A DNA stretch of 64,000 bases from Serratia nematodiphila DZ0503SBS1 (GTDB taxonomy: Bacteria; Pseudomonadota; Gammaproteobacteria; Enterobacterales; Enterobacteriaceae). The position numbers and the translations under genes were made by a program. Each line of letters opens with the position of its first letter. Within the stretch, counting starts at the first letter, position 1. The DNA lies in the NCBI RefSeq assembly GCF_000738675.1, contig NZ_JPUX01000002.1:372001-436000 (forward strand). The letters are read 5' to 3'. This document shows positions 1-64,000 of this stretch, piece after piece. The notes under the pieces were generated by a model. That model did no database searches, was not told where the DNA came from, and saw only the letters and a program-made list of their open reading frames with translations.

Positions 1-574
1 CCAGATCCGCCAGCAGGTGCTGAGCACCACCCGGCTGGTGAACAACCTGCTGGATATGGCGCGCATCCAGTCCGGCGGTTTCAGCCTGCGTAAAGAGTGG
101 CAGTCGCTGGAAGAGATCGTCGGCGCTTCGCTGCACATGCTGGAGCCGCTGCTCAGCCAGCATCCGATCGAGGTCGAGCTGCCGCCGGAACAAATCCTGG
201 TCAACTGCGACGGCAGCCTGCTGGAACGGGTGTTCACCAACCTGTTGGAAAACGCCAATAAATACGCCGGCGCCGAGGCCACCATCGGCATTCGCGCCCG
301 CACGCTGCCCGAGTGGCTGGAAGTCGAGGTCTGGGATAACGGCCCCGGCATCCCCGCCGATCAGCTGCAGCTGATTTTCGACAAGTTTTCACGCGGCAAT
401 AAAGAGTCGGCGATCCCCGGCGTCGGCTTGGGGTTAGCCATTTGTCGTGCCATTATTGAAGTGCATGACGGCCGCATCTGGGCGGAAAACGGCGCCAACG
501 GCGGCGCCAGCTTCCGCTTCGTGCTGCCGCTGGAAAAACCGCCCGAGATCGACGGCGACGCCTTCGATCTGTAA
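1..574 (+). CDS. kdpD: Sensor histidine kinase KdpD, C-terminal part (5' end outside window)
   Basis: The reading frame is open from base 2, so only the last 190 codons are present. They cover the end of the dimerisation/phosphoacceptor region and the whole HATPase domain: the N box (NLLENANKYAG), the G1 box (DNGPGIP) and the G2 box (GVGLGLAI) are all visible. KdpD is an inner-membrane kinase that responds to low potassium or osmotic stress and phosphorylates KdpE to switch on the Kdp potassium-pumping ATPase. The kdpE gene follows 16 bases downstream, the usual kdpDE arrangement. Family assignment is firm because of the partner and the C-terminal sequence; the sensing N-terminus cannot be judged. 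Confidence 0.93.
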   Translation, partial: QIRQQVLSTTRLVNNLLDMARIQSGGFSLRKEWQSLEEIVGASLHMLEPLLSQHPIEVELPPEQILVNCDGSLLERVFTNLLENANKYAGAEATIGIRARTLPEWLEVEVWDNGPGIPADQLQLIFDKFSRGNKESAIPGVGLGLAICRAIIEVHDGRIWAENGANGGASFRFVLPLEKPPEIDGDAFDL

Positions 575-590
575 TCAACGCAGGGGAAAC

Positions 591-1280
591 GTGAGCATAA
601 CGCCAACCAACATTCTGATTGTTGAAGATGAAAAAGAGATCCGCCGCTTCGTGCGCACCGCGCTGGAGAGCGAAGGCCTGCGGGTGTTTGAAAGTGAAAC
701 CCTGCAGCGTGGGCTGATTGAGGCCGGCACGCGCAAACCAGATCTGATCATCCTGGATTTGGGCTTGCCGGATGGCGACGGGCTGAGCTACATCCGCGAT
801 CTGCGGCAGTGGAGCGCCATTCCGGTGATCGTGCTGTCGGCGCGCAACGCCGAAGAGGACAAAATTGCCGCGCTGGACGCCGGCGCCGACGACTACCTCA
901 GCAAGCCGTTCGGCATCGGTGAGCTGCTGGCGCGGGTGCGGGTCGCGCTGCGCCGCCACTCCGCCAACCAACAGGAAAGCCCGCTGGTGAGCTTTTCGGC
1001 TATCACCGTCGATCTGGTGAATCGCCGGGTGCTGCGCAACGACGAAGATCTGCATCTGACGCCGATCGAGTTTCGCCTGTTAGCGGAGCTGCTGGCCAAC
1101 GCCGGCAAGGTGATCACCCAACGCCAGCTGTTGAGCCACGTCTGGGGGCCGAACTACGTGGAGCACAGCCACTACCTGCGCATCTACATGGGCCATTTGC
1201 GGCAGAAGCTGGAAGCCGATCCGGCCCGGCCCAAACACCTGCTGACCGAAACCGGCGTCGGCTACCGTTTCATGCCTTAA
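591..1280 (+). CDS. kdpE: Response regulator KdpE
   Basis: Product of 229 residues, an OmpR/PhoB-type transcription factor. The receiver domain has the acidic pair at the N-terminus (VEDE, about residues 11-14), the phosphoacceptor Asp56 in LIILDLGLPDGDG and the conserved Lys105 in SKPFGIG. A winged-helix DNA-binding domain follows (LTPIEFRLL, then the terminal GVGYRF). A GTG start at 591 preceded by CAGGGGAAAC is chosen because it gives the normal KdpE length (about 225) and begins just before the first beta strand; longer in-frame versions would run inside kdpD. It activates kdpFABC after phosphorylation by KdpD. Confidence 0.95.
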   Translation: MSITPTNILIVEDEKEIRRFVRTALESEGLRVFESETLQRGLIEAGTRKPDLIILDLGLPDGDGLSYIRDLRQWSAIPVIVLSARNAEEDKIAALDAGADDYLSKPFGIGELLARVRVALRRHSANQQESPLVSFSAITVDLVNRRVLRNDEDLHLTPIEFRLLAELLANAGKVITQRQLLSHVWGPNYVEHSHYLRIYMGHLRQKLEADPARPKHLLTETGVGYRFMP

Positions 1281-1285
1281 TCCCG

Positions 1286-1306
1286 GTGGGCGCGGTTTGC
1301 CGCGCC
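1286..1306. terminator. Hairpin between convergent kdpE and DUF3861 gene
   Basis: GGCGCGG (1289-1295) and CCGCGCC (1300-1306) form a seven-pair GC stem around a TTTG loop in the 27-base gap between two convergent genes. There is no strong T run, so it may be a weak terminator or mRNA-end stabiliser. Confidence 0.4.
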
Positions 1307-1307
1307 G

Positions 1308-1607
1308 TTACGCCGCCGGGCCCTTCTTCAATCCGACCATAAATTCCTTGAACGCCTCGCGCAGCGGAGCGAACACCGGGTGTTTGCGGTTTTCGATCAT
1401 CACTTCGGAGAACAGTTTCAACCCCACGGCGAAGGCCGCGCTCTGCTCAGGGCCGAAGTTCAGATCGTCACGCGCCCGAATGCGCTCGACGATCTCGAGA
1501 ATATCGTCATGGTTGGTCACCTCAAAACTCAGCGGTGCCTTCTCGACGGGGTTGCCCTGGCGGTCGCTCAGGGCTTCAACGGTAATGTTAAAACGGTAGC
1601 CGGGCAT
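1308..1607 (-). CDS. DUF3861-like small protein, second gene of PadR operon
   Basis: Product of 99 residues, soluble, without signal peptide or membrane segment. The sequence (MPGYRFNITVEAL at the start, FEVTNHDDILEIVERI in the middle) fits the uncharacterised DUF3861 group as I remember it; no catalytic motif is apparent and the function is unknown. Its ATG shares one base with the TGA of the upstream PadR-type regulator gene, and a very good ribosome site (GGAGGAGAA) lies inside the end of that gene, so the two are almost certainly co-translated. By inference it belongs to the same response, perhaps to metal stress. Confidence 0.72.
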   Translation of the reverse strand: MPGYRFNITVEALSDRQGNPVEKAPLSFEVTNHDDILEIVERIRARDDLNFGPEQSAAFAVGLKLFSEVMIENRKHPVFAPLREAFKEFMVGLKKGPAA

Positions 1608-2245
1608 CAGTTCTCCTCCTGCTGCGTGGGTTGAATGTGCATTTCGCTTTCGATCGCCGCCACGGCGGTCAACAGTGCAGCGTTGATGCGCTCCACCTGC
1701 TGCGGCGTAAGATCGGCGCGCATCACGTTGCCGCGCAGCAGACTGCGCAGACGGTTCATGGCGTCGTAAATGCCTTCCGCCAGGTTGCCGTGCCGATGAT
1801 GCTCGCGGCCGGCGCCCGCCAAACGCGCCAGAATGACCTCAACCACCTGTTGATGCTTTTGCAGCTCGCCCTCGCCCGCCGAGGTGATGCGGTAGCTTTT
1901 GCGGCCGTTGCCGGTGGTGAGCGGTTCGAGGAAATCCTGCTCTTCCAGCAGCGTCAGCGTGGGGTAAATCACCCCCGGGCTCGGCACATACAGGCCGGAA
2001 GAGGCTTCCTCGATCGCCTTGATCAATTCGTACCCGTGGCTGGGCTTGCGCGCCACCAGCGCCAGCAGCACCAGGCGCAGATCGCCGTGTTCGAACAGAC
2101 GATGACGCCCGCCCCGGCCGCCGCGTCCGCCACGGCCATGCTCTTCGCCGTCGCCGCCGAAGTGATGGCGCCCACCGCGATGACGGCGCCCCTCTTCACA
2201 TTCATGATGGTGATGATGCCGGTGTAAACCTAATCGATGAAACAT
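1607..2245 (-). CDS. PadR-family regulator with His-rich N-terminus (YqjI-like)
   Basis: Product of 212 residues from ATG 2245, which has GAGG about a dozen bases upstream; a longer in-frame start at 2278 would lie among the operator repeats and has no better site. The first 50 residues are extremely rich in His, Gly, Arg and Glu (HRHHHHHEC and several H/E pairs), a likely metal-binding tail. It is followed by a PadR winged helix (LRLVLLALVARKPSHGYELI, PSPGVIYPTL, LLEEQDFL) and a C-terminal helical dimerisation part. This architecture matches E. coli YqjI, a nickel-responsive repressor of iron metabolism genes. Unlike the E. coli locus, no ferric reductase is divergently placed; a DUF3861-like gene follows instead. 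Confidence 0.85.
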   Translation of the reverse strand: MFHRLGLHRHHHHHECEEGRRHRGGRHHFGGDGEEHGRGGRGGRGGRHRLFEHGDLRLVLLALVARKPSHGYELIKAIEEASSGLYVPSPGVIYPTLTLLEEQDFLEPLTTGNGRKSYRITSAGEGELQKHQQVVEVILARLAGAGREHHRHGNLAEGIYDAMNRLRSLLRGNVMRADLTPQQVERINAALLTAVAAIESEMHIQPTQQEEN

Positions 2246-2287
2246 AGGGTGATACCTCGCTCTAACAGTGAACATCAATATGAGGTT

Positions 2288-2378
2288 GTTTAGATATATC
2301 TAAACAGCGTCGATAACGCTAATCTAGATCGATATATCTAAATGCGCAAGCCTGCGCCGAAAAAAAGATATATCTAAA
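2288..2378. promoter_or_regulatory. Three operator-like AGATATATCT copies before the PadR gene
   Basis: The site at 2288-2305 is a perfect 18-base palindrome (GTTTAGATATATCTAAAC). Near-copies lie at 2325-2342 (core GATATATCTAAA) and 2366-2378 (core AGATATATCTAAA). Core spacing is about 38 and 36 bases. Palindromes with TATATCTA halves are the kind of site bound by YqjI/PadR regulators, so autoregulation is likely. The first copy is about 40 bases upstream of the regulator ATG. Confidence 0.7.
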
Positions 2379-2390
2379 TTACAGGCATAA

Positions 2391-2418
2391 AAAAAGCGCT
2401 GTAAAAACAGCGCTTTTT
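2391..2418 (-). terminator. Rho-independent terminator of pgm
   Basis: AAAAAGCGCTGT (2391-2402) and ACAGCGCTTTTT (2407-2418) form a 12-pair hairpin with an AAAA loop, just past the pgm stop. Because A runs and T runs flank both sides it can work in either direction. Confidence 0.88.
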
Positions 2419-2436
2419 ATCAGACGAGAACAGCGA

Positions 2437-4086
2437 TTATTTGGCGGAAGCCAGCACTTCGCTGACGATCTCAACCGCTTCGTGCTCGATTTTCTCTCGG
2501 TGTTCCGCCCCGAGGAAGCTCTCGCAGTAGATCTTGTATGCCTCTTCGGTACCGGAAGGACGGGCCGCGAACCAACCGTTGTCGGTCATCACTTTCAGGC
2601 CGCCGATCGACGCGCCGTTGCCCGGCGCTGCGGTCAGACGCGCGGTGATCGGGTCCCCGCCCAGCGTACTGGCCTTGACCATCTCCGGCGACAGCTTGGA
2701 CAGCGCCGCTTTCTGCGCATGGGTTGCCGGCGCCTGGATACGGTTGTAGCTTGGCGCGCCGAAGCGCTTGGCCAGATCGTCATAGTGATGCTGCGGGTTC
2801 TCACCGGTTACCGCGGTGATTTCAGCCGCCAGCAGGCACATGATGATGCCGTCTTTGTCGGTCGACCACGGCTGGCCGTTGAAACGCAGGAACGAGGCCC
2901 CGGCGCTCTCTTCGCCGCCAAAGCCCAGGCTGCCGTCGAACAGGCCGTCCACGAACCATTTGAAACCGACCGGCACTTCCACCAGCTTGCGGCCCAGGTC
3001 AGCCACCACGCGATCGATCATCGCGCTGGACACCAGCGTTTTACCTACCGCCACATCGGCGCCCCACTGCGGGCGATGCCGGAACAGGTAGTTGATGGCT
3101 ACCGCCAGATAGTGGTTCGGGTTCATCAGGCCCTTCGGCGTGACGATGCCGTGACGGTCGTAATCCGGATCGTTGGCGAACGCCAGATCGAATTTGTCGC
3201 GCAGCGCCAGCAGGCCGGCCATCGCTGACTCGGACGAGCAGTCCATGCGGATGATACCGTCGTGATCCAGGTGCATAAAGCGGAAGGTCTGATCGATGGA
3301 GTCGTTCACCAGCGTCAGATCCAGCTTGTAGTGTTCCGCCACGCGCTGCCAATAGGCGATGCCGGAACCGCCGAGCGGATCCACGCCCAGTTTCAGGCCG
3401 GCGCGTTGAATGGCCGGCATGTCGACCACGTCAACCAGGCCTTCGACATAAGGCTGCACCAGATCTTTGGCGTGCAGGTGGCCGCTGTTCCAGGCCTTGT
3501 CCAGCGACTGACGCTGAACGCCTTTCAACTGTTGCGCCAGCAGATCGTTGGCGCGTTTTTCGATCACCGACGTCAGGTTGGTGTCGGCCGGGCCGCCGTT
3601 CGGCGGGTTGTACTTGATGCCGCCGTCTTCCGGCGGGTTGTGGGACGGCGTAATGACGATGCCGTCGGCCTGCGCGCCGCCGCGGCGGTTGTGGCACAGA
3701 ATGGCGTGCGATACCGCCGGCGTTGGCGTGAAGCCGTTGTTTTCCTGCACGATCACATCGACGCCGTTGGCGGTCAGCACTTCCAGCACGGAAATAAAGG
3801 CCGGTTCGGACAGCGCATGGGTGTCTTTACCCACGTAGCACGGGCCGGTGGTGCCCTGCTGATGACGAACTTCAGCGATCGCCTGGGCGATGGCGAGGAT
3901 GTGCGCTTCGTTGAAGCTGTGGCGCTGCGCGCTGCCGCGGTGGCCGGAGGTGCCAAACTTCACCGCATGTGCGGCATTGCCGGCTTCCGGTTGCAGCACA
4001 TAGTACTGCGACGTCAGCTGGGCTACGTTGATCAGATCGCTTTGGCGGGCGGGCTGCCCGGCACGTGGATTATTCGCCATCGACAT
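2437..4086 (-). CDS. pgm: Phosphoglucomutase
   Basis: Product of 549 residues (E. coli Pgm 546). It interconverts glucose-1-phosphate and glucose-6-phosphate in the cytoplasm, linking glycolysis to UDP-glucose and envelope sugars. Visible are KFGTSGHRG near residue 43, the phosphoserine loop [11 protein letters not shown] near residue 145, the metal-binding DPDYDRHG, the sugar loop [10 protein letters not shown] and the phosphate loop ARPSGTE near the C-terminus. The start at 4086 (MSMANN) has AGGGAGATAT just upstream; a second ATG two codons later is possible. It follows seqA on the same strand with a 71-base gap, as in E. coli, and ends at a clear terminator. Confidence 0.97.
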
Positions 4087-4157
4087 ATCTCCCTCATCCC
4101 TGTCGGTGACCGGGCAAATACGTCGCGCACGGCCATCATGACGGGCTGTTCGCTAAA

Positions 4158-4700
4158 TTAGACGGTACCGCAAACTTTCTCGATCAGTTCCGCCGGGAAC
4201 TGCATCGCCTGCATGATGTGTTCGATCATGCTGCGTTTGCGGCCGGTATTGGTATTGGTGATCACCCAGTAAGGGGTGCCCGGCACATGCTTCGGCTTGG
4301 TATGCGTGCCGTTGGCCAGCAGGGTCTGCTGATCGCCGGCGAAATAGGTGCGGGTACGGCCGGTCAACGCCTCGGTGGCGGCGGCAAAACCGGCGGCATC
4401 AAGGGTGTACAGCGTGGAGAGCACCAGCATGAAACGGTTGACCGCTTTGTTCTGCTCGGCGTATTCATCCGACAGCAGCAGTTCACGCACGGCGCGCACG
4501 CGATCGCGCGGACGCTGAACCGGCGCCGTTTTTTCCAGCTCGACGGACGGCGACGCACTGGCGGCAGGCAACGCGCGCACCGGCTGGCCGGCGGTAAATT
4601 TCAACATGCGGCGTAAAATATCGGACGCGCTTTCACCGATGTGTTGCGTGTGGCTGGCAATATAACGGTAAAGCTCTTCGTCGACTTCAATAGTTTTCAT
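4158..4700 (-). CDS. seqA: Replication initiation negative modulator SeqA
   Basis: Product of 180 residues (E. coli 181). SeqA binds hemimethylated GATC sites, sequesters oriC and the dnaA promoter after initiation, and organises new DNA behind forks. The N-terminal 35 residues (MKTIEVDEELYRYIASHT) form the ribbon-helix-helix filament domain; the C-terminal part with RTRTYFAGDQQTLL and THTKPKHVPGTPYWVITNTNTG is the hemimethylated-DNA binding domain. It is transcribed with pgm and divergently from ybfF, the standard enteric layout. Confidence 0.97.
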   Translation of the reverse strand: MKTIEVDEELYRYIASHTQHIGESASDILRRMLKFTAGQPVRALPAASASPSVELEKTAPVQRPRDRVRAVRELLLSDEYAEQNKAVNRFMLVLSTLYTLDAAGFAAATEALTGRTRTYFAGDQQTLLANGTHTKPKHVPGTPYWVITNTNTGRKRSMIEHIMQAMQFPAELIEKVCGTV

Positions 4701-4924
4701 CTTTATCCAATACTGTTTTTTCTACTTAGAACCTGAAGCCAGATCCTGCATTCAAGCCATGGGATTATAAGGTTAAAAGCGCTGGGGCGAACACAACAAT
4801 GTGCCTCCGGACGGCAAATGCAGACTAATACCTATAGCCGGCACTGCCAAGCCCGCGCCGCGAAAATTCCGCATGATTCATCGTGCGATTCAATCATGAT
4901 ACCCTAATCTGAATCTCTCTCAGT

Positions 4925-5698
4925 ATGAACTTCGCCATGAAATTACATTATCAACTGCTGGCCGCCGAGTCAGACGCGCTGCCGGTGCTGCTGATCCACG
5001 GGCTGTTCGGCAATCTCGACAACCTGGGCGTGCTGGCGCGCGATCTGCATAAACAGCACACTGTGATCAAAGTCGATCTGCGCAACCACGGCCTCTCCCC
5101 GCGCGCCGACGACATGAACTACCCCGCCATGGCGCAGGATCTGCTGGCGCTGCTCGACGACCTGCAGCTGGAGAAAGCGATCGTCATCGGCCACTCGATG
5201 GGCGGCAAAGCGGCGATGGCGCTGACCGCCATCGCGCCCGAGCGCATCGCCAAGCTGATCGTCATTGACGTCGCGCCGGTGGATTACCAGACCCGACGCC
5301 ATGACGAGATCTTCGCCGCGCTGAAGGCCGTCAGCGCCGCCGGCATTACCCAGCGCCAGGCGGCCGCCCAGTTGATGCGCGACTACCTGCAGGAAGAAGG
5401 CGTGATCCAGTTCCTGCTGAAGTCCTTCCATAACGGTGAATGGCGCTTCAACCTGCCGGTGCTGATCGAACGCTACGAAGACATCACCGGCTGGCAGGAC
5501 GTGCCGGCCTGGCCACACCCGACCCTGTTCATTCGCGGCGGCCTGTCGCCGTACGTGCAGGACAGCTACCGTGCAGACATCGCCCGCCAATTCCCGCAGG
5601 CACGCGCGCACGTCGTCGCCGGCACCGGCCATTGGGTGCACGCCGAAAAACCGGAAGCGGTGCTGCGCGCCATCCACCGTTTTCTCAGCGAAGCCTGA
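4925..5698 (+). CDS. ybfF: Alpha/beta hydrolase YbfF (acyl-CoA esterase)
   Basis: Product of up to 257 residues. It is an alpha/beta hydrolase fold esterase: oxyanion loop LIHGLFGNLDN, nucleophile elbow GHSMGG (serine near residue 93), catalytic His in GTGHWVHAEKP near the C-terminus. E. coli YbfF acts on short acyl-CoA and malonyl-CoA esters; the physiological substrate is not settled. Two starts are possible: ATG 4925 (MNFAMKLHY) and ATG 4937 (MKLHY), the second agreeing better with E. coli; neither has a good ribosome site. It is divergent from seqA. An 11-pair inverted repeat (5721-5752) follows the stop. Confidence 0.92.
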   Translation: MNFAMKLHYQLLAAESDALPVLLIHGLFGNLDNLGVLARDLHKQHTVIKVDLRNHGLSPRADDMNYPAMAQDLLALLDDLQLEKAIVIGHSMGGKAAMALTAIAPERIAKLIVIDVAPVDYQTRRHDEIFAALKAVSAAGITQRQAAAQLMRDYLQEEGVIQFLLKSFHNGEWRFNLPVLIERYEDITGWQDVPAWPHPTLFIRGGLSPYVQDSYRADIARQFPQARAHVVAGTGHWVHAEKPEAVLRAIHRFLSEA

Positions 5699-5720
5699 AA
5701 AACGCGCTCGCCTGGCGAAA

Positions 5721-5752
5721 AAACGCGCTAAAGATAACGGCTTAGCGCGTTT
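5721..5752. terminator. Hairpin after ybfF
   Basis: AAACGCGCTAA (5721-5731) and TTAGCGCGTTT (5742-5752) pair perfectly over 11 bases around a 10-base loop. The T run after the stem is only three bases, so termination strength is uncertain. Confidence 0.55.
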
Positions 5753-5805
5753 AGCCCGCAGTTAGGCATTGTCGCCGCTCCATCTGCTGGGGTAATATGG
5801 CGCGC

Positions 5806-5811
5806 TATAAT
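5806..5811 (+). promoter_or_regulatory. -10 box likely serving ybfE-fldA
   Basis: A perfect TATAAT lies 144 bases before the ybfE start, in the gap after ybfF. The matching -35 region (TCTGCT at 5783) is poor, so an activator or other contacts would be needed. Confidence 0.4.
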
Positions 5812-5954
5812 TTTGCCGCCGCGCCAGCGCGTTCGCGAACGCCGGTTCGGGGGTGAATTTGGGTTAGGGTTTATTGGCCCGAAGTGTGTTAACCGATGCC
5901 TCCGGAAGCGTGCGAGCGCTTTTTGATGCAAACTCCCTTGCAGTACCGCTACCT

Positions 5955-6242
5955 ATGGCAAAAGAACAAACGGATCGCACGACGCTGGATCTGTTCGCAG
6001 ATGAACGCCGTCCGGGGCGCCCGAAAACCAACCCGCTTTCCCGCGATGAACAGCTTAGAATCAATAAGCGCAATCAGTTACGGCGCGATAAAGTGCGCGG
6101 ATTGCGGCGCGTAGAGCTGAAAATCAACGCGGATGCGGTGGACGCCCTGAACAAACTGGCGGAACAGCGCAACATCAGCCGCAGCGAACTCATCGAGCAG
6201 ATGCTGTTGGCGCAACTGGCGGAAGAACAGCCGGAACATTGA
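5955..6242 (+). CDS. ybfE: YbfE, small ribbon-helix-helix-like protein (LexA regulated in E. coli)
   Basis: Product of 95 residues (E. coli 97) beginning MAKEQTDRTTLDLFADERR. The ATG at 5955 is chosen because it matches the conserved N-terminus; an upstream in-frame start at 5874 adds 27 residues unlike the family. The C-terminal half (RRVELKINADAVDALNKLAEQRNISRSELIEQML) looks like a ribbon-helix-helix DNA-binding segment. Its role is unknown; in E. coli it is listed as SOS-regulated and lies upstream of fldA, as here. I do not see a good LexA box (CTGT-N8-ACAG) in the preceding 150 bases. Confidence 0.92.
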   Translation: MAKEQTDRTTLDLFADERRPGRPKTNPLSRDEQLRINKRNQLRRDKVRGLRRVELKINADAVDALNKLAEQRNISRSELIEQMLLAQLAEEQPEH

Positions 6243-6497
6243 TCTCTTCGGCCGCACGCGCGGCGCGGCGTTAAGGACAACGCCGGATCGACCACGCTTT
6301 TCTTCATCCTTCGGCATCGCATAAATGCGATAAAACCCCGGCGCCACTTTCTGGCATGATACGCATTTACCGGTAAGAGACTGCGCCTGTCGGCGCCCGC
6401 CACCGTGGCGAAAGGCTCTTGCCATGGCATCATTTTAATCGGCGGCAGTGCCGGCGCCGAGTAATGCAATTAATTGAATTTAAAGGTTATACGCGAT

Positions 6498-7037
6498 ATG
6501 GCTACTGTAGGCATTTTCTTTGGCAGCGACACTGGCAATACCGAAAACATTGCCAAAATGATCCAGAAAATTCTCCAGAAACAGTTTGGCGACGACGTCT
6601 CTGAAGTGCACGACATCGCCAAAAGCAGCAAAGAAGACCTGGAAGGGTTCGATATCCTGCTGCTGGGTATCCCGACCTGGTACTACGGTGAAGCGCAGTG
6701 TGACTGGGACGATTTCTTCCCGACGCTGGAAGAAGTCGATTTCAACGGCAAACTGGTGGCGCTGTTCGGTTGCGGCGACCAGGAAGACTACGCGGAATAC
6801 TTCTGTGACGCGATGGGCACCATCCGCGACATCATCGAACCGCGCGGCGCGGCCATCGTTGGCCACTGGCCGACCAAAGGCTACCACTTCGAAGCTTCCA
6901 AAGGCCTGGCGGACGACAACCACTTCATCGGTCTGGCGATCGACGAAGACCGTCAGCCGGAGCTGACCAACGAGCGCGTCGACGCCTGGGTCAAACAGAT
7001 CGTCGAAGAGCTGAGCCTGGCCGATATCGTCGGCTAA
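6498..7037 (+). CDS. fldA: Flavodoxin 1
   Basis: Product of 179 residues, three more than E. coli FldA (176), the extra residues lying near position 25 (ILQKQFGDD). Flavodoxin carries one FMN and passes single electrons from flavodoxin reductase to targets such as biotin synthase, IspG/IspH, methionine synthase and pyruvate formate-lyase activase. The FMN phosphate loop GSDTGNTENIAK, the isoalloxazine loops TWYYGEAQCDWDD and GCGDQEDYAEYFCDA are intact. ATG 6498 begins MATVGIFFG; an upstream in-frame codon at 6474 would add eight unconserved residues. It lies directly before fur, which in E. coli is partly transcribed from the fldA promoter. Confidence 0.97.
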   Translation: MATVGIFFGSDTGNTENIAKMIQKILQKQFGDDVSEVHDIAKSSKEDLEGFDILLLGIPTWYYGEAQCDWDDFFPTLEEVDFNGKLVALFGCGDQEDYAEYFCDAMGTIRDIIEPRGAAIVGHWPTKGYHFEASKGLADDNHFIGLAIDEDRQPELTNERVDAWVKQIVEELSLADIVG

Positions 7038-7366
7038 ACGCCGGGACTGGCGAAAGGTTGAACAAAGGCCCTGTAAAGTGCATAGTGTGCCGACAGGGCC
7101 GTCATCGGCAACAGGGATTGCTGCGATAGAAGCTACAGATTTGTAACTTCCCACCCCGTCACGGTAGACTGAGATATCGGTTTATCCCATCCATCAAGGC
7201 GTTGCATGCAAAACATGCAATAGTGCAATTATATCTTTGTTAACAACCGGCGGTTTCCATTTAGTACAACCGGTTCTATAATGAGACGCATTAACTCTTT
7301 GTGCCGACCGATGCCACAGGCGAGTACGCCTCAACTTGATTAGCATAGTAACAGGACTGAATTCGC
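7038..7366 (+). other. fldA-fur intergenic region with fur promoter
   Basis: This 329-base gap has no convincing gene. It holds an inverted repeat GGCCCTGT...ACAGGGCC (about 7067-7100) after fldA, a perfect 19-base inverted repeat TTGCATG-CAAAA-CATGCAA at 7202-7220, and a promoter candidate: TTTCCA (7254-7259), 17 bases, TATAAT (7277-7282). Transcription would begin near 7289, leaving a fur leader of about 78 bases. No clear Fur box was found. A ten-codon reading frame (7310-7342) sits in the leader but does not overlap fur, unlike the E. coli uof leader. Confidence 0.6.
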
Positions 7367-7813
7367 ATGACCGACAACAACATCGCATTGAAGAAGGCCG
7401 GCTTAAAAGTCACGCTTCCGCGACTCAAAATCCTGGAAGTACTGCAAAATCCGGAATGCCATCACGTCAGTGCGGAAGATTTGTACAAAAAACTGATTGA
7501 TATGGGCGAAGAGATCGGCCTGGCAACGGTTTATCGCGTACTGAACCAGTTTGACGATGCGGGCATTGTGACACGTCACAACTTCGAAGGCGGCAAGTCC
7601 GTGTTCGAGCTGACCCAACAGCATCACCACGATCACCTGATTTGCCTGGACTGCGGCAAAGTGATCGAATTCAGCGACGAATCCATCGAAGTGCGCCAGC
7701 GTGATATCGCCAAGCAGCACGGCATCAAGCTCACCAACCACAGTCTGTACCTGTACGGCCACTGTGAAACCGGTGACTGCCGCGAAGACGAAACGCTGCA
7801 CGACAAGAAATAA
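7367..7813 (+). CDS. fur: Ferric uptake regulator Fur
   Basis: Product of 148 residues, the same length as E. coli Fur. A winged-helix DNA-binding domain (LKVTLPRLKILEVLQ, LATVYRVLNQF) precedes a metal-binding dimerisation domain with the His cluster TQQHHHDHLICLDCGK (regulatory and structural sites) and a C-terminal ETGDCREDE. With Fe2+ bound it represses siderophore and iron uptake genes. Upstream GTAACAGGACTGAATTCGC gives an AGGA ribosome site. The gene ends at a strong terminator and is convergent with the chitobiase operon. Confidence 0.98.
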   Translation: MTDNNIALKKAGLKVTLPRLKILEVLQNPECHHVSAEDLYKKLIDMGEEIGLATVYRVLNQFDDAGIVTRHNFEGGKSVFELTQQHHHDHLICLDCGKVIEFSDESIEVRQRDIAKQHGIKLTNHSLYLYGHCETGDCREDETLHDKK

Positions 7814-7832
7814 GCCTCACCGGCTATGAGAA

Positions 7833-7858
7833 ACCGCCTCACATTGAGGCGGTTTTTT
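7833..7858 (+). terminator. Rho-independent terminator of fur
   Basis: ACCGCCTC (7833-7840) pairs with GAGGCGGT (7846-7853) around ACATT, followed by a run of T. Confidence 0.9.
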
Positions 7859-7880
7859 TATGCCCGCCGTACAACGGGCA

Positions 7881-7904
7881 AAAAAATCCCCGGACCAGCC
7901 GGGG
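7881..7904 (-). terminator. Terminator of the chiPQ-chb operon
   Basis: Read on the minus strand, CCCCGG-CTGGT-CCGGGG is followed by a run of seven T. It lies about 160 bases after the chb stop; nothing gene-like lies between. Confidence 0.75.
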
Positions 7905-8061
7905 AAAGATCATGTCATGAAATACTACAATTGCAGCGGCACTGCGACTCCACGTACTGCTCTCACTTCAACATCCGCCCCACGCCGGCACGCGCGGGGG
8001 CGAACGCATTCCCCCTTCGTTAAGCGGCCCGCCGCCATGACGACAGGCCGATGTGCCGGGC

Positions 8062-10719
8062 TTAGACCTTCTCGGCGCGGCTGTAGCGTTTACCGTCCGG
8101 ACTGACCGAACGCACCTGCACCTCACCCGATACCGCCGGCTTGGCCTTGGCGTCATAACGCTGCCACTGCTTGCCGCCGTCGGTGGAGTACTCGATGCCC
8201 AATCCCGGCAGCGCGATATTCGCCTCCAGCTTGCCGCCCGCCACGCGGGCGCCCGGCACCGGCAGACGGTAGGCGACGCCGCCCTTGTCCAGCTTGGCCA
8301 GTTCTCGTTGGCCCAGGATATTGGCGAAGCGCAGCCAGTCTTTCTCCAGCGCCTTGGTGTCGACAAAGTGGGTTTCCCCGCCTTTGTATTCACGTCCGGC
8401 GCGATAGTCCTGCTCCCAACCGGCGCGGTGCCAGGCGCGTTCCGCCACCGACAGCGCGCGCGGGAAGATCATGTATTCCATCTGCGGATCGGTGCGCTGG
8501 GTTTCGCTCCACAGCTGAGCGGACAAACCGTAGGCGCCCGGCCATGGCTTGTCGCTTTTGGCGTTAAAGTGGTTGCCGTCGCGGTCGACCGAGGTTTCCG
8601 CGTTCTGCGGCATGTTGTCCGGCGCGAAGCTGAACACCTTGCGCTCGTCGCTGAAGCGGGTGCCCCAGTAGTAACCACGCTCGTCCGGGTTCACCTCGTA
8701 AGGGAAGTCCATGTAGACGTAGTCCGGGTTGGAGACCACCACTTCATATCCTTTGTTGGCCCAGTCGTTGACGCTATCGAAACCGCCCCAGTACAACGTA
8801 TCCCAGAAGTTGACGCCCACGCGCGAGGTGGCGAACGCCTTTGCGTTCTCGGCGTCTTTCAAGCCGTCTTGCCAGGCCTGCATTCTGTCGATGCCGTGCG
8901 CCTTCACCAGCTTGCTGACCTCCTGGCCGAAGTAGCTCGGCAGGTGTTCCATGTCGGCCACCTTGCCTTCTTTGATCATCGTCTGGCAAACCTGCGACTT
9001 GGCCCATGGCTTGTCTTCGTTGCTCTGGTCGATGATGCCTTTACCCGGCTCCGGTTTCGCCTTGTCGGTATAGCCGGCGCCCAGGCGGATGTTTTTCGCC
9101 TCATCGCCGCCGAAGTGCCAGGTTTTGATCGGCTGCCCAGCTTCTTTATGCATCTGGGCAATCTCGCCAATCACCTTGTCGACAAAGCGCTGGGAGGAAT
9201 CCAGGCACGGGTTCAGGTAGCTCTGGCGGTTAAAGAACTGCACCGAGGTGGTATTGGAGGTATCGGTCGGATCCACCAGGCGGAATTCGTTGGCCTCCTG
9301 CTCTTTGCCGGCAGCATACAGCTTTTTATAGCGCGCCTCCATCGACACCACCGCGGCGCGGGCGTGCGCCGGCATGTCGATCTCCGGGATCACCTCAATC
9401 TGGCGCGCCTGGGCGTATTTGATGATGTCGATATAGTCCTGACGGCTGAAGAAGCCGCCGTAGACGTCCGGCCCCTGGCCGTACTGCGGCAGCAGGCAGG
9501 TGGTTTCGCTCAGATCGTGGCAGCGCTGGCCGCCGACTTCAGTCAGCTCCGGCAAACCGGGGATCTCGATGCGCCAGCCTTCGTCATCGCTCAGGTGGAA
9601 GTGGAATTTATTGAGCTTGTAAGCCGCCATCTGATCCAGCAGACGCAGCACCGCGTCCTTCTTATGGAAGTTGCGCGCCACGTCGAGGAAAATGCCGCGA
9701 TACTGGAAGCGCGGCGCATCGCTGGCGTCGAGCGTGGCGATCTTGCCGCTGCCGTCGCTCGGCACTAACGACAGGATCGACTGCAACCCGTAGAACACCC
9801 CGGCCTGATCGAAGCCGATCACCCGCGCCTCTTTCTTACCGATTTTCAGCTCATAAGCGCCCGGCACGGCCATCGCACCTTTAAACTTGCCCGGCTGGAT
9901 GTCGGTCTTGATCGGGTAACCGTTGGCCTGAACCGGCACGCCCAGCAGCGCGAAGCGCTGGTTGACGACGTCCGCCGCTGGCTTGACCAGCGTGCTCAGA
10001 TCCGGCGATACCCCTTTGCGCAGGTCGGCGTCCTGTGCGTGGATCTTCACCTGCATCGGTGTCGGCACGATCTGGCCGCGCAGCGCGCCGGCGGGCAACG
10101 TCTGCAGATCGGCATTGCTGACAAAGCGCGAAGCCGGCGTCATCAGAATGTTTTTGTCGTCCTTGGTGCGCTTCCACTGATCGCCGGTGAACGGCGCCAC
10201 GAACTGGTCCAGGTTTTCGGTGTCGGTATTCGCCAGCATTTTCGGCTTGGCGTCGCCGGAGGTGGCATACCAGCGCGGCAGGAAGTCGTTTCTGAACAGC
10301 TGCCAATATTCGGCGACCACCGGGATTTCCACCGCCTTGCCGGCAGGGAAACCGCTGAATTTGGCGGTCGGCTCCAGCTTGTACAGATCGCCGGTCAGAT
10401 GCGCGATCTTGAACTGATCGTTATCCACCCGCAGGGTCTGGCGCGGGCTGTGGAAATAGATGACCCAGTCCTTGCCGTCGATCGCCTGCCCGTCGTTGCT
10501 GAGGGTGAACAACACCCGGTTGCATGAGGCCCAGTCGGCGCCCAGCGCCGCGCAATCCACGCCGTTTTCGCCGGCGCGGTTATCCAGCATTTTCACGTTC
10601 AGCTTTAGCTGGCTCAGCTGATCCACCAGCTGTTGATCGGCCATGGCATTACCCATGCCGCCCAGGAATCCCATCGTTGCCGTCAAAGCGGCCAGTGCGC
10701 TCAGTTTGAATGTGTTCAT
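8062..10719 (-). CDS. chb: Chitobiase (beta-N-acetylhexosaminidase, GH20)
   Basis: Product of 885 residues, the exact length of the Serratia marcescens chitobiase. It has a signal peptide ending near residue 27 (SecretedAMA|DQQ), an N-terminal cellulose-binding-like domain, a GH20 N-terminal alpha/beta domain, the (beta/alpha)8 catalytic barrel and a C-terminal immunoglobulin-like domain. The catalytic Asp-Glu pair is in [10 protein letters not shown] (Asp539-Glu540 in the known enzyme); [11 protein letters not shown] lies earlier in the barrel. In the periplasm it hydrolyses chitobiose and short chito-oligosaccharides to GlcNAc, acting through the substrate 2-acetamido group. It starts only 13 bases after the end of chiQ, so it is the third gene of a chiP-chiQ-chb operon. 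Confidence 0.98.
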
Positions 10720-10732
10720 CTTCTCGTCCTTC

Positions 10733-11059
10733 TTAATTATTGTTATCGCGAATTTCTTGCCACAGCTTGCCGCACTTGGCGTCGTAAGCCTGACCGTTAC
10801 CGCTGTGAACCGCCATAATGCAGTTCTGATAATCCATCACCCGCACCGTTTCCTGCGCGGCGAACTGCTGGTGCTGTTTCTCTTGTTTCAGCACGTTCAA
10901 CACCGCCTTACAGGGCTGCAGACGCTCCGGCGAACCTTCGGCGGTGTTGATACAGGCGCTGTAAGCCTGCTTCAATTTGGCGTCTTCCGGCGGCGCGGCG
11001 GGTTGCGCGCAGGCGCTCAAGGCCGCGGCGGCCGCCAACATCAGCATGATTTTTTTCAT
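10733..11059 (-). CDS. chiQ: ChiQ, small lipoprotein of the chitoporin operon
   Basis: Product of 108 residues with a lipoprotein signal: [17 protein letters not shown], lipidated Cys near residue 17. The mature part is hydrophilic and helical with three further Cys (YSACIN, LQPCKAV, YQNCIM, DAKCGK), likely disulphides in the periplasm. E. coli ChiQ (YbfN) follows chiP in the same way. Its role in chitosugar uptake is not established; a simple guess is support of the porin or chitobiase at the outer membrane. A GC hairpin lies in the 46-base gap after chiP (about 11079-11101). Confidence 0.9.
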
Positions 11060-11105
11060 CGTTGAATTCCCTTAACTGCCCCCGGCGACGAGGCCGGGGA
11101 ACGCA

Positions 11106-12509
11106 TCAGAAGATGGTGAATGGCGCGATGACCATGAACTTGACGTCTTTCTCGTCCTGGAAGATGTTGCCGTAACCGCCGCCCCAGCTCGGGATGTTGG
11201 TGTGGTTGTCATACTGGGTGTAGTGCAGCTTGATCAGCGTGCCCTTGGCGCGCCCTTCCTGGATGGTGTACATCGCGTCCAAGCTCCAGGCGCTCTCTTT
11301 CAGGCGCTGGCTCTGATCGTAGATCGGGTTGGTGCTCGGCTTGGCGTCCCAGGCGTAAACGTAGGAGCCGCCGACCGCCATGCCCGGCAGGTTCCAGTTG
11401 CTGAGGTCATACATCACGCCGGCGTACACCGCTTTCTCGCCGTTGGCGTTAAAGTCGGAGCGGTTATCCCACCACACATCCAGGCGGCCGTTAGACGAGG
11501 CGTAGGTCGGGGTCATGCGCTGCAGGAAGAAGCCCTGGTTGCCTTCCGCCTTGACCATTGTGCCTTCCAGACGCCAGTTGAACTGGCCGGTGGTGTAACC
11601 TAAGGTCAGCGCCTGCAGCCAGGCCAGCCCGTCGTAGATGCTGTTCGGATCGTTCTTGTCGCTGAGGCGATCTTCCGCACCGTAGAACTGGTAACTGGTG
11701 GTCAGCGGGTTGCCCAGCACATCGAATTTGTAAGACGCCTTGGTGAAGTACTGATTCACGTAACCCTGGGCCTGGCCGAAGGCGGCTTCCAGCACCAGAT
11801 CGTTTTTGAAATCGTACTTGGCGCCCAGCGAGTGCAGGTAGGAGACGCGGGTTTTCTTATCGTTCTGGCGGAAGTCGTCCACCTCGATATGCCACGGCGC
11901 CTTGTATTTGTCGGCCCACATGTAGGAGAAGCTCAACGCGCCGGCATCGCCGTAGTCGAACTTGGCGCCGGCCTCGGCGCCCTGATAGGTGCCCGGCATA
12001 AAGCTCCAGTGCGGCGCCAGCAGGGTTTGGCCGCTCGGCTGAATATAGCCGGCGCGAGCCCAGACCGGGCCGTATTTGAACTTGGCGGCGGCTTTGTACA
12101 GGCTGACGCCGCCTTTGTCACCGGAATAGTCTTCGTCGTAGGTACGGTTTTTTGAGGAGAACGCGATCTCGTTCGGGTGGCCGCTGGCGCTGGATTCAGC
12201 CAGCTCGATGGCGGTAAAGGCACCGACATCCAAGCCGAACATGTCCCAGGCGTAGCCCGAGGCGAAATCCAGGCTCAGGTTGGCGGTAGAGTGCGACAGG
12301 TTGGTGGTGTATTGGTTGTAATCCTTGCTGTCCGGATTGAGATCTTTACGGTCGCGCTCACGTTGCCAGTAATAGATGCCGCCGGTCAGCGTGGAATCAT
12401 CGATAAACCCTGCGGCTTTCGCCTCAGGCGCCATGGCAAACCCTGTTCCCAACAGCGCGCCCGCGACTGCGAGCGCCAGCGTTTTACGCTGAGCACCGTG
12501 CGTACCCAT
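11106..12509 (-). CDS. chiP: Chitoporin ChiP (OprD-family outer-membrane porin)
   Basis: Product of 467 residues (E. coli ChiP 468). It has a Sec signal ending near the AMAPEAKA segment and a beta-barrel with alternating aromatic strands ending in [10 protein letters not shown], whose terminal Phe is the usual barrel-assembly signal. It lets chitobiose and longer chito-oligosaccharides cross the outer membrane for Chb and the PTS. First gene of chiP-chiQ-chb. Its ribosome site AGAGGAAT is buried in a 16-base match to the small RNA ChiX, so translation should be silenced unless chitosugars titrate ChiX. Confidence 0.96.
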
Positions 12510-12512
12510 ATT

Positions 12513-12528
12513 GAAATTCCTCTTTGAC
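12513..12528 (-). promoter_or_regulatory. ChiX small-RNA target site over the chiP ribosome site
   Basis: The mRNA reads GUCAAAGAGGAAUUUC here, four bases before AUG. This is a perfect complement of the ChiX pairing stretch GAAAUUCCUCUUUGAC known from E. coli/Salmonella. Pairing would cover the Shine-Dalgarno. The chiX gene itself is not in the window. Confidence 0.88.
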
Positions 12529-12867
12529 TTAACTTAAAAGTTGCAGCCGCCTGTGTTCACCACTGCCCTGCACGACTGCCAATAAAAAACCCGAACGGGT
12601 AAAAAAAATTGCCGACGAGATGTTATTCCCACAGCACTAATTGCTACAGACAGACTATTTTTCGCGACGCGAATTATCAAATGAAAAATGCGGGAGATTT
12701 GTCAAAATATGACAAGGAGCACATATCAGTGAGATTTTGTTACGCCAGTGTTCATGGAAGGTGTCGAATAAAAAATTCAATTAAATCAGAATAAATTGAG
12801 ATACAAGGTCAACCAGAGACGATTAATGGTTTCAGCCTGACCAAATCCGTCATTCAGACAATAAAAA

Positions 12868-12884
12868 TTGAGAGCGCTCTCCAA
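12868..12884. promoter_or_regulatory. LacI/GalR-type operator-like palindrome
   Basis: TTGAGAGCGCTCTCCAA has a perfect 12-base dyad GAGAGCGCTCTC with central GCGC. This is the shape of operators for LacI-family sugar regulators (for example the CelR site with GGGAGCGCTCCC). The cognate regulator is not in the window. Confidence 0.5.
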
Positions 12885-12890
12885 ATGAAA

Positions 12891-12911
12891 TTAATTCGCA
12901 TCACGAATATA
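12891..12911. promoter_or_regulatory. Candidate NagC operator upstream of chiP
   Basis: TTAATTCGCATCACGAATATA fits the spacing TTAnTTY-N7-RAAn and matches 13 of 21 positions of the nagE operator at 17143-17163. E. coli chiP is also under NagC. It is about 380 bases before the chiP start. Confidence 0.5.
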
Positions 12912-13033
12912 TAAGTAAAAATTAAGGCTATTAAGTCCAATATCAGAAAACTTATTGATTAACGCACCGAGGTTAATTAAGCACAGCCCGGAATAACGCT
13001 GCAGGAATAGATGATTTGCTCAATGGCAGACAT

Positions 13034-13058
13034 AAAAAAAGCGCGGCCTAAGCCGCGC
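13034..13058 (-). terminator. Rho-independent terminator of glnS
   Basis: On the minus strand GCGCGGC-TTAG-GCCGCGC is followed by seven T. It lies 30 bases past the glnS stop. Confidence 0.9.
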
Positions 13059-13087
13059 TGATTCATTAATTTCCAAGGCGAATAAGA

Positions 13088-14752
13088 TTAGCCTTCGATT
13101 TTCGCCCAGGTATCACGCAGGCCAACGGTGCGGTTAAACACCAGATGGTCGGCCGACGAGTAACGGTTGTCGGCACAGAAGTAGCCTTCACGCTCGAACT
13201 GGTAGGCCTTCTCCGGCTGGGCTGCCGCCAGACTCGGCTCAACGAAACCGTGCTTGATGACCAGCGATTCCGGGTTGATGGTAGAGAGGAAATCCTCCGC
13301 CGCGCCCGGGTTAGGCACGCTGAACAGGCGATCGTACAGGCGAATTTCCGCCGGCAGCGCGTGCGCCGCGGACACCCAGTGGATCACGCCCTTCACCTTG
13401 CGGCCGTCGGCAGGATCTTTGCTCAGCGTTTCCGCATCGTAGCTGCAGAAGATGGTGGTGATCTCGCCCGCTTCGTCCTTCTCGACGCGCTCGGCCTTGA
13501 TCACGTACGCATTGCGCAGACGCACTTCCTTGCCCAGCACCAGACGCTTGTACTGCTTGTTGGCTTCTTCGCGGAAGTCGGCGCGATCGATATAGATCTC
13601 GCGGCTGAACGGCACATCGCGGCTGCCCATTTCCGGCTTGTTCGGGTGGTTAGGCATGGTGACCATTTCCACCGCATCGCCCATGTTCTCGATGACGATT
13701 TTCACCGGATCCAGCACCGCCATGGCGCGCGGGGCGTTCTCGTTCAGATCGTCGCGAATGCAGGATTCCAGCGCCACCATCTCGACGTTGTTGTCTTGCT
13801 TGGTCACGCCGATGCGCAGGCAGAACTCGCGAATCGAGGCGGCGGTATAACCGCGGCGGCGCAGACCGGAGACGGTCGGCATGCGCGGGTCATCCCAACC
13901 TTCGACGATCTTCTCGGCCACCAGTTGGTGCAGCTTGCGCTTCGACATGATGGCGTATTCGAGGTTCAGACGCGAAAACTCGTACTGCCGCGGGTGGCAA
14001 GGAATGGTGATGTTATCCAGCACCCAGTCATACAGACGGCGGTTATCCTGGAACTCCAGGGTGCACAGCGAATGGGTGATCCCTTCCAGCGCATCGGAAA
14101 TGCAGTGGGTGAAATCGTACATCGGGTAGATGCACCATTTGTCGCCGGTCTGGTGGTGTTCGGCGAACTTGATGCGGTACAGCACCGGGTCGCGCATCAC
14201 GATAAACGGCGAAGCCATATCGATCTTGGCGCGCAGGCAGGCGGCGCCTTCGGCGAACTCGCCGTTGCGCATCTTCTCGAACAGCGCCAGGTTCTCTTCC
14301 ACGCTGCGGTCGCGGTACGGGCTGTCTTTGCCCGGCGAGGTCAGGGTGCCGCGATATTCACGGATCTGCTCCGGCGACAGCTCATCGACGTAGGCCAGCC
14401 CCTTGGTAATCAGCTCAACCGCATACTGATGCAGCTGATCGAAATAGTCTGAGGAGTAATGAACGTTGCCGCTCCACTCAAAGCCCAGCCACTCCACGTC
14501 GTGCTTGATTGACTCCACGAACTCGATGTCTTCTTTCACCGGGTTGGTGTCATCGAAACGCAGGTTGCACTGGCCCTGATAGTCCTTGGCGATGCCGAAG
14601 TTCAGGCAGATGGACTTGGCGTGGCCGATATGCAGATAGCCGTTAGGCTCCGGCGGGAAACGGGTATGTACCGACGTGTGTTTCCCCGACGCCAGATCTT
14701 CATCGACGATCTGACGGATAAAATTGGTTGGGCGGGCTTCAGCCTCACTCAT
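13088..14752 (-). CDS. glnS: Glutaminyl-tRNA synthetase
   Basis: Product of 554 residues from ATG 14752 ([19 protein letters not shown]), the conserved enteric N-terminus; a start five codons upstream at 14767 adds MRNSE and is less likely. It is a class I enzyme charging tRNA-Gln in an ATP-dependent, tRNA-requiring reaction. The HIGH motif is in [15 protein letters not shown] near residue 40, the MSKRK loop (KMSKS equivalent) near residue 268, and the anticodon-binding beta barrels fill the C-terminal half ([28 protein letters not shown]). It is single and ends at its own terminator. Confidence 0.98.
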
Positions 14753-14894
14753 TTCACTGTTCCTCAATGCAAAGCGCTACACATAACCGCCTATGATCCA
14801 ACAAGCCACGTCTGGAAACAACCGTTTGTTTCACGAAAAATGCGGCATATTGCACCATCGGCGCGCAGCGCACCGCCGTGGAGCGAGATGGGAT

Positions 14895-14927
14895 AAAAAA
14901 AGCGGGAAGAGATCGCTCTCTTCCCGC
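14895..14927 (-). terminator. Rho-independent terminator of nagE
   Basis: On the minus strand GCGGGAAGAGA-GCGA-TCTCTTCCCGC (14902-14927) is followed by seven T. It lies about 65 bases past the nagE stop. Confidence 0.9.
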
Positions 14928-14992
14928 CAAGTCGGGGCAAACTCCGCCATGATGCGTGACCGGCCCCGGGTACTACTCAGGTAAAAACAGCC

Positions 14993-17029
14993 TTATTTCT
15001 GGATCTCGTACAGCTTGGTCTGACCGGCGACCACAGAGCCGCTGGCCAGCGCCGCCAGGCCGGCATAGTCGTCAGAGTTGCTGACTACCACCGGGCTTAT
15101 CATCGAACGCGCATTGGCGTTCAGGTAATCCAGATCCAGTTCCAGAATCGGTTGACCGGCTTTCACTTCCGCGCCCTCTTCCACCAGGCGTTTGAAGCCC
15201 TGGCCTTCCAGCGCGACGGTGTCGATCCCCATGTGCACCACGATCTCAGCGCCCTTGTCGGTTTCCAGGCAGAAGGCGTGGTTGGTATTGAAGATTTTCA
15301 CCACGGTGCCGTCAGCCGGCGACACCACGATGTTGTCGGTCGGGCGAATCGCCAGGCCGTCGCCTACCGCCTTGCTGGCGAAGGCTTCGTCCGGCACCTG
15401 ATCGAGTGCCACCACTTCACCGGTTACCGGCGCCACCAGCGTTTCAAACGCGGCTTTCGGCGCGTTCGGCACCGCCTGCGGTTTGGCTTCTGCAGCAGGG
15501 GCCGCCGCCGGAGCCGCCGCTGCCGCTACCGGGCCGGACGCGATCACGTTGCGCATCGCGCTGGCGATAAGTTCGGCACGGGTGCCGACGATCACTTGCA
15601 CGCTTTGCTTGTTCAGGCGGATAACGCCCGATGCGCCGAGGCGTTTCGCCAATGCGTCGTTCACCAGCGCGGAGTCTTTCACGTTCAGGCGCAGACGGGT
15701 GATGCAGGCATCGATGCCGGTCAGGTTGTCGGAACCGCCGATCGCGCCGACGTAGCGACGGGCCAGCGTGGTGGTTTCGTTCTCGTCTTTACCGGCGTTG
15801 CTGTCGACGTTGACGTCGTAGCCGTCGGTTTCGTCACCGGCAACCGCCAGTTCGCGGCCCGGGGTCATCAGGTTGAACTTATTGATGGTGAAGCGGAACA
15901 CCACGTAGTAGATGACGAAGAACACCAGGCCTTGCGGGATCAGCATGTACCAGTGAGTCGCCAGCGGGTTGCGGGAAGACAGCACCATATCCACCAGGCC
16001 GGCGCTGAAGCCGAAACCGGCGATCCAGTGCATGCTGGCGGCGATGAACACCGAGATACCGGTCAGCACGGCGTGGATCACGTACAGCACCGGCGCCACG
16101 AACATGAAGGAGAATTCCAGCGGTTCGGTGATACCGGTAAAGAAGGCGGCGAAAGCGGCCGCCAGCATGATGCCCGCCACTTTGGCTTTGTTCTCAGGAC
16201 GCGCGCAGTGATAAATGGCCAGCGCCGCACCCGGCAGACCGAACATCATAATCGGGAAGAAGCCCGCCTGATAACGGCCGGTGATGCCGACAACCGCTTT
16301 ACCGGCTTCGATCGACTGCTGGCCGCCGAGGAAGTTAGGAATATCGTTGATGCCGGCCACGTCGAACCAGAACACCGAGTTCAGCGCGTGGTGCAGGCCA
16401 ACCGGAATCAGCAGGCGGTTGAAGAAGGCATAGATGCCCGCGCCGACCGAGCCCATTTTCTGGATGTGTTCACCGAAGTTCACCAGACCGTTGAAGATCA
16501 CCGGCCAGATGTACATCAGAATGAAAGCCACCAGGATCATCAGGAAGGAGATGAGGATCGGCACCAGGCGGCGGCCGCTGAAGAACGACAGCGCCTTAGG
16601 CAGCTCGACGCCGCTGAAGCGGTTGTACACTTCGGCGGAAATGATGCCCACCAGAATACCGACGAACTGGTTCTGGATCTTGCCGAACGCGGCAGGCACC
16701 TGATCCAGCGGGATCTTCTGAATCATCGACACGGCGGCCGGCGAACAGAGGGTGGTCAGCACCAGGAAGCCGACGAAGCCGGTCAACGCGGCGGCGCCGT
16801 CCTTGTCTTTGGACATGCCGTAGGCCACGCCGATAGCGAACAGCACCGACATGTTGTCGATGATAGCGGAGCCGGATTTAATGAAGAAAGCGGCGAGCGC
16901 GTTGTCGCCGCCCCAACCAACAGGGTCAATCCAGTACCCGACGCCCATCAAGATGGCGGCGGCGGGCAGCGTGGCGACCGGCACCATCAGCGCCCGTCCC
17001 ACCTTTTGCAAATAACTAAGAATGTTCAC
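14993..17029 (-). CDS. nagE: GlcNAc-specific PTS enzyme IICBA
   Basis: Product of 678 residues, about 30 longer than E. coli NagE because of an Ala/Pro-rich linker (PVAAAAAPAAAPAAEAKPQA region) between domains. The order is IIC (about ten membrane segments, residues 1-370), IIB (phosphorylated Cys in GSDNLTGIDACITRLRL) and IIA (phosphorylated His in EIVVHMGIDTVALEG). It imports GlcNAc across the inner membrane with phosphorylation to GlcNAc-6-P, taking phosphate from HPr. It is divergent from nagBACD and shares their control region with NagC and CRP sites. Confidence 0.97.
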   Translation of the reverse strand: MNILSYLQKVGRALMVPVATLPAAAILMGVGYWIDPVGWGGDNALAAFFIKSGSAIIDNMSVLFAIGVAYGMSKDKDGAAALTGFVGFLVLTTLCSPAAVSMIQKIPLDQVPAAFGKIQNQFVGILVGIISAEVYNRFSGVELPKALSFFSGRRLVPILISFLMILVAFILMYIWPVIFNGLVNFGEHIQKMGSVGAGIYAFFNRLLIPVGLHHALNSVFWFDVAGINDIPNFLGGQQSIEAGKAVVGITGRYQAGFFPIMMFGLPGAALAIYHCARPENKAKVAGIMLAAAFAAFFTGITEPLEFSFMFVAPVLYVIHAVLTGISVFIAASMHWIAGFGFSAGLVDMVLSSRNPLATHWYMLIPQGLVFFVIYYVVFRFTINKFNLMTPGRELAVAGDETDGYDVNVDSNAGKDENETTTLARRYVGAIGGSDNLTGIDACITRLRLNVKDSALVNDALAKRLGASGVIRLNKQSVQVIVGTRAELIASAMRNVIASGPVAAAAAPAAAPAAEAKPQAVPNAPKAAFETLVAPVTGEVVALDQVPDEAFASKAVGDGLAIRPTDNIVVSPADGTVVKIFNTNHAFCLETDKGAEIVVHMGIDTVALEGQGFKRLVEEGAEVKAGQPILELDLDYLNANARSMISPVVVSNSDDYAGLAALASGSVVAGQTKLYEIQK

Positions 17030-17363
17030 CTTTTCCCCCTATGTTGTCCGCGGACGGACCCTATTAGTAGTTTATTTGGAGCTCTCACTACCTTTTTAGA
17101 AAAAACGCATGGCACGTATCACTCATGCCGAGTGTAAAAAATTTATTTTGTATCGCAAATTAAAACCTCCCTTTTTGTGATAAATATCACCAAAAAGTAG
17201 TCTTTACCTCCCAGATTGCTGGCCATCACACAAAACTTATTTTATCATTCAAAAAATCAACCGGACGGACGATTCACGCGAGAATCATAAAGCTGGGTTA
17301 CGCTTAGGACTCCCGCAGGCCCGTACAGTATAGCTTTAGTTTACTTATCCCAAGAGGTGTTAG
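17030..17363. promoter_or_regulatory. nagE-nagB divergent control region (NagC boxes and CRP site)
   Basis: This 334-base gap holds two related 21-base NagC operators, TTATTTTGTATCGCAAATTA at 17143 (nagE side) and TTATTTTATCATTCAAAAAA at 17237 (nagB side), centres about 94 bases apart, and a near-consensus CRP site TGTGA-TAAATA-TCACC at 17176-17191 between them. In E. coli the two NagC boxes hold a DNA loop that represses both genes until GlcNAc-6-P binds NagC. The close match in type, order and spacing argues for the same switch here. Confidence 0.88.
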
Positions 17364-18164
17364 ATGAGACTTATCCCACTGAAAGATACCGCACAAGTCG
17401 GCAAATGGGCCGCGCGTCATATCGTTCAACGCATCAACGCATTCAAGCCAACCGCAGAGCGCCCGTTTGTACTCGGCCTGCCTACCGGCGGCACGCCGCT
17501 GGAAGCCTACAAACATCTGATTGCGATGCACAAAGCAGGTGAAGTAAGCTTTAAGCATGTTGTGACTTTCAACATGGACGAGTACGTTGGCCTGCCGCAG
17601 GAACACCCGGAAAGCTACCACACCTTCATGTACCGCAACTTCTTTGATCACGTTGATATTCCTCGTGAAAATATCAACCTGCTGAACGGCAACGCCGCGG
17701 ATGTCGACGCCGAGTGCCGCCAGTACGAAGAGAAGATCAAGTCTTACGGCAAAATTAACCTGTTCATGGGCGGCGTGGGCATCGACGGCCATATCGCGTT
17801 CAACGAGCCGGCTTCGTCCCTGGCTTCGCGCACCCGCATCAAAACGCTGACCGAAGACACCCGCATCGCCAACTCGCGCTTCTTCGGCGGCGACGTCAGC
17901 CTGGTGCCGAAATATGCGCTGACCGTCGGCGTGGGTACGCTGTTGGACGCGGAAGAAGTGATGATCCTGGTGACCGGCCACGCCAAGGCGCAGGCGCTGG
18001 AAGCCGCGGTGGAAGGCAACATCAACCACATGTGGACCATCAGCTGCCTGCAGCTGCACGCCAAAGCGGTGGTGGTGTGCGACGAACCGGCCACCATGGA
18101 ACTGAAAGTCAAAACCGTCAAATACTTCCGCGAGTTAGAAGCGGAAAGCGTGAAAAGTCTTTAA
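17364..18164 (+). CDS. nagB: Glucosamine-6-phosphate deaminase
   Basis: Product of 266 residues, the same as E. coli. It converts glucosamine-6-phosphate to fructose-6-phosphate and ammonia. Visible are the phosphate loop GLPTGGTPL near residue 38, the catalytic Asp in [10 protein letters not shown] near residue 72, and the [11 protein letters not shown] motif with the catalytic His near residue 143. An AGAGGTG ribosome site precedes the ATG. First gene of nagBACD; the nagA start follows the stop by 18 bases. Confidence 0.98.
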
Positions 18165-18182
18165 TCTTTGCAGGGGGCTACG

Positions 18183-19322
18183 ATGTTCGCTTTAACCCAC
18201 GGCCGAATCTATACCGGCCACGACGTACTTGATGACCATGCAGTCATTATCGCTGATGGGCTGATCGAGAAAGTCTGCCCGGTGGCTGAATTGCCCGCCG
18301 GCATCGAAACGCGCGACCTGGGTGGCGCCATCCTGGCCCCCGGGCTTATCGACGTGCAGCTGAACGGCTGCGGCGGCGTCCAGTTCAACGATTCGCTGGA
18401 AGCGATCTCGGAAGAAACGCTGGAGATCATGCAGCGCGCCAACGAGAAATCCGGCTGCACCAGCTATCTGCCGACGCTGATCACCAGCAGCGACGAATTC
18501 ATGAAGCACAGCGTCGACGTGATGCGCGCTTATCTGAAAAAGCACCAAAACCAGGCGTTGGGCCTGCACCTGGAAGGGCCGTACCTCAGCCCGGTGAAAA
18601 AAGGCACCCACAACCCGGCGTTCATTCGCAAGCCGACCCAGGACATGATCGATTACCTGTGCGCCAACGCCGACGTGATCACCAAAGTGACGCTGGCGCC
18701 GGAAATGGTTGAGCCGCACTTTATCAAGCAGCTGACCGAGGCCGGCATCGTGGTCTCCGCCGGCCACTCGAACGCCACCTACGATCAGGCGCGCACCGGC
18801 TTCGCCGCCGGCATCAGCTTCGCCACCCACCTGTACAACGCCATGCCGTATATCACCGGCCGCGAACCGGGGCTGATGGGGGCTATCTTCGACACGCCGG
18901 AGGTCTATACCGGCATCATCGCCGACGGCCATCACGTGGCCTGGGCGAGTATCCGTAACGCCAAACGCCTGAAAGGTGATAAATTGGTCTTGGTCACCGA
19001 CGCGACCGCACCGGCGGGTGCAGATATTGACCAATTTATTTTCGCCGGTAAAACAATATACTATCGGGATGGGCTGTGCGTGGATGAGAACGGCACCCTT
19101 AGCGGTTCCGCGCTGACCATGATCGAAGCGGTGCAAAACAGCGTCGAGCATATCGGCATCGCGCTGGACGAAGCGCTGCGCATGGCGACGCTGTACCCGG
19201 CGCGCGCGATCGGCGCCGATCGCCGTCTGGGCACCATCGAAGCCGGCAAGGTGGCTAACCTGACCGCCTTCACCCGTGATTTCAAGATCACCAAAACGCT
19301 CGTTAACGGTAACGAGGTTTAA
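18183..19322 (+). CDS. nagA: N-acetylglucosamine-6-phosphate deacetylase
   Basis: Product of 379 residues (E. coli 382), an amidohydrolase-superfamily enzyme that removes acetate from GlcNAc-6-P. Visible are [14 protein letters not shown], the metal-ligand region HLEGPYLSP near residue 130, the His residues in [11 protein letters not shown] and FATHLYNAM, and the catalytic Asp in [13 protein letters not shown] 18183 has GCAGGGGGCTAC upstream; a TTG five codons earlier is not needed. GlcNAc-6-P, its substrate, is the NagC inducer, so NagA also controls operon output. Confidence 0.97.
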
Positions 19323-19349
19323 TTCAATGAACAGCGAGTAACATTATTG

Positions 19350-20570
19350 ATGAGCACTGGCGGACAAGCACAAATAGGGAACGTTGACTTAGTCAAACAA
19401 CTTAACGGCGCGGCAGTTTATCGCCTGATCGACCAACAGGGCCCGATCTCGCGCATTCAAATCGCCGAACTCAGCCAGCTCGCCCCCGCCAGCGTCACTA
19501 AGATTACTCGCCAGCTGCTGGAGCGCGGGCTGATCAAAGAAGTCGATCAGCAAGCCTCCACCGGCGGCCGCCGCGCGATCTCCATCGTGTCGGAAACCCG
19601 CCATTTCCATACCGTCGCGGTGCGCCTCGGCCGCCACGACGCCACCATCACGCTGTATGACATGAGCGGTAAATCGCTCAGTGAAGAACACTATCCGCTG
19701 CCGGAACGCACCCAGGAAACGCTGGAAAATGCGCTGTTCGCCGCCATCGCCCAATTCATCGAAGCGAACCAGCGCCGCCTGCGCGAACTGATCGCCATCG
19801 CGGTGATCCTGCCTGGCCTGGTGGATCCGGCGCTGGGCGTGGTGCGCTATATGCCGCACATCAGCGTCAGCAACTGGGCGCTGGTAGACAACCTGCAGCA
19901 GCGCTTTAACGTCACCAGCTTCGTCGGCCACGACATCCGCAGCCTGGCGCTGGCGGAGCACTACTTCGGCGCCACCCGCGACTGTGAAGACTCGATTCTG
20001 GTGCGCCTGCACCGCGGCACCGGCGCCGGCATCATCGTTAACGGGCAGATTTTTCTCGGCAACAACGGCAACGTCGGTGAGATCGGCCATATCCAGATCG
20101 ATCCGCTCGGCGAACGCTGCCACTGCGGCAACTTCGGCTGCCTGGAGACGGTGGCCGCCAACGCGGCGATCGAACAGCGCGTGCGCCAACTGCTGAGCCA
20201 GGGCTACCCAAGCAAACTGACGCTGGAAGACTGCGGCATCAACGCCATCTGCAAGGCCGCCAACCGCGGCGATCTGCTGGCCAGCGAAGTGATCGAGCAC
20301 GTCGGCCGCTATCTGGGCAAGGCGGTGGCCATCGCCATCAACCTGTTCAATCCGCAGAAGGTGGTGATCGCCGGTGAGATCACCGAAGCGGACAAGGTGC
20401 TGCTGCCGGCGATCCAGAGCTGCATCAATACCCAGGTGCTGAAGGACTTCCGCAAAAACTTGCCGGTGGTGACCTCCGAACTCAATCATCGCTCGGCGAT
20501 CGGCGCTTTCGCCCTGGCCAAACGCGCGATGCTCAACGGCGTGCTCTTGCAGCGATTGCTGGAAAGCTGA
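19350..20570 (+). CDS. nagC: NagC, ROK-family repressor of amino-sugar genes
   Basis: Product of 406 residues, exactly the E. coli length, from ATG 19350 (MSTGGQAQIGNVDLVKQLNG). A winged-helix DNA-binding domain (ISRIQIAELSQLAPASVTKITRQLLERGLIKE) is followed by a ROK sugar-binding fold with the Gly-rich loop RGTGAGIIVNG and the zinc motif CHCGNFGCLE. It represses nagE, nagBACD and probably chiP, and is released by GlcNAc-6-P. In E. coli it also activates glmUS. It lies between nagA and nagD in one operon. Confidence 0.97.
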   Translation: MSTGGQAQIGNVDLVKQLNGAAVYRLIDQQGPISRIQIAELSQLAPASVTKITRQLLERGLIKEVDQQASTGGRRAISIVSETRHFHTVAVRLGRHDATITLYDMSGKSLSEEHYPLPERTQETLENALFAAIAQFIEANQRRLRELIAIAVILPGLVDPALGVVRYMPHISVSNWALVDNLQQRFNVTSFVGHDIRSLALAEHYFGATRDCEDSILVRLHRGTGAGIIVNGQIFLGNNGNVGEIGHIQIDPLGERCHCGNFGCLETVAANAAIEQRVRQLLSQGYPSKLTLEDCGINAICKAANRGDLLASEVIEHVGRYLGKAVAIAINLFNPQKVVIAGEITEADKVLLPAIQSCINTQVLKDFRKNLPVVTSELNHRSAIGAFALAKRAMLNGVLLQRLLES

Positions 20571-20637
20571 TCCGCCGCTTCTGGCAGGTGTGTTATCGTC
20601 ACTTCTTGCCTGCCGTAATCATGAGAAACAGCGACAA

Positions 20638-21390
20638 ATGAAAATCAAAAACGTTATATGCGATATCGACGGCGTGCTGCTGCATGACAATACGCCGGTG
20701 CCCGGCGCCGATCTGTTCCTGGCGCGCATCCAGGAACAAGGCATGCCGCTGGTGGTGCTGACCAACTACCCGTCACAGACCGCACAGGATTTGGCGAACC
20801 GCTTCGCCGCCGCCGGGCTGGAAGTGCCGGAGAGCGCGTTCTATACCTCGGCGATGGCCACCGCCGACTTCCTGCGCCGTCAGGAAGGCAAAAAAGCCTA
20901 TGTGGTCGGCGAAGGCGCGCTGATCCATGAGCTGTACAAAGCCGGTTTCACCATCACCGACATCAACCCGGATTTTGTGATCGTCGGTGAAACTCGCTCT
21001 TACAACTGGGACATGATGCACAAAGCCGCCTACTTCGTCAGTAACGGCGCGCGCTTTATCGCGACCAATCCGGATAGCCACGGCCACGGCTTCTCGCCGG
21101 CCTGCGGCGCCCTGTGCGCGCCCATCGAGAAGATCACCGGCCGCAAGCCGTTTTATGTCGGCAAGCCCAGCCCGTGGATCATTCGCGCCGCACTGAACAA
21201 AATGCAGGCGCACTCGGAAGAGACGGTGATCGTCGGCGACAACCTGCGCACCGACATTCTGGCGGGCTTCCAGGCCGGCCTGGAAACCGTGCTGGTGCTG
21301 TCCGGCGTCTCCACGCTGAGCGACATCGAAACCATGCCGTTCCGTCCGAGCTACGTCTACCCTTCCGTCGCCGATATCACCATCTTCTGA
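20638..21390 (+). CDS. nagD: NagD, HAD-family nucleotide phosphatase
   Basis: Product of 250 residues, the same as E. coli, from ATG 20638 (MKIKNVICDIDGVLLHD); an upstream start at 20590 adds residues with no family counterpart. Motif I is DIDGVLLHD, the LTNYPSQT segment supplies motif II, GKPSPWII the motif III Lys and GDNLRTDILAG motif IV; a C2-type cap lies between. E. coli NagD removes phosphate from UMP, GMP and other small phosphates. A link to amino-sugar use is only by operon position; a 67-base gap with an inverted GGCAGG/CCTGCC repeat separates it from nagC. Confidence 0.96.
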   Translation: MKIKNVICDIDGVLLHDNTPVPGADLFLARIQEQGMPLVVLTNYPSQTAQDLANRFAAAGLEVPESAFYTSAMATADFLRRQEGKKAYVVGEGALIHELYKAGFTITDINPDFVIVGETRSYNWDMMHKAAYFVSNGARFIATNPDSHGHGFSPACGALCAPIEKITGRKPFYVGKPSPWIIRAALNKMQAHSEETVIVGDNLRTDILAGFQAGLETVLVLSGVSTLSDIETMPFRPSYVYPSVADITIF

Positions 21391-21580
21391 TGCGGCCATG
21401 GCGGCCGCCCGGCCGCCATTATTTCCTTCTCCCTCAGCGTCAGTTTGAATTTAATTCGTTCATGGCCACAAAAGGTTTCAGCCTGCCTGCGCTAAAAATC
21501 CTCATTATAAATTTACGCCCCGCCAATAGCTGATATTGCCGGCGAGCGGAAAACTCTTACCCCTAATTAATGAGGCTACC

Positions 21581-23023
21581 ATGAGCACCAATAACATTAT
21601 TAATGCCGTCGCCGCCGATGACGCGGCCATTATGCCGTCTATCGCCAATAAAAAGATCCTGATGGGTTTCTGGCACAACTGGGCCGCCGGCGCCAGTGAC
21701 GGCTACCAGCAAGGGCAGTTCGCCACGATGAACCTGACCGACATTCCCGCCGAATACAACGTGGTGGCCGTCGCCTTTATGAAAGGCCAGGGCATCCCGA
21801 CCTTCAAGCCTTACAACCTGTCCGACGCCGAGTTCCGCCGCCAGGTGGGCGTGCTGAACAGCCAGGGCCGCGCGGTGCTGATCTCCCTCGGCGGCGCAGA
21901 CGCGCATATCGAGCTAAAGACCGGCGATGAAGACAAGCTGAAAGACGAGATTATTCGCCTGGTGGAAGTCTATGGCTTCGACGGCCTGGATATCGATCTG
22001 GAACAGGCGGCGATCGGTGCAGCCAATAATAAAACCGTCTTGCCTGCGGCATTGAAAAAAGTAAAAGACCATTACGCCGCGCAGGGAAAAAACTTTATTA
22101 TCAGCATGGCGCCGGAATTCCCGTATTTACGCACCAACGGCACCTACCTGGATTATATTAATGCCCTAGAAGGCTATTACGACTTTATCGCGCCGCAATA
22201 TTACAATCAGGGCGGCGACGGTATTTGGGTGGATGAACTCAACGCCTGGATCACGCAGAATAACGACGCCATGAAAGAGGACTTCCTCTACTATCTGACG
22301 GAAAGCCTGGTCACCGGCACCCGCGGCTATGCGAAGATCCCGGCGGCGAAATTCGTCATCGGCCTGCCAAGCAACAACGATGCCGCCGCCACTGGCTACG
22401 TGATCGACAAACAGGCGGTGTATAACGCTTTCTCGCGTCTCGACGCCAAAAACCTGTCGATCAAGGGCCTGATGACCTGGTCAATCAACTGGGACAACGG
22501 CAAGAGCAAAGCCGGCGTCGCCTACAATTGGGAGTTCAAAACCCGCTATGCGCCGCTGATTCAGGGCGGCGTCACCCCACCGCCGGGAAAGCCTAATGCG
22601 CCGACGGCGCTGACGGTCGCCGAGCTGGGCGCCACCTCGCTGAAACTGAGCTGGGCCGCCGCCACCGGCGCCTCACCGATCGCCAGTTACACCGTCTACC
22701 GCAACGGCAACCCGATCGGCCAAACCGCCGGTCTGTCGCTGGCCGACGGCGGTCTGACGCCGGCGACCCAGTACAGCTACTTCGTTACCGCTACCGACAG
22801 CCAGGGCAATACCTCGCTGCCGAGCAGCGCGCTGGCGGTCAAAACCGCCAACGACGGCACGCCGCCCGATCCGGGGGCGCCCGAGTGGCAGAACAACCAC
22901 AGTTACAAGGCTGGCGACGTGGTGAGCTATAAAGGCAAGAAATATACCTGTATCCAGGCGCACACCTCCAACGCCGGCTGGACGCCGGACGCCGCCTTCA
23001 CCCTGTGGCAGCTCATCGCCTAA
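21581..23023 (+). CDS. chiC: Chitinase C (GH18 endochitinase with FnIII and CBM5/12)
   Basis: Product of 480 residues from ATG 21581, with GAGG eight bases upstream. The GH18 barrel fills residues 1 to about 330; the catalytic motif YGFDGLDIDLE puts the acid at Glu141. A proline-rich joint leads to a fibronectin type III domain (about 336-425) and a C-terminal CBM5/12 chitin-binding module (APEWQNNHSYKAGDVVSYKG, NAGWTPDAAFTLWQL). Serratia ChiC is a non-processive endochitinase found outside the cell. There is no N-terminal signal peptide, in agreement with its known non-Sec, holin/endopeptidase-dependent release. It sits right after nagD, next to the rest of the GlcNAc pathway. Confidence 0.98.
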   Translation: MSTNNIINAVAADDAAIMPSIANKKILMGFWHNWAAGASDGYQQGQFATMNLTDIPAEYNVVAVAFMKGQGIPTFKPYNLSDAEFRRQVGVLNSQGRAVLISLGGADAHIELKTGDEDKLKDEIIRLVEVYGFDGLDIDLEQAAIGAANNKTVLPAALKKVKDHYAAQGKNFIISMAPEFPYLRTNGTYLDYINALEGYYDFIAPQYYNQGGDGIWVDELNAWITQNNDAMKEDFLYYLTESLVTGTRGYAKIPAAKFVIGLPSNNDAAATGYVIDKQAVYNAFSRLDAKNLSIKGLMTWSINWDNGKSKAGVAYNWEFKTRYAPLIQGGVTPPPGKPNAPTALTVAELGATSLKLSWAAATGASPIASYTVYRNGNPIGQTAGLSLADGGLTPATQYSYFVTATDSQGNTSLPSSALAVKTANDGTPPDPGAPEWQNNHSYKAGDVVSYKGKKYTCIQAHTSNAGWTPDAAFTLWQLIA

Positions 23024-23032
23024 TCGCTAATC

Positions 23033-23059
23033 GATTGCCGGTCAAACTGGCCGGCAATC
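23033..23059 (+). terminator. Hairpin after chiC
   Basis: GATTGCCGG (23033-23041) pairs with CCGGCAATC (23051-23059). No T run follows, so it may protect the mRNA end rather than terminate. Confidence 0.45.
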
Positions 23060-23307
23060 CCTCCATCACGCTAAAAATTGCATAATCGATAATTTTTCGC
23101 GTCGATAACTGAACATCCGTTAAAAACCACACCTAAGCAAACAACTATTTCTCAACGCATGGCTAAAACGCTTGCATCTCCCGCAGCTTTTGGCGCATTT
23201 TCATAACCACAGCGCAGCAAAACCGGGTTATCGCTGATAAATCGGCAATGCTGCCCATAACAGTAAAAAACAACATCACAGTCATAAAAGCCCGTTAGGA
23301 GAGTTGT

Positions 23308-24972
23308 ATGTGTTCTATTTTCGGTGTGCTCGATCTGAAGTCCGATCCCGTTGAACTGCGTAAGAAAGCGCTGGAGCTGTCACGTCTGATGCGCCACCGC
23401 GGCCCGGATTGGTCCGGCGTTTACGCCAGCGACAAAGCCATTCTGGCTCACGAACGCCTGTCGATCGTCGACGTCAACAATGGCGCTCAACCGCTGTACA
23501 ACGCTGCGCACACCCACGTTCTGGCGGTCAACGGCGAAATTTACAACCATCAGGCGCTGCGCCAACAGCTGAGCGACCGCTACGCGTTCCAGACCGGTTC
23601 CGACTGTGAAGTGATCCTGGCGCTGTACCAGGAGAAAGGCCCGGACTTCCTCGACGATCTGCAAGGCATGTTCGCCTTCGCCCTGTATGACACCGAAAAA
23701 GACGCCTACCTGATCGGCCGCGATCACCTGGGCATCATTCCGCTGTACATGGGCCACGACGAGCACGGCAACCTGTACGTCGCCTCGGAAATGAAAGCGC
23801 TGGTGCCGGTGTGCCGCACGATCAAGGAATTCCCGGCCGGCAGCTACCTGTGGAGCCAGGACGGTGAGATTCGTGAATATTATCGCCGCGACTGGTTCGA
23901 TTACGACAGCGTCAAGGACAACGTGACCGACGCCGCCGCCCTGCGCACCGCGCTGGAAGAGTCGGTGAAAAGCCACCTGATGTCCGACGTGCCTTACGGC
24001 GTGCTGCTGTCGGGCGGGCTGGATTCCTCGGTCATTTCGGCGATCACCAAGAAGTACGCCGCGCGCCGCGTGGAAGATCAGGAACGCAGCGAGGCCTGGT
24101 GGCCACAGCTGCACTCCTTCGCCGTCGGCCTGGAGGGCTCGCCGGATCTGCGCGCCGCGCAAGAGGTGGCCAACCATCTGGGCACCGTGCACCATGAAAT
24201 CCACTTCACCGTACAGGAAGGCCTGGACGCCATCCGCGACGTGATTTATCACATCGAAACCTACGACGTCACCACCATTCGCGCCTCGACGCCGATGTAC
24301 CTGATGTCGCGCAAAATCAAGGCGATGGGCATCAAGATGGTGCTTTCCGGCGAAGGCGCGGACGAAGTGTTCGGCGGCTACCTGTACTTCCATAAGGCGC
24401 CGGACGCCCGCGAATTCCACGAAGAGACCGTACGCAAACTGCTGGCGCTGCACATGTTCGACTGCGCGCGCGCCAACAAGGCGATGTCCGCCTGGGGCGT
24501 CGAAGCCCGCGTGCCGTTCCTGGACAAGAAATTCCTCGACGTGGCGATGCGCATCAACCCGAAAGATAAAATGTGCGGCAACGGCAAAATGGAAAAACAC
24601 ATCGTTCGCGAATGTTTCGAGTCCTATTTGCCGGCCAGCGTGGCCTGGCGCCAGAAAGAGCAGTTCTCCGACGGCGTCGGCTACAGCTGGATCGACACGC
24701 TAAAAGAGGTGGCTGCGCAGCAAATCAGCGATCAACAGCTCGAAACCGCGCGTTTCCGCTTCCCGTACAACACGCCGACCTCGAAAGAAGGCTACCTGTA
24801 CCGCGAAATCTTCGAGGAGCTGTTCCCGCTGCCGAGCGCCGCCGAATGCGTGCCGGGCGGCCCGTCCGTCGCCTGCTCGTCCGCCAAGGCCATCGAATGG
24901 GACGAATCGTTCAAGAAGATGGACGATCCTTCCGGCCGCGCCGTCGGCGTGCACCAGGCCGCCTATAAATAA
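23308..24972 (+). CDS. asnB: Asparagine synthetase B (glutamine-hydrolysing)
   Basis: Product of 554 residues, as in E. coli. The N-terminal Ntn amidotransferase domain starts MCSIFGV with the Cys nucleophile exposed after Met removal; RGPDWSGVY and LAVNGEIYNH are its glutamine-pocket motifs. The C-terminal synthetase domain has the PP-loop LLSGGLDSSVISA. It makes asparagine and AMP from aspartate, ATP and glutamine. AGGAGAG lies seven bases before ATG. It is single, with a terminator after it, and precedes the tRNA cluster as in E. coli. Confidence 0.97.
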   Translation: MCSIFGVLDLKSDPVELRKKALELSRLMRHRGPDWSGVYASDKAILAHERLSIVDVNNGAQPLYNAAHTHVLAVNGEIYNHQALRQQLSDRYAFQTGSDCEVILALYQEKGPDFLDDLQGMFAFALYDTEKDAYLIGRDHLGIIPLYMGHDEHGNLYVASEMKALVPVCRTIKEFPAGSYLWSQDGEIREYYRRDWFDYDSVKDNVTDAAALRTALEESVKSHLMSDVPYGVLLSGGLDSSVISAITKKYAARRVEDQERSEAWWPQLHSFAVGLEGSPDLRAAQEVANHLGTVHHEIHFTVQEGLDAIRDVIYHIETYDVTTIRASTPMYLMSRKIKAMGIKMVLSGEGADEVFGGYLYFHKAPDAREFHEETVRKLLALHMFDCARANKAMSAWGVEARVPFLDKKFLDVAMRINPKDKMCGNGKMEKHIVRECFESYLPASVAWRQKEQFSDGVGYSWIDTLKEVAAQQISDQQLETARFRFPYNTPTSKEGYLYREIFEELFPLPSAAECVPGGPSVACSSAKAIEWDESFKKMDDPSGRAVGVHQAAYK

Positions 24973-24993
24973 TCGCGCGGCGTTTTCCCTTGG

Positions 24994-25018
24994 GGCGGGC
25001 CTCTTGGCCCGCCTTTTT
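24994..25018 (+). terminator. Rho-independent terminator of asnB
   Basis: GGCGGGCC-TCTT-GGCCCGCC followed by TTTTT. Confidence 0.93.
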
Positions 25019-25123
25019 GTTGCCTTTTCCGCCCGCCAACTGCCTGAATTGCCGATTTTATCGCCATAATGTTCACAACCCAGACAAACGGCGCTTCCGG
25101 GCGCTTTTTCGGGAAAAAACTTG

Positions 25124-25162
25124 TTGACGCAAATCGGTCATATACGCATAATGCGCCCCGCA
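25124..25162 (+). promoter_or_regulatory. Promoter of the Met-Leu-Gln tRNA operon
   Basis: TTGACG (25124-25129), 17 bases, CATAAT (25147-25152), followed by a GC-rich discriminator GCGCCCCGC. This is the form of a stable-RNA promoter under stringent control. The first tRNA begins about 30 bases after the expected start point. Confidence 0.82.
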
Positions 25163-25191
25163 ACGCCGATGAAGGCAAAGCAAAAAAAGAG

Positions 25192-25268
25192 GGCTACGTA
25201 GCTCAGCTGGTTAGAGCACATCACTCATAATGATGGGGTCACAGGTTCGAATCCCGTCGTAGCCACCA
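25192..25268 (+). tRNA. metT: tRNA-Met (CAT), elongator
   Basis: A 77-base cloverleaf with anticodon CAT in CACTCATAATG, T loop GGTTCGAATCC and encoded CCA end. It matches E. coli metT almost base for base, so it is elongator rather than initiator Met. First gene of the cluster. Confidence 0.97.
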
Positions 25269-25284
25269 TCTCTTTTTTGCATTT

Positions 25285-25369
25285 GCGGGAGTGGCGAAAT
25301 TGGTAGACGCACCAGATTTAGGTTCTGGCGCCGCAAGGTGTGCGAGTTCAAGTCTCGCCTCCCGCACCA
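25285..25369 (+). tRNA. leuW: tRNA-Leu (TAG)
   Basis: An 85-base class II tRNA with acceptor GCGGGAG/CTCCCGC, anticodon TAG in AGATTTAGGTTCT, a variable arm GCGCCGCAAGGTGT and encoded CCA. It is the second gene, as leuW in E. coli. Confidence 0.96.
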
Positions 25370-25399
25370 TTTCTCTTCATCGTCGGCGCAGTATGTTGA

Positions 25400-25474
25400 T
25401 GGGGTATCGCCAAGCGGTAAGGCACCGGTTTTTGATACCGGCATTCCCTGGTTCGAATCCAGGTACCCCAGCCA
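25400..25474 (+). tRNA. glnU: tRNA-Gln (TTG), copy 1
   Basis: A 75-base tRNA with acceptor TGGGGTA/TACCCCA, anticodon TTG in CGGTTTTTGATACCG and encoded CCA. It is identical to copy 2 at 25519. Confidence 0.96.
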
Positions 25475-25518
25475 TATTCTTTCGGGAACGGGGTTTCAAC
25501 ATAAGATTTGTTTGCAGG

Positions 25519-25593
25519 TGGGGTATCGCCAAGCGGTAAGGCACCGGTTTTTGATACCGGCATTCCCTGGTTCGAATCCAGGTACCCCAGCCA
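25519..25593 (+). tRNA. glnW: tRNA-Gln (TTG), copy 2
   Basis: A 75-base exact repeat of the tRNA at 25400, including CCA. The 44-base spacer between the copies is unrelated to the other spacers, so the duplication covers the gene itself. Confidence 0.96.
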
Positions 25594-25634
25594 TAACAAA
25601 CTGCTTGCAAATCAAAGAAGTAAAAAGTAACATC

Positions 25635-25711
25635 GGCTACGTAGCTCAGCTGGTTAGAGCACATCACTCATAATGATGGGGTCACAGGTTCAAATCCCGT
25701 CGTAGCCACCA
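25635..25711 (+). tRNA. metU: tRNA-Met (CAT), elongator, second copy
   Basis: A 77-base near-copy of the tRNA at 25192. The only difference I see is in the T loop, GGTTCAAATCC instead of GGTTCGAATCC. The anticodon and CCA are the same. Confidence 0.96.
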
Positions 25712-25715
25712 TAAT

Positions 25716-25790
25716 TGGGGTGTCGCCAAGCGGTAAGGCTCTGGTTTCTGATACCAGCATACCCAGGTTCGAATCCTGGCACCCCAGCCA
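25716..25790 (+). tRNA. glnV: tRNA-Gln (CTG)
   Basis: A 75-base tRNA with anticodon CTG in TGGTTTCTGATACCA, acceptor TGGGGTG/CACCCCA and encoded CCA. It starts only four bases after the preceding tRNA. E. coli has a second copy (glnX) here; this window has one. Confidence 0.96.
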
Positions 25791-25796
25791 TATTTA

Positions 25797-25822
25797 GAAA
25801 AGCCCGCTTCGGCGGGCTTTTT
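25797..25822 (+). terminator. Terminator of the tRNA operon
   Basis: AGCCCGC-TTCG-GCGGGCT with a stable TTCG loop, followed by TTTT. Confidence 0.93.
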
Positions 25823-25877
25823 GCTGTCTGGCGTTCTGCCATCCTTAATAGGCCCAGCCGCAGCTGAGCCCTGTCGG

Positions 25878-27059
25878 TTACAATCCTAAGGCGTACTTCA
25901 ACGCATGTTCTTTCAACTTGCCCGCCCGCTGCGCGGCCATCAGCGCCAGATTGCGCGCCACGTTCAGCGGAGCCAGATTATTGCTGAAGGCGGTATAAAA
26001 TAGATCCATCCCGCTCTGCATCAGCAGATTGTCGGTACGGCGGCGGCGTTGATAGCGCAGCAGCACCGCCTCGCTGCTCCAGTCCTCTCCCTGCTCCCGC
26101 GCCTCGCTCAACACGCTCAGCAAGGCATCCACGTCGCGATATCCCAGATTGACGCCCTGTCCGGCCAGCGGGTTGATGGTATGCGCCGCATCCCCCAGCA
26201 GCGCCAACCCCGGCAGCACGTAGCGCTGCGCATGACGCCGCGTCAACGGGAACGATCCGGCGGCGTGCACCTTGACCGGGCCCAGCCGCGCTGGAAAAGC
26301 GGCGGCGATCTCGCGCTCCAGCTGCGCCGGCGGCATCGCCTGCAGTTGGCGAATGCGCTGCGGGCTGTCATACCACACCAGCGATGCCCAGCTGTCGTAC
26401 AGCGGCAGGAAGGCGCGCGGCCCGGACGGGAAGAAGCGCTGCCAGGTCACATCCTGCTGCGGCGCGCCGGTATCGACGGTGATCAGCATGCACGCCTGAC
26501 GATACTGCCAGCCGTTGGTGCCGATCGCCGCCAGCTTGCGCACCTGCGAGTTGGCGCCATCGGCGCCGATAACCAGCCGCGCCTGCAGCGTTTCACCGCT
26601 GTCCAGCGTCAACTGCCAGGCCTTGTCCGCCCGCTGCAGCGATTGCAGCCTGGCGGGGCACAGCAACGTCAGATTGGCGCACTGCGCGAACTGCTGCCAC
26701 AGCGCCAGCTGCAGAATGCGGTTTTCCACCATAAAGCCCAGCTCCGGCAGCCCCAGTGACACCGCGTCGAACGCTACCCGCGACGATGCCCATTCCCAGG
26801 TCTCCAGCCGGCGATACGGCGCCGTGCGCATCGCCGTCACTGCGGACCAGGCGCCAAGCTGTTTCAGCAGCCCCACCGAGGTGCAGCCGATAGCGGAAAT
26901 GCGCAGATCCGGCGGGCTTTGCGCCTCGAACGCCTGCGGCGCCTGATGTTCCAGCAACGCCACCGACCAGCCCGCCTGCGCCAGCCCGAGGGCCGCCGCC
27001 GCGCCGACCATGCCGCCGCCCACCACCACCGCGTCATACCGATTTTGAGATGTCTTCAT
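25878..27059 (-). CDS. ubiF: 3-demethoxyubiquinol 3-hydroxylase UbiF
   Basis: Product of 393 residues (E. coli 391) from ATG 27059; a far upstream start (27176) would run through the miaB promoter region. It is an FAD monooxygenase of the UbiH/COQ6 family with the Rossmann motif VVVGGGMVGAAAALGLAQAG, the DG motif ADGANSQVR and the second FAD motif GDAAHTINPLAGQGVNLG. It adds the last ring hydroxyl in aerobic ubiquinone synthesis, in the soluble or membrane-side Ubi complex. It is divergent from miaB. Confidence 0.96.
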   Translation of the reverse strand: MKTSQNRYDAVVVGGGMVGAAAALGLAQAGWSVALLEHQAPQAFEAQSPPDLRISAIGCTSVGLLKQLGAWSAVTAMRTAPYRRLETWEWASSRVAFDAVSLGLPELGFMVENRILQLALWQQFAQCANLTLLCPARLQSLQRADKAWQLTLDSGETLQARLVIGADGANSQVRKLAAIGTNGWQYRQACMLITVDTGAPQQDVTWQRFFPSGPRAFLPLYDSWASLVWYDSPQRIRQLQAMPPAQLEREIAAAFPARLGPVKVHAAGSFPLTRRHAQRYVLPGLALLGDAAHTINPLAGQGVNLGYRDVDALLSVLSEAREQGEDWSSEAVLLRYQRRRRTDNLLMQSGMDLFYTAFSNNLAPLNVARNLALMAAQRAGKLKEHALKYALGL

Positions 27060-27256
27060 ATTGGCTATGTTTTCTGTGTGAATGCTCGCCATCCCACCCG
27101 GCATGGCGTTTTGCGCAGTGTACCGGATTTTCGCTTCGGCTTCAGGTTGCGTGCCATTTTCCCCCGCGCTGGTCACAACGGCGGCAAATGATTACAATAC
27201 GCGCCCTGCATGTCGCGTAACGCAACTTTCGCTCCGCACTGAGTAATGGCAAGTCA

Positions 27257-28681
27257 ATGACGAAAAAACTACATATCAAAACCTGGGGCTGCCAGATGAA
27301 TGAGTACGATTCATCGAAAATGGCCGACCTGTTGAACAGCACGCACGGCTTCGAGTGGACCGAAAACGCCGAAGAAGCGGACGTGCTGTTGCTTAACACC
27401 TGCTCGATCCGCGAAAAAGCGCAGGAGAAAGTTTTCGCCATGCTGGGGCGCTGGCGCTTGCTGAAAGAAAAGAACCCGTCTGTCATCATCGGGGTCGGCG
27501 GTTGCGTGGCCTCGCAAGAAGGTGAACTGATCCGCAGCCGCGCGCCCTGCGTCGACGTGGTATTCGGCCCGCAGACCCTGCACCGCCTGCCGGAAATGAT
27601 CAACCACGTCCAGGGCACCCGCAGCCCGGTGGTCGACATCAGCTTCCCGGAGATCGAAAAATTCGACCGTCTGCCGGAACCGCGCGCCGAAGGCCCGACC
27701 GCGTTCGTGTCGATCATGGAAGGCTGCAACAAATACTGCACTTTCTGCGTGGTGCCTTACACCCGCGGTGAAGAAGTGAGCCGCCCGAGCGACGACGTGC
27801 TGTTCGAAATCGCCCAGCTGGCGGCGCAGGGCGTGCGCGAGGTCAACCTGCTCGGCCAAAACGTCAACGCTTACCGCGGCGCCACGCATGACGGCGATAT
27901 CTGCTCGTTCGCCGAACTGCTGCGCCTGGTGGCGGCCATCGACGGCATCGATCGCATTCGCTTCACCACCAGCCACCCTATCGAGTTCACCGACGATATC
28001 ATCGCGGTGTACGAAGACACGCCGGAACTGGTCAGCTTCCTGCATCTGCCGGTGCAGAGCGGTTCGGATCGCATCCTGACCATGATGAAACGCGCCCACA
28101 CCGCGCTGGAGTACAAGGCGATTATCCGCAAGCTGCGCAAGGCGCGCCCGAACATTCAGCTCAGCTCCGATTTCATCGTCGGTTTCCCGGGCGAGAGCCA
28201 GGCCGACTTCGAACAGACCATGAACCTGATCGCCGACGTCAACTTCGACGTCAGCTTCAGCTTCATCTATTCGTCGCGCCCGGGCACCCCGGCGGCGGAC
28301 ATGGTTGACGACGTCAGCGAAGAAGAGAAAAAGCAGCGGCTATACATTCTGCAGGATCGCATCAACCAGCAGGCGCTGCAGTTCAGCCGCCGCATGCTCG
28401 GCACCGTCCAGCGCATTCTGGTGGAAGGCACCTCGCGCAAAAGCGTAATGGAACTGGCCGGGCGCACGGAGTGCAACCGTGTGGTAAACTTCGAAGGCAC
28501 GCCTGACATGATCGGCCAGTTTGTCGACGTGGAAATTACCGAGGTGCTGACCAACACCCTGCGTGGCGCAGTGGTGCGCACCGAACAGCAGATGGATCTG
28601 CGCGTACATGAATCCCCGCAGTCGGTGATCGCCCGTACCCGCAAAGAAAACGCGCTGGGCGTCGGCATTTACCAGCCCTGA
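27257..28681 (+). CDS. miaB: tRNA-2-methylthio-N6-isopentenyladenosine synthase MiaB
   Basis: Product of 474 residues, the E. coli length. This radical-SAM methylthiotransferase turns i6A37 into ms2i6A37 in tRNAs reading UNN codons. The N-terminal UPF0004 domain binds an auxiliary cluster through three Cys ([28 protein letters not shown]), the radical-SAM cluster is in [17 protein letters not shown], and a TRAM domain closes the protein. The start ATG 27257 lies after GTAATGGCAAGTCA. In most enterics phoH follows directly; here yjdM is inserted. Confidence 0.97.
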
Positions 28682-28798
28682 CGCCGCGGCGGCCGCCTTA
28701 TCGCCGCCCGTTCGCGCTACTCCTTACCGTTTCTCCGCCGGGCGCCCGCGCTCGGTGATGTTCTTTTTTATTTTTTTTTGTTGAAGAGGCGACATAAC

Positions 28799-29134
28799 AT
28801 GCAACTCCCACACTGCCCGAAGTGCAACTCCGAATACACCTACCAGGACAATGCCCTGTTCATCTGCCCTGAGTGCGCCCATGAGTGGAGCGACAGCGCC
28901 CCGGCGGAAGATCAGGACGCGCTGATCGTCAAAGACGCCAACGGCAACCTGCTGGCGGACGGCGACGCGGTCACCGTGATCAAGGACCTGAAGGTCAAAG
29001 GCAGTTCCTCGATGCTGAAAATCGGCACCAAGGTGAAAAACATTCGTCTGGTGGAAGGCGATCACAACATCGACTGCAAAATCGACGGTTTCGGCCCGAT
29101 GAAACTGAAGTCCGAATTCGTGAAAAAGAACTGA
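28799..29134 (+). CDS. yjdM: YjdM (PhnA-type) zinc-ribbon protein
   Basis: Product of 111 residues, as in E. coli YjdM, from ATG 28799 with AAGAGGCGAC upstream. An N-terminal zinc ribbon ([11 protein letters not shown] and [10 protein letters not shown]) leads into the PhnA C-terminal beta domain ([40 protein letters not shown]). The old name PhnA is misleading, since it is not the phosphonoacetate hydrolase and its function is unknown. In E. coli it lies next to the phn genes, so its place between miaB and phoH is a local insertion. A strong terminator follows. Confidence 0.95.
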
Positions 29135-29159
29135 TTCCCGGCGGTCTTGTCCTGTGATG

Positions 29160-29192
29160 ACGCGGCGGGCTTTGCGCCCCGCCGCGTTTTTT
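29160..29192 (+). terminator. Rho-independent terminator of yjdM
   Basis: CGCGGCGGG (29161-29169) pairs with CCCGCCGCG (29178-29186), followed by six T. Confidence 0.92.
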
Positions 29193-29368
29193 CCTTGTCT
29201 TCCCTTGAATTCCGCCGACGGCGCACAGATAGATCAGCGGTAAACTTGCGCCGTTGCGGCGCACCATGAATAATTCAAGAAAGAGAGTATTCAGGCTCGC
29301 CCTGAACGCGCGCGTCCCGGACGCGCTATGTGACATCAACCAGGCCCGATGTGACCTAGAGGAATAGT

Positions 29369-30424
29369 TTGAACGTCGCAACACAAGAAATTTTGTTAGA
29401 GCCCGCAGACAACCAGCGTTTGCTCAGCCTGTGCGGCCCGTTTGATGACAACATCAAGCAACTCGAGCGCCGATTGGGCATCGAAATCAATCGCCGCGAC
29501 AACCGTTTCAAGCTGGTCGGCAAGAACCTGTGCGTGGTCGCCGCCGCCGATATCCTGCGCCATCTTTACGTGGATACCGCGCCGATTCGCGGCGTGATCC
29601 CGGATATCGATCCGGAGCAAATCCATCTGGCGATCAAAGAGAGCCGGGTGCTGGAACAGGTCGCCGACAGCGTGCCGGATTACGGCAAGGCGGTCACCAT
29701 TAAAACCAAGCGCGGCATGGTGAAACCGCGCACGCCTAACCAGGCGCAATACATCGCCAACATTCTCGATCACGACATCACCTTCGGCATCGGCCCGGCG
29801 GGCACCGGCAAAACCTACCTGGCGGTCGCCGCCGCGGTGGATGCGCTGGAACGCCAGGAAATTCGCCGCATTCTGCTGACCCGTCCCGCGGTCGAAGCCG
29901 GCGAAAAGCTGGGCTTCCTGCCGGGCGATCTGAGCCAGAAGGTCGATCCTTATCTGCGCCCGCTGTACGACGCCCTGTTCGAAATGCTGGGCTTCGAGCG
30001 CGTGGAGAAGCTCATCGAGCGCAACGTGATCGAAGTCGCGCCGCTGGCCTATATGCGCGGCCGCACGCTGAACGACGCCTTTATCATTCTGGATGAGAGC
30101 CAGAACACCACCATCGAACAGATGAAGATGTTCCTGACGCGCATCGGTTTCAACTCGAAGGCGGTCATCACCGGCGACGTCACCCAGATCGACCTACCGC
30201 GCAACCAGAAATCCGGCCTGCGCCACGCGGTGGAAGTGCTGTCGGACGTGGAAGAGCTGAGCTTCAACTTCTTCCACAGCGAAGACGTGGTGCGCCACCC
30301 GGTGGTGGCCCGCGTGGTCATCGCCTATGAGGCCTGGGAAGCGGCCGAACAGAAACGCAAAGACGCGATTGCCGAACAACGTAAGCGCGAGGCGCTCGCC
30401 GCCTCCGAGCAGGAGACACCATGA
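29369..30424 (+). CDS. ybeZ: PhoH-like ATPase YbeZ
   Basis: Product of 351 residues (E. coli 346). Start is TTG 29369, preceded by TAGAGGAA and giving [21 protein letters not shown], which agrees with the family N-terminus. It is a PhoH-family P-loop NTPase: Walker A GPAGTGKT near residue 147, Walker [12 protein letters not shown], and a C-terminal charged tail. It works with the neighbouring YbeY in RNA handling; the biochemical role is not fully settled. ATGA overlap with ybeY shows translational coupling. Confidence 0.96.
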
Positions 30425-30894
30425 GCCAGGTGATTTTGGATTTGCAGATTGCCTGTGAAAGCAGCGACGGCCTGCCGGACGAGGCCACCTTCCAGCGCTG
30501 GCTGGAAGGCGTGCTGCCGCAATTTCAGGAAGAGGCCGAGGTGACCGTGCGTCTGGTGGACGAAGCGGAAAGCCACGAGCTGAACCTGACCTACCGCGGC
30601 AAAGACAAGCCGACCAACGTGCTCTCTTTCCCGTTCGAAGCCCCGCCGGGCATCGAGCTGCCGCTGCTCGGCGATCTGATCATCTGCCGCCAGGTGGTTG
30701 AACAGGAAGCGATTGAGCAAGGCAAGGCGCTGGAGGCCCACTGGGCGCATATGGTTGTCCACGGCAGCCTCCATCTGCTAGGGTATGACCACATCGAAGA
30801 CGATGAAGCCGAAGAAATGGAGTCTTTGGAAACCGAAATCATGCACGGACTGGGCTATCCTGATCCGTACCTGGCGGAAAAAGACCCCGTCTGA
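30421..30894 (+). CDS. ybeY: Endoribonuclease YbeY (rRNA maturation)
   Basis: Product of 157 residues (E. coli 155). The UPF0054 metal motif [11 protein letters not shown] with three His is present near residues 114-124, and [16 protein letters not shown] is the conserved upstream segment. YbeY is a single-strand endoribonuclease involved in 16S rRNA 3' end maturation and late 70S quality control. Its ATG overlaps the ybeZ stop. A hairpin with a CAGCCCC/GGGGCTG stem (30912-30930) lies in the gap before corC. Confidence 0.97.
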
Positions 30895-30979
30895 CGTCAG
30901 CCGTTTACCCTACAGCCCCTCTGCGGGGCTGTCGCTGACGCCCCTTAACTCTGACATGAGTGACAGTAACGAAAACGCC

Positions 30980-31858
30980 ATGAGCGACGACCATTCACAA
31001 AGCAATGACAGCCCCAGTCCCAAGAAGGGGTTCTTTACTCTTATCCTTAACCAGTTGTTCCACGGCGAGCCCAAAAACCGTGGCGATCTGGTCGAGCTGA
31101 TCCGCGATTCCGAACAAAACGACCTGATCGATCCCGATACCCGCGACATGCTGGAAGGGGTGATGGATATCGCCGAACAGCGCGTGCGCGACATCATGAT
31201 CCCCCGCTCCCAGATGGTGACGCTCAAGCGCAACCAGACGCTGGAAGAGTGCCTGGACGTGATTATCGACTCCGCCCACTCGCGTTTCCCGGTGATCAGC
31301 GAAGACAAAGATCACATCGAAGGCATCCTGATGGCCAAGGATCTGCTGCCGTTCATGCGCGCAGATTCCGAGCCGTTCAGCATCGACAAGGTGCTTCGCA
31401 CCGCGGTGGTGGTGCCGGAAAGCAAGCGCGTCGACCGGATGCTGAAAGAATTCCGCTCCCAGCGCTATCACATGGCGATTGTCATTGACGAATTCGGCGG
31501 CGTGTCCGGCCTGGTCACCATCGAAGATATCCTGGAACTGATCGTCGGCGAGATCGAAGACGAATATGACGACGAAGACGATCTGGATATCCGCCAGCTC
31601 AGCCGCCACATGTACACCGTGCGCGCGCTGGCCCCGATCGAAGACTTCAACGAAGCCTTCGGCACCCACTTCAGCGATGACGAGGTCGATACCATCGGCG
31701 GTCTGGTGATGCAGGCCTTCGGCCACCTGCCGGCGCGCGGGGAAACCATTGAAATCGAAGGTTACCTATTTAAAGTTGCCATGGCCGACAGTCGACGTAT
31801 CATCCAGGTTCATGTAAAAATTCCGGACGATTCTCCACCACCGAAACTGGAAGATTAA
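30980..31858 (+). CDS. corC: CorC/YbeX, CBS-domain protein of the magnesium and cobalt efflux group
   Basis: Product of 292 residues from ATG 30980, matching the E. coli length and N-terminus ([10 protein letters not shown]); an in-frame ATG at 30956 would add eight residues (MSDSNENA), and neither has a good ribosome site. Two CBS domains ([53 protein letters not shown]) are followed by a C-terminal CorC/HlyC domain. There are no membrane segments, unlike CNNM transporters. In E. coli it affects Mg/Co efflux and ribosome homeostasis. Operon ybeZ-ybeY-corC-lnt. Confidence 0.94.
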
Positions 31859-31865
31859 ATCCAAC

Positions 31866-33395
31866 ATGGCTAAAGCCTCATTACTTGAACGCCAGCGGGT
31901 TCGCGCCCTGCTGGCGCTGTTGTCAGGTGCCGGCGGGACGCTGGCGTTCTCGCCCTACGACTTCTGGCCCGCGGCCATCGTCTCCCTGTTCGGCCTGCTG
32001 GCCGTTACCCTCAATCGCACCACCAAACAGTCCGCCCTGCTCGGCTTTGTCTGGGGCTTCGGGCTGTTCGGCAGCGGCATCAACTGGGTGTATGTCAGCA
32101 TCGCCGATTTCGGCGGCATGCCGTTCGCCGTCAACGTCTTCCTGGTGGTACTGCTCGCCGCTTACCTGTCGCTGTACACCGGGCTGTTCGCCGGGCTGCT
32201 GACGCGCCTGTGGCCGGCCACCAGTTGGTGGCGGCTGGCCATCGCCGCGCCGGCGCTGTGGCAGGTGACCGAATTCCTGCGCGGCTGGGTGCTGACCGGC
32301 TTCCCGTGGCTGCAGTTCGGCTACAGCCAGATCAACGGCCCGCTGAAAGGCATCGCGCCGCTGCTGGGTGTTGACGCCATCACCTTTGTGCTGATGGCCA
32401 TCGCCGGCCTGCTGGTGTACGCCGTCAATCAACGGCGCCTGTCGGCAGCCGTGATCGCCGCCGCGCTGCTGCTGTTGCCGTGGCCGCTGCGCCAGCTGCA
32501 GTGGTTTACCCCGCAGCCGGAGAAAGCGGTGAACGTCGCCATGGTGCAAGGCAACATTCCCCAGTCAATGAAGTGGGATCCGAGCATCCTGCTCAGCACG
32601 CTGCAAACCTATCTGGACGAAACCCGCCCTTACATGGGCAAGGCGCCGATCATCATCTGGCCAGAGTCCGCCATCCCTGACTTCGAGCCGCGTCAGAACG
32701 GCTTCCTGACCATGATGGATGACCTGATGCGGGCGAAGAACAGCAGCCTGATCACCGGCATCGTCGATGCGCGCGCCACCCCACAAGGCGTGCAGGAATA
32801 CAACAGCGCCATCGTGCTGGGCGAACCGACGCCGTACAGCTACCCGGCCAAAGATCGCTACAACAAGCATCACCTGGTGCCGTTCGGCGAATTCGTGCCG
32901 CTGGGTGAACTGTTGCGCCCTATCGCGCCGTTCTTCAATCTGCCGATGTCCGGTTTCAGCCGCGGCGACTACGTGCAGCCGCAGCTCAGCGTACGCGGCT
33001 ACAACCTGACGGCGGCCATCTGTTACGAGATCGTGCTGGGCCAGCAGGTGCGCGATAACTTCCGCCCGGACACCAACTTCCTGCTGACCATCTCCAACGA
33101 CGCCTGGTTCGGCCACTCCATCGGCCCGTGGCAGCACTTCCAGATGGCGCGCATGCGGGCGCTGGAGCTCGGCCGGCCGCTGCTGCGCAGCACCAATAAC
33201 GGCGTCACCGCCGCGGTGGATGCAAACGGCGAGGTGATCGCCGAGATCCCGCAGTTTACCCGCCAGGTGCTCGAAGTGAAGGTCACGCCGACCACCGGCG
33301 TCACGCCTTATGCGCGCTTCGGCGCCACACCGCTGTGGGTGATTACCCTGCTGCTGGGCGGCTGGGCGCTGATGTTGGGCTTGCGCCGCAAATAA
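31866..33395 (+). CDS. lnt: Apolipoprotein N-acyltransferase
   Basis: Product of 509 residues (E. coli 512). It adds the third acyl chain to the N-terminal Cys of lipoproteins in the inner membrane, the last step of lipoprotein maturation. About six or seven membrane segments occupy residues 10-210; a nitrilase-fold periplasmic domain follows with the triad Glu in [10 protein letters not shown], Lys in [16 protein letters not shown] and Cys in [10 protein letters not shown]. It begins seven bases after corC, and it also ends the operon; a GC hairpin (about 33408-33429) lies after the stop. Confidence 0.97.
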
Positions 33396-33789
33396 TCCTC
33401 TTCGCCGGGGCGCGCCCGCCGCGCCCCGCGTTCCCGTCAATATCCCCGCCTCAGTCAGAAAACGTCGTTAAATCAACGCGGCTGGCACACTCCTTGCTTT
33501 TATCTATGGCGACATCGCGCGCCGGTTTACTTTTGCTGACGTTTTGTCGCACCTGCGCACATTTTGGGTGCATTAAGCGCACCGCGCGGGTGCGCCGACG
33601 TTTTGTTGCATTGATTTGGTGCGCGCGGCGTCTCAAAAAATGAAACATTTTAGTTTCAAGGTGTTCACAATCGGTTATTTTTTAACAGCGTTCAGTTCAT
33701 AAGACTATCTTTATAACTTGAGCAATAAACAGTCGATTTAACCTGACGCTCTTTAGTCAGAGCCACAACAACAGCAAAGGAGTTGGACC
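33396..33789 (+). promoter_or_regulatory. lnt-gltI intergenic region: sigma54-type promoter and NtrC-like dyads
   Basis: No gene is seen in this 394-base gap. TGGCACACTCCTTGC at 33483-33497 has GG-N10-GC spacing and differs from the sigma54 consensus at one defined position. Further on lie three dyads of identical geometry, GCA(C/T)-N7-GTGC: 33557-33571, 33579-33593 (the perfect form GCACC-N5-GGTGC) and 33608-33622, which is the form of NtrC sites. They lie downstream of the -24/-12 element, not upstream as usual. From 33630 the DNA is AT-rich and may hold a sigma70 promoter (TATAAC near 33712). Confidence 0.65.
33764..33776 (+). promoter_or_regulatory. GcvB small-RNA target-like site in the gltI leader
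   Basis: CACAACAACAGCA lies 14 bases before the gltI ATG, joining the ribosome site AAAGGAG. GcvB uses a GU-rich seed region to silence CA-rich leaders of amino-acid transporter mRNAs, and gltI is an established target in enterics. Confidence 0.75.
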
Positions 33790-34686
33790 ATGCAAATGCG
33801 TAAATTGGCGTTATCGTTACTGCTGCTCGGTGCGGCAGGTAGCGTGGCGCATGCGGAAGACCTGACCGGTACGCTGAAGAAAATCAAAGACAATGGCGTG
33901 ATCGTTGTCGGCCACCGCGAATCGTCAGTGCCGTTCTCCTACTACGACAACCAACAAAAAGTTGTGGGCTACTCTCAGGACTACTCCAACCAAATCGTTG
34001 AAGCCGTTAAGAAAAAGCTGAATGCGCCGAATCTGCAGGTGAAAATGCTGCCGATTACCTCGCAGAACCGCATCCCGCTGCTGCAAAACGGAACCTATGA
34101 TTTCGAGTGCGGATCCACCACCAATAACCTCGAGCGCCAGAAACAGGCCGCCTTCTCCGACACCATTTTCGTGGTCGGCACCCGCTTGCTGGTGAAAAAG
34201 GGCTCCGACATCAAAGACTTTAAAGACCTGGCCGGCAAACCGGTGGTGGTCACCTCCGGCACCACCTCCGAAGTGCTGCTGAACAAGCTGAACGACAGCG
34301 ACAAGATGAACATGCGCATCATCAGCGCCAAAGACCACGGCGATTCCTTCCGCACACTGGAAAGCGGCCGCGCCGTGGCCTTCATGATGGATGATGCCCT
34401 GCTGGCGGGCGAACGCGCCAAGGCCAAGAAACCGGATCAGTGGGAAATCATCGGCACGCCGCAGTCGAAAGAGGCCTACGGCTGCATGCTGCGCAAAGAC
34501 GATCCTGAGTTTAAAAAGCTGGTCGATGACACTATCGCCCAGGCGCAAACCTCCGGTGAAGCGGCCAAGTGGTTTGAGAAATGGTTCAAGCAGCCTATTC
34601 CACCGAAAAACCTCAACATGAACTTCGAACTGTCGGACGACATGAAGCAACTGTTCAAAGAGCCAAACGACAAAGCGTTGAACTAA
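33790..34686 (+). CDS. gltI: Glutamate/aspartate ABC transporter, periplasmic binding protein
   Basis: Product of 298 residues (E. coli 302). Signal peptide ends at SVAHA near residue 22. It is a family 3 solute-binding protein: GHRESSVPFSYYDNQQKVVGYS, IPLLQNGTYDFECGSTTNN and VVVTSGTTSEVLLNKL are the ligand-binding and hinge segments. It captures L-glutamate and L-aspartate for GltJKL. AAGGAG lies before ATG. The 213-base gap to gltJ has hairpins that probably lower expression of the membrane genes relative to this abundant binding protein. Confidence 0.97.
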   Translation: MQMRKLALSLLLLGAAGSVAHAEDLTGTLKKIKDNGVIVVGHRESSVPFSYYDNQQKVVGYSQDYSNQIVEAVKKKLNAPNLQVKMLPITSQNRIPLLQNGTYDFECGSTTNNLERQKQAAFSDTIFVVGTRLLVKKGSDIKDFKDLAGKPVVVTSGTTSEVLLNKLNDSDKMNMRIISAKDHGDSFRTLESGRAVAFMMDDALLAGERAKAKKPDQWEIIGTPQSKEAYGCMLRKDDPEFKKLVDDTIAQAQTSGEAAKWFEKWFKQPIPPKNLNMNFELSDDMKQLFKEPNDKALN

Positions 34687-34899
34687 ATAGAACAAAAGCC
34701 GGCGCGGCCGCCAGGCCAAACCGGCCCAGTTGATGACTGGGACAGACAGAAATGAGGGGGGCCGTTCCCCTCCCTCATTTTCCCCAAGGCGCATCACCGA
34801 CACCCGTACACAACAAGCCAGCCAGACTGGCCGCGCGGCGATCGGAGCTCATCAAGTCATCAATCTTCGGCGCCCTGCGCCCGTTTATCGGAGTTTGTT
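34687..34899 (+). ncRNA. gltI-gltJ spacer, position of the SroC sponge RNA
   Basis: In E. coli and Salmonella the small RNA SroC is cut from the gltI-gltJ spacer and binds GcvB. Here the 213-base spacer contains a stem around 34753-34782 (GAGGGG...CCCCTC inside ATGAGG...CCTCAT followed by TTTT) and other GC hairpins. I cannot confirm that the RNA itself is conserved; the call rests on position and the terminator-like stem. Confidence 0.4.
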
Positions 34900-35640
34900 A
34901 TGTCAATAGATTGGAACTGGGGTATCTTCCTGCAGCAGGCCCCGTTTGGGAACACCACTTACCTCGGCTGGATCTGGTCCGGCTTTCAGGTCACGGTGGC
35001 CCTCTCCGTCTGTGCCTGGATTATCGCTTTCTTCGTCGGTTCACTGTTCGGTATCTTGCGTACCGTGCCCAACCGCTTTCTTTCCACCCTCGGCACCTGT
35101 TACGTCGAACTGTTCCGCAACGTGCCGCTGATCGTGCAATTCTTTACCTGGTATCTGGTGATCCCCGAGCTGCTACCGGCCAATATCGGCACCTGGTTCA
35201 AAACCGAGCTGGATCCCAACGTGCAGTTCTTTGTTTCTTCCATGCTCTGCCTGGGGCTGTTTACCGCCGCCCGCGTTTGCGAACAGGTGCGCGCCGCCAT
35301 TCAGTCCCTGCCGCGCGGCCAGAAAGCCGCCGGGCTGGCGATGGGCCTGACGCTGCCGCAAACCTACCGCTACGTGCTGTTGCCGAACGCCTACCGGGTG
35401 ATCGTGCCGCCGATGACCTCGGAGATGCTCAACCTGGTCAAAAACTCCGCCATCGCCTCCACCATCGGCCTGGTGGACATGGCCGCGCAGGCCGGCAAGC
35501 TGTTGGATTACTCCGCACACGCCTATGAATCCTTTACCGCCATCACGCTGGCTTATATCGGCATCAACGCCGTTATCATGCTGTTTATGCGTCTGGTCGA
35601 AAAGAAAGTGCAGTTGCCTGGCAACCTGGGGAGTAAATAA
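34900..35640 (+). CDS. gltJ: Glutamate/aspartate ABC transporter permease GltJ
   Basis: Product of 246 residues, the E. coli length. It is a HisM-type inner-membrane permease with about five membrane segments ([40 protein letters not shown] and others) and the EAA loop that contacts the ATPase ([20 protein letters not shown]). It forms the channel with GltK. CGGAG precedes the ATG, and its TAA overlaps the gltK ATG (TAATG). Confidence 0.96.
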
Positions 35641-36314
35641 TGTACGAATTTGACTGGGCGTCGATCGTCCCAAGCTTCCCTTATCTGCTGCAAGGCATGG
35701 TGATCACGCTGAAGATCACCGTGACCGCCATCGTGGTCGGCATCCTGTGGGGCACCGTGCTGGCGGTGATGCGTCTGTCGCCGTTCAAGCCGATAAGCTG
35801 GTTCGCCACCCTGTACGTCAACCTGTTCCGTTCGGTGCCGCTGGTGATGGTGCTGCTGTGGTTCTATCTGGTGGTTCCAAGCTTATTACAACAGGTTCTA
35901 GGGCTGTCGCCGAAAACCGATATTCGCCTGATCTCGGCTATGGTAGCCTTTTCCCTGTTTGAAGCGGCCTATTACTCGGAAATCATCCGCGCCGGTATCA
36001 TCAGCATCTCGCGCGGCCAATCCTCCGCCGCGCTGGCGCTGGGCATGACCCACTGGCAGTCCATGCGGCTGGTGATCCTGCCGCAGGCGTTCCGCGCCAT
36101 GGTGCCGCTGCTGCTGACCCAGGGCATCGTACTGTTCCAGGATACCTCGCTGGTTTACGTACTGAGCCTGGCCGACTTCTTCCGCACCGCGTCGACCATT
36201 GGCGAACGCGACGGCACCCAGGTTGAAATGATCCTGTTCGCCGGTTTTGTCTATTTTGTTATCAGCCTCGCCGCCTCTGCGCTGGTAAGCTATTTGAAGA
36301 AAAGGACTGTTTGA
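35640..36314 (+). CDS. gltK: Glutamate/aspartate ABC transporter permease GltK
   Basis: Product of 224 residues, the E. coli length. Five predicted membrane segments and an EAA loop ([21 protein letters not shown]) make it the second permease of the GltIJKL importer. Its start overlaps the gltJ stop by one base and its TGA overlaps the gltL ATG, so the membrane and ATPase genes are tightly coupled. Confidence 0.96.
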
Positions 36315-37039
36315 TGATATCCCTGAAAAATGTTTCCAAGTGGTACGGTCACTTCCAAGTGTTGACCGATTGCACCACCGAAGTGAAAAAAGGCGAAGTG
36401 GTCGTCGTCTGCGGTCCTTCAGGTTCCGGCAAATCCACCCTGATCAAAACCGTCAACGGCCTCGAGCCGATCCAGCAGGGAAGCATCCTGGTGAACGGCA
36501 CCCCGGTCAACGACAAGAAAACCAACCTGGCGCAGCTGCGTGCCAAAGTCGGCATGGTGTTCCAACATTTTGAGCTATTCCCGCACCTGTCTATCATCGA
36601 CAACCTGACGCTGGCGCAGGTGAAAGTGCTCAAGCGCGATAAGACAGCCTCACGCGAGAAGGGCCTGAAGCTGCTGGAACGCGTCGGCCTCTCCGCCCAT
36701 GCCAACAAGTTCCCCGGCCAGCTGTCCGGCGGCCAGCAGCAGCGCGTCGCCATCGCCCGCGCGCTGTGCATGGATCCTATAGCCATGCTGTTCGATGAAC
36801 CGACCTCGGCGCTCGATCCGGAAATGATCAACGAAGTGCTGGACGTGATGGTCGAACTGGCGAACGAAGGCATGACCATGATGGTGGTAACCCACGAAAT
36901 GGGCTTCGCCCGCAAGGTGGCGAATCGGGTGATCTTTATGGACGAAGGCAAAATCGTCGAAGACCGCAACAAAGACGATTTCTTCAACAACCCCGAGTCC
37001 GATCGCGCCAAGGACTTCCTGGCCAAGATCCTGCACTAA
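36314..37039 (+). CDS. gltL: Glutamate/aspartate ABC transporter ATPase GltL
   Basis: Product of 241 residues (as E. coli) from ATG 36314 ([15 protein letters not shown]), overlapping the gltK stop; the TTG three bases earlier is not needed. It has Walker [11 protein letters not shown] loop [12 protein letters not shown], signature LSGGQQQR, Walker [13 protein letters not shown] and switch His in VVTHEMGFA. It powers the importer by ATP hydrolysis on the cytoplasmic face. A strong terminator follows. Confidence 0.97.
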
Positions 37040-37047
37040 ACGCTCTC

Positions 37048-37075
37048 GATGCGCCCCGCCAGGGGCGCATCTTTT
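37048..37075 (+). terminator. Rho-independent terminator of gltIJKL
   Basis: GATGCGCCCC-GCCA-GGGGCGCATC followed by TTTT. Confidence 0.92.
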
Positions 37076-37152
37076 CTCCCGGCACTAAAAGCGCTTGTTT
37101 CTCCCCGGTTTTGATCCGATGCTCGCTGGATAACAAACAGAGGAGAAAGAAC

Positions 37153-38085
37153 ATGCCCCGCCCTATTATCATCGATTGCGATCCCGGCCTCGACGACGCC
37201 ATCGCGCTGGCCATGGCGCTGCGTTCGCCGGAGCTGGACGTCAAAGCCATTACCACCTCCGCCGGCAACCAGACGCCGGAGAAAACCCTGCATAATGCGC
37301 TGGGCCTGCTGACCCTGATGCAGCGCGAGGACATCCCGGTCGCCGCCGGCGCCGGCGGCCCGCTGATGCGCGAGCTGGTGATCGCCGACTATGTCCACGG
37401 CAAAACCGGCATGGGCAACACCCACCTGCCGACGCCGACCCTCAAACCCGATCCCCGCGGCGCCGTCGAGCTGATCGCCGACCTGCTGCGCGCCAGCCCG
37501 CAGCCGATCACCCTGGTGGTGACCGGCCCGATGACCAATATCGCCCTGCTACTGGCCCAGCATGCCGAGTTGAAAAGCCGCATCGAGCGCATCGTATTCA
37601 TGGGCGGCGGCATGAACGCCGGCAATACTACGCCGGTGGCGGAGTTCAACATCTTCGTCGATCCCGAAGCCGCCGAAATGGTGCTGAAATCCGGCGTGCC
37701 GCTGACCATGGCCGGGCTGAACGTCACCCATCAGGCGCTGGTGTTGCCGCAGGATATCGAGCGCATTCGTCAGATAGACAATCCGGTCGCGCAGGCGGTC
37801 GCGGAGATGCTCGATTTTTACCTGCCGCTGTACCTCAGCCATCCGCGCGGCCTGCCCGGCGCAGCGATGCACGATCCCTGCACCATCGCCTGGCTGCTGG
37901 CGCCACAGCTGTTCACCGGCGTAGAACGCTGGGTCGGCGTGGAGACCAAAGGGGAATACACCGTCGGCATGACGGTGGTGGACTATTTCCAGCAAACCGG
38001 CAACGCGGCCAACGTGGAAGTGCTGACCGGCATCAACCGCGAGGGCTTTATCGATCTGCTGGCCGAGCGCGTAGCGCGTTATTGA
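37153..38085 (+). CDS. rihA: Pyrimidine-specific ribonucleoside hydrolase RihA
   Basis: Product of 310 residues (E. coli 311) from ATG 37153, with AGGAG ten bases upstream; an upstream in-frame start at 37111 lies in the terminator-to-gene gap. It is an inosine-uridine nucleoside hydrolase: the Ca-binding [16 protein letters not shown] at the N-terminus, the [13 protein letters not shown] and [24 protein letters not shown] segments and the C-terminal [12 protein letters not shown] with Ca-binding Asp. It splits cytidine and uridine to base and ribose. It follows gltL as in E. coli. A GC hairpin (38093-38111) follows. Confidence 0.96.
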
Positions 38086-38212
38086 TCCTATCGGGGCGCG
38101 CTCGCGCCCCTCATTCAACTTTTTTGATTTAACTCAGCGAATTTTTGCGCTATCACTGTTCATGGCTTGCCTCTACCATGCGTTTACACCGACTGACATC
38201 GTTACCGATTAG

Positions 38213-38938
<726 letters not shown>

Positions 38939-38951
38939 ACGCCGGCCTTAG

Positions 38952-38975
38952 CGTTCCCCGCCCTGGCGGGGAACG
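38952..38975. terminator. Bidirectional hairpin between azoR and ybeL
   Basis: CGTTCCCCGC-CCTG-GCGGGGAACG, ten pairs, in the 40-base gap between convergent genes. T runs are lacking. Confidence 0.5.
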
Positions 38976-38978
38976 TCC

Positions 38979-39461
38979 TCAAGGTTCAAACGGCCGGCGC
39001 TGGAACTGGTCGTGACCGCATTTCGGGCAGAGCGGCAGCACCTCCGGCGTGTAAAACGCCAGATGGTAGTGACACTGCTCGCACACCAGATTGCCCAGCC
39101 CCACCACTTCACCGCTGTGGTAAACGCCGTGGTGGCTGACATCCTTGAACACCTCGCGCCACTCCAGCTGGGTTTTGTCGGTGATATCCGCCAGTTCCTG
39201 CCACAGGCTCTCTTTAATCACGCGCATAAACACGCTGTCGGTAAACTCGTCCCGGCTCTCCTGATAGCTGCGGGCGAACTCCTCCAGATCGCGCCGCACC
39301 GCCTGCGTCACCTGCCGCACTTCGTCGCGGGTCAAATCTTCGGCCTCGTTCAAGCGCCGCTCCGCGCTGGCCACCAGTTCATCGATATCGCGTTCGCCGT
39401 TTTTCAGGCGTTCGCTCAGCGATGCCACCAATTCGCGGTAATACTGAGCAACCTTGTTCAT
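38979..39461 (-). CDS. ybeL: YbeL, zinc-ribbon protein (DUF1451)
   Basis: Product of 160 residues, the E. coli length. The N-terminal two thirds are strongly helical and charged (VAQYYRELVASLSERLKNGE, RREDLEEF-like segments), probably a coiled coil; the C-terminus is a zinc ribbon with LVCEQCHYH and LCPKCGHDQF. Its role is unknown. AGGAGAG lies eight bases before the ATG. It is divergent from leuS, as in E. coli. Confidence 0.94.
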   Translation of the reverse strand: MNKVAQYYRELVASLSERLKNGERDIDELVASAERRLNEAEDLTRDEVRQVTQAVRRDLEEFARSYQESRDEFTDSVFMRVIKESLWQELADITDKTQLEWREVFKDVSHHGVYHSGEVVGLGNLVCEQCHYHLAFYTPEVLPLCPKCGHDQFQRRPFEP

Positions 39462-39747
39462 AGACTCTCCTCGATAAACGCTGCGCCGGACTTGGCTGTA
39501 GGGATCCCCCCTAAGCTACTTGTTCTTATTTTAGCCGTAAATGACTGATGTCACTTGGCAAGACGCGGGATCCGCAGGTTGTGAGCCGCGTCATGACGGC
39601 GTTTTTTTTAAATGCGCCGAGTCAGGCGCTTGGAGTTGTTGCCGGGAGGTCTTATCAGCTATGCTATGCGGATCTACGAATACTAAATGTTCATTGCGTT
39701 GCCTCTGACCGGGGCAACGGTTTACACCTACAGGACCACCGGCCGCC

Positions 39748-42330
39748 ATGCAAGAGCAATACCGTCCAGAAGACATAGAATCGAACGTACAGCTTCACTG
39801 GCAAGAGAAGCAGACTTTCAAAGTTACCGAAGACGACAGCAAGGAAAAGTACTACTGCCTATCCATGCTGCCTTACCCGTCCGGCCGACTGCACATGGGC
39901 CACGTTCGTAACTACACTATCGGCGACGTGATCTCGCGCTATCAGCGCATGCTGGGCAAAAACGTACTGCAGCCGATCGGCTGGGATGCGTTCGGCCTGC
40001 CGGCGGAAGGCGCAGCGGTGAAAAACAACACCGCGCCGGCCCCGTGGACCTACGACAACATCGAATACATGAAGAACCAGCTGAAACTGCTGGGCTTCGG
40101 CTACGACTGGGATCGCGAAATCGCCACCTGCCAGCCGGAATACTATCGCTGGGAACAGTGGTTCTTCACCAAGCTGTATGAAAAAGGCCTGGTCTACAAG
40201 AAGACTTCGGCGGTGAACTGGTGTCCGCACGATCTGACCGTGCTGGCCAACGAACAGGTTATCGACGGCTGCTGCTGGCGCTGCGACACTAAGGTCGAGC
40301 GTAAAGAGATCCCGCAGTGGTTCATCAAAATCACCGCTTACGCCGATCAGCTGCTGAACGATCTGGACACGCTTGAAAGCTGGCCGGAGCAGGTGAAAAC
40401 CATGCAGCGCAACTGGATTGGCCGCTCCGAAGGCGTGGAAATCACCTTCGACGTGGCGGACAGCGAAGAGAAGCTGACGGTTTACACCACCCGCCCGGAC
40501 ACCTTCATGGGCGCCACCTACGTGGCGGTCGCCGCGGGCCACCCGCTGGCGCAACAGGGCGCGCGCAACAACCCGGCGCTGACCGAGTTCATCGACGAAT
40601 GCCGCAACACCAAAGTGGCCGAAGCAGAAATGGCGACGATGGAGAAGAAAGGCATGCCGACCGGCCTGTTCGTGGTCCACCCGCTGAGCGGCGAGAAGCT
40701 GCCGGTGTGGGTCGCCAACTTCGTGCTGATGGAATACGGCACCGGCGCCGTGATGGCAGTACCGGCGCACGACCAGCGCGACTGGGAATTCGCCACCAAA
40801 TATGATTTGCCGATCAAACCGGTGATCCTGAACCTCGACGGCAGCCAGCCTGACGTGAGCGCCGAAGCGATGACCGACAAAGGCGCGCTGTTCAACTCCG
40901 GCGAGTTCGACGGTCTGGACAATGAAGCGGGCTTCAACGCCATCGCCGACAAACTGGTCGCCAAGGGCGTAGGCCAGCGTAAGGTTAACTACCGTCTGCG
41001 CGACTGGGGTGTCTCCCGCCAGCGTTATTGGGGCGCGCCAATCCCGATGGTGACGCTGGAAGACGGCACCGTAATGCCGACGCCGGAAGACCAGCTGCCG
41101 GTGATCCTGCCGGAAGACGTGGTCATGGACGGCATCACCAGCCCGATCAAGGCCGATCCTGAGTGGGCGAAAACCACCGTCGACGGCCAGCCGGCGCTGC
41201 GCGAAACCGACACCTTCGACACCTTTATGGAGTCCTCCTGGTACTACGCGCGCTACACCTGCCCGCAGTATGACCAGGGCATGCTGGATCCGGCCGCCGC
41301 CAACTACTGGCTGCCGGTCGATCAATATATCGGCGGCATCGAGCACGCCATCATGCACCTGATGTACTTCCGCTTCTTCCACAAGCTGATGCGCGATGCG
41401 GGCCTGGTGGATTCCGATGAGCCGGCCAAGCGCCTGCTGTGTCAGGGCATGGTGCTGGCCGACGCCTTCTACTACACCGGCAACAGCGGCGAGCGCGTCT
41501 GGGTATCCCCGGTTGACGCCACCGTCGAGCGCGACGACAAGGGCCGCATCATCAAGGCTACGGATCCGCAAGGCCGTGAACTGGTCTATGCTGGCATGAG
41601 CAAAATGTCGAAGTCGAAGAACAACGGCATCGACCCGCAGGAGATGGTGGAAAAATACGGCGCGGACACCGTGCGTCTGTTCATGATGTTCGCTTCACCG
41701 GCAGAAATGACGCTGGAGTGGCAGGAATCCGGCGTGGAAGGGGCTAACCGCTTCCTGAAACGCGTGTGGAAACTGGCCTATGATCACGTGGAAAAAGGCG
41801 CGGTGCAGCCGCTGAACGTGGCGTCGCTGAACGAAGATCAGAAAGCGCTGCGCCGCGATCTGCACAAAACCATCGCCAAGGTGACCGACGATATCGGCCG
41901 CCGTCAGACCTTCAACACCGCAATCGCCGCCGTGATGGAGCTGATGAACAAGCTGGCCCGCGCGCCGCAGGAGAGCGAGCAGGATCGCGCGCTGCTGCAA
42001 GAAGCGCTGCTGGCCGTGGTGCGCATGCTGTATCCGTTCACCCCTCACGTGTGCTTCACCCTGTGGCAGGCGCTGGGTGGCGAAGGCGACGTGGACACCG
42101 CGCCATGGCCGGTTGCCGACGAGCAGGCGATGGTCGAAGACTCCAAGCTGGTGGTGGTGCAGGTGAACGGCAAGGTTCGCGCTAAAATCACCGTATCTGC
42201 CGATGCGACCGAAGAGCAAGTGCGCGCGCGCGCTGCCGAAGAGCATCTGGTGGCTAAATATCTGGACGGCGTCACGATTCGCAAAGTGATTTACGTTCCG
42301 GGCAAACTGCTTAACCTGGTTGTGGGTTAA
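39748..42330 (+). CDS. leuS: Leucyl-tRNA synthetase
   Basis: Product of 860 residues, the E. coli length. Class I synthetase with HIGH motif in [15 protein letters not shown] near residue 50, CP1 editing domain with the Thr-rich region [12 protein letters not shown] and the conserved Asp in [18 protein letters not shown] in [12 protein letters not shown] near residue 619, an anticodon-binding helix bundle and a C-terminal domain. It charges tRNA-Leu and clears mischarged norvaline and isoleucine. It heads the leuS-lptE-holA-nadD transcript. A stem GACGCGG/CCGCGTC with T8 lies upstream near 39563-39609. Confidence 0.98.
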
Positions 42331-42344
42331 CACAAGGAGGAGTT

Positions 42345-42905
42345 GTGCGACAACGTATTCTGACGCTGTTGCTGGGGTTGGCGGTGCTGGTCACCGCCGG
42401 CTGCGGTTTTCACCTGCGTGGCACCACGCAGGTGCCTAATGAAATGAAAACGCTGATCCTGGACAGTTCGGATCCTTACGGGCCATTGACGCGCGCGGTG
42501 CGTGAGCAACTGCGTTTGAACGCCGTGACCATCGTCAGCGATCCGAAGCGTAAAGACGTGCCTTCTCTGCGCATCGTCGGCGCGACGGAAAGCCAGGATA
42601 CCGCCTCGATCTTCCAGGACGGTAAAACCGCCGAGTACCAGTTGGTGCTGACCGTGCAGGCCCAGGTGCTGATCCCGGGCCACGACCTGTATCCGCTGTC
42701 GGTGAAAGTGTTCCGTTCGTTCTTCGACAACCCGCTGACCGCGCTGGCCAAGGACTCCGAGCAGGAGATCATTCGCCAGGAAATGCGTGAGCAGGCGGCG
42801 CAGCAACTGGTGCGCAAACTGCTGACCGTGCACGCGGCGGAAGAAGAAAACCGGCAGAAAGCCGCTGCCGTCGGCGAACGAGCGGCAAGCCAAACCGCAC
42901 AATGA
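42345..42905 (+). CDS. lptE: LPS-assembly lipoprotein LptE
   Basis: Product of 186 residues. Start is GTG 42345 with AAGGAGGAG upstream, giving [20 protein letters not shown]; the Cys near residue 20 is the lipidation site. LptE is an outer-membrane lipoprotein that plugs the LptD barrel and helps insert lipopolysaccharide. The conserved core ([40 protein letters not shown]) is present; the tail is Gln/Glu/Ala-rich. It ends with an ATGA overlap with holA. Confidence 0.97.
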
Positions 42906-43936
42906 TCCGCATTTATCCGGAACAACTTGCCGCGCAGCTCCGAGAGGGGCTGCGCGCTTGTTATTTATTGAGCGGCAATGAACCGCTGCTGCTGCAGGAA
43001 AGCCAGGATTTGCTCCGGCAGGCCGCGCAACAGCAGCAGTTCAGCGAGCACTACAGCATTTCCCTCGACGCCCATACTGACTGGGACGCCATCTTCGGCA
43101 TCTGCCAGGCGATGAGCCTGTTCGCCAGCCGCCAGACGCTGCTGCTGATCTTCCCGGAAAACGGCCCGACGGCGCCGATCGGCGAACAGCTGACCAAGCT
43201 CGCCACGCTGCTGCACGAGGATATTTTGCTGATCCTGCGCGGCCCGCGCCTCACCAAAGCGCAGGAAAACAGCGCCTGGTTCAAGGCGCTCAGCCCGCAC
43301 GGCGCTCTCGTCAGTTGCCAGACGCCTGAACAGGCGCAGCTGCCGCGCTGGGTCGCCGCGCGCGCCAAGTCGATGAAACTGGAGTTGGACGACGCGGCCA
43401 ATCAGCTGCTGTGCTACTGCTACGAAGGCAACCTGCTGGCGCTGTCGCAGGCGCTGGAGCGGCTGTCGCTGCTGCACCCGGACGGCAAGCTCACCCTGCC
43501 GCGCGTCGAGCAGGCGGTGAACGACGCCGCCCACTTCACGCCGTTCCACTGGCTGGATGCCCTGCTGGCCGGCAAGAGCAAGCGCGCCTGGCATATTTTG
43601 CAGCAGCTGCAGCAAGAGGACGTGGAGCCGGTGATCCTGCTGCGCACCCTGCAGCGCGAACTGCTGCTATTGCTGACGCTGCAGCGCCGCATGGCTTCCG
43701 CGCCGCTGCGCTCGCTGTTCGATCAGCACAAGGTCTGGCAGAACCGCCGCCCGCTGGTGACCCAGGCGTTGCAACGCCTGTCCGGCCCCCAGCTGCAGCA
43801 GGCGGTACAGCTGCTGACGCAAATCGAGCTGACCCTCAAGCAGGACTATGGCCAGTCGGTCTGGCCGGAACTGGAAACCCTGTCGATGCTGCTGTGCGGC
43901 AAACCCCTGGCCACGAGTTTTAGCGATGCCCACTAA
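42902..43936 (+). CDS. holA: DNA polymerase III subunit delta
   Basis: Product of 344 residues (E. coli 343). Delta opens the beta clamp as part of the clamp loader. The N-terminal domain begins [17 protein letters not shown] and has the clamp-wrench region [17 protein letters not shown]; an AAA-like fold without functional Walker A and a C-terminal collar domain follow. It overlaps lptE by four bases and nadD by eleven, showing tight operon packing. Confidence 0.96.
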
Positions 43937-44588
43937 CCCGGAACACCCCACCGTTTTGCACGCGCTGTTCGGCGGCACCTTTGATCCGATCCACTATGGC
44001 CACCTGCGGCCGGTGGAGGCGCTGGCCGCCGAAGTGGGCCTGAATCGCGTCACGCTGCTGCCTAACCATGTGCCGCCGCACCGCCCGCAGCCGGAGGCCA
44101 ATGCGCAGCAGCGCCTGAAGATGGTCGAGCTGGCGATCGCCGGCAACCCGCTGTTTGCGGTCGACGATCGCGAACTGCACCGCACCACGCCCTCCTACAC
44201 CATCGAGACGTTGGAAACGATTCGTAAAGAGCGTGGCGCCGCCCAGCCGCTGGCGTTTATTATTGGCCAGGACTCGCTGCTGACGCTGCATAAGTGGCAC
44301 CGCTGGCAGGCGCTGTTGGACGTCTGCCACCTGCTGGTGCTGGCGCGCCCGGGCTATAACGATCGCATGGACACGCCGGAACTGCAGCAGTGGCTGGAAC
44401 GCCATCGCACCGCCGACCCGGCGCTGCTCAGCCGTCGCCCGCACGGCCATATCTATCTGGCCGATACGCCGGAGCTGGAAATTTCCGCCACCGAGATCCG
44501 CCAGCGCCGCCATCAGGGCCTCAACTGCGACGACCTGCTGCCGCGCCCGGTGCAGCGCTATATCGAGTTGCAGGGTTTATATCGCTAG
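43926..44588 (+). CDS. nadD: Nicotinate-nucleotide adenylyltransferase
   Basis: Product of 220 residues (E. coli 213) from ATG 43926, inside the end of holA; a start 26 codons upstream would lie deeper in holA and is not conserved. The nucleotidyltransferase motif [13 protein letters not shown] near residue 16 and ISATEIRQR near the C-terminus bind ATP. It makes deamido-NAD from nicotinate mononucleotide. In E. coli cobC follows; here there is a 194-base gap with no gene and then rsfS. Confidence 0.97.
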
Positions 44589-44599
44589 TGAAAGGTGCG

Positions 44600-44608
44600 T
44601 GATATACT
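44600..44608 (+). promoter_or_regulatory. Extended -10 promoter candidate before rsfS
   Basis: TGATATACT has the TGn extension plus TATACT. It lies 175 bases before rsfS, just after nadD. The GC-rich stems that follow (GGCCGGG, GCTGGC) could fold in the leader. Confidence 0.4.
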
Positions 44609-44782
44609 GCGCCGCTATTTTTCAGGTATCCGCTGAAAACCCCGGAAACCTTAGCTGGCCGGGCAGTCACCAGTTAGCTGGCTTTCAGCGGCAGCCTGCC
44701 GAAACCATTATCCGGTTACGCCGCGGCGCGCGCATTTTGCCCGCCGCAGCCGACTGAACAGAACACACCCGAGGGGGAACCT

Positions 44783-45100
44783 TTGCAAGGTAAAGCGCTC
44801 CAAGATTTCGTCATCGATAAAATCGATGATCTGAAAGGCCAAGACATTGTCGCTCTGGACGTCCAGGGCAAATCCAGCATCACCGATTGCATGATCATCT
44901 GCACCGGCACCTCAACGCGCCACGTGATGTCGATCGCCAGCCACGTGGTGCAGGAATCCCGCGCCGCGGGCATGGAGCTGTACGGCATGAAAGGCCAGGA
45001 AGCCTCCGACTGGATCGTGGTCGATCTGGGCGAAGTGATCGTGCACGTGATGCAGGAAGAGAGCCGTCGCCTGTACGAGCTGGAAAAACTCTGGAGCTAA
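44783..45100 (+). CDS. rsfS: Ribosome silencing factor RsfS
   Basis: Product of 105 residues, the E. coli length. TTG start at 44783 with GAGGGGG nine bases upstream gives [21 protein letters not shown]. RsfS binds ribosomal protein uL14 and blocks joining of 30S and 50S subunits in starvation. The conserved [29 protein letters not shown] and [10 protein letters not shown] segments are present. rlmH starts three bases after the stop. Confidence 0.97.
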
Positions 45101-45103
45101 GCG

Positions 45104-45574
45104 GTGAAACTGCAATTGGTGGCGGTCGGCACCAAAATGCCAGACTGGGTGCAAACCGGCTTTATGGATTACCTGCACCGCTTTCCCAAAGACATGCCGT
45201 TTGAGTTGACCGAGATCCCGGCCGGCAAACGCGGCAAAAACGCCGACATCAAGCGCATTCTGGACAAGGAAGGCGAACAGATGCTGGCGGCGGTGGGCAA
45301 AGGCAACCGCATCGTTACGCTGGATATCCCAGGCACGCCGTGGGAAACGCCGCAGCTGGCACAGCAGCTTGAGCGCTGGAAGCAGGATGGCCGCAATGTC
45401 AGCTTGCTGATCGGCGGCCCGGAAGGGCTGGCGCCCGCCTGCAAAGCCGCTGCCGAGCAGAGCTGGTCGCTTTCTCCGTTGACGCTGCCGCATCCTTTGG
45501 TGCGCGTCCTGGTGGCAGAAAGCCTCTACCGCGCCTGGAGTATTACAACAAATCATCCTTACCACCGGGAATAG
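45104..45574 (+). CDS. rlmH: 23S rRNA pseudouridine-1915 N3-methyltransferase
   Basis: Product of 156 residues (E. coli 155) with GTG start at 45104. It is a SPOUT methyltransferase with the knotted SAM site: [26 protein letters not shown] and [22 protein letters not shown]. It methylates pseudouridine 1915 in helix 69 of 70S ribosomes. It is packed between rsfS and mrdA. Confidence 0.97.
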
Positions 45575-45612
45575 CCGGTGGTGACCGTGACAGAGTGAAA
45601 TAAAGCAGCGGG

Positions 45613-47508
45613 ATGAAAATAGAACGTAACCCTTTTCGCGACTATACGGCTGAATCCGCCCTGTTTGTACGCCGCGCCCTGGTGGCGTTCCTGGTCATCC
45701 TGGTGCTGTCCGGCATCCTGATCGCCAACCTGTATAATCTGCAAGTGGTCCGCGTCGAGGATTACCGCACCCGCTCCAACGAAAACCGCATCAAACTGGT
45801 GCCCATCGCGCCCAGCCGCGGCATTATCTACGATCGCAACGGCACCCCGCTGGCGCTCAACCGCACCATTTATCAGCTGGAGCTGATGCCGGAGAAGGTC
45901 GACGATCTCAAGGCCACGCTGCAGGCGCTGCGCACTGTGGTCGATCTGACTGACGACGACATCGCCAATTTCGAAAAAGAGCGCAAGCGCTCGCGCCGTT
46001 TCGTCTCCATTCCGGTGAAAACCGCGCTGACCGAGGTGCAGGTCGCCCGCTTTGCGGTCAATCAGTTCCGCTTCCCCGGCGTGGAAGTGAAAGGCTACCA
46101 GCGCCGCTACTATCCTTACGGATCCGCCCTCACCCACGTCACCGGCTATGTGTCGAAGATCAACGACCGCGACGTTGAACGTCTAGACAAAGACGGCAAG
46201 CTGGCCAACTACGCCGCCACCCACGATATCGGCAAGCTGGGCATCGAACGCTATTACGAAGACACGCTGCACGGTAAAACCGGTTACGAAGAGGTTGAAG
46301 TCAACAACCGCGGCCGGGTGATCCGCCAATTGCACGAGCAGCCGCCTTCCGCCGGCCAGGACGTCTACCTGACGCTCGATCTTGATCTGCAGCGCTATAT
46401 CGAACAGCTGCTGGTTGGCAGCCGCGCCGCGGTAGTGGTGAGCGATCCGCGCACCGGCGCCATCCTGGCGATGGTGTCCAATCCGAGCTACGATCCGAAC
46501 CTGTTCGTGGACGGCATTTCCAGCAAGGACTATCAGGGTCTGCTGAACGATCCGAATCGCCCGCTGATCAACCGCGCCACGCAGGGGGTTTATCCGCCCG
46601 CGTCGACGGTGAAACCTTATATCGCCGTGTCGGCACTCAGCGCCGGGGTGATCACCAAGAACACCGTAGTGTTCGATCCCGGCTGGTGGCAACTGCCCGG
46701 CTCGGAAAAACGCTTTCGCGACTGGAAAAAATGGGGGCACGGCCGCCTGAACGTCACCAAAGCGCTGGAAGAATCCGCGGATACCTACTTCTATCAGGTC
46801 GCCTATGATATGGGGATCGATCGGCTGTCGAGCTGGCTGACCAAATTCGGTTACGGCCAGTACACCGGCATCGATCTGGCCGAAGAGCGCTCCGGCCTGA
46901 TGCCGACGCGCGAATGGAAGCTGAAACGCTATAAAAAACCGTGGTATCAGGGCGACACCATTCCGGTGGGCATCGGCCAGGGTTACTGGACCGCCACGCC
47001 GATCCAGATGGCCAAGGCGCTGAACACCCTGATCAACGACGGTACCGTCAAAACGCCGCACCTGCTGCAGAGCACCCGCGTTAACGGCGCGCTGGTGCCG
47101 TTCAAACAGGAAGAAAGCACGCAGATCGGCGATATTCACTCCGGCTTCTGGGAAATCGCCAAAGACGGCATGTACGGTGTGGCCAACCGTCCGAACGGGA
47201 CGGCGCGCAAGTACTTTGCGGACGCATCTTATAAAGCCGCGGCGAAATCGGGCACCGCACAGGTCTTCGGTTACGAAACCTACAACGCCCATAAACTGGC
47301 GGAGCACCTGCGCGATCACAAGCTGATGACCGCCTTTGCGCCGTTCAACAACCCGACGGTGTCGGTCGCCATCATTCTGGAAAACGGCGGCTCCGGTCCG
47401 GCGGTGGGCACCATCACCCGCCAGATCCTCGACCATATTCTGCTGGGCGACAACAATACGCAATTGCCAAGCGAGGCCCCGCTGCCGCCTGGCGTAGAAG
47501 GTGACTAA
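45613..47508 (+). CDS. mrdA: Penicillin-binding protein 2
   Basis: Product of 631 residues (E. coli 633). It is the elongasome class B transpeptidase that crosslinks lateral wall peptidoglycan. One membrane anchor (VRRALVAFLVILVLSGILIANL) is followed by the dimerisation domain and the transpeptidase domain with SxxK in YPPASTVKPY, SxD in EESADTYFYQ and KSGT in AAKSGTAQVFGYE. The ATG at 45613 has GCAGCGGG upstream. mrdB follows by eight bases. Confidence 0.97.
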   Translation: MKIERNPFRDYTAESALFVRRALVAFLVILVLSGILIANLYNLQVVRVEDYRTRSNENRIKLVPIAPSRGIIYDRNGTPLALNRTIYQLELMPEKVDDLKATLQALRTVVDLTDDDIANFEKERKRSRRFVSIPVKTALTEVQVARFAVNQFRFPGVEVKGYQRRYYPYGSALTHVTGYVSKINDRDVERLDKDGKLANYAATHDIGKLGIERYYEDTLHGKTGYEEVEVNNRGRVIRQLHEQPPSAGQDVYLTLDLDLQRYIEQLLVGSRAAVVVSDPRTGAILAMVSNPSYDPNLFVDGISSKDYQGLLNDPNRPLINRATQGVYPPASTVKPYIAVSALSAGVITKNTVVFDPGWWQLPGSEKRFRDWKKWGHGRLNVTKALEESADTYFYQVAYDMGIDRLSSWLTKFGYGQYTGIDLAEERSGLMPTREWKLKRYKKPWYQGDTIPVGIGQGYWTATPIQMAKALNTLINDGTVKTPHLLQSTRVNGALVPFKQEESTQIGDIHSGFWEIAKDGMYGVANRPNGTARKYFADASYKAAAKSGTAQVFGYETYNAHKLAEHLRDHKLMTAFAPFNNPTVSVAIILENGGSGPAVGTITRQILDHILLGDNNTQLPSEAPLPPGVEGD

Positions 47509-47516
47509 GGTAGAAC

Positions 47517-48629
47517 ATGACTGAAAGCCAACAAAAAGGCTCGATCTGGACCAAAATCCACATCGATCCGACGTTCCTGCTGCTGATCCTGGCCCTGCTG
47601 GTCTACAGCGCCTTCGTGATGTGGAGCGCCAGCGGCCAGGACATCGGCATGATGGAGCGCAAGATCGGGCAGATCGTCATGGGGCTGATCGTGATGGCCG
47701 TCATGGCGCAGATCCCGCCGCGCGTATACGAAAGCTGGGCGCCCTATCTGTATATTTTCTGCGTGATTTTGCTGATCCTGGTGGACGCCTTCGGGCAGAT
47801 CAGTAAAGGCGCGCAGCGCTGGCTGGATCTCGGCGTGGTGCGCTTCCAGCCATCGGAAATCGCCAAGATCGCCGTGCCGCTGATGGTGGCGCGCTTTATG
47901 AACCGCGATGTCTGCCCGCCTTCGCTGAAAAACACCGCCATCGCGCTGGTGCTGATCTTCCTGCCGACGCTGCTGGTGGCCGCGCAGCCGGATCTGGGCA
48001 CCTCTATCCTGATCGCCGCTTCCGGCCTGTTCGTACTGTTCCTGTCCGGCATGAGCTGGAAGCTGATCGCCGTCGCCGCCGTCGCGCTGGCGGCCTTCAT
48101 CCCGGTGCTGTGGTTCTTCCTGATGCACGGCTATCAGCGCGACCGCGTGATGATGCTGCTCGATCCGGAGAGCGACCCGCTCGGCGCCGGTTATCATATC
48201 ATTCAATCCAAGATCGCCATCGGCTCCGGCGGCCTGTCCGGCAAGGGCTGGCTGCACGGCACCCAGTCGCAGCTGGAGTTCCTGCCGGAGCGCCATACCG
48301 ACTTTATCTTCGCCGTGTTGGCCGAAGAGCTGGGTCTGATCGGGGTGTTGGTGCTGCTGGCGCTCTACCTGCTGGTGATCATCCGCGGGCTGATGATCGC
48401 CGCCAAGGCGCAAACCACCTTCGGCCGCGTGATGGTCGGCGGCTTGATGCTGATTTTGTTCGTTTATGTCTTTGTTAACATCGGTATGGTCAGTGGCATT
48501 TTGCCGGTAGTTGGCGTACCTTTGCCTCTGGTCAGTTACGGGGGTTCGGCGCTGATAGTGTTGATGGCCGGTTTCGGCATCATCATGTCGATCCACACGC
48601 ATCGGAAAATGCTGTCTAAAAGTTTATAA
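47517..48629 (+). CDS. mrdB: Rod-shape peptidoglycan glycosyltransferase RodA
   Basis: Product of 370 residues, the E. coli length. This SEDS-family polymerase with about ten membrane segments makes glycan strands from lipid II as partner of PBP2. The SEDS hallmarks are present: [31 protein letters not shown] and, near the C-terminus, [16 protein letters not shown]. It is co-transcribed with mrdA and rlpA. Confidence 0.97.
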
Positions 48630-48639
48630 GAGGTGAGTA

Positions 48640-49722
48640 ATGCGTAAGGAATGGCTTTGGATCGGCGTCGCGGCGGTGTTGCTCTCCGCCTGTACCGCCC
48701 CGACCACGGAACAGCAAGCCCCTCCGCAGCCGTACAACGGCCCGGTGGTGGAAATCGGCGGCGTCGAGCCTCAATATGAACCCTATAACCCTAATAACAT
48801 GCAGGATTATAAGGTTAATGGCGATACTTACCGCATCGTAAAAGATCCGCAGAACTTCTCGCAGACCGGCCTGGCGGCCTGGTATGGCGAAGAGGCCAAC
48901 GGCAACACCACCGCGCTGGGCGAGCAGTTCGATCCTAATGGCCTGACTGCGGCCCACCCAACGCTGCCGATCCCAAGCTACGTGCGCGTCACCAACCTGG
49001 CCAACGGCCGTCAGTTGGTGGTGCGCGTCAACGATCGCGGGCCTTACACCAAGGGCCGTATCATCGATCTGTCGAAAGCCGCTGCCGATCGTCTCAACCT
49101 GTCCAACAACACCAAGGTCAAAGTCGATTTCATCAACGTGGCGCCGGACGGCACGCTGAGCGGCCCTGGCACCATCGGCACCATCGTGGCGAAACAGAGC
49201 TACGCATTGCCGGCGCGCCCGGATCTTGGCTCCAGCGGCATGGGCACCCCGATCCAACAGGACGTGCCGGTCGCCAGCGGCGCGGCGGTGCGCCCTATTG
49301 ATAACAGCACCCTGCGCACCGATGACGACGCGCCTGCGAACGCCGGCAACGCCGCCAACGGCCGCAGTGGTTTCCTCGGCGCGCCAAGCGCATTACCGGC
49401 CGGCGTGCTGGAAAGTGCCGAGCCTGAAGCCGCCGCAGTAGCCGCACCGGTCGCGGCCGGCGCTGCCGCTGCCGGCATGGCTGCCGCTTCCTCCTCCGGC
49501 GGCTACGTGGTGCAGGTCGGTGCGTTGAGCAGCGCCGAGCGCGCCCAGAGCTGGCAGCAAAGCCTGAGCCAACAGTTTGGCGTGCCGGGCAAAGTGGCGG
49601 CCAGCGGCAACGTTTACCGCGTCCAGCTCGGCCCGTTCAGCAGCCGTCAGCAGGCGGCCCAACTGCAACAACGCCTGGCCAGCGAAGCGCAACAACAGTC
49701 TTTCGTTACTGCTGCACCCTGA
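48640..49722 (+). CDS. rlpA: RlpA, septal lipoprotein with DPBB and SPOR domains
   Basis: Product of 360 residues (E. coli 362). Lipobox VLLSAC at the N-terminus (Cys near residue 17). A double-psi beta-barrel domain (TGLAAWYGEEANGNTTA, THPS-type region, VNDRGPYTKGRIIDLS) comes first, then a long low-complexity Ala/Pro linker and a C-terminal SPOR domain (GGYVVQVGALSSAERAQSW) that binds denuded glycan at division sites. In Pseudomonas RlpA is a lytic transglycosylase; activity in enterics is unproven. Last gene of the mrdAB-rlpA set. Confidence 0.96.
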   Translation: MRKEWLWIGVAAVLLSACTAPTTEQQAPPQPYNGPVVEIGGVEPQYEPYNPNNMQDYKVNGDTYRIVKDPQNFSQTGLAAWYGEEANGNTTALGEQFDPNGLTAAHPTLPIPSYVRVTNLANGRQLVVRVNDRGPYTKGRIIDLSKAAADRLNLSNNTKVKVDFINVAPDGTLSGPGTIGTIVAKQSYALPARPDLGSSGMGTPIQQDVPVASGAAVRPIDNSTLRTDDDAPANAGNAANGRSGFLGAPSALPAGVLESAEPEAAAVAAPVAAGAAAAGMAAASSSGGYVVQVGALSSAERAQSWQQSLSQQFGVPGKVAASGNVYRVQLGPFSSRQQAAQLQQRLASEAQQQSFVTAAP

Positions 49723-49902
49723 GCGTTAAACCCGGCGGGCATTCACGGCTGTTAAGCGGTTATTTAGCTGAAACATTTTCTTGCAGCTAAAAGGGCACTA
49801 ACCGCAATTAGTCAGATGAATGGATAATGCCTGCCGGGATCGCATCTGCTATAGTGTGGCTCGTTTTTTAACTTTACTTTCACGGATGTTGTAGTCCCGA
49901 TC

Positions 49903-51114
49903 ATGAAACAAGTAACTTCTTTTCGCTTAATCAAAAGCATCGCACTCGGCACCGTTATCGCAATGAGCGCAGCCTCCGTTGCACATGCCGATGACGTTAA
50001 CATCAAAACCATGATCCCAGGTGTCCCGCAGATCGATGCGGAAGCGTACATCCTGATTGATTACAACTCCGGCAAGGTGCTGGCCGAGATGAACGCCGAT
50101 GCGCGTCGCGATCCGGCCAGCCTGACCAAAATGATGACCAGCTACGTCATCGGCCAGGCGCTGAAAGCGGGTAAAATCGGCCAGGACGATCTGGTGACCG
50201 TCGGCCAGGACGCCTGGGCGACCGGCAACCCGGTGTTCAAAGGTTCCTCGCTGATGTTCCTGAAGCCGGGCGATCGCGTGCCGGTCTCCAAACTGACCCG
50301 CGGCATCAACCTGCAGTCCGGTAACGACGCCTGCGTGGCGATGGCCGACTACGTCGCCGGCAGCCAGGACGCGTTCGTCAACCTGATGAACACCTACGTC
50401 AGCAAGCTGGGCCTGCAGAACACTCACTTCCAGACGGTACACGGCCTGGATGCCCAGGGCCAGTACAGCTCGGCGCGCGACATGGCGCTGATCGGCCAGG
50501 CGCTGATCCGCGACGTGCCGGAAGAGTACGCGATTTACAAAGAAAAAGAGTTCACTTTCAACAATATCCGCCAGATGAATCGCAACGGTCTGCTGTGGGA
50601 TAACAGTCTGAACGTCGACGGCATCAAAACCGGCCACACCGACGCGGCGGGTTACAACCTGGTGGCTTCGGCGACCGAAGGCCAGATGCGTCTGATCTCC
50701 GCCGTGATGGGCGGCCGCACCTACAAAGGCCGCGAAGCCGAGAGCAAGAAGCTGCTGACCTGGGGCTTCCGCTTCTTCGAAACCGTGGCGCCGCTGAAAG
50801 TCGGTAAAGAGTTCGCCTCCGAGCCGGTCTGGTTCGGCGATGCCGATCGCGTTGAGCTGGGCGTGGATAAAGACGTCTACCTGACCATCCCGCGCGGCCG
50901 CATGAAAGATCTGAAGGCCAGCTATGTGCTGAACACGCCGGAAATTCACGCGCCGCTGGCGAAAAACCAGGTGGTGGGCAGCATCAACTTCCAGCTGGAC
51001 GGCAAAACCATCGACCAGCGTCCGCTGGTGGTGATGAACGAAGTGAAAGAAGGTGGTTTCTTCAGCCGCATCGTGGACTACATCAAACTGATGTTCCACC
51101 ACTGGTTCGGTTAA
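49903..51114 (+). CDS. dacA: D-alanyl-D-alanine carboxypeptidase PBP5
   Basis: Product of 403 residues, as in E. coli. Signal peptide ends at VAHA near residue 29. SxxK is in ASLTKMM, SxN in LQSGNDACV, and KTG in [14 protein letters not shown]; a C-terminal beta domain and an amphipathic membrane anchor ([18 protein letters not shown]) complete PBP5. It trims the terminal D-Ala from pentapeptides and helps keep cell shape. A 180-base gap separates it from rlpA, so it has its own promoter. Confidence 0.97.
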
Positions 51115-51157
51115 CGGTTGAAACGGGCGAAATTGCCCCCATATACTGAATAACATT

Positions 51158-51179
51158 AACTCCCGCCCCGGCGGGAGTT
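51158..51179 (+). terminator. Hairpin after dacA
   Basis: AACTCCCGC-CCCG-GCGGGAGTT, nine pairs, followed by ATAATTTATAG rather than a T run. It may allow read-through into ybeD. Confidence 0.55.
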
Positions 51180-51218
51180 ATAATTTATAGATTAGCTAGC
51201 ACTCTGGAGCGCACGCAC

Positions 51219-51485
51219 ATGCAAAAAACTAAACTGAACGAACTGCTCGAATTCCCTTGCTCGTTTACCTACAAGGTGATGGGCCTGGCGCAGCCTGAGC
51301 TGGTTGACCAGGTAGTTGAAGTGGTGCAGCGCCATGCGCCGGGCGATTACAACCCGCAGGTTAAGCCAAGCAGTAAAGGCAACTACCACTCGGTCTCCAT
51401 CACCATCAACGCCACTCATATCGAGCAGGTCGAAACCCTGTACGAGGAGTTGGGCAACATTGAAATTGTTCGCATGGTGCTGTAA
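51219..51485 (+). CDS. ybeD: YbeD (DUF493), small lipoate-locus protein
   Basis: Product of 88 residues (E. coli 87). An alpha-beta fold like regulatory ACT/ferredoxin-type domains, with [19 protein letters not shown] and [20 protein letters not shown] conserved. Function unknown; by position it is linked to lipoate ligation genes. The double change to PCSFTY replaces PTPFTY of E. coli. AT-rich DNA before it (TATAATTTATAG) may hold its promoter. Confidence 0.95.
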
Positions 51486-51509
51486 TTCCAGCATAAAACC
51501 CTGCTTATC

Positions 51510-51545
51510 AACCCGGGATGGCGCAGCGTCTTCCCGGGTTGCGCA
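51510..51545 (+). terminator. Hairpin between ybeD and lipB
   Basis: AACCCGGGA (51510-51518) pairs with TCCCGGGTT (51532-51540); GCGCATTTTT follows. Confidence 0.65.
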
Positions 51546-51587
51546 TTTTTGGTCAGCGAAAGGCTGGCCGCAAGCCGGAGCGCCCGG

Positions 51588-51593
51588 TATAAT
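51588..51593 (+). promoter_or_regulatory. -10 box before lipB
   Basis: A perfect TATAAT lies 27 bases before the lipB ATG, giving a short leader. No good -35 is present at 17 bases (TGGCCG). Confidence 0.5.
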
Positions 51594-51619
51594 GGCTTTA
51601 CCACTTCTGTAACCTGACG

Positions 51620-52288
51620 ATGACTCTTTTGCAACCAGACAAGATCATTTTGCGTCAGCTGGGGTTGCAGCCCTACGCGCCTGTATCCCAAGCCATGCAT
51701 AACTTCACCGACAGTCGTACCGAGACTACGCCGGACGAGCTGTGGCTGGTGCAGCATCACCCGGTATTCACCCAGGGCCAGGCCGGCAAAGCCGAACACG
51801 TGCTGATGCCCGGCGATATCCCGGTTGTCCAGAGCGATCGCGGCGGCCAGGTGACCTACCACGGGCCGGGCCAGCAGGTGATGTACGTGATGGTCGATCT
51901 GAAACGCAATAAGGTCGGCGTACGCCAATTGGTCACGGCGATAGAAGATACGGTTATCAACACCCTCGCCCACTTCCGCCTCGCATCGCGCGCCCGTCCG
52001 GATGCGCCCGGCGTGTACGTGGGGGAGCAGAAAATCTGTTCGTTGGGTTTGCGGATCCGCAAAGGCAGTTCATTCCACGGCCTGGCCCTGAATGTGGCGA
52101 TGGATCTCAGCCCCTTCCAACGCATCAACCCTTGCGGTTACGCCGGCATGCAGATGACGCAGGTCAGCGCGCTGGCGCCCGGCGTTGGCATTGAAGACAT
52201 ACACCCAATCCTGGTACAGGAATTTGTTCATTTACTCGGCTACCAGACGGTCGAGCTTCGTAACTGGAACCTGCACGATTATGAGTAA
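51620..52288 (+). CDS. lipB: Octanoyl-[acyl carrier protein]:protein N-octanoyltransferase
   Basis: Product of 222 residues (E. coli 213). It moves octanoyl from ACP onto lipoyl domains of dehydrogenase complexes. Conserved are [33 protein letters not shown], the lysine-containing [14 protein letters not shown] and the catalytic Cys in [12 protein letters not shown] 51620 has only a weak ribosome site. The E. coli gene ybeF between lipB and lipA is absent; instead lipA starts within the last codons of lipB. Confidence 0.96.
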
Positions 52289-53246
52289 ACCAATTCAGAT
52301 GGAACGCGGCGTCAAATACCGCGATGCTGACAAAATGGCGCTGATCCCGGTCAAAACGGTGGTCACCGAACGGCAGGAGCTGTTGCGTAAACCCGAGTGG
52401 ATGAAGATCAAACTGCCTGCCGACTCTACGCGCATTCAGGGCATCAAAGCCGCCATGCGTAAAAACGGCCTGCACTCCGTCTGTGAGGAAGCCTCGTGCC
52501 CTAACCTGTCCGAGTGTTTCAACCACGGTACCGCCACCTTTATGATCCTCGGCGCCATCTGCACCCGTCGCTGCCCGTTCTGCGACGTGGCCCACGGCCG
52601 CCCGATCGCGCCGGACGCCAACGAGCCGGAAAAGCTGGCGCAAACCATCGCCGACATGGCGCTGCGTTATGTGGTGATCACCTCGGTTGACCGCGACGAT
52701 CTGCGCGACGGCGGCGCTCAGCACTTTGCCGACTGCATCTCGGCCATCCGCGCCAAGAGCCCGAACATCAAAATTGAAACGTTGGTGCCGGACTTCCGCG
52801 GCCGTATGGATCGCGCGCTGGAGATCCTCACCGCCACGCCGCCGGACGTGTTCAACCACAACCTGGAAAACGTGCCGCGCGTCTACCGCCAGGTGCGCCC
52901 GGGCGCCAACTACGAGTGGTCGTTGAAGCTGCTGGAGCGCTTTAAAGAAGCGCACCCGGATATCCCGACCAAATCCGGCCTGATGGTTGGCCTGGGCGAA
53001 ACCAACGCGGAAATCATTGAAGTGATGCGCGATCTGCGTCGCCACGGCGTGACCATGCTGACGCTGGGCCAATACCTGCAGCCGAGCCGTCACCACCTGC
53101 CGGTGCAGCGCTACGTCAGCCCAGCCGAGTTTGACGAGATGAAAGAAGAAGCGATGGCGATGGGCTTCACCCATGCCGCCTGTGGCCCGTTCGTGCGTTC
53201 GTCTTACCACGCCGATCTGCAGGCCAAAGGGATGGAAGTGAAATAA
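52281..53246 (+). CDS. lipA: Lipoyl synthase
   Basis: Product of 321 residues, the E. coli length, from ATG 52281, overlapping lipB by eight bases; an in-frame start 32 codons earlier would lie inside lipB. Two Fe-S sites are visible: the auxiliary cluster [12 protein letters not shown] and the radical-SAM cluster [17 protein letters not shown] near the C-terminus supplies the serine ligand. It inserts two sulphurs into protein-bound octanoate. A terminator shared with tatE follows. Confidence 0.98.
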
Positions 53247-53285
53247 CGCGTAATAGTTTGTTACGCTAAAGACGGCGAAAACGCC

Positions 53286-53318
53286 AAAAAACGGATGTCC
53301 GCAAGGCATCCGTTTTTT
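53286..53318. terminator. Bidirectional terminator between lipA and tatE
   Basis: AAAAAACGGATG and CATCCGTTTTTT flank a nine-base loop, giving T runs on both strands between convergent genes. Confidence 0.9.
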
Positions 53319-53339
53319 ATTGTGCGCCATCAGACGAGA

Positions 53340-53555
53340 TTAAACGTCTTTCTTCTCGACGCTCTGCTGCGCGGACTGGCTTTCGGCGGCATTGTTGCCG
53401 GCGGCCGGCGGCGTACTGTCGTCGCCTACGGCTTTTTTAAAGCCTTTCAGCGCCGCGCCAAGATCGGCGCCGAGCGTGCGCAGTTTGCTGGTGCCGAACA
53501 GTAAAATCACCAACACCGCAATCACCAGAAGTTTGGTAATGCTGATACCTTCCAT
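53340..53555 (-). CDS. tatE: Twin-arginine translocase subunit TatE
   Basis: Product of 71 residues from ATG 53555 ([10 protein letters not shown]), placed five bases after AAGG; a GTG two codons earlier (53561) overlaps the ribosome site. One N-terminal membrane helix ([16 protein letters not shown]), the TatA hinge and amphipathic helix [21 protein letters not shown], then an acidic, Gln/Ala-rich tail. It is a minor TatA paralogue in folded-protein export. It lies after lipA as in E. coli but on the opposite strand. Confidence 0.94.
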
Positions 53556-53773
53556 ACTCACCTTCTTATCATAAAACGCTGCGTGAACAGCGAGAAAAAC
53601 TGACCTTGCCTGCGAATATTTAGCGACTTTCCTTCGGCTTGCACAACCGCAACATGTAACAGAGTGAGATCGGTCGCAGGAATGCCACGCGCCCCCGCGG
53701 CGTGAATCCCAGACTATTCTTAGTTTATCACCCGCATGCTACTCTGCCGTGATGCCTATCAGGGAGATGCCGG

Positions 53774-54841
53774 ATGTATATTGCTCCACCCATTTTCGAT
53801 GCCCGAAAATCCGGCCTCAGCTTCGCCAAACGCACCTATCTGCCCCGCGTCGCCGGTCTGGGGCTCGGCTTTATCTGCGTTTGCGCCGCGCTCTACCCCT
53901 TGGCTCCGCCCACGGCGGTCTGGCTATTGCTGGCCTTTCACGGCTTTCTCTGGCCGCATCTCGCCTATCGCCTGGCCTGCCGCGCCAAAGATCCGTTCAA
54001 AGCCGAGATCCGCAACCTCTTGATCGACTCCGCCTTCGGCGGCTTCTGGGCGGCGATGATGGCGTTCAACGCGCTGCCCGCCATCGTCATCCTGTCGATG
54101 ATGAGCATGAATAACATCGCTTCAGCCGGCAAAACGCTGTTTGTGAAAGGATTGGTCATTCAACTGGCCACGGCGATGCTCACCGCCGCGCTGCTCGGCT
54201 TCCCGTTTCACCCGCACAGCACGGCACTGCAAATCTATCTGTGCCTGCCGATGATCTACCTTTATCCGACGCTGCTTGGTCTGGTGACCTACCGCACCGC
54301 CAAACGGTTGGCGGAAAAGAAACAGGAGCTGCAGCGCATCAGCACCCGCGATGGGCTGACCGGCTTATATAACCGCCGCCACTGGGAGCACCTGCTGCAT
54401 CGCCAGTTCGACAGCTGCCGCCGCTACCAGGACAACGCCACGCTGATCCTGATGGATATCGATCGCTTCAAAACCATCAACGACACCTTCGGTCATCCGC
54501 TGGGAGATGAAGCCCTGGCGGCGTTGGCGGAAGAGCTGCTGATCGGCATGCGCAACGTGGATATCGTCGGGCGCTACGGCGGCGACGAGTTTGGCGCAGT
54601 GCTGCCGAACACCAGTGCTGAACAGGCGGAAATCGTTCTGCGCCGCATCCAGCAGCGGCTGGACGCGGTCAGCTTCAAGGAGGCGCCGCAGCTGCGGCTG
54701 CAGATCAGCGCCGGCATCGCTAACTTCCACCCCGCGCTGGGCGGTTATCTGGACTGGCTGAAAGCGGCCGACGGCGCGCTCTATCGGGCGAAGCAGAATG
54801 GCCGCAACCGGCTGGAAACGGCGGCGCCGCCAGGGGAGTAA
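53774..54841 (+). CDS. MASE2-GGDEF diguanylate cyclase (DgcC/AdrA-like)
   Basis: Product of 355 residues. Residues 1-180 form a MASE2 membrane sensor of about five segments (SGLSFAKRTYLPRVAGLGLG, FHGFLWPHLAYRLACRAKDP); residues 185-350 form a GGDEF domain (STRDGLTGLYNRRHWE, LMDIDRFKTINDTFGHPLGD, GRYGGDEFGAVL). The active-site GGDEF is intact, so it should make cyclic di-GMP. E. coli DgcC (AdrA), which drives cellulose production, has the same architecture and similar segments. A good GGGAGATG site precedes the ATG. It is an accessory gene between tatE and crcB. An inhibitory I-site RxxD is not evident. Confidence 0.9.
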   Translation: MYIAPPIFDARKSGLSFAKRTYLPRVAGLGLGFICVCAALYPLAPPTAVWLLLAFHGFLWPHLAYRLACRAKDPFKAEIRNLLIDSAFGGFWAAMMAFNALPAIVILSMMSMNNIASAGKTLFVKGLVIQLATAMLTAALLGFPFHPHSTALQIYLCLPMIYLYPTLLGLVTYRTAKRLAEKKQELQRISTRDGLTGLYNRRHWEHLLHRQFDSCRRYQDNATLILMDIDRFKTINDTFGHPLGDEALAALAEELLIGMRNVDIVGRYGGDEFGAVLPNTSAEQAEIVLRRIQQRLDAVSFKEAPQLRLQISAGIANFHPALGGYLDWLKAADGALYRAKQNGRNRLETAAPPGE

Positions 54842-54842
54842 C

Positions 54843-55256
54843 TTACTGACTTAATAACTTGGCAAAATACTTCGGCGCTTCGACAAAGCCTTCACGCCGG
54901 TAAAACGCATGCGCCCGCTCGCGGCGGCTGTGGCAATGGACTTCCAGCCGATCGCAGCCGCGACGGTGCGCCAGCGTCTCGCCTGCCGCCAGCAACCGCC
55001 GCCCTACTCCCGCGCCGCGCGCCCGTTCGTCGACGCAAAAATAGCTGATGCGGCCAATGTCGCCGGCCAACGCCAACTGCGGCAGAAAATGCAACGACAA
55101 CACGCCCTGCTCCGCCACCAGCAACGCCTCGTCCGGGTGCGCCAGAAGTTGGTGCATCCGCTGTGTCAGAAACGCCTCGGTGCCGGGATAATCCAGCGCC
55201 GCCATTAATTCAGCGATAGCGTGCCGGTCGCTCAGACGCGCCGTTCTGATTTCCAT
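54843..55256 (-). CDS. GNAT-family N-acetyltransferase
   Basis: Product of 137 residues from ATG 55256 with GAGG nine bases upstream; a longer frame back to 55379 would cover the fluoride riboswitch on the other strand and is not credible. GNAT fold: MEIRTARLSDRHAIAELMAALDYPG, acetyl-CoA loop CVDERARGAGVGRRLLAAGE, and a terminal HSRRERAHAFYRREGFVE. The substrate is unknown. It is convergent with the cyclase, the two stops being only one base apart. Confidence 0.9.
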   Translation of the reverse strand: MEIRTARLSDRHAIAELMAALDYPGTEAFLTQRMHQLLAHPDEALLVAEQGVLSLHFLPQLALAGDIGRISYFCVDERARGAGVGRRLLAAGETLAHRRGCDRLEVHCHSRRERAHAFYRREGFVEAPKYFAKLLSQ

Positions 55257-55344
55257 CCGTTTTACCTCGCAGAGTGTCGATACTACAAAATAGGCGGCAT
55301 TAGGTGTAACATCCACCGGGTGCGGCGAAAAAGGCCGTGCGGCA

Positions 55345-55400
55345 CGCTGGAGATGACATTCCTCCCTAACCGCCTTCACAGGCTGATGATGTCTACGTAA
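55345..55400 (+). promoter_or_regulatory. Fluoride riboswitch (crcB motif) upstream of crcB
   Basis: GGAGATGACATTCCTCC (55349-55365) forms the first stem-loop, a small GCC...GGC stem follows, and TGATGATGTCTAC closes the aptamer. The pseudoknot pairs GACAT (55355-55359) with ATGTC (55389-55393). In the well-known Pseudomonas aptamer this pair is GGCAU/AUGCC, so both sides changed together. Stems CCTCTC-GGA-GAGAGG (55401-55415) and GCGTA-GCGT-TACGC (55417-55430) after it may be the expression platform for crcB. Confidence 0.88.
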
Positions 55401-55481
55401 CCTCTCGGAGAGAGGCGCGTAGCGTTACGCCTGTCCCTTTCCGAGCCTCGTGAATTTCTCTGATTGAAAGGTAGTTGTCCC

Positions 55482-55865
55482 ATGTTGAGCTCTTTACTGG
55501 CCGTATTTATCGGCGGCGGCGTCGGCAGCGTTTTGCGCTGGGCGGTAAGTATGAAAATGAATCCGCTGAACGCCCACATTCCGCTCGGTACGCTGATGGT
55601 CAATCTGATCGGCGGTTTTATCATCGGCCTGGCGATGGCGATTTTCACCCGCATGACGCATCTGGATCCCACCTGGAAATTACTGATCACCACCGGATTC
55701 TGCGGCGGCCTGACCACCTTCTCCACCTTTTCGCTGGAGGTGGTATACCTGATGCAGGATGGCCGCTTCGGCTGGGCGCTGGCCAACATGCTGCTCAACC
55801 TGGCCGGCTCGCTGGCGATGACGCTGCTGGCCTTTATGCTGGTGATGTGGGTCAACGGGCGATAA
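55482..55865 (+). CDS. crcB: Fluoride-specific channel CrcB/FluC
   Basis: Product of 127 residues, the E. coli length, from ATG 55482 ([20 protein letters not shown]); GAAAGG lies upstream. Four membrane segments and the FluC hallmarks [29 protein letters not shown] and [15 protein letters not shown] are present. As a dual-topology dimer it lets F- leave the cell and prevents toxicity. The fluoride riboswitch upstream should turn it on when F- rises. Confidence 0.97.
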
Positions 55866-55936
55866 GGCCTTAATGTTTCCTTAATCTTGCATGCGCATAA
55901 TCTCATCCAGTACCCCTGACTGGATGAGAAATCGCT

Positions 55937-56032
55937 ATGTTTAGCCTGCCGAAAACCGCCGCCGAAGCGATCGCCGTTGCGCTGTGCGTGCTGATCGTCG
56001 CCGCCTTTATCAAATCCTACCTGTTCGCTTAA
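55937..56032 (+). CDS. Putative 31-residue single-pass membrane peptide
   Basis: ATG 55937 to TAA 56032 encodes MFSLPKTAAEAIAV followed by ALCVLIVAAFIKSYLFA. One hydrophobic stretch of about 18 residues is preceded by a short polar start with Lys and Glu. GGATGAGA lies eight bases upstream, a plausible ribosome site, and GCATAAT (55895-55901) could be a -10. It lies between crcB and the TetR gene, 71 bases after crcB, and is not any small protein I recognise. GC-rich third positions agree with real Serratia genes. It is too short to be sure without translation data. Confidence 0.5.
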   Translation: MFSLPKTAAEAIAVALCVLIVAAFIKSYLFA

Positions 56033-56060
56033 ACGCCTTTTATCGCAGCACGCGTTCATC

Positions 56061-56106
56061 TTGCGTCTTTCCGGTCGGTTACACTACAATTGAGAATGAA
56101 CGTTCA
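56061..56106 (+). promoter_or_regulatory. Promoter and TetR-type operator before the TetR/MFS pair
   Basis: TTGCGT (56061-56066), 18 bases, TACAAT (56085-56090). The palindrome TGAACGTTCA (56097-56106) lies at about +1, where a bound repressor would block the polymerase. It is the natural site for the adjacent TetR protein. Confidence 0.65.
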
Positions 56107-56153
56107 CACCCAAAAATGTGAACCCGGCTCACGCGTAGCAAAGGATCGGGCAG

Positions 56154-56750
56154 ATGCTCCCCCCCAACGACAGTAAACAGGCCAAAGTGCAGGCTCGCCG
56201 CGATCAGATCGTCGAAGCGGCGAAAACCAGCTTTCGCCGCCACGGCTTCCACGCCGCCAGCATGGCGGAGATCGCCCAGGGCTCGCAGCTTAGCGTCGGG
56301 CAAATCTATCGCTATTTCGCCAATAAAGACGCGATCATCGAAGAGATCGTCAACCGCATCATCACCAACAAGATGCAGCGGCTGGAAAACCTTGGCGATC
56401 ACATCAACCTGATCGCCGGCACGTTGGCGGCGCGCACGCTGTTTCAGCAGCCGGGCGAGAGCGAAACCGATCACATGCTGATGCTGGAAGTGACCGCCGA
56501 GGCCACGCGCAACCCGGTGGTGGCCAAAATGCTCAGCGATGCGGAAGCGCGGCTGTTTCGCCACGTGTGCCACAATCTGCAGCGGCTGTACCCCCATTTC
56601 AGCGAGGAAGAGATCGCCGCCCGGGTGGAGTTTATCGCCGTCATGAGCGAAGGCACCGGTTACCGGATCCTTACCACGCAAAAAGCCGATGCGTCCCTGC
56701 TGCGCGATCTGTATCAGCAGGCCATTTCTCACCTGTTCAGGAAATCTTAA
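56154..56750 (+). CDS. TetR/AcrR-family transcriptional regulator
   Basis: Product of 198 residues. The N-terminal helix-turn-helix is typical (RRDQIVEAAKTSFRRHGFH, MAEIAQGSQLSVGQIYRYFANKDAIIEEIV); the C-terminal ligand domain is not assignable to a known inducer. The gene for a Bcr/CflA drug exporter starts six bases after the stop, so it most likely represses that pump and itself through the palindrome in its promoter. Start ATG 56154 is preceded by GGATCGGGCAG. Confidence 0.92.
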   Translation: MLPPNDSKQAKVQARRDQIVEAAKTSFRRHGFHAASMAEIAQGSQLSVGQIYRYFANKDAIIEEIVNRIITNKMQRLENLGDHINLIAGTLAARTLFQQPGESETDHMLMLEVTAEATRNPVVAKMLSDAEARLFRHVCHNLQRLYPHFSEEEIAARVEFIAVMSEGTGYRILTTQKADASLLRDLYQQAISHLFRKS

Positions 56751-56756
56751 TCTCCC

Positions 56757-57947
56757 ATGACCAAACACTTAGCCAGACAACGTCTGGTGTACGCCGTCGT
56801 GCTTGGCCTGTTGGCCGCGCTGGGGCCGCTGTGCACCGATCTCTATCTGCCCGCCCTGCCGGAAATGGCGGGCGAGCTGAATACCTCCACCGCCGCCGCG
56901 CAGCTCAGCCTGACCGCCGGGCTGCTCGGCCTGGGCGTCGGCCAGCTGATTTTCGGCCCTTACAGCGACAAGCTGGGCCGTATGCGTCCGCTGCTGCTGT
57001 CGCTGATCCTGCTGCTGGGCGCTTCGCTGTGGTGTGCGCTGGCGCCCACCATCGACCAGTTGCTGATCGCCCGCCTGCTCCAGGGCATCGCCGGCGCCGG
57101 TGGCGCGGTGATTTCCCGCGCCATTGCCCGCGATCTGTACGCCGGCCATGAGCTGACCCGTTTCTTCGCCTTGCTGATGCTGGTTAACGGCCTGGCGCCG
57201 ATCGTCGCGCCGGTGCTGGGCGGCGTGATGCTGCAGGTGATGAACTGGCGCGGCATCTTCGGCGTACTGGCGGCCATCGCGGTGCTGCTGTTCAGCCTGT
57301 CGGCGCTGAAGCTGCGCGAATCCCTGCCGGTAGAGCGCCGCAGCCAGGGCGGTATCCTGGCGATGCTGATGTCACTCGGCGGGTTGCTGACCCAGCGCTA
57401 TTTTATGGGGCTGTGCCTGACGCAGGGCTTCGTAATGGCCGGCATGTTCGCCTATATCGGCGCTTCGCCTTTCGTCTTGCAGCAGATCTACGGCCTCAGC
57501 CCGCAGATGTTCAGCCTGTGCTTCGCCATTAACGGCGTCGGGCTGATCATTGCGGCGCAGCTGGCCAGCCGTCTCAGTTCACGTTGGGGGGAACGCCGGG
57601 TGTTGAGGGGCGGGTTAACGCTGGCGGCCGTCGCATCGCTGCTGCTGTTGTTGGCCGCCGCGCTGCATGCGCCGTTGGTCGTGTTGCTGGTGCCGCTGTT
57701 CTTCTCGGTGGCGGTGATCGGCATCGTCGGCCCGACCGCCTCGTCGCTGGCGATGCAAAGCCAGGGGGACAAAGCCGGCAGCGCGTCGGCCTTGATCGGC
57801 GTGTGCATGTTCGCGCTCGGCGCCTGCGCCGTGCCGCTCACCGGGCTGGGCGGCACCTCAGGCCTGTCGATGGCGCTGACCATCGTCGGCTGTTACGCCA
57901 TCGCCATCCTGCTGTTCAGCCAGTTGGCCCGCCGCAGCGAAGCATAA
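56757..57947 (+). CDS. Bcr/CflA-family multidrug efflux MFS transporter
   Basis: Product of 396 residues with twelve predicted membrane segments. DHA1-type features include the N-terminal LGPLCTDLYLPALPEMAGEL, the loop 2-3 motif GPYSDKLGRMRPLLLS (motif A) and LLQGIAGAGGAVISRAIARDL (motif B region). Family members such as Bcr export bicyclomycin, sulphonamide, chloramphenicol or L-cysteine with proton antiport; the true substrate here cannot be read. It is co-transcribed with the TetR regulator and ends at a terminator shared with cspE. Confidence 0.93.
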   Translation: MTKHLARQRLVYAVVLGLLAALGPLCTDLYLPALPEMAGELNTSTAAAQLSLTAGLLGLGVGQLIFGPYSDKLGRMRPLLLSLILLLGASLWCALAPTIDQLLIARLLQGIAGAGGAVISRAIARDLYAGHELTRFFALLMLVNGLAPIVAPVLGGVMLQVMNWRGIFGVLAAIAVLLFSLSALKLRESLPVERRSQGGILAMLMSLGGLLTQRYFMGLCLTQGFVMAGMFAYIGASPFVLQQIYGLSPQMFSLCFAINGVGLIIAAQLASRLSSRWGERRVLRGGLTLAAVASLLLLLAAALHAPLVVLLVPLFFSVAVIGIVGPTASSLAMQSQGDKAGSASALIGVCMFALGACAVPLTGLGGTSGLSMALTIVGCYAIAILLFSQLARRSEA

Positions 57948-57957
57948 CGCGCCCAAT

Positions 57958-57984
57958 AAAAAACCCGCTCAATGAGCGGGTTTT
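57958..57984. terminator. Bidirectional terminator between MFS gene and cspE
   Basis: AAAACCCGCTC-AAT-GAGCGGGTTTT between convergent genes. Confidence 0.92.
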
Positions 57985-58004
57985 AAGAAATTCAGCTACG
58001 CAGC

Positions 58005-58214
58005 TTAGATAGCAGTAACGTTAGCGGCAGATGGGCCTTTGGCACCGTTCGTGATTTCAAATTCTACACGCTGGCCTTCAGCAAGCGTTTTGAAACCGTT
58101 GCTAACGATGGCAGAGAAGTGAACGAAAACGTCCTTGCTACCATCTTCCGGAGTAATGAAACCGAAGCCCTTGGATTCATTAAACCACTTAACGCTACCT
58201 TTAATCTTAGACAT
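58005..58214 (-). CDS. cspE: Cold shock-like protein CspE
   Basis: Product of 69 residues from ATG 58214 ([20 protein letters not shown]), differing from E. coli CspE at only a few places. It is a single OB-fold with RNP1 KGFGFI and RNP2 DVFVHFSAI. It melts RNA secondary structure, acts as an antiterminator and stabilises mRNAs. AAGGTAAGTTTG upstream gives the ribosome site. crcB and cspE are near each other in E. coli as well, though the accessory genes intervene here. Confidence 0.97.
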
Positions 58215-58559
58215 CAAACTTACCTTTAACGTGAATGAAAGACACAAAACCTGTGTCGATTACAGTACAGCAAGCAGGCAGGATTTTGTCCACCACCGCG
58301 ATCACAGAAATCCGATAAAGAGTGAAAAAATCCGTGTTGCCCGGTGTAAATGCATTGCACCGGTTGCGATACGTTACCGTTCCAGGCCAATCCTCTCCCT
58401 GCGCCGGCAAACAACGCGCGAACGCCTAAACCTGCCCCTTCCCCCGATCGTTGACGCGCCGTGCAGACACAATCGCTATGAAATATAACCAGATGGTCTT
58501 TTTGCTTCGGCGCCCCCTGCACTAGGGTTAGGGTTTATTTCCCACTGTGAGCCAAGCCT
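58215..58559. other. cspE leader and divergent control region
   Basis: No gene is seen in this 345-base gap. The cspE side is AT-rich and probably holds a long structured 5' leader, as in other csp genes, and its promoter; I cannot place the start. The right end carries GGGTTAGGGTTTATT (58525-58539), also present at 5861-5875 before ybfE, and then the weak ribosome site of the amidohydrolase gene. Confidence 0.45.
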
Positions 58560-59723
58560 ATGACCAGCCAGTTGGCAGACAAGATCATCGCCTATCGGCG
58601 TGAACTGCACCAAAACCCGGAGCTTTCCAATCACGAATTCGCCACCACCGCCCGCCTGACCCGCTGGCTGCAAGAGGCGGGCATTCGTATTCTGCCGTTG
58701 GCGCTGAAAACCGGCGTCGTGGCGGAGATCGGCTGCGGCAAGGGGCCGATCATCGCCCTGCGCGGCGACATCGACGCCCTGCCAATCGACGAAATCGCCG
58801 ACGTGCCCTTCAGCTCGCAAAACAGCGGCGTGATGCACGCCTGCGGCCACGACTTTCACACCTCGGTGATGCTCGGCGCCGCGCACCTGCTCAAAGCGCG
58901 TGAGGCCGAGCTGCCCGGCACGGTGCGCATCTTCTTCCAGCCGGCGGAAGAGACCTTCAACGGCGCCCGGCACCTGATCGACGCCGGCGCGCTGGATAAC
59001 GTCGCGGCGGTATTTGGTCTGCATAACGCGCCGGAGCTGCCCACCGGCACCTTCGCCACCCGCGCCGGACCGTTCTACGCCAACGTCGATCGCTTCCAGA
59101 TCCGCATCACCGGCAAAGGCGCCCACGCCGCCAAACCGGAACAGGGCGTCGATACCATCGTCACCGCCAGCCAGATCGTCGGCGCGCTGCAGACGCTGCC
59201 CAGCCGCAGCTTCAGCTCGCTGGAATCGCTGGTGGTGAGCGTAACGCGCATCGAAGGCGGCAATACCTGGAACGTGCTGCCGCAAACCGTCGAGCTGGAA
59301 GGCACGGTGCGCACCCACAGCGACGCGGTGCGCCGCCAGGTGCCGGATAAAATTCGCCAGGTGATCGACGGCGTCGCCGCCGCGCTGGGCGCCCAGGCCG
59401 AACTCCACTGGCAGCCGGGGCCGCCGGCGGTGATCAACGACGCCCATTGGGCGGCGTTCAGCAAAACCGTCGCCGCCGAAGCCGGCTACCGGGTCGAAGA
59501 GGCGGAGCTGCAGATGGGCGGCGAAGATTTCGCGCTGTATCTGCATCACGTGCCGGGCGCGTTCGTCAGCATCGGCTCCGCCAGCGAATTCGGACTGCAT
59601 CATCCGCGTTTCAATCCCGATGAGCGCGCCCTCTTCCCTGCCGCCCACTATTTTTCGCTGCTGGCGGAGCGCACGCTGCAACAATTAACCACCGCAGCGA
59701 AAAAAGCCCTCAGCAACGCCTGA
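58560..59723 (+). CDS. M20-family amidohydrolase (YxeP/HipO-like N-acyl amino acid deacylase)
   Basis: Product of 387 residues. Two-metal M20D hydrolase: GDIDALPI near residue 69, metal ligands in MHACGHDFHTS (His93, Cys95, His97), PAEET near residue 128, GLHNAPELPTG, and a terminal MGGEDFALY. The dimerisation insert starts at GKGAHAAKPEQGVDTI. Such enzymes remove acyl groups from N-acyl amino acids or IAA conjugates. With the FMN monooxygenase, N-acetyltransferase and amino-acid-type ABC genes downstream, the best guess is an N-acetyl-cysteine derivative deacetylase as YxeP in Bacillus. It is cytoplasmic. A hairpin and 189 bases separate it from the next gene, so it may be a separate transcript. 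Confidence 0.88.
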   Translation: MTSQLADKIIAYRRELHQNPELSNHEFATTARLTRWLQEAGIRILPLALKTGVVAEIGCGKGPIIALRGDIDALPIDEIADVPFSSQNSGVMHACGHDFHTSVMLGAAHLLKAREAELPGTVRIFFQPAEETFNGARHLIDAGALDNVAAVFGLHNAPELPTGTFATRAGPFYANVDRFQIRITGKGAHAAKPEQGVDTIVTASQIVGALQTLPSRSFSSLESLVVSVTRIEGGNTWNVLPQTVELEGTVRTHSDAVRRQVPDKIRQVIDGVAAALGAQAELHWQPGPPAVINDAHWAAFSKTVAAEAGYRVEEAELQMGGEDFALYLHHVPGAFVSIGSASEFGLHHPRFNPDERALFPAAHYFSLLAERTLQQLTTAAKKALSNA

Positions 59724-59744
59724 ATAACGTGAAATAGTATTTCT

Positions 59745-59780
59745 CCGACGCCGCTGATGCCGCGTCGGGGATTATTATTT
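59745..59780 (+). terminator. Hairpin after the M20 gene
   Basis: CCGACGC (59745-59751) pairs with GCGTCGG (59762-59768), followed by GGATTATTATTTT. It is a weak terminator at best. Confidence 0.5.
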
Positions 59781-59912
59781 TCGCTCGCCGTGATATTTGC
59801 AGTTTTCAACATTTGAATATGCTGTTTTGTTGTTTTACATCCCGTTGCCGCTCATCAATAGTGGACGCATCAGACACCGCGCGCCTTTGCGGCGCATGAC
59901 AGGATAATCACG

Positions 59913-61238
59913 ATGAGCGACAACGCGAATAATCAACGGCAATTACGGCTGGGCGCCATTCTGCACGGCGCATCGGGAAATATGTCCGCCTGGCGCCACC
60001 CGGACGCCACCGCCGACGCCAGCATCAACCTCGAATTTAATATCGCCTCGGCGAAAAAAGCCGAACAGGGCAAATTCGATTTCGTCTTCGTCGCCGATGG
60101 CTTATATATCAACGAAAAGTCCATTCCGCATTTTCTTAACCGTTTCGAGCCGTTGACCTTATTGGCCGCACTGTCCGCCGCCACCGACAAAATTGGCCTG
60201 GTGGGCACGCTCTCCACCTCCTACAGCGATCCGTTCACCGTCGCCCGCCAGTTCGCCAGTCTCGATCACCTGAGCGGCGGGCGCGCGGGCTGGAACGTGG
60301 TGACATCGCCGCTGGAAGGTTCGGCAAAAAACTTCTCGCGCGCCGAACACCCGGAGCACAGCCTGCGTTACCGCATCGCCGGCGAGTTTCTCGACGTCAC
60401 CAAAGGACTGTGGGACTCCTGGGAAGACGATGCCTTCGTGCGCAATAAGGCCAGCGGCGAATTTTTCCGCGCCGGGAAACTGCACACCCTCAATCACCAG
60501 GGGGAGTTCTTCTCGGTGCAGGGGCCGTTGAACATCGGCCGCACGCCGCAGGGCCGCCCGATCCTGTTCCAGGCCGGCGCCTCCGAAGACGGCAAACGGC
60601 TGGCGGCCAAGCACGCCGATGCGATCTTCACCCATCACGACACGCTGGAGCAGGCGCAGGATTTCTACCAGGACGTGAAGCGGCAACTGGTGGAACAGGG
60701 GCGCGAGCCGGACGATCTGCGCATCTTCCAGGGCGTCAGCGTGATCGTCGGCGACGACGACGCGGACGTCGAGCGTCAGTACCAGGAGACCGCCCGCCTG
60801 GTCAGCATCGAGAACGCCCTCAACTACCTTGGCCGCTACTTCGAACATTACGACTTTTCCCGCCATCCGTTGGACGCCCCCTTCCCGGACATCGGCGATC
60901 TGGGGCAAAACAGCTTCCGCAGCACCACCGACGCCATCAAGCGCAACGCCCGCGAGCGGAACCTCACGCTGCGCCAGGTGGCGCTGGAAGCCGCCTCGCC
61001 ACGCCCGGTGTTCAGCGGCACGCCGGAAGCGGTGGCGGACGGCCTGCAACGCTGGTTCGACGGCGAAGCCGCCGACGGCTTCATCATCAGCGGCGGTACG
61101 CCCAACGCCTTCGGGCACTTCGTCGATCGGGTGGTGCCCATCCTGCAACAACGTGGCCTGTTCCGCCGGGCGTACCACGGCGATACGCTGCGCGAACACC
61201 TGGGCCTCATGCGCCCGTTGAACAGATTCACCCAATAA
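59913..61238 (+). CDS. LLM-class FMN-dependent monooxygenase (NtaA/SnaA/DszA family, YxeK-like)
   Basis: Product of 441 residues. A bacterial luciferase-like (beta/alpha)8 barrel: [70 protein letters not shown] and [21 protein letters not shown] are the family segments. It uses reduced FMN from a separate reductase. Relatives cleave C-S or C-N bonds (DszA, NtaA, YxeK, CmoJ). In this context cleavage of a C-S bond in an N-acetylated S-substituted cysteine is the best inference. CACGATG start with AGGATAA upstream. No FMN reductase gene is in the window. Confidence 0.88.
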
Positions 61239-61264
61239 TAAGATCGTTTTCAGGGATACCCGCT

Positions 61265-62185
61265 ATGCAGAAAACCGTTACCGCCGCTCTCGTGGCGGCC
61301 TTGCTGAGCCTGACCGGCGCCGCGCAGGCGGGCACCGGCATCGATTTACAGGCCAATGAAACCCCGATCCACGCGCCGAAAAACCCGCAGGCGATCGCCA
61401 AACTGCCGGCCGATTTCCACTTCGTGAAGCCGGGCCAATTCACCGTTGCAATCGCCGCGCTCAACACGCCGCCGCTGGCGCTGTTCGCTGCCGACAACCG
61501 GCGGCTTATCGGCAGCGAAGTGGATATCGCGCAGCTGGTGGCCGACAGCCTGGGCCTGGAGCTGAACGTAGTGCAAACGTCGTGGGAAGACTGGCCGCTG
61601 GGGGTGGTTTCCGGCAAGTATGACGCGGCCATCACCAACGTCACCGTGACCAAAGAGCGCAAAACCCGCTTCGACTTCGCCACCTACCGCATCGACTCGC
61701 TCGGCTTTTACGTCAAAACCGGCGGCAAGATCGCAACGATCAAACAGCCTGCCGATATCGCCGGATTAAAGATCATCGTCGGCTCCGGCACCAACCAGGA
61801 AGCCATCTTGCTGGAGTGGGACAAACAGAACCGGCAACAGGGGCTCAAACCCTTCCAGCCGATCTACGTGACCGACGATGCGGCCGCCACGCTGGCGATC
61901 CAGTCCGGCCGGGCCGACGCCTACTTCGGGCCGAACGTGCTGGGCGCCTATAAAGCGGCGCTGAACGGCCGCACCCGGCTCGCTGGCACGGTGGAAGGCG
62001 GTTGGCCCAAGGCGGCGCACATCGCCGTCACCACCCGTAAAGGCAACGGACTGGTGCAGGCGGTGAACGAAGCGCTGAACGGCGCGATCCGCGGCGGACA
62101 GTACGATCAGGTGCTCAATCGCTGGGGCGAGAGCGTCGAACGCCTTGCGCAGTCGGAAATCAACCCGCCCGGCCTGGGCGATTAG
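61265..62185 (+). CDS. ABC transporter solute-binding protein (family 3, YxeM-like)
   Basis: Product of 306 residues with a Sec signal (MQKTVTAALVAALLSLTGAAQA). It is a periplasmic amino-acid-type binding protein: NTPPLALFAADNRRLIGSEVDIAQ, WPLGVVSGKYDAAITNVTVTKERK, KIIVGSGTNQEAIL and AYFGPNVLGAY. It starts 26 bases after the monooxygenase and precedes the acetyltransferase and permease, so it delivers the operon substrate. Ligand unknown; a modified cysteine is the working guess. Confidence 0.9.
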   Translation: MQKTVTAALVAALLSLTGAAQAGTGIDLQANETPIHAPKNPQAIAKLPADFHFVKPGQFTVAIAALNTPPLALFAADNRRLIGSEVDIAQLVADSLGLELNVVQTSWEDWPLGVVSGKYDAAITNVTVTKERKTRFDFATYRIDSLGFYVKTGGKIATIKQPADIAGLKIIVGSGTNQEAILLEWDKQNRQQGLKPFQPIYVTDDAAATLAIQSGRADAYFGPNVLGAYKAALNGRTRLAGTVEGGWPKAAHIAVTTRKGNGLVQAVNEALNGAIRGGQYDQVLNRWGESVERLAQSEINPPGLGD

Positions 62186-62194
62186 GAGCGCGCA

Positions 62195-62722
62195 ATGACG
62201 CAAGACACCTTCATTCAGACGTTGCCGACCGACCCGCTGATCGCCCCGGTGATCGAGGGGCTGTTCGGCGAGTATCGCCAGCGTTACGGCGACTATTTTG
62301 GTGACCAGGAACCGGAACCGCTGGACCTGTATGCACCGCCGCAAGGGGCCTTCATCGTGCTGCTGCGCGCCGGTGCGCCGATCGCCATGGGTGCCTTCAA
62401 ACGCTATGACGCGCAAACCGCCGAGCTGAAGCGCATCTGGACCCGGGGCGATCTGCGCCGCCAGGGCCTGGCGCAGCGGGTGTTGCAGCAGTTGGAAACG
62501 CTGGCGCTGGCGCAGGGGTATCGCCGGCTCTACCTGACCACCGGCTTTCGCCAGCCCGAAGCGGTGGGCCTGTACCTGAGCAACGGTTATCAGCCGCAGT
62601 TCGATCCCACCGTTGACAGCGAGGTTTACAGCCACCCGCCCTACGATGGCCGCCTGCCGTTCCGCAAAAGCCTGATTGCAGAGGACGCGTGTTGTTGCGC
62701 GTCGGAAAGGAAAATCGCCTAA
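62195..62722 (+). CDS. GNAT-family N-acetyltransferase (YxeL/SnaB-like by context)
   Basis: Product of 175 residues. GNAT fold with the acetyl-CoA loop TRGDLRRQGLAQRVLQQLETLA and the terminal GLYLSNGYQPQFDP. TAGGAG lies seven bases before the ATG and the gap to the upstream gene is nine bases. In the Bacillus yxe and ytm operons the same position relative to transport genes is held by an enzyme that acetylates the imported S-substituted cysteine. The C-terminus (EDACCCASERKIA) is Cys-rich and unusual. Confidence 0.85.
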   Translation: MTQDTFIQTLPTDPLIAPVIEGLFGEYRQRYGDYFGDQEPEPLDLYAPPQGAFIVLLRAGAPIAMGAFKRYDAQTAELKRIWTRGDLRRQGLAQRVLQQLETLALAQGYRRLYLTTGFRQPEAVGLYLSNGYQPQFDPTVDSEVYSHPPYDGRLPFRKSLIAEDACCCASERKIA

Positions 62723-62753
62723 ACCCCCTTTATCTGTAGTCAGGAGACATGAC

Positions 62754-63641
62754 ATGTCCAAACAAGAAGTCTTGAAAGTGGTGCCCGCCCGCTATCCGCT
62801 GCGGCTGATCGGCGCCCTGTTCTCGCTGTTTATTCTGGCCGCCATCGTGCAATCGGTAGCGGGCAACGCGCGCTGGGAATGGGGCGTGTTCGCCGAGTGG
62901 TTCTTCGCCCCGGCGGTGCTGGCCGGGCTGGGGCAAACTCTGCTGCTGACGCTGCTCGGCACGCTGTTCAGCATCCTGTTCGGCACCCTGCTGGCGCTGG
63001 CGCGGCTGTCGCGCTCTTACCTGTTGGCGTCACTGGCCTGGGGGTATATCTGGCTGTTTCGCTCGCTGCCGCTGATCCTGGTGCTGATCATCCTGTATAA
63101 CTTTTCCTATCTGTACGACGCCATCTCGCTGGGCATTCCCTTTACCTCGGTGGTGTTCGCCAGCTACCCGACCATCGATATCCTCGGCCAGTTCGCCGTG
63201 GCGGTGCTGGGCCTGACGCTGGTGCAGTCCGCCTATACCGCCGAGATCATCCGCGGCGGCATCCTGGGCGTGGATTACGGCCAGCACGAAGCGGCGGCGG
63301 CGCTGGGCCTGCCGGGCTATCGCCGCACCTTCCGCATCATTCTGCCGCAGGCGCTGCGCTCCATTATTCCGACCGGATTCAACGAGATCATCAGTCTGGC
63401 GAAAGGCACTTCGATCGTTTATGTGCTGGCGCTGCCGGAGCTGTTTTACACCATCCAGGTGATCTATAACCGCACCCAGCAGGTGATACCGCTGCTGATG
63501 GTGGCCACCGTCTGGTATCTGTTCATCACCACCGCCCTGTCGGTGATCCAATACTACATCGAACGCTATTTCGCCCGGGGCGCGGTGCGCGAACTGCCGC
63601 CGACGCCCTGGCAGAAACTGGCCGGCTGGCTAAAACGTTAG
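62754..63641 (+). CDS. ABC transporter permease (HisMQ type, YxeN-like)
   Basis: Product of 295 residues from ATG 62754 with CAGGAG upstream; the longer in-frame start at 62676 lies within the acetyltransferase gene. About five to six membrane segments (LIGALFSLFILAAIVQSVAG, LAGLGQTLLLTLLGTLFSIL) and the EAA loop ILGVDYGQHEAAAALGLPGY. It is a single, homodimeric permease, since only one permease gene is present. It pairs with the ATPase that starts nine bases later. Confidence 0.92.
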   Translation: MSKQEVLKVVPARYPLRLIGALFSLFILAAIVQSVAGNARWEWGVFAEWFFAPAVLAGLGQTLLLTLLGTLFSILFGTLLALARLSRSYLLASLAWGYIWLFRSLPLILVLIILYNFSYLYDAISLGIPFTSVVFASYPTIDILGQFAVAVLGLTLVQSAYTAEIIRGGILGVDYGQHEAAAALGLPGYRRTFRIILPQALRSIIPTGFNEIISLAKGTSIVYVLALPELFYTIQVIYNRTQQVIPLLMVATVWYLFITTALSVIQYYIERYFARGAVRELPPTPWQKLAGWLKR

Positions 63642-63650
63642 GAGACCCGC

Positions 63651-64000
63651 ATGTCTGAAGCCATTGATTATTACGCCTTGCCCGAGCAGCCGGCACGCAA
63701 CCTCACCCCGGTGCCGGCGCGCGGCCTGATCGAAATCAGCAATGTCAGCAAGTTTTTCGGCAAACACAAGGCGCTGGACGACGTCAGCCTGACGCTGCAG
63801 CCGGGCACCGTGACCGTGATCCTCGGCCCTTCCGGCTCGGGCAAATCGACGCTGCTGCGGGCGATCAACCACCTGGAGCGCGTGGACGAAGGCTTTATCC
63901 GCATCGACGGCGACTACGTCGGTTACCGCCGCAAGGGCAACCGGCTGTACGAGCTGAAGGAAAAGGCCATCCTCCGGCAGCGCATCAACGTCGGCTACGT
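63651..64000 (+). CDS. ABC transporter ATPase, N-terminal part (runs off the window)
   Basis: ATG 63651 after TTAGGAGACC opens a frame with no stop by 64000, giving about 116 residues. After a leader of about 28 residues (MSEAIDYYALPEQPARN), the ABC core begins at GLIEISNVSKFFGKHKALDD; Walker A is [18 protein letters not shown] near residue 63. The segment YRRKGNRLYELKEKAILRQR is typical of amino-acid importers such as TcyN/YxeO/GlnQ. Signature and Walker B lie outside. It completes the binding protein-permease-ATPase set. Confidence 0.92.
   Translation, partial: MSEAIDYYALPEQPARNLTPVPARGLIEISNVSKFFGKHKALDDVSLTLQPGTVTVILGPSGSGKSTLLRAINHLERVDEGFIRIDGDYVGYRRKGNRLYELKEKAILRQRINVGY

Follow-up and report, generated by a model that had tools for sequence, protein, structure and literature searches.

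A candidate Cmo-type S-alkylcysteine salvage operon in Serratia nematodiphila

The six-gene operon at the end of the window, the 64,000-nucleotide stretch of the Serratia nematodiphila DZ0503SBS1 genome analysed here, is probably a Cmo-type (ytm/ytn-type) module for the salvage of S-alkylcysteines via a sulphoxide. In Bacillus subtilis, the ytm/ytn genes provide the CmoO-CmoI-CmoJ route of S-alkylcysteine salvage. The assignment draws on gene content, sequence relationships, co-occurrence with an unlinked partner gene and a shared promoter element, from which we infer the substrate and the catalysis. Judged on the encoded proteins, the resemblance to Cmo systems is most likely closer than that to the Yxe systems of Bacillus. 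The operon comprises the following features:

58560-59723, + strand: M20-family amidohydrolase, 387 aa; putative N-acetylcysteine deacetylase
59804-59862, + strand: monooxygenase promoter region, from an alignment of 10 same-genus sequences
59913-61238, + strand: NtaA/DmoA-family LLM flavin monooxygenase, CmoJ-like, 441 aa; putative N-acetyl-S-alkylcysteine sulphoxide C-S monooxygenase
61265-62185, + strand: family 3 solute-binding protein, 306 aa
62195-62722, + strand: GNAT acetyltransferase, 175 aa; putative S-alkylcysteine N-acetyltransferase
62754-63641, + strand: amino-acid ABC permease, 295 aa
63651-64000, + strand: amino-acid ABC ATPase, cut at the window edge

All six genes named by the first-pass annotation were found on the + strand at the positions it described, and all six proteins exceeded Pfam cut-offs (for example, Peptidase_M20 at 141 bits for the amidohydrolase and Acetyltransf_1 at 52 bits for the GNAT). 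Subfamily-level NCBIfam matches over cut-off were obtained for the M20 and LLM proteins, the latter to TIGR03860 at 546 bits; the permease matched a domain model only, and the binding protein and the GNAT had no over-cut-off NCBIfam match. The ATPase is whole in the genome (275 aa; locus L009, 6152-6979), with its stop 479 bases past the window. The operon ends there, because the 3′ neighbour, a glyoxalase-family gene, sits on the opposite strand. Read to this end, past position 64000, the operon contains no flavin reductase, just as had been observed for the window. The nearest downstream reductase-like gene (C2:443983-444492) lies on the other strand, ∼7.5 kb further, and matches the SsuE model weakly (31 bits, cut-off 164); an SsuE-family gene over the cut-off is found elsewhere in the genome (C1:4266877). 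The operon also holds no gene for a glutaredoxin-like CmoI or other dedicated reductant.

Conservation of gene order indicates that this gene set is not a chance assembly. Of 21 same-genus loci, 13 show this order and the remaining eight lack only the binding protein. Among loci from other genera, 22 of 35 keep the order with one extra gene at the front. This count used 35 of 36 loci, one (L150) being dropped for an LLM gene broken by a stop, and it left out L179 and L180, the second LLM copies of two genomes. No E. coli homologue was matched by blastn in a 5,426-genome collection, a nucleotide search only.

By its sequence relationships, the monooxygenase belongs with CmoJ, outside the YxeK clade. 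YtnJ/CmoJ scored 592 bits in a search of the PDB, and by BLAST the protein is 58% identical to YtnJ/CmoJ (545 bits) versus 50% to YxeK (455 bits). The identity to B. mojavensis YxeK, a reference other than the B. subtilis enzyme, is 49.7%, borderline to the limit set by Hillmann et al., for whom a ‘close homologue’ of YxeK is >50% identical to the B. subtilis protein. The LLM tree placed the protein with CmoJ and with Firmicutes LLMs from loci containing an MsnO8 gene. The first such tree had 85 rows from 160 collected sequences (129 without duplicates and most same-genus copies); a second, of 55 rows, was used for an AU test. Grouping with YxeK, an alternative named after a first tree, was rejected, with a log-likelihood lower by 195 and a p-AU of 3e-110. 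Support for the YxeK operon clade was 93 in the first tree and 64 in the second, and the exact sister relation between the monooxygenase and YtnJ had a support of just 16 in the second. At 23 positions diagnostic for CmoJ or YxeK, in groups defined without enterobacterial sequences, the monooxygenase is CmoJ-like at 21 and YxeK-like at none. Seven Firmicutes LLMs from MsnO8-containing loci fell outside the CmoJ set in the first tree, so an MsnO8 gene anywhere in a 21-kb locus is by itself no proof of a CmoJ-type enzyme.

The best solved structure for the M20 protein is YxeP (394 bits), and B. mojavensis YxeP is 49% identical to it. However, a tree of 66 thinned M20 proteins did not separate Yxe from Cmo loci; as its sequence places it, a YxeP-like M20 enzyme is common to both cluster types and does not discriminate between them. 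A YtnL chain was absent from the structure matches of the M20 protein, so the YxeP best match is likewise uninformative on this point. The GNAT, compared by sequence and profile, is no YxeL orthologue: BLAST returned no match between the two at E 10 or better, and profile similarity is remote (hhalign probability 96%, 136 columns, 17% identity). Profile comparison also puts it in a different subfamily from the YxeL-like GNATs of Listeria and other Firmicutes cmo-type loci. For the binding protein and the permease, the nearest NCBIfam models are cystine-binding and cystine permease models, respectively, both far below cut-off. The best PDB match of the binding protein is AncQR (65 bits), a reconstructed ancestral protein that is not a cystine binder. 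The operon copy of this gene is absent from 12 of 26 same-genus genomes with the monooxygenase (eight of these 12 loci were inspected).

A second flavin enzyme accompanies the monooxygenase across genomes. In this genome, a CmoO-family gene is encoded at C1:3450250-3451227, unlinked to the operon; it lies beyond the window and so was invisible to the first-pass annotation. The family to which B. subtilis CmoO belongs was deduced from where the MsnO8 gene sits in the Listeria locus, rather than from the sequence of CmoO itself. In other genera of the Enterobacteriaceae, 32 of 35 loci have a CmoO-family gene within 6.5 kb of the monooxygenase, and one is also nearby in two Rhizobium clusters. 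Within the genus, the cmoO-like gene lies away from the operon but goes with the monooxygenase gene: of 30 genomes, 26 contain the two and four contain neither. Roughly one in five of the related genomes sampled has the monooxygenase gene; across a family sample of 198 genomes, both genes occur in 37, one alone in two and the other alone in one, and neither in 158 (Fisher 1.5e-36, a value not corrected for shared descent). In a CmoO-family tree of 51 rows out of 96, the genus's CmoO-like protein joins those that adjoin the monooxygenase elsewhere with a support of 93, apart from the PRK10508 paralogue. Three enterobacterial sequences in this tree (L145, L155 and L161) are placed apart from the main enterobacterial set.

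A promoter element of the operon recurs elsewhere. The block at 59804-59842 is nearly invariant across the ten same-genus sequences, and a -35-like TTTACA (59834-59839) is followed by a 17-base spacer and a -10-like AATAGT (59857-59862). The bare promoter pattern occurs at chance level (1 found, 0.7 expected). With up to three mismatches allowed, the exact 17-base core has 23 hits in the genome versus four for a reversed control, and the bare core is thus not specific. Loci of other genera have related sites, and another precedes a stand-alone binding-protein gene. Two such stand-alone genes exist elsewhere in the genome, one of them clearly with the operon's promoter signature; the site preceding C1:4113028 differs from the core at more than three positions and is not among the 23. 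These comparisons used a 25-position matrix trained on 15 sites, taking the best match per locus, which biases it to those loci. The sites of the stand-alone genes were outside the training set, and the genomes tested are close relatives rather than independent samples. Upstream of the M20 gene, the cmoO-like gene and a second cluster, the best matrix scores were below zero. One or two of the unlinked binding proteins probably feed the operon's permease. A broader proposal, which we consider unlikely, is that salvage in the genus has become a distributed regulon, in which a single permease and ATPase would work with as many as three binding proteins. Two of these would be encoded by stand-alone genes with operon-like promoters, and the sulphoxidising step would be unlinked and separately controlled, allowing use of both S-alkylcysteines and ready-made plant cysteine sulphoxides.

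In the Cmo-type pathway proposed here, the ABC importer would take in S-alkylcysteines, which the GNAT would then N-acetylate. By analogy with Bacillus CmoO, the CmoO-family enzyme may convert the thioether to a sulphoxide. The CmoJ-like monooxygenase would then cut the C-S bond, yielding an aldehyde and N-acetylcysteine sulphenic acid if it follows the chemistry of B. subtilis CmoJ. Reduction of the sulphenic acid by a thiol reductant and removal of the acetyl group by the M20 enzyme would release cysteine, and reduced FMN could come from a reductase encoded elsewhere, such as SsuE. The general scheme of import, N-acetylation, flavin-dependent C-S cleavage and deacetylation, already put forward by the first-pass annotation, remains the best reading, with the importer components nearest to cystine-importer models, far below cut-offs.

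Other substrates have to be weighed. The cluster had initially been called Yxe-like, with an S-succinocysteine-type substrate. In a Yxe/Scm-type pathway for S-(2-succino)cysteine, the GNAT would acetylate the substrate and the monooxygenase would produce oxaloacetate and N-acetylcysteine. The enzyme classes are identical, half of the monooxygenase residues match YxeK, and YxeP is the best, if non-discriminating, structural match of the M20 enzyme. Nonetheless, the LLM tree and AU test, the lack of any YxeK-like diagnostic position and the GNAT without a YxeL match all argue against this pathway, as does the near-constant CmoO-family partner, which is dispensable for the YxeK route. Moreover, a search of 57 loci, the window's and 56 related ones, turned up no YxeQ-like gene (MmgE/PrpD family); a 38%-identical YxeQ relative is encoded in another cluster of the genome. 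S-(2-succino)cysteine salvage is therefore highly improbable. The comparison with YxeK, YxeL and CmoJ that had been suggested at the outset instead favours two alternatives raised there, a cluster ‘close to ytm/ytn’ and ‘a different S-alkyl cysteine’.

Two further possibilities concern what enters the pathway. Ready-made cysteine sulphoxides, such as plant methiin and alliin, could be the main substrates, with the CmoJ-like step operating without a CmoO step in the genus. CmoJ acts on sulphoxides (PMC10863075); the genus's cmoO-like gene is separate from the operon and has no copy of the operon's promoter element, and there are stand-alone binding-protein genes besides the operon's own. But the cmoO-like gene is kept in 26 of 26 same-genus genomes with the monooxygenase and so is probably still needed, and we judge this option very unlikely. 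Equally doubtful is another N-acylated or N-substituted amino acid unrelated to S-alkylcysteine, for example an aminopolycarboxylate. The LLM family does include enzymes named for nitrilotriacetate and EDTA, M20 and GNAT are broad families, and the importer's nearest models were matched below cut-off. Yet EDTA, dimethyl sulphide and dibenzothiophene enzymes scored 222-294 bits in the PDB search versus 592 for CmoJ, so the monooxygenase is not closest to any of them; a dibenzothiophene-type enzyme was rejected on these scores (DszA, 294 bits). The named nitrilotriacetate monooxygenase 3SDO, at 501 bits, groups with enzymes of Rhizobium cmo-like clusters, in a set without a characterised NtaA.

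Three known systems come closest to the operon. Via YtnJ and a Listeria locus (LLM 77% identical to YtnJ, with ssuE, GNAT, importer, MsnO8 LLM and glutaredoxin genes), B. subtilis ytm/ytn and the operon share a CmoJ-clade monooxygenase, a GNAT, an M20 enzyme, an amino-acid ABC importer and a CmoO-family partner. The operon differs in having a single permease, against two in the Listeria locus, a GNAT from a different subfamily, no glutaredoxin-like or LysR gene, an unlinked cmoO-like gene in the genus and extra stand-alone binding proteins. With Bacillus yxe/scm it shares the enzyme classes and the set of one binding protein, one permease and one ATPase; it departs in its monooxygenase outside the YxeK clade, its non-YxeL GNAT, the lack of YxeQ and its CmoO-family partner. 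Rhizobium plasmid clusters (R. johnstonii pRL10, R. bangladeshense p4) are alike in an MsnO8 LLM and an M20 enzyme, a CmoJ-like LLM 57-58% identical to the window's, a related GNAT (∼50% identity) and two binding proteins. Unlike the operon, they have a fused permease and ATPase, and each cluster contains another LLM together with a DsbA-family protein and an FMN reductase; pRL10 adds a gamma-glutamylcyclotransferase further downstream.

Elucidated in B. subtilis, the Cmo pathway is described as widely distributed in soil bacteria (PMC10863075). Going by titles and abstract openings, no description of such an enterobacterial operon was recognised in the literature searched, and its genes are generically named in the annotated records inspected. 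The present assignment would place a matching Cmo-type module in Klebsiella, Pantoea and Serratia, and would offer testable assignments for six to nine genes. If the stand-alone binding proteins serve the importer, the genus would provide an example of a single transporter that uses exchangeable receptors. Finally, whether a CmoJ-like gene is paired with a CmoO-like one may serve as a simple sequence rule for telling Cmo-type from Yxe-type clusters, two kinds that have their enzyme classes in common and are readily mistaken for each other.

The six genes that the first-pass annotation had grouped as a Yxe-like cluster for salvage of S-modified cysteine (M20 amidohydrolase, LLM monooxygenase, binding protein, GNAT, permease and ATPase) were all confirmed by gene calls and Pfam, starting at 58560, with NCBIfam adding subfamily-level matches above cut-off for the M20 and LLM proteins. 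The ATPase gene finishes 479 bases past the window (extracted locus L009, 6152-6979). Because the next gene, of the glyoxalase family, lies on the opposite strand, the ATPase was taken as the end of the operon. A flavin reductase, sought past position 64,000, was absent from the operon; a profile search of the genome found an SsuE-family FMN reductase above the model cut-off elsewhere, at C1:4266877 (C1 and C2 are contigs of this genome). A weak SsuE-model match (31 bits versus a cut-off of 164) lies on the other strand ∼7.5 kb past the ATPase, at C2:443983. The window also holds a TetR-family regulator adjoining a Bcr/CflA-family MFS efflux gene (56154-57947), unrelated to the operon, and six clustered tRNA genes (Met, Leu, Gln, Gln, Met, Gln; 25192-25790).

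The monooxygenase (59913-61238, + strand), once likened to YxeK, sits with CmoJ and apart from the YxeK clade. Its top match in a PDB comparison was B. subtilis YtnJ (CmoJ, 592 bits), compared with 3SDO (501), DszA (294), dimethyl sulphide monooxygenase (238) and EDTA monooxygenase (222 bits); these matches include no YxeK chain, and YxeK was instead compared pairwise. Pairwise identity was 58% to YtnJ and 50% to B. mojavensis YxeK. In an 85-row tree the enzyme fell into one set (support 97) with CmoJ, Rhizobium enzymes, 3SDO and Firmicutes LLMs, the last mostly encoded at loci that hold an MsnO8-family gene. The clade of YxeK operon enzymes was separate, with a support of 93 in this tree and 64 in a smaller one. 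As the exact sister of YtnJ it had a support of 16. Joining the enterobacterial group to YxeK, a grouping chosen after the first tree, was rejected (195 log units worse, p-AU 3e-110). We also compared 23 diagnostic positions that differ between Firmicutes CmoJ-type (44 rows) and YxeK (9 rows) sequences and are 90% conserved within each, the groups being defined without any enterobacterial sequence. At 21 of these positions the window enzyme agrees with CmoJ and at none with YxeK; the remaining two carry a different residue. 3SDO, named a nitrilotriacetate monooxygenase, may be misnamed, because it groups in the 85-row tree with Rhizobium enzymes from cmo-like clusters.

Hillmann et al. describe a yxe locus as having at least three of five components, with a close YxeK homologue being >50% identical (PMC9706529). 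Counted by enzyme class only, the window would qualify as such a locus; its identity to YxeK (from B. mojavensis) falls just short of the homologue limit. Assignment to Yxe fails by the monooxygenase tree, the GNAT and YxeQ. The M20 protein has YxeP as its nearest solved structure (49% identical), and in a tree of M20 proteins those of Yxe and Cmo loci do not form separate groups. Deacetylation of N-acetylcysteine is described for three M20 proteins of B. subtilis, from the scm, yha and ytn clusters (PMC12757645). The GNAT, previously compared to YxeL, has no BLAST match to it at E 10 and only a remote profile relation (hhalign probability 96% between the GNAT-orthologue and YxeL-family profiles). 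The orthologue profile scores GNATs of Acinetobacter at 278, Rhizobium at 236 and Streptomyces at 170 bits, and that of Listeria at only 20, versus 192 bits for the latter with the YxeL-family profile. Because the profiles split the window GNAT from the YxeL and Listeria GNATs, acetylation, if present here, is probably done by a different GNAT subfamily.

Other clusters in this genome touch on the same families. One (L010, C1:3636000-3642000, genes at L010 8-5948) holds an MmgE/PrpD gene 38% identical to YxeQ, a LysR-type protein, a binding protein, a permease, an ATPase and a monooxygenase with YxeK-like letters at 11, CmoJ-like at three and others at nine of the 23 positions; no GNAT or M20 gene was found in it. 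A second LLM, 44-45% identical to the window's, occurs in 15 of 30 same-genus genomes and is a candidate orthologue of the L010 enzyme. Another locus (L200, C1:2784000-2803000, 5810-18153) encodes an SsuD-like LLM, an NtaA/DmoA-family LLM, an ABC importer and, in ORFs read by eye, acyl-CoA dehydrogenase-like and FMN reductase-like proteins; it is possibly a further sulphur-source cluster.

Most of the operon's relatives in other genera are accompanied by an MsnO8-family, or CmoO-like, gene. For example, Pantoea agglomerans has one annotated directly upstream of the M20 gene. A Listeria locus has one beside glutaredoxin and CmoJ-like genes (the latter enzyme 77% identical to YtnJ), a place that would correspond to that of CmoO. 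Such a gene lies ≤6.5 kb from the monooxygenase in 32 of 35 other-genus loci (on the opposite strand in three of the 32). All six window genes occur in 25 of the 35, and the exact order MsnO8-M20-LLM-SBP-GNAT-permease-ATPase in 22, 14 of which have a second binding-protein gene after the ATPase. Inspection of 21 same-genus loci, among them the window's own, found no MsnO8-family gene. A copy elsewhere in the genome, 60-63% identical to the Pantoea protein, is present in 26 of the 30 genomes of the genus, and these are exactly the genomes with the monooxygenase.

Unlinked genes in this genome related to the operon
C1:3450250-3451227, CmoO-like gene, unlinked to the operon
C1:3613439 (L245 7383-8333), stand-alone binding-protein gene, 68% identical to the operon's
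C1:4113028 (L246 8014-8919), stand-alone binding-protein gene, 68% identical to the operon's

The genus CmoO-like protein joins enterobacterial and Rhizobium proteins encoded beside the monooxygenase (support 93). The genome's other protein above the MsnO8-family cut-off matches the PRK10508 equivalog model, which we take to be YhbW (660 bits, cut-off 540). Among 198 family genomes, 37 have both genes, two the monooxygenase only, one the CmoO-like gene only and 158 neither (Fisher p 1.5e-36, uncorrected for shared descent). Of the exceptions, G043 has its cmoO-like gene split in two (L147), G190 has its monooxygenase in pieces (L249), and the monooxygenase of G053 sits close to the end of its contig, at a distance of 2.1 kb. 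A further genome, G219, has LLM and GNAT in pieces (L150). The broken copies in G043, G219 and G190 reflect either decay or assembly error.

The best NCBIfam models for the importer's binding protein and permease, those of a cystine importer, score far below cut-off (binding protein 75 versus 312 bits, permease 113 versus 300). In the PDB the binding protein is most similar to AncQR, a reconstructed ancestral protein (65 bits). By search, the operon copy of the binding protein is present in 14 and missing in 12 of 26 same-genus genomes, the absence being confirmed in the eight loci inspected. Relatives elsewhere (65-69% identity) occur in all 26 monooxygenase-bearing genomes of the genus; the neighbours of the two listed here look unrelated (ORFs read by eye).

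The gap between the M20 and monooxygenase genes holds a block nearly invariant in ten same-genus sequences, whose end carries a -35-like TTTACA, then 17 bases and AATAGT. Scanning for the bare promoter pattern gave hits at chance level. Similar sites, two of them weak, occur in 11 other-genus loci, close to where the cmoO-like or the monooxygenase gene begins. A 15-site matrix was run over 348,630 positions on both strands in eight stretches of this genome, two overlapping. The only places to reach ≥12 bits were the operon site (a double count, owing to the overlap) and a site upstream of C1:4113028, where the 17-base spacing to AATAGT is the same. Scores at this second site and at its counterparts in ten relatives range from 12 to 22 bits, and for each of the 11 none of 200 shuffles did as well (counterparts of the two stand-alone genes were distinguished by open-frame length alone). 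For C1:3613439 a promoter link to the operon is only suggestive, because counterparts score from -0.4 to 13.3 bits and up to 19 of 200 shuffles are as high (range 0 to 19; 5 in this genome). The matrix found no operon-type site upstream of the genus cmoO-like gene; its upstream stretch (L213 7242-8264 region, C1 near 3451227) is alike in three same-genus genomes and unlike the operon element.

As described for B. subtilis S-alkylcysteine salvage, acetylation precedes oxidation by CmoO to the sulphoxide, whose C-S bond CmoJ splits, releasing an aldehyde and leaving a sulphenic acid, before the steps of reduction and deacetylation (PMC10863075). The operon most likely works similarly: its gene set and the unlinked CmoO-like gene would supply candidates for every catalytic step bar a dedicated reductant. 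The general idea of the first-pass annotation was right; its nearest model, Yxe, was wrong, Cmo being nearer by tree, diagnostic positions and CmoO partnership. Two Rhizobium clusters share a common core with the window, with an FMN reductase and a DsbA-family protein as Rhizobium extras. Downstream of the pRL10 cluster lies a gamma-glutamylcyclotransferase, which would fit S-alkyl-glutathione as a source. Ewingella americana plasmid pB61a (L252, 75-8186) carries an MsnO8 LLM, a YxeL-family GNAT and a CmoJ-like LLM (60% to YtnJ) flanking the four genes of a different kind of ABC transporter (a binding protein, two permeases and an ATPase), which may import peptides.

Of the 30 genomes of the genus, 26 carry the monooxygenase at ≥90% identity, and those without it measure 1.5 to 3.6 Mb. 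It also occurs in 39 of 198 sampled family genomes (E 1e-150 or better), where the best copies outside the genus are 70-79% identical. Named carriers include Klebsiella pneumoniae and many large Pantoea plasmids; blastn, at the nucleotide level, found no match in an E. coli genome collection. Judged by sequence, the operon is most likely a variant of the Cmo pathway, found in about one-fifth of the family genomes sampled. Among the most valuable parts of this finding are the near-constant CmoO partnership and an unlinked binding-protein gene that bears the operon's promoter signature.
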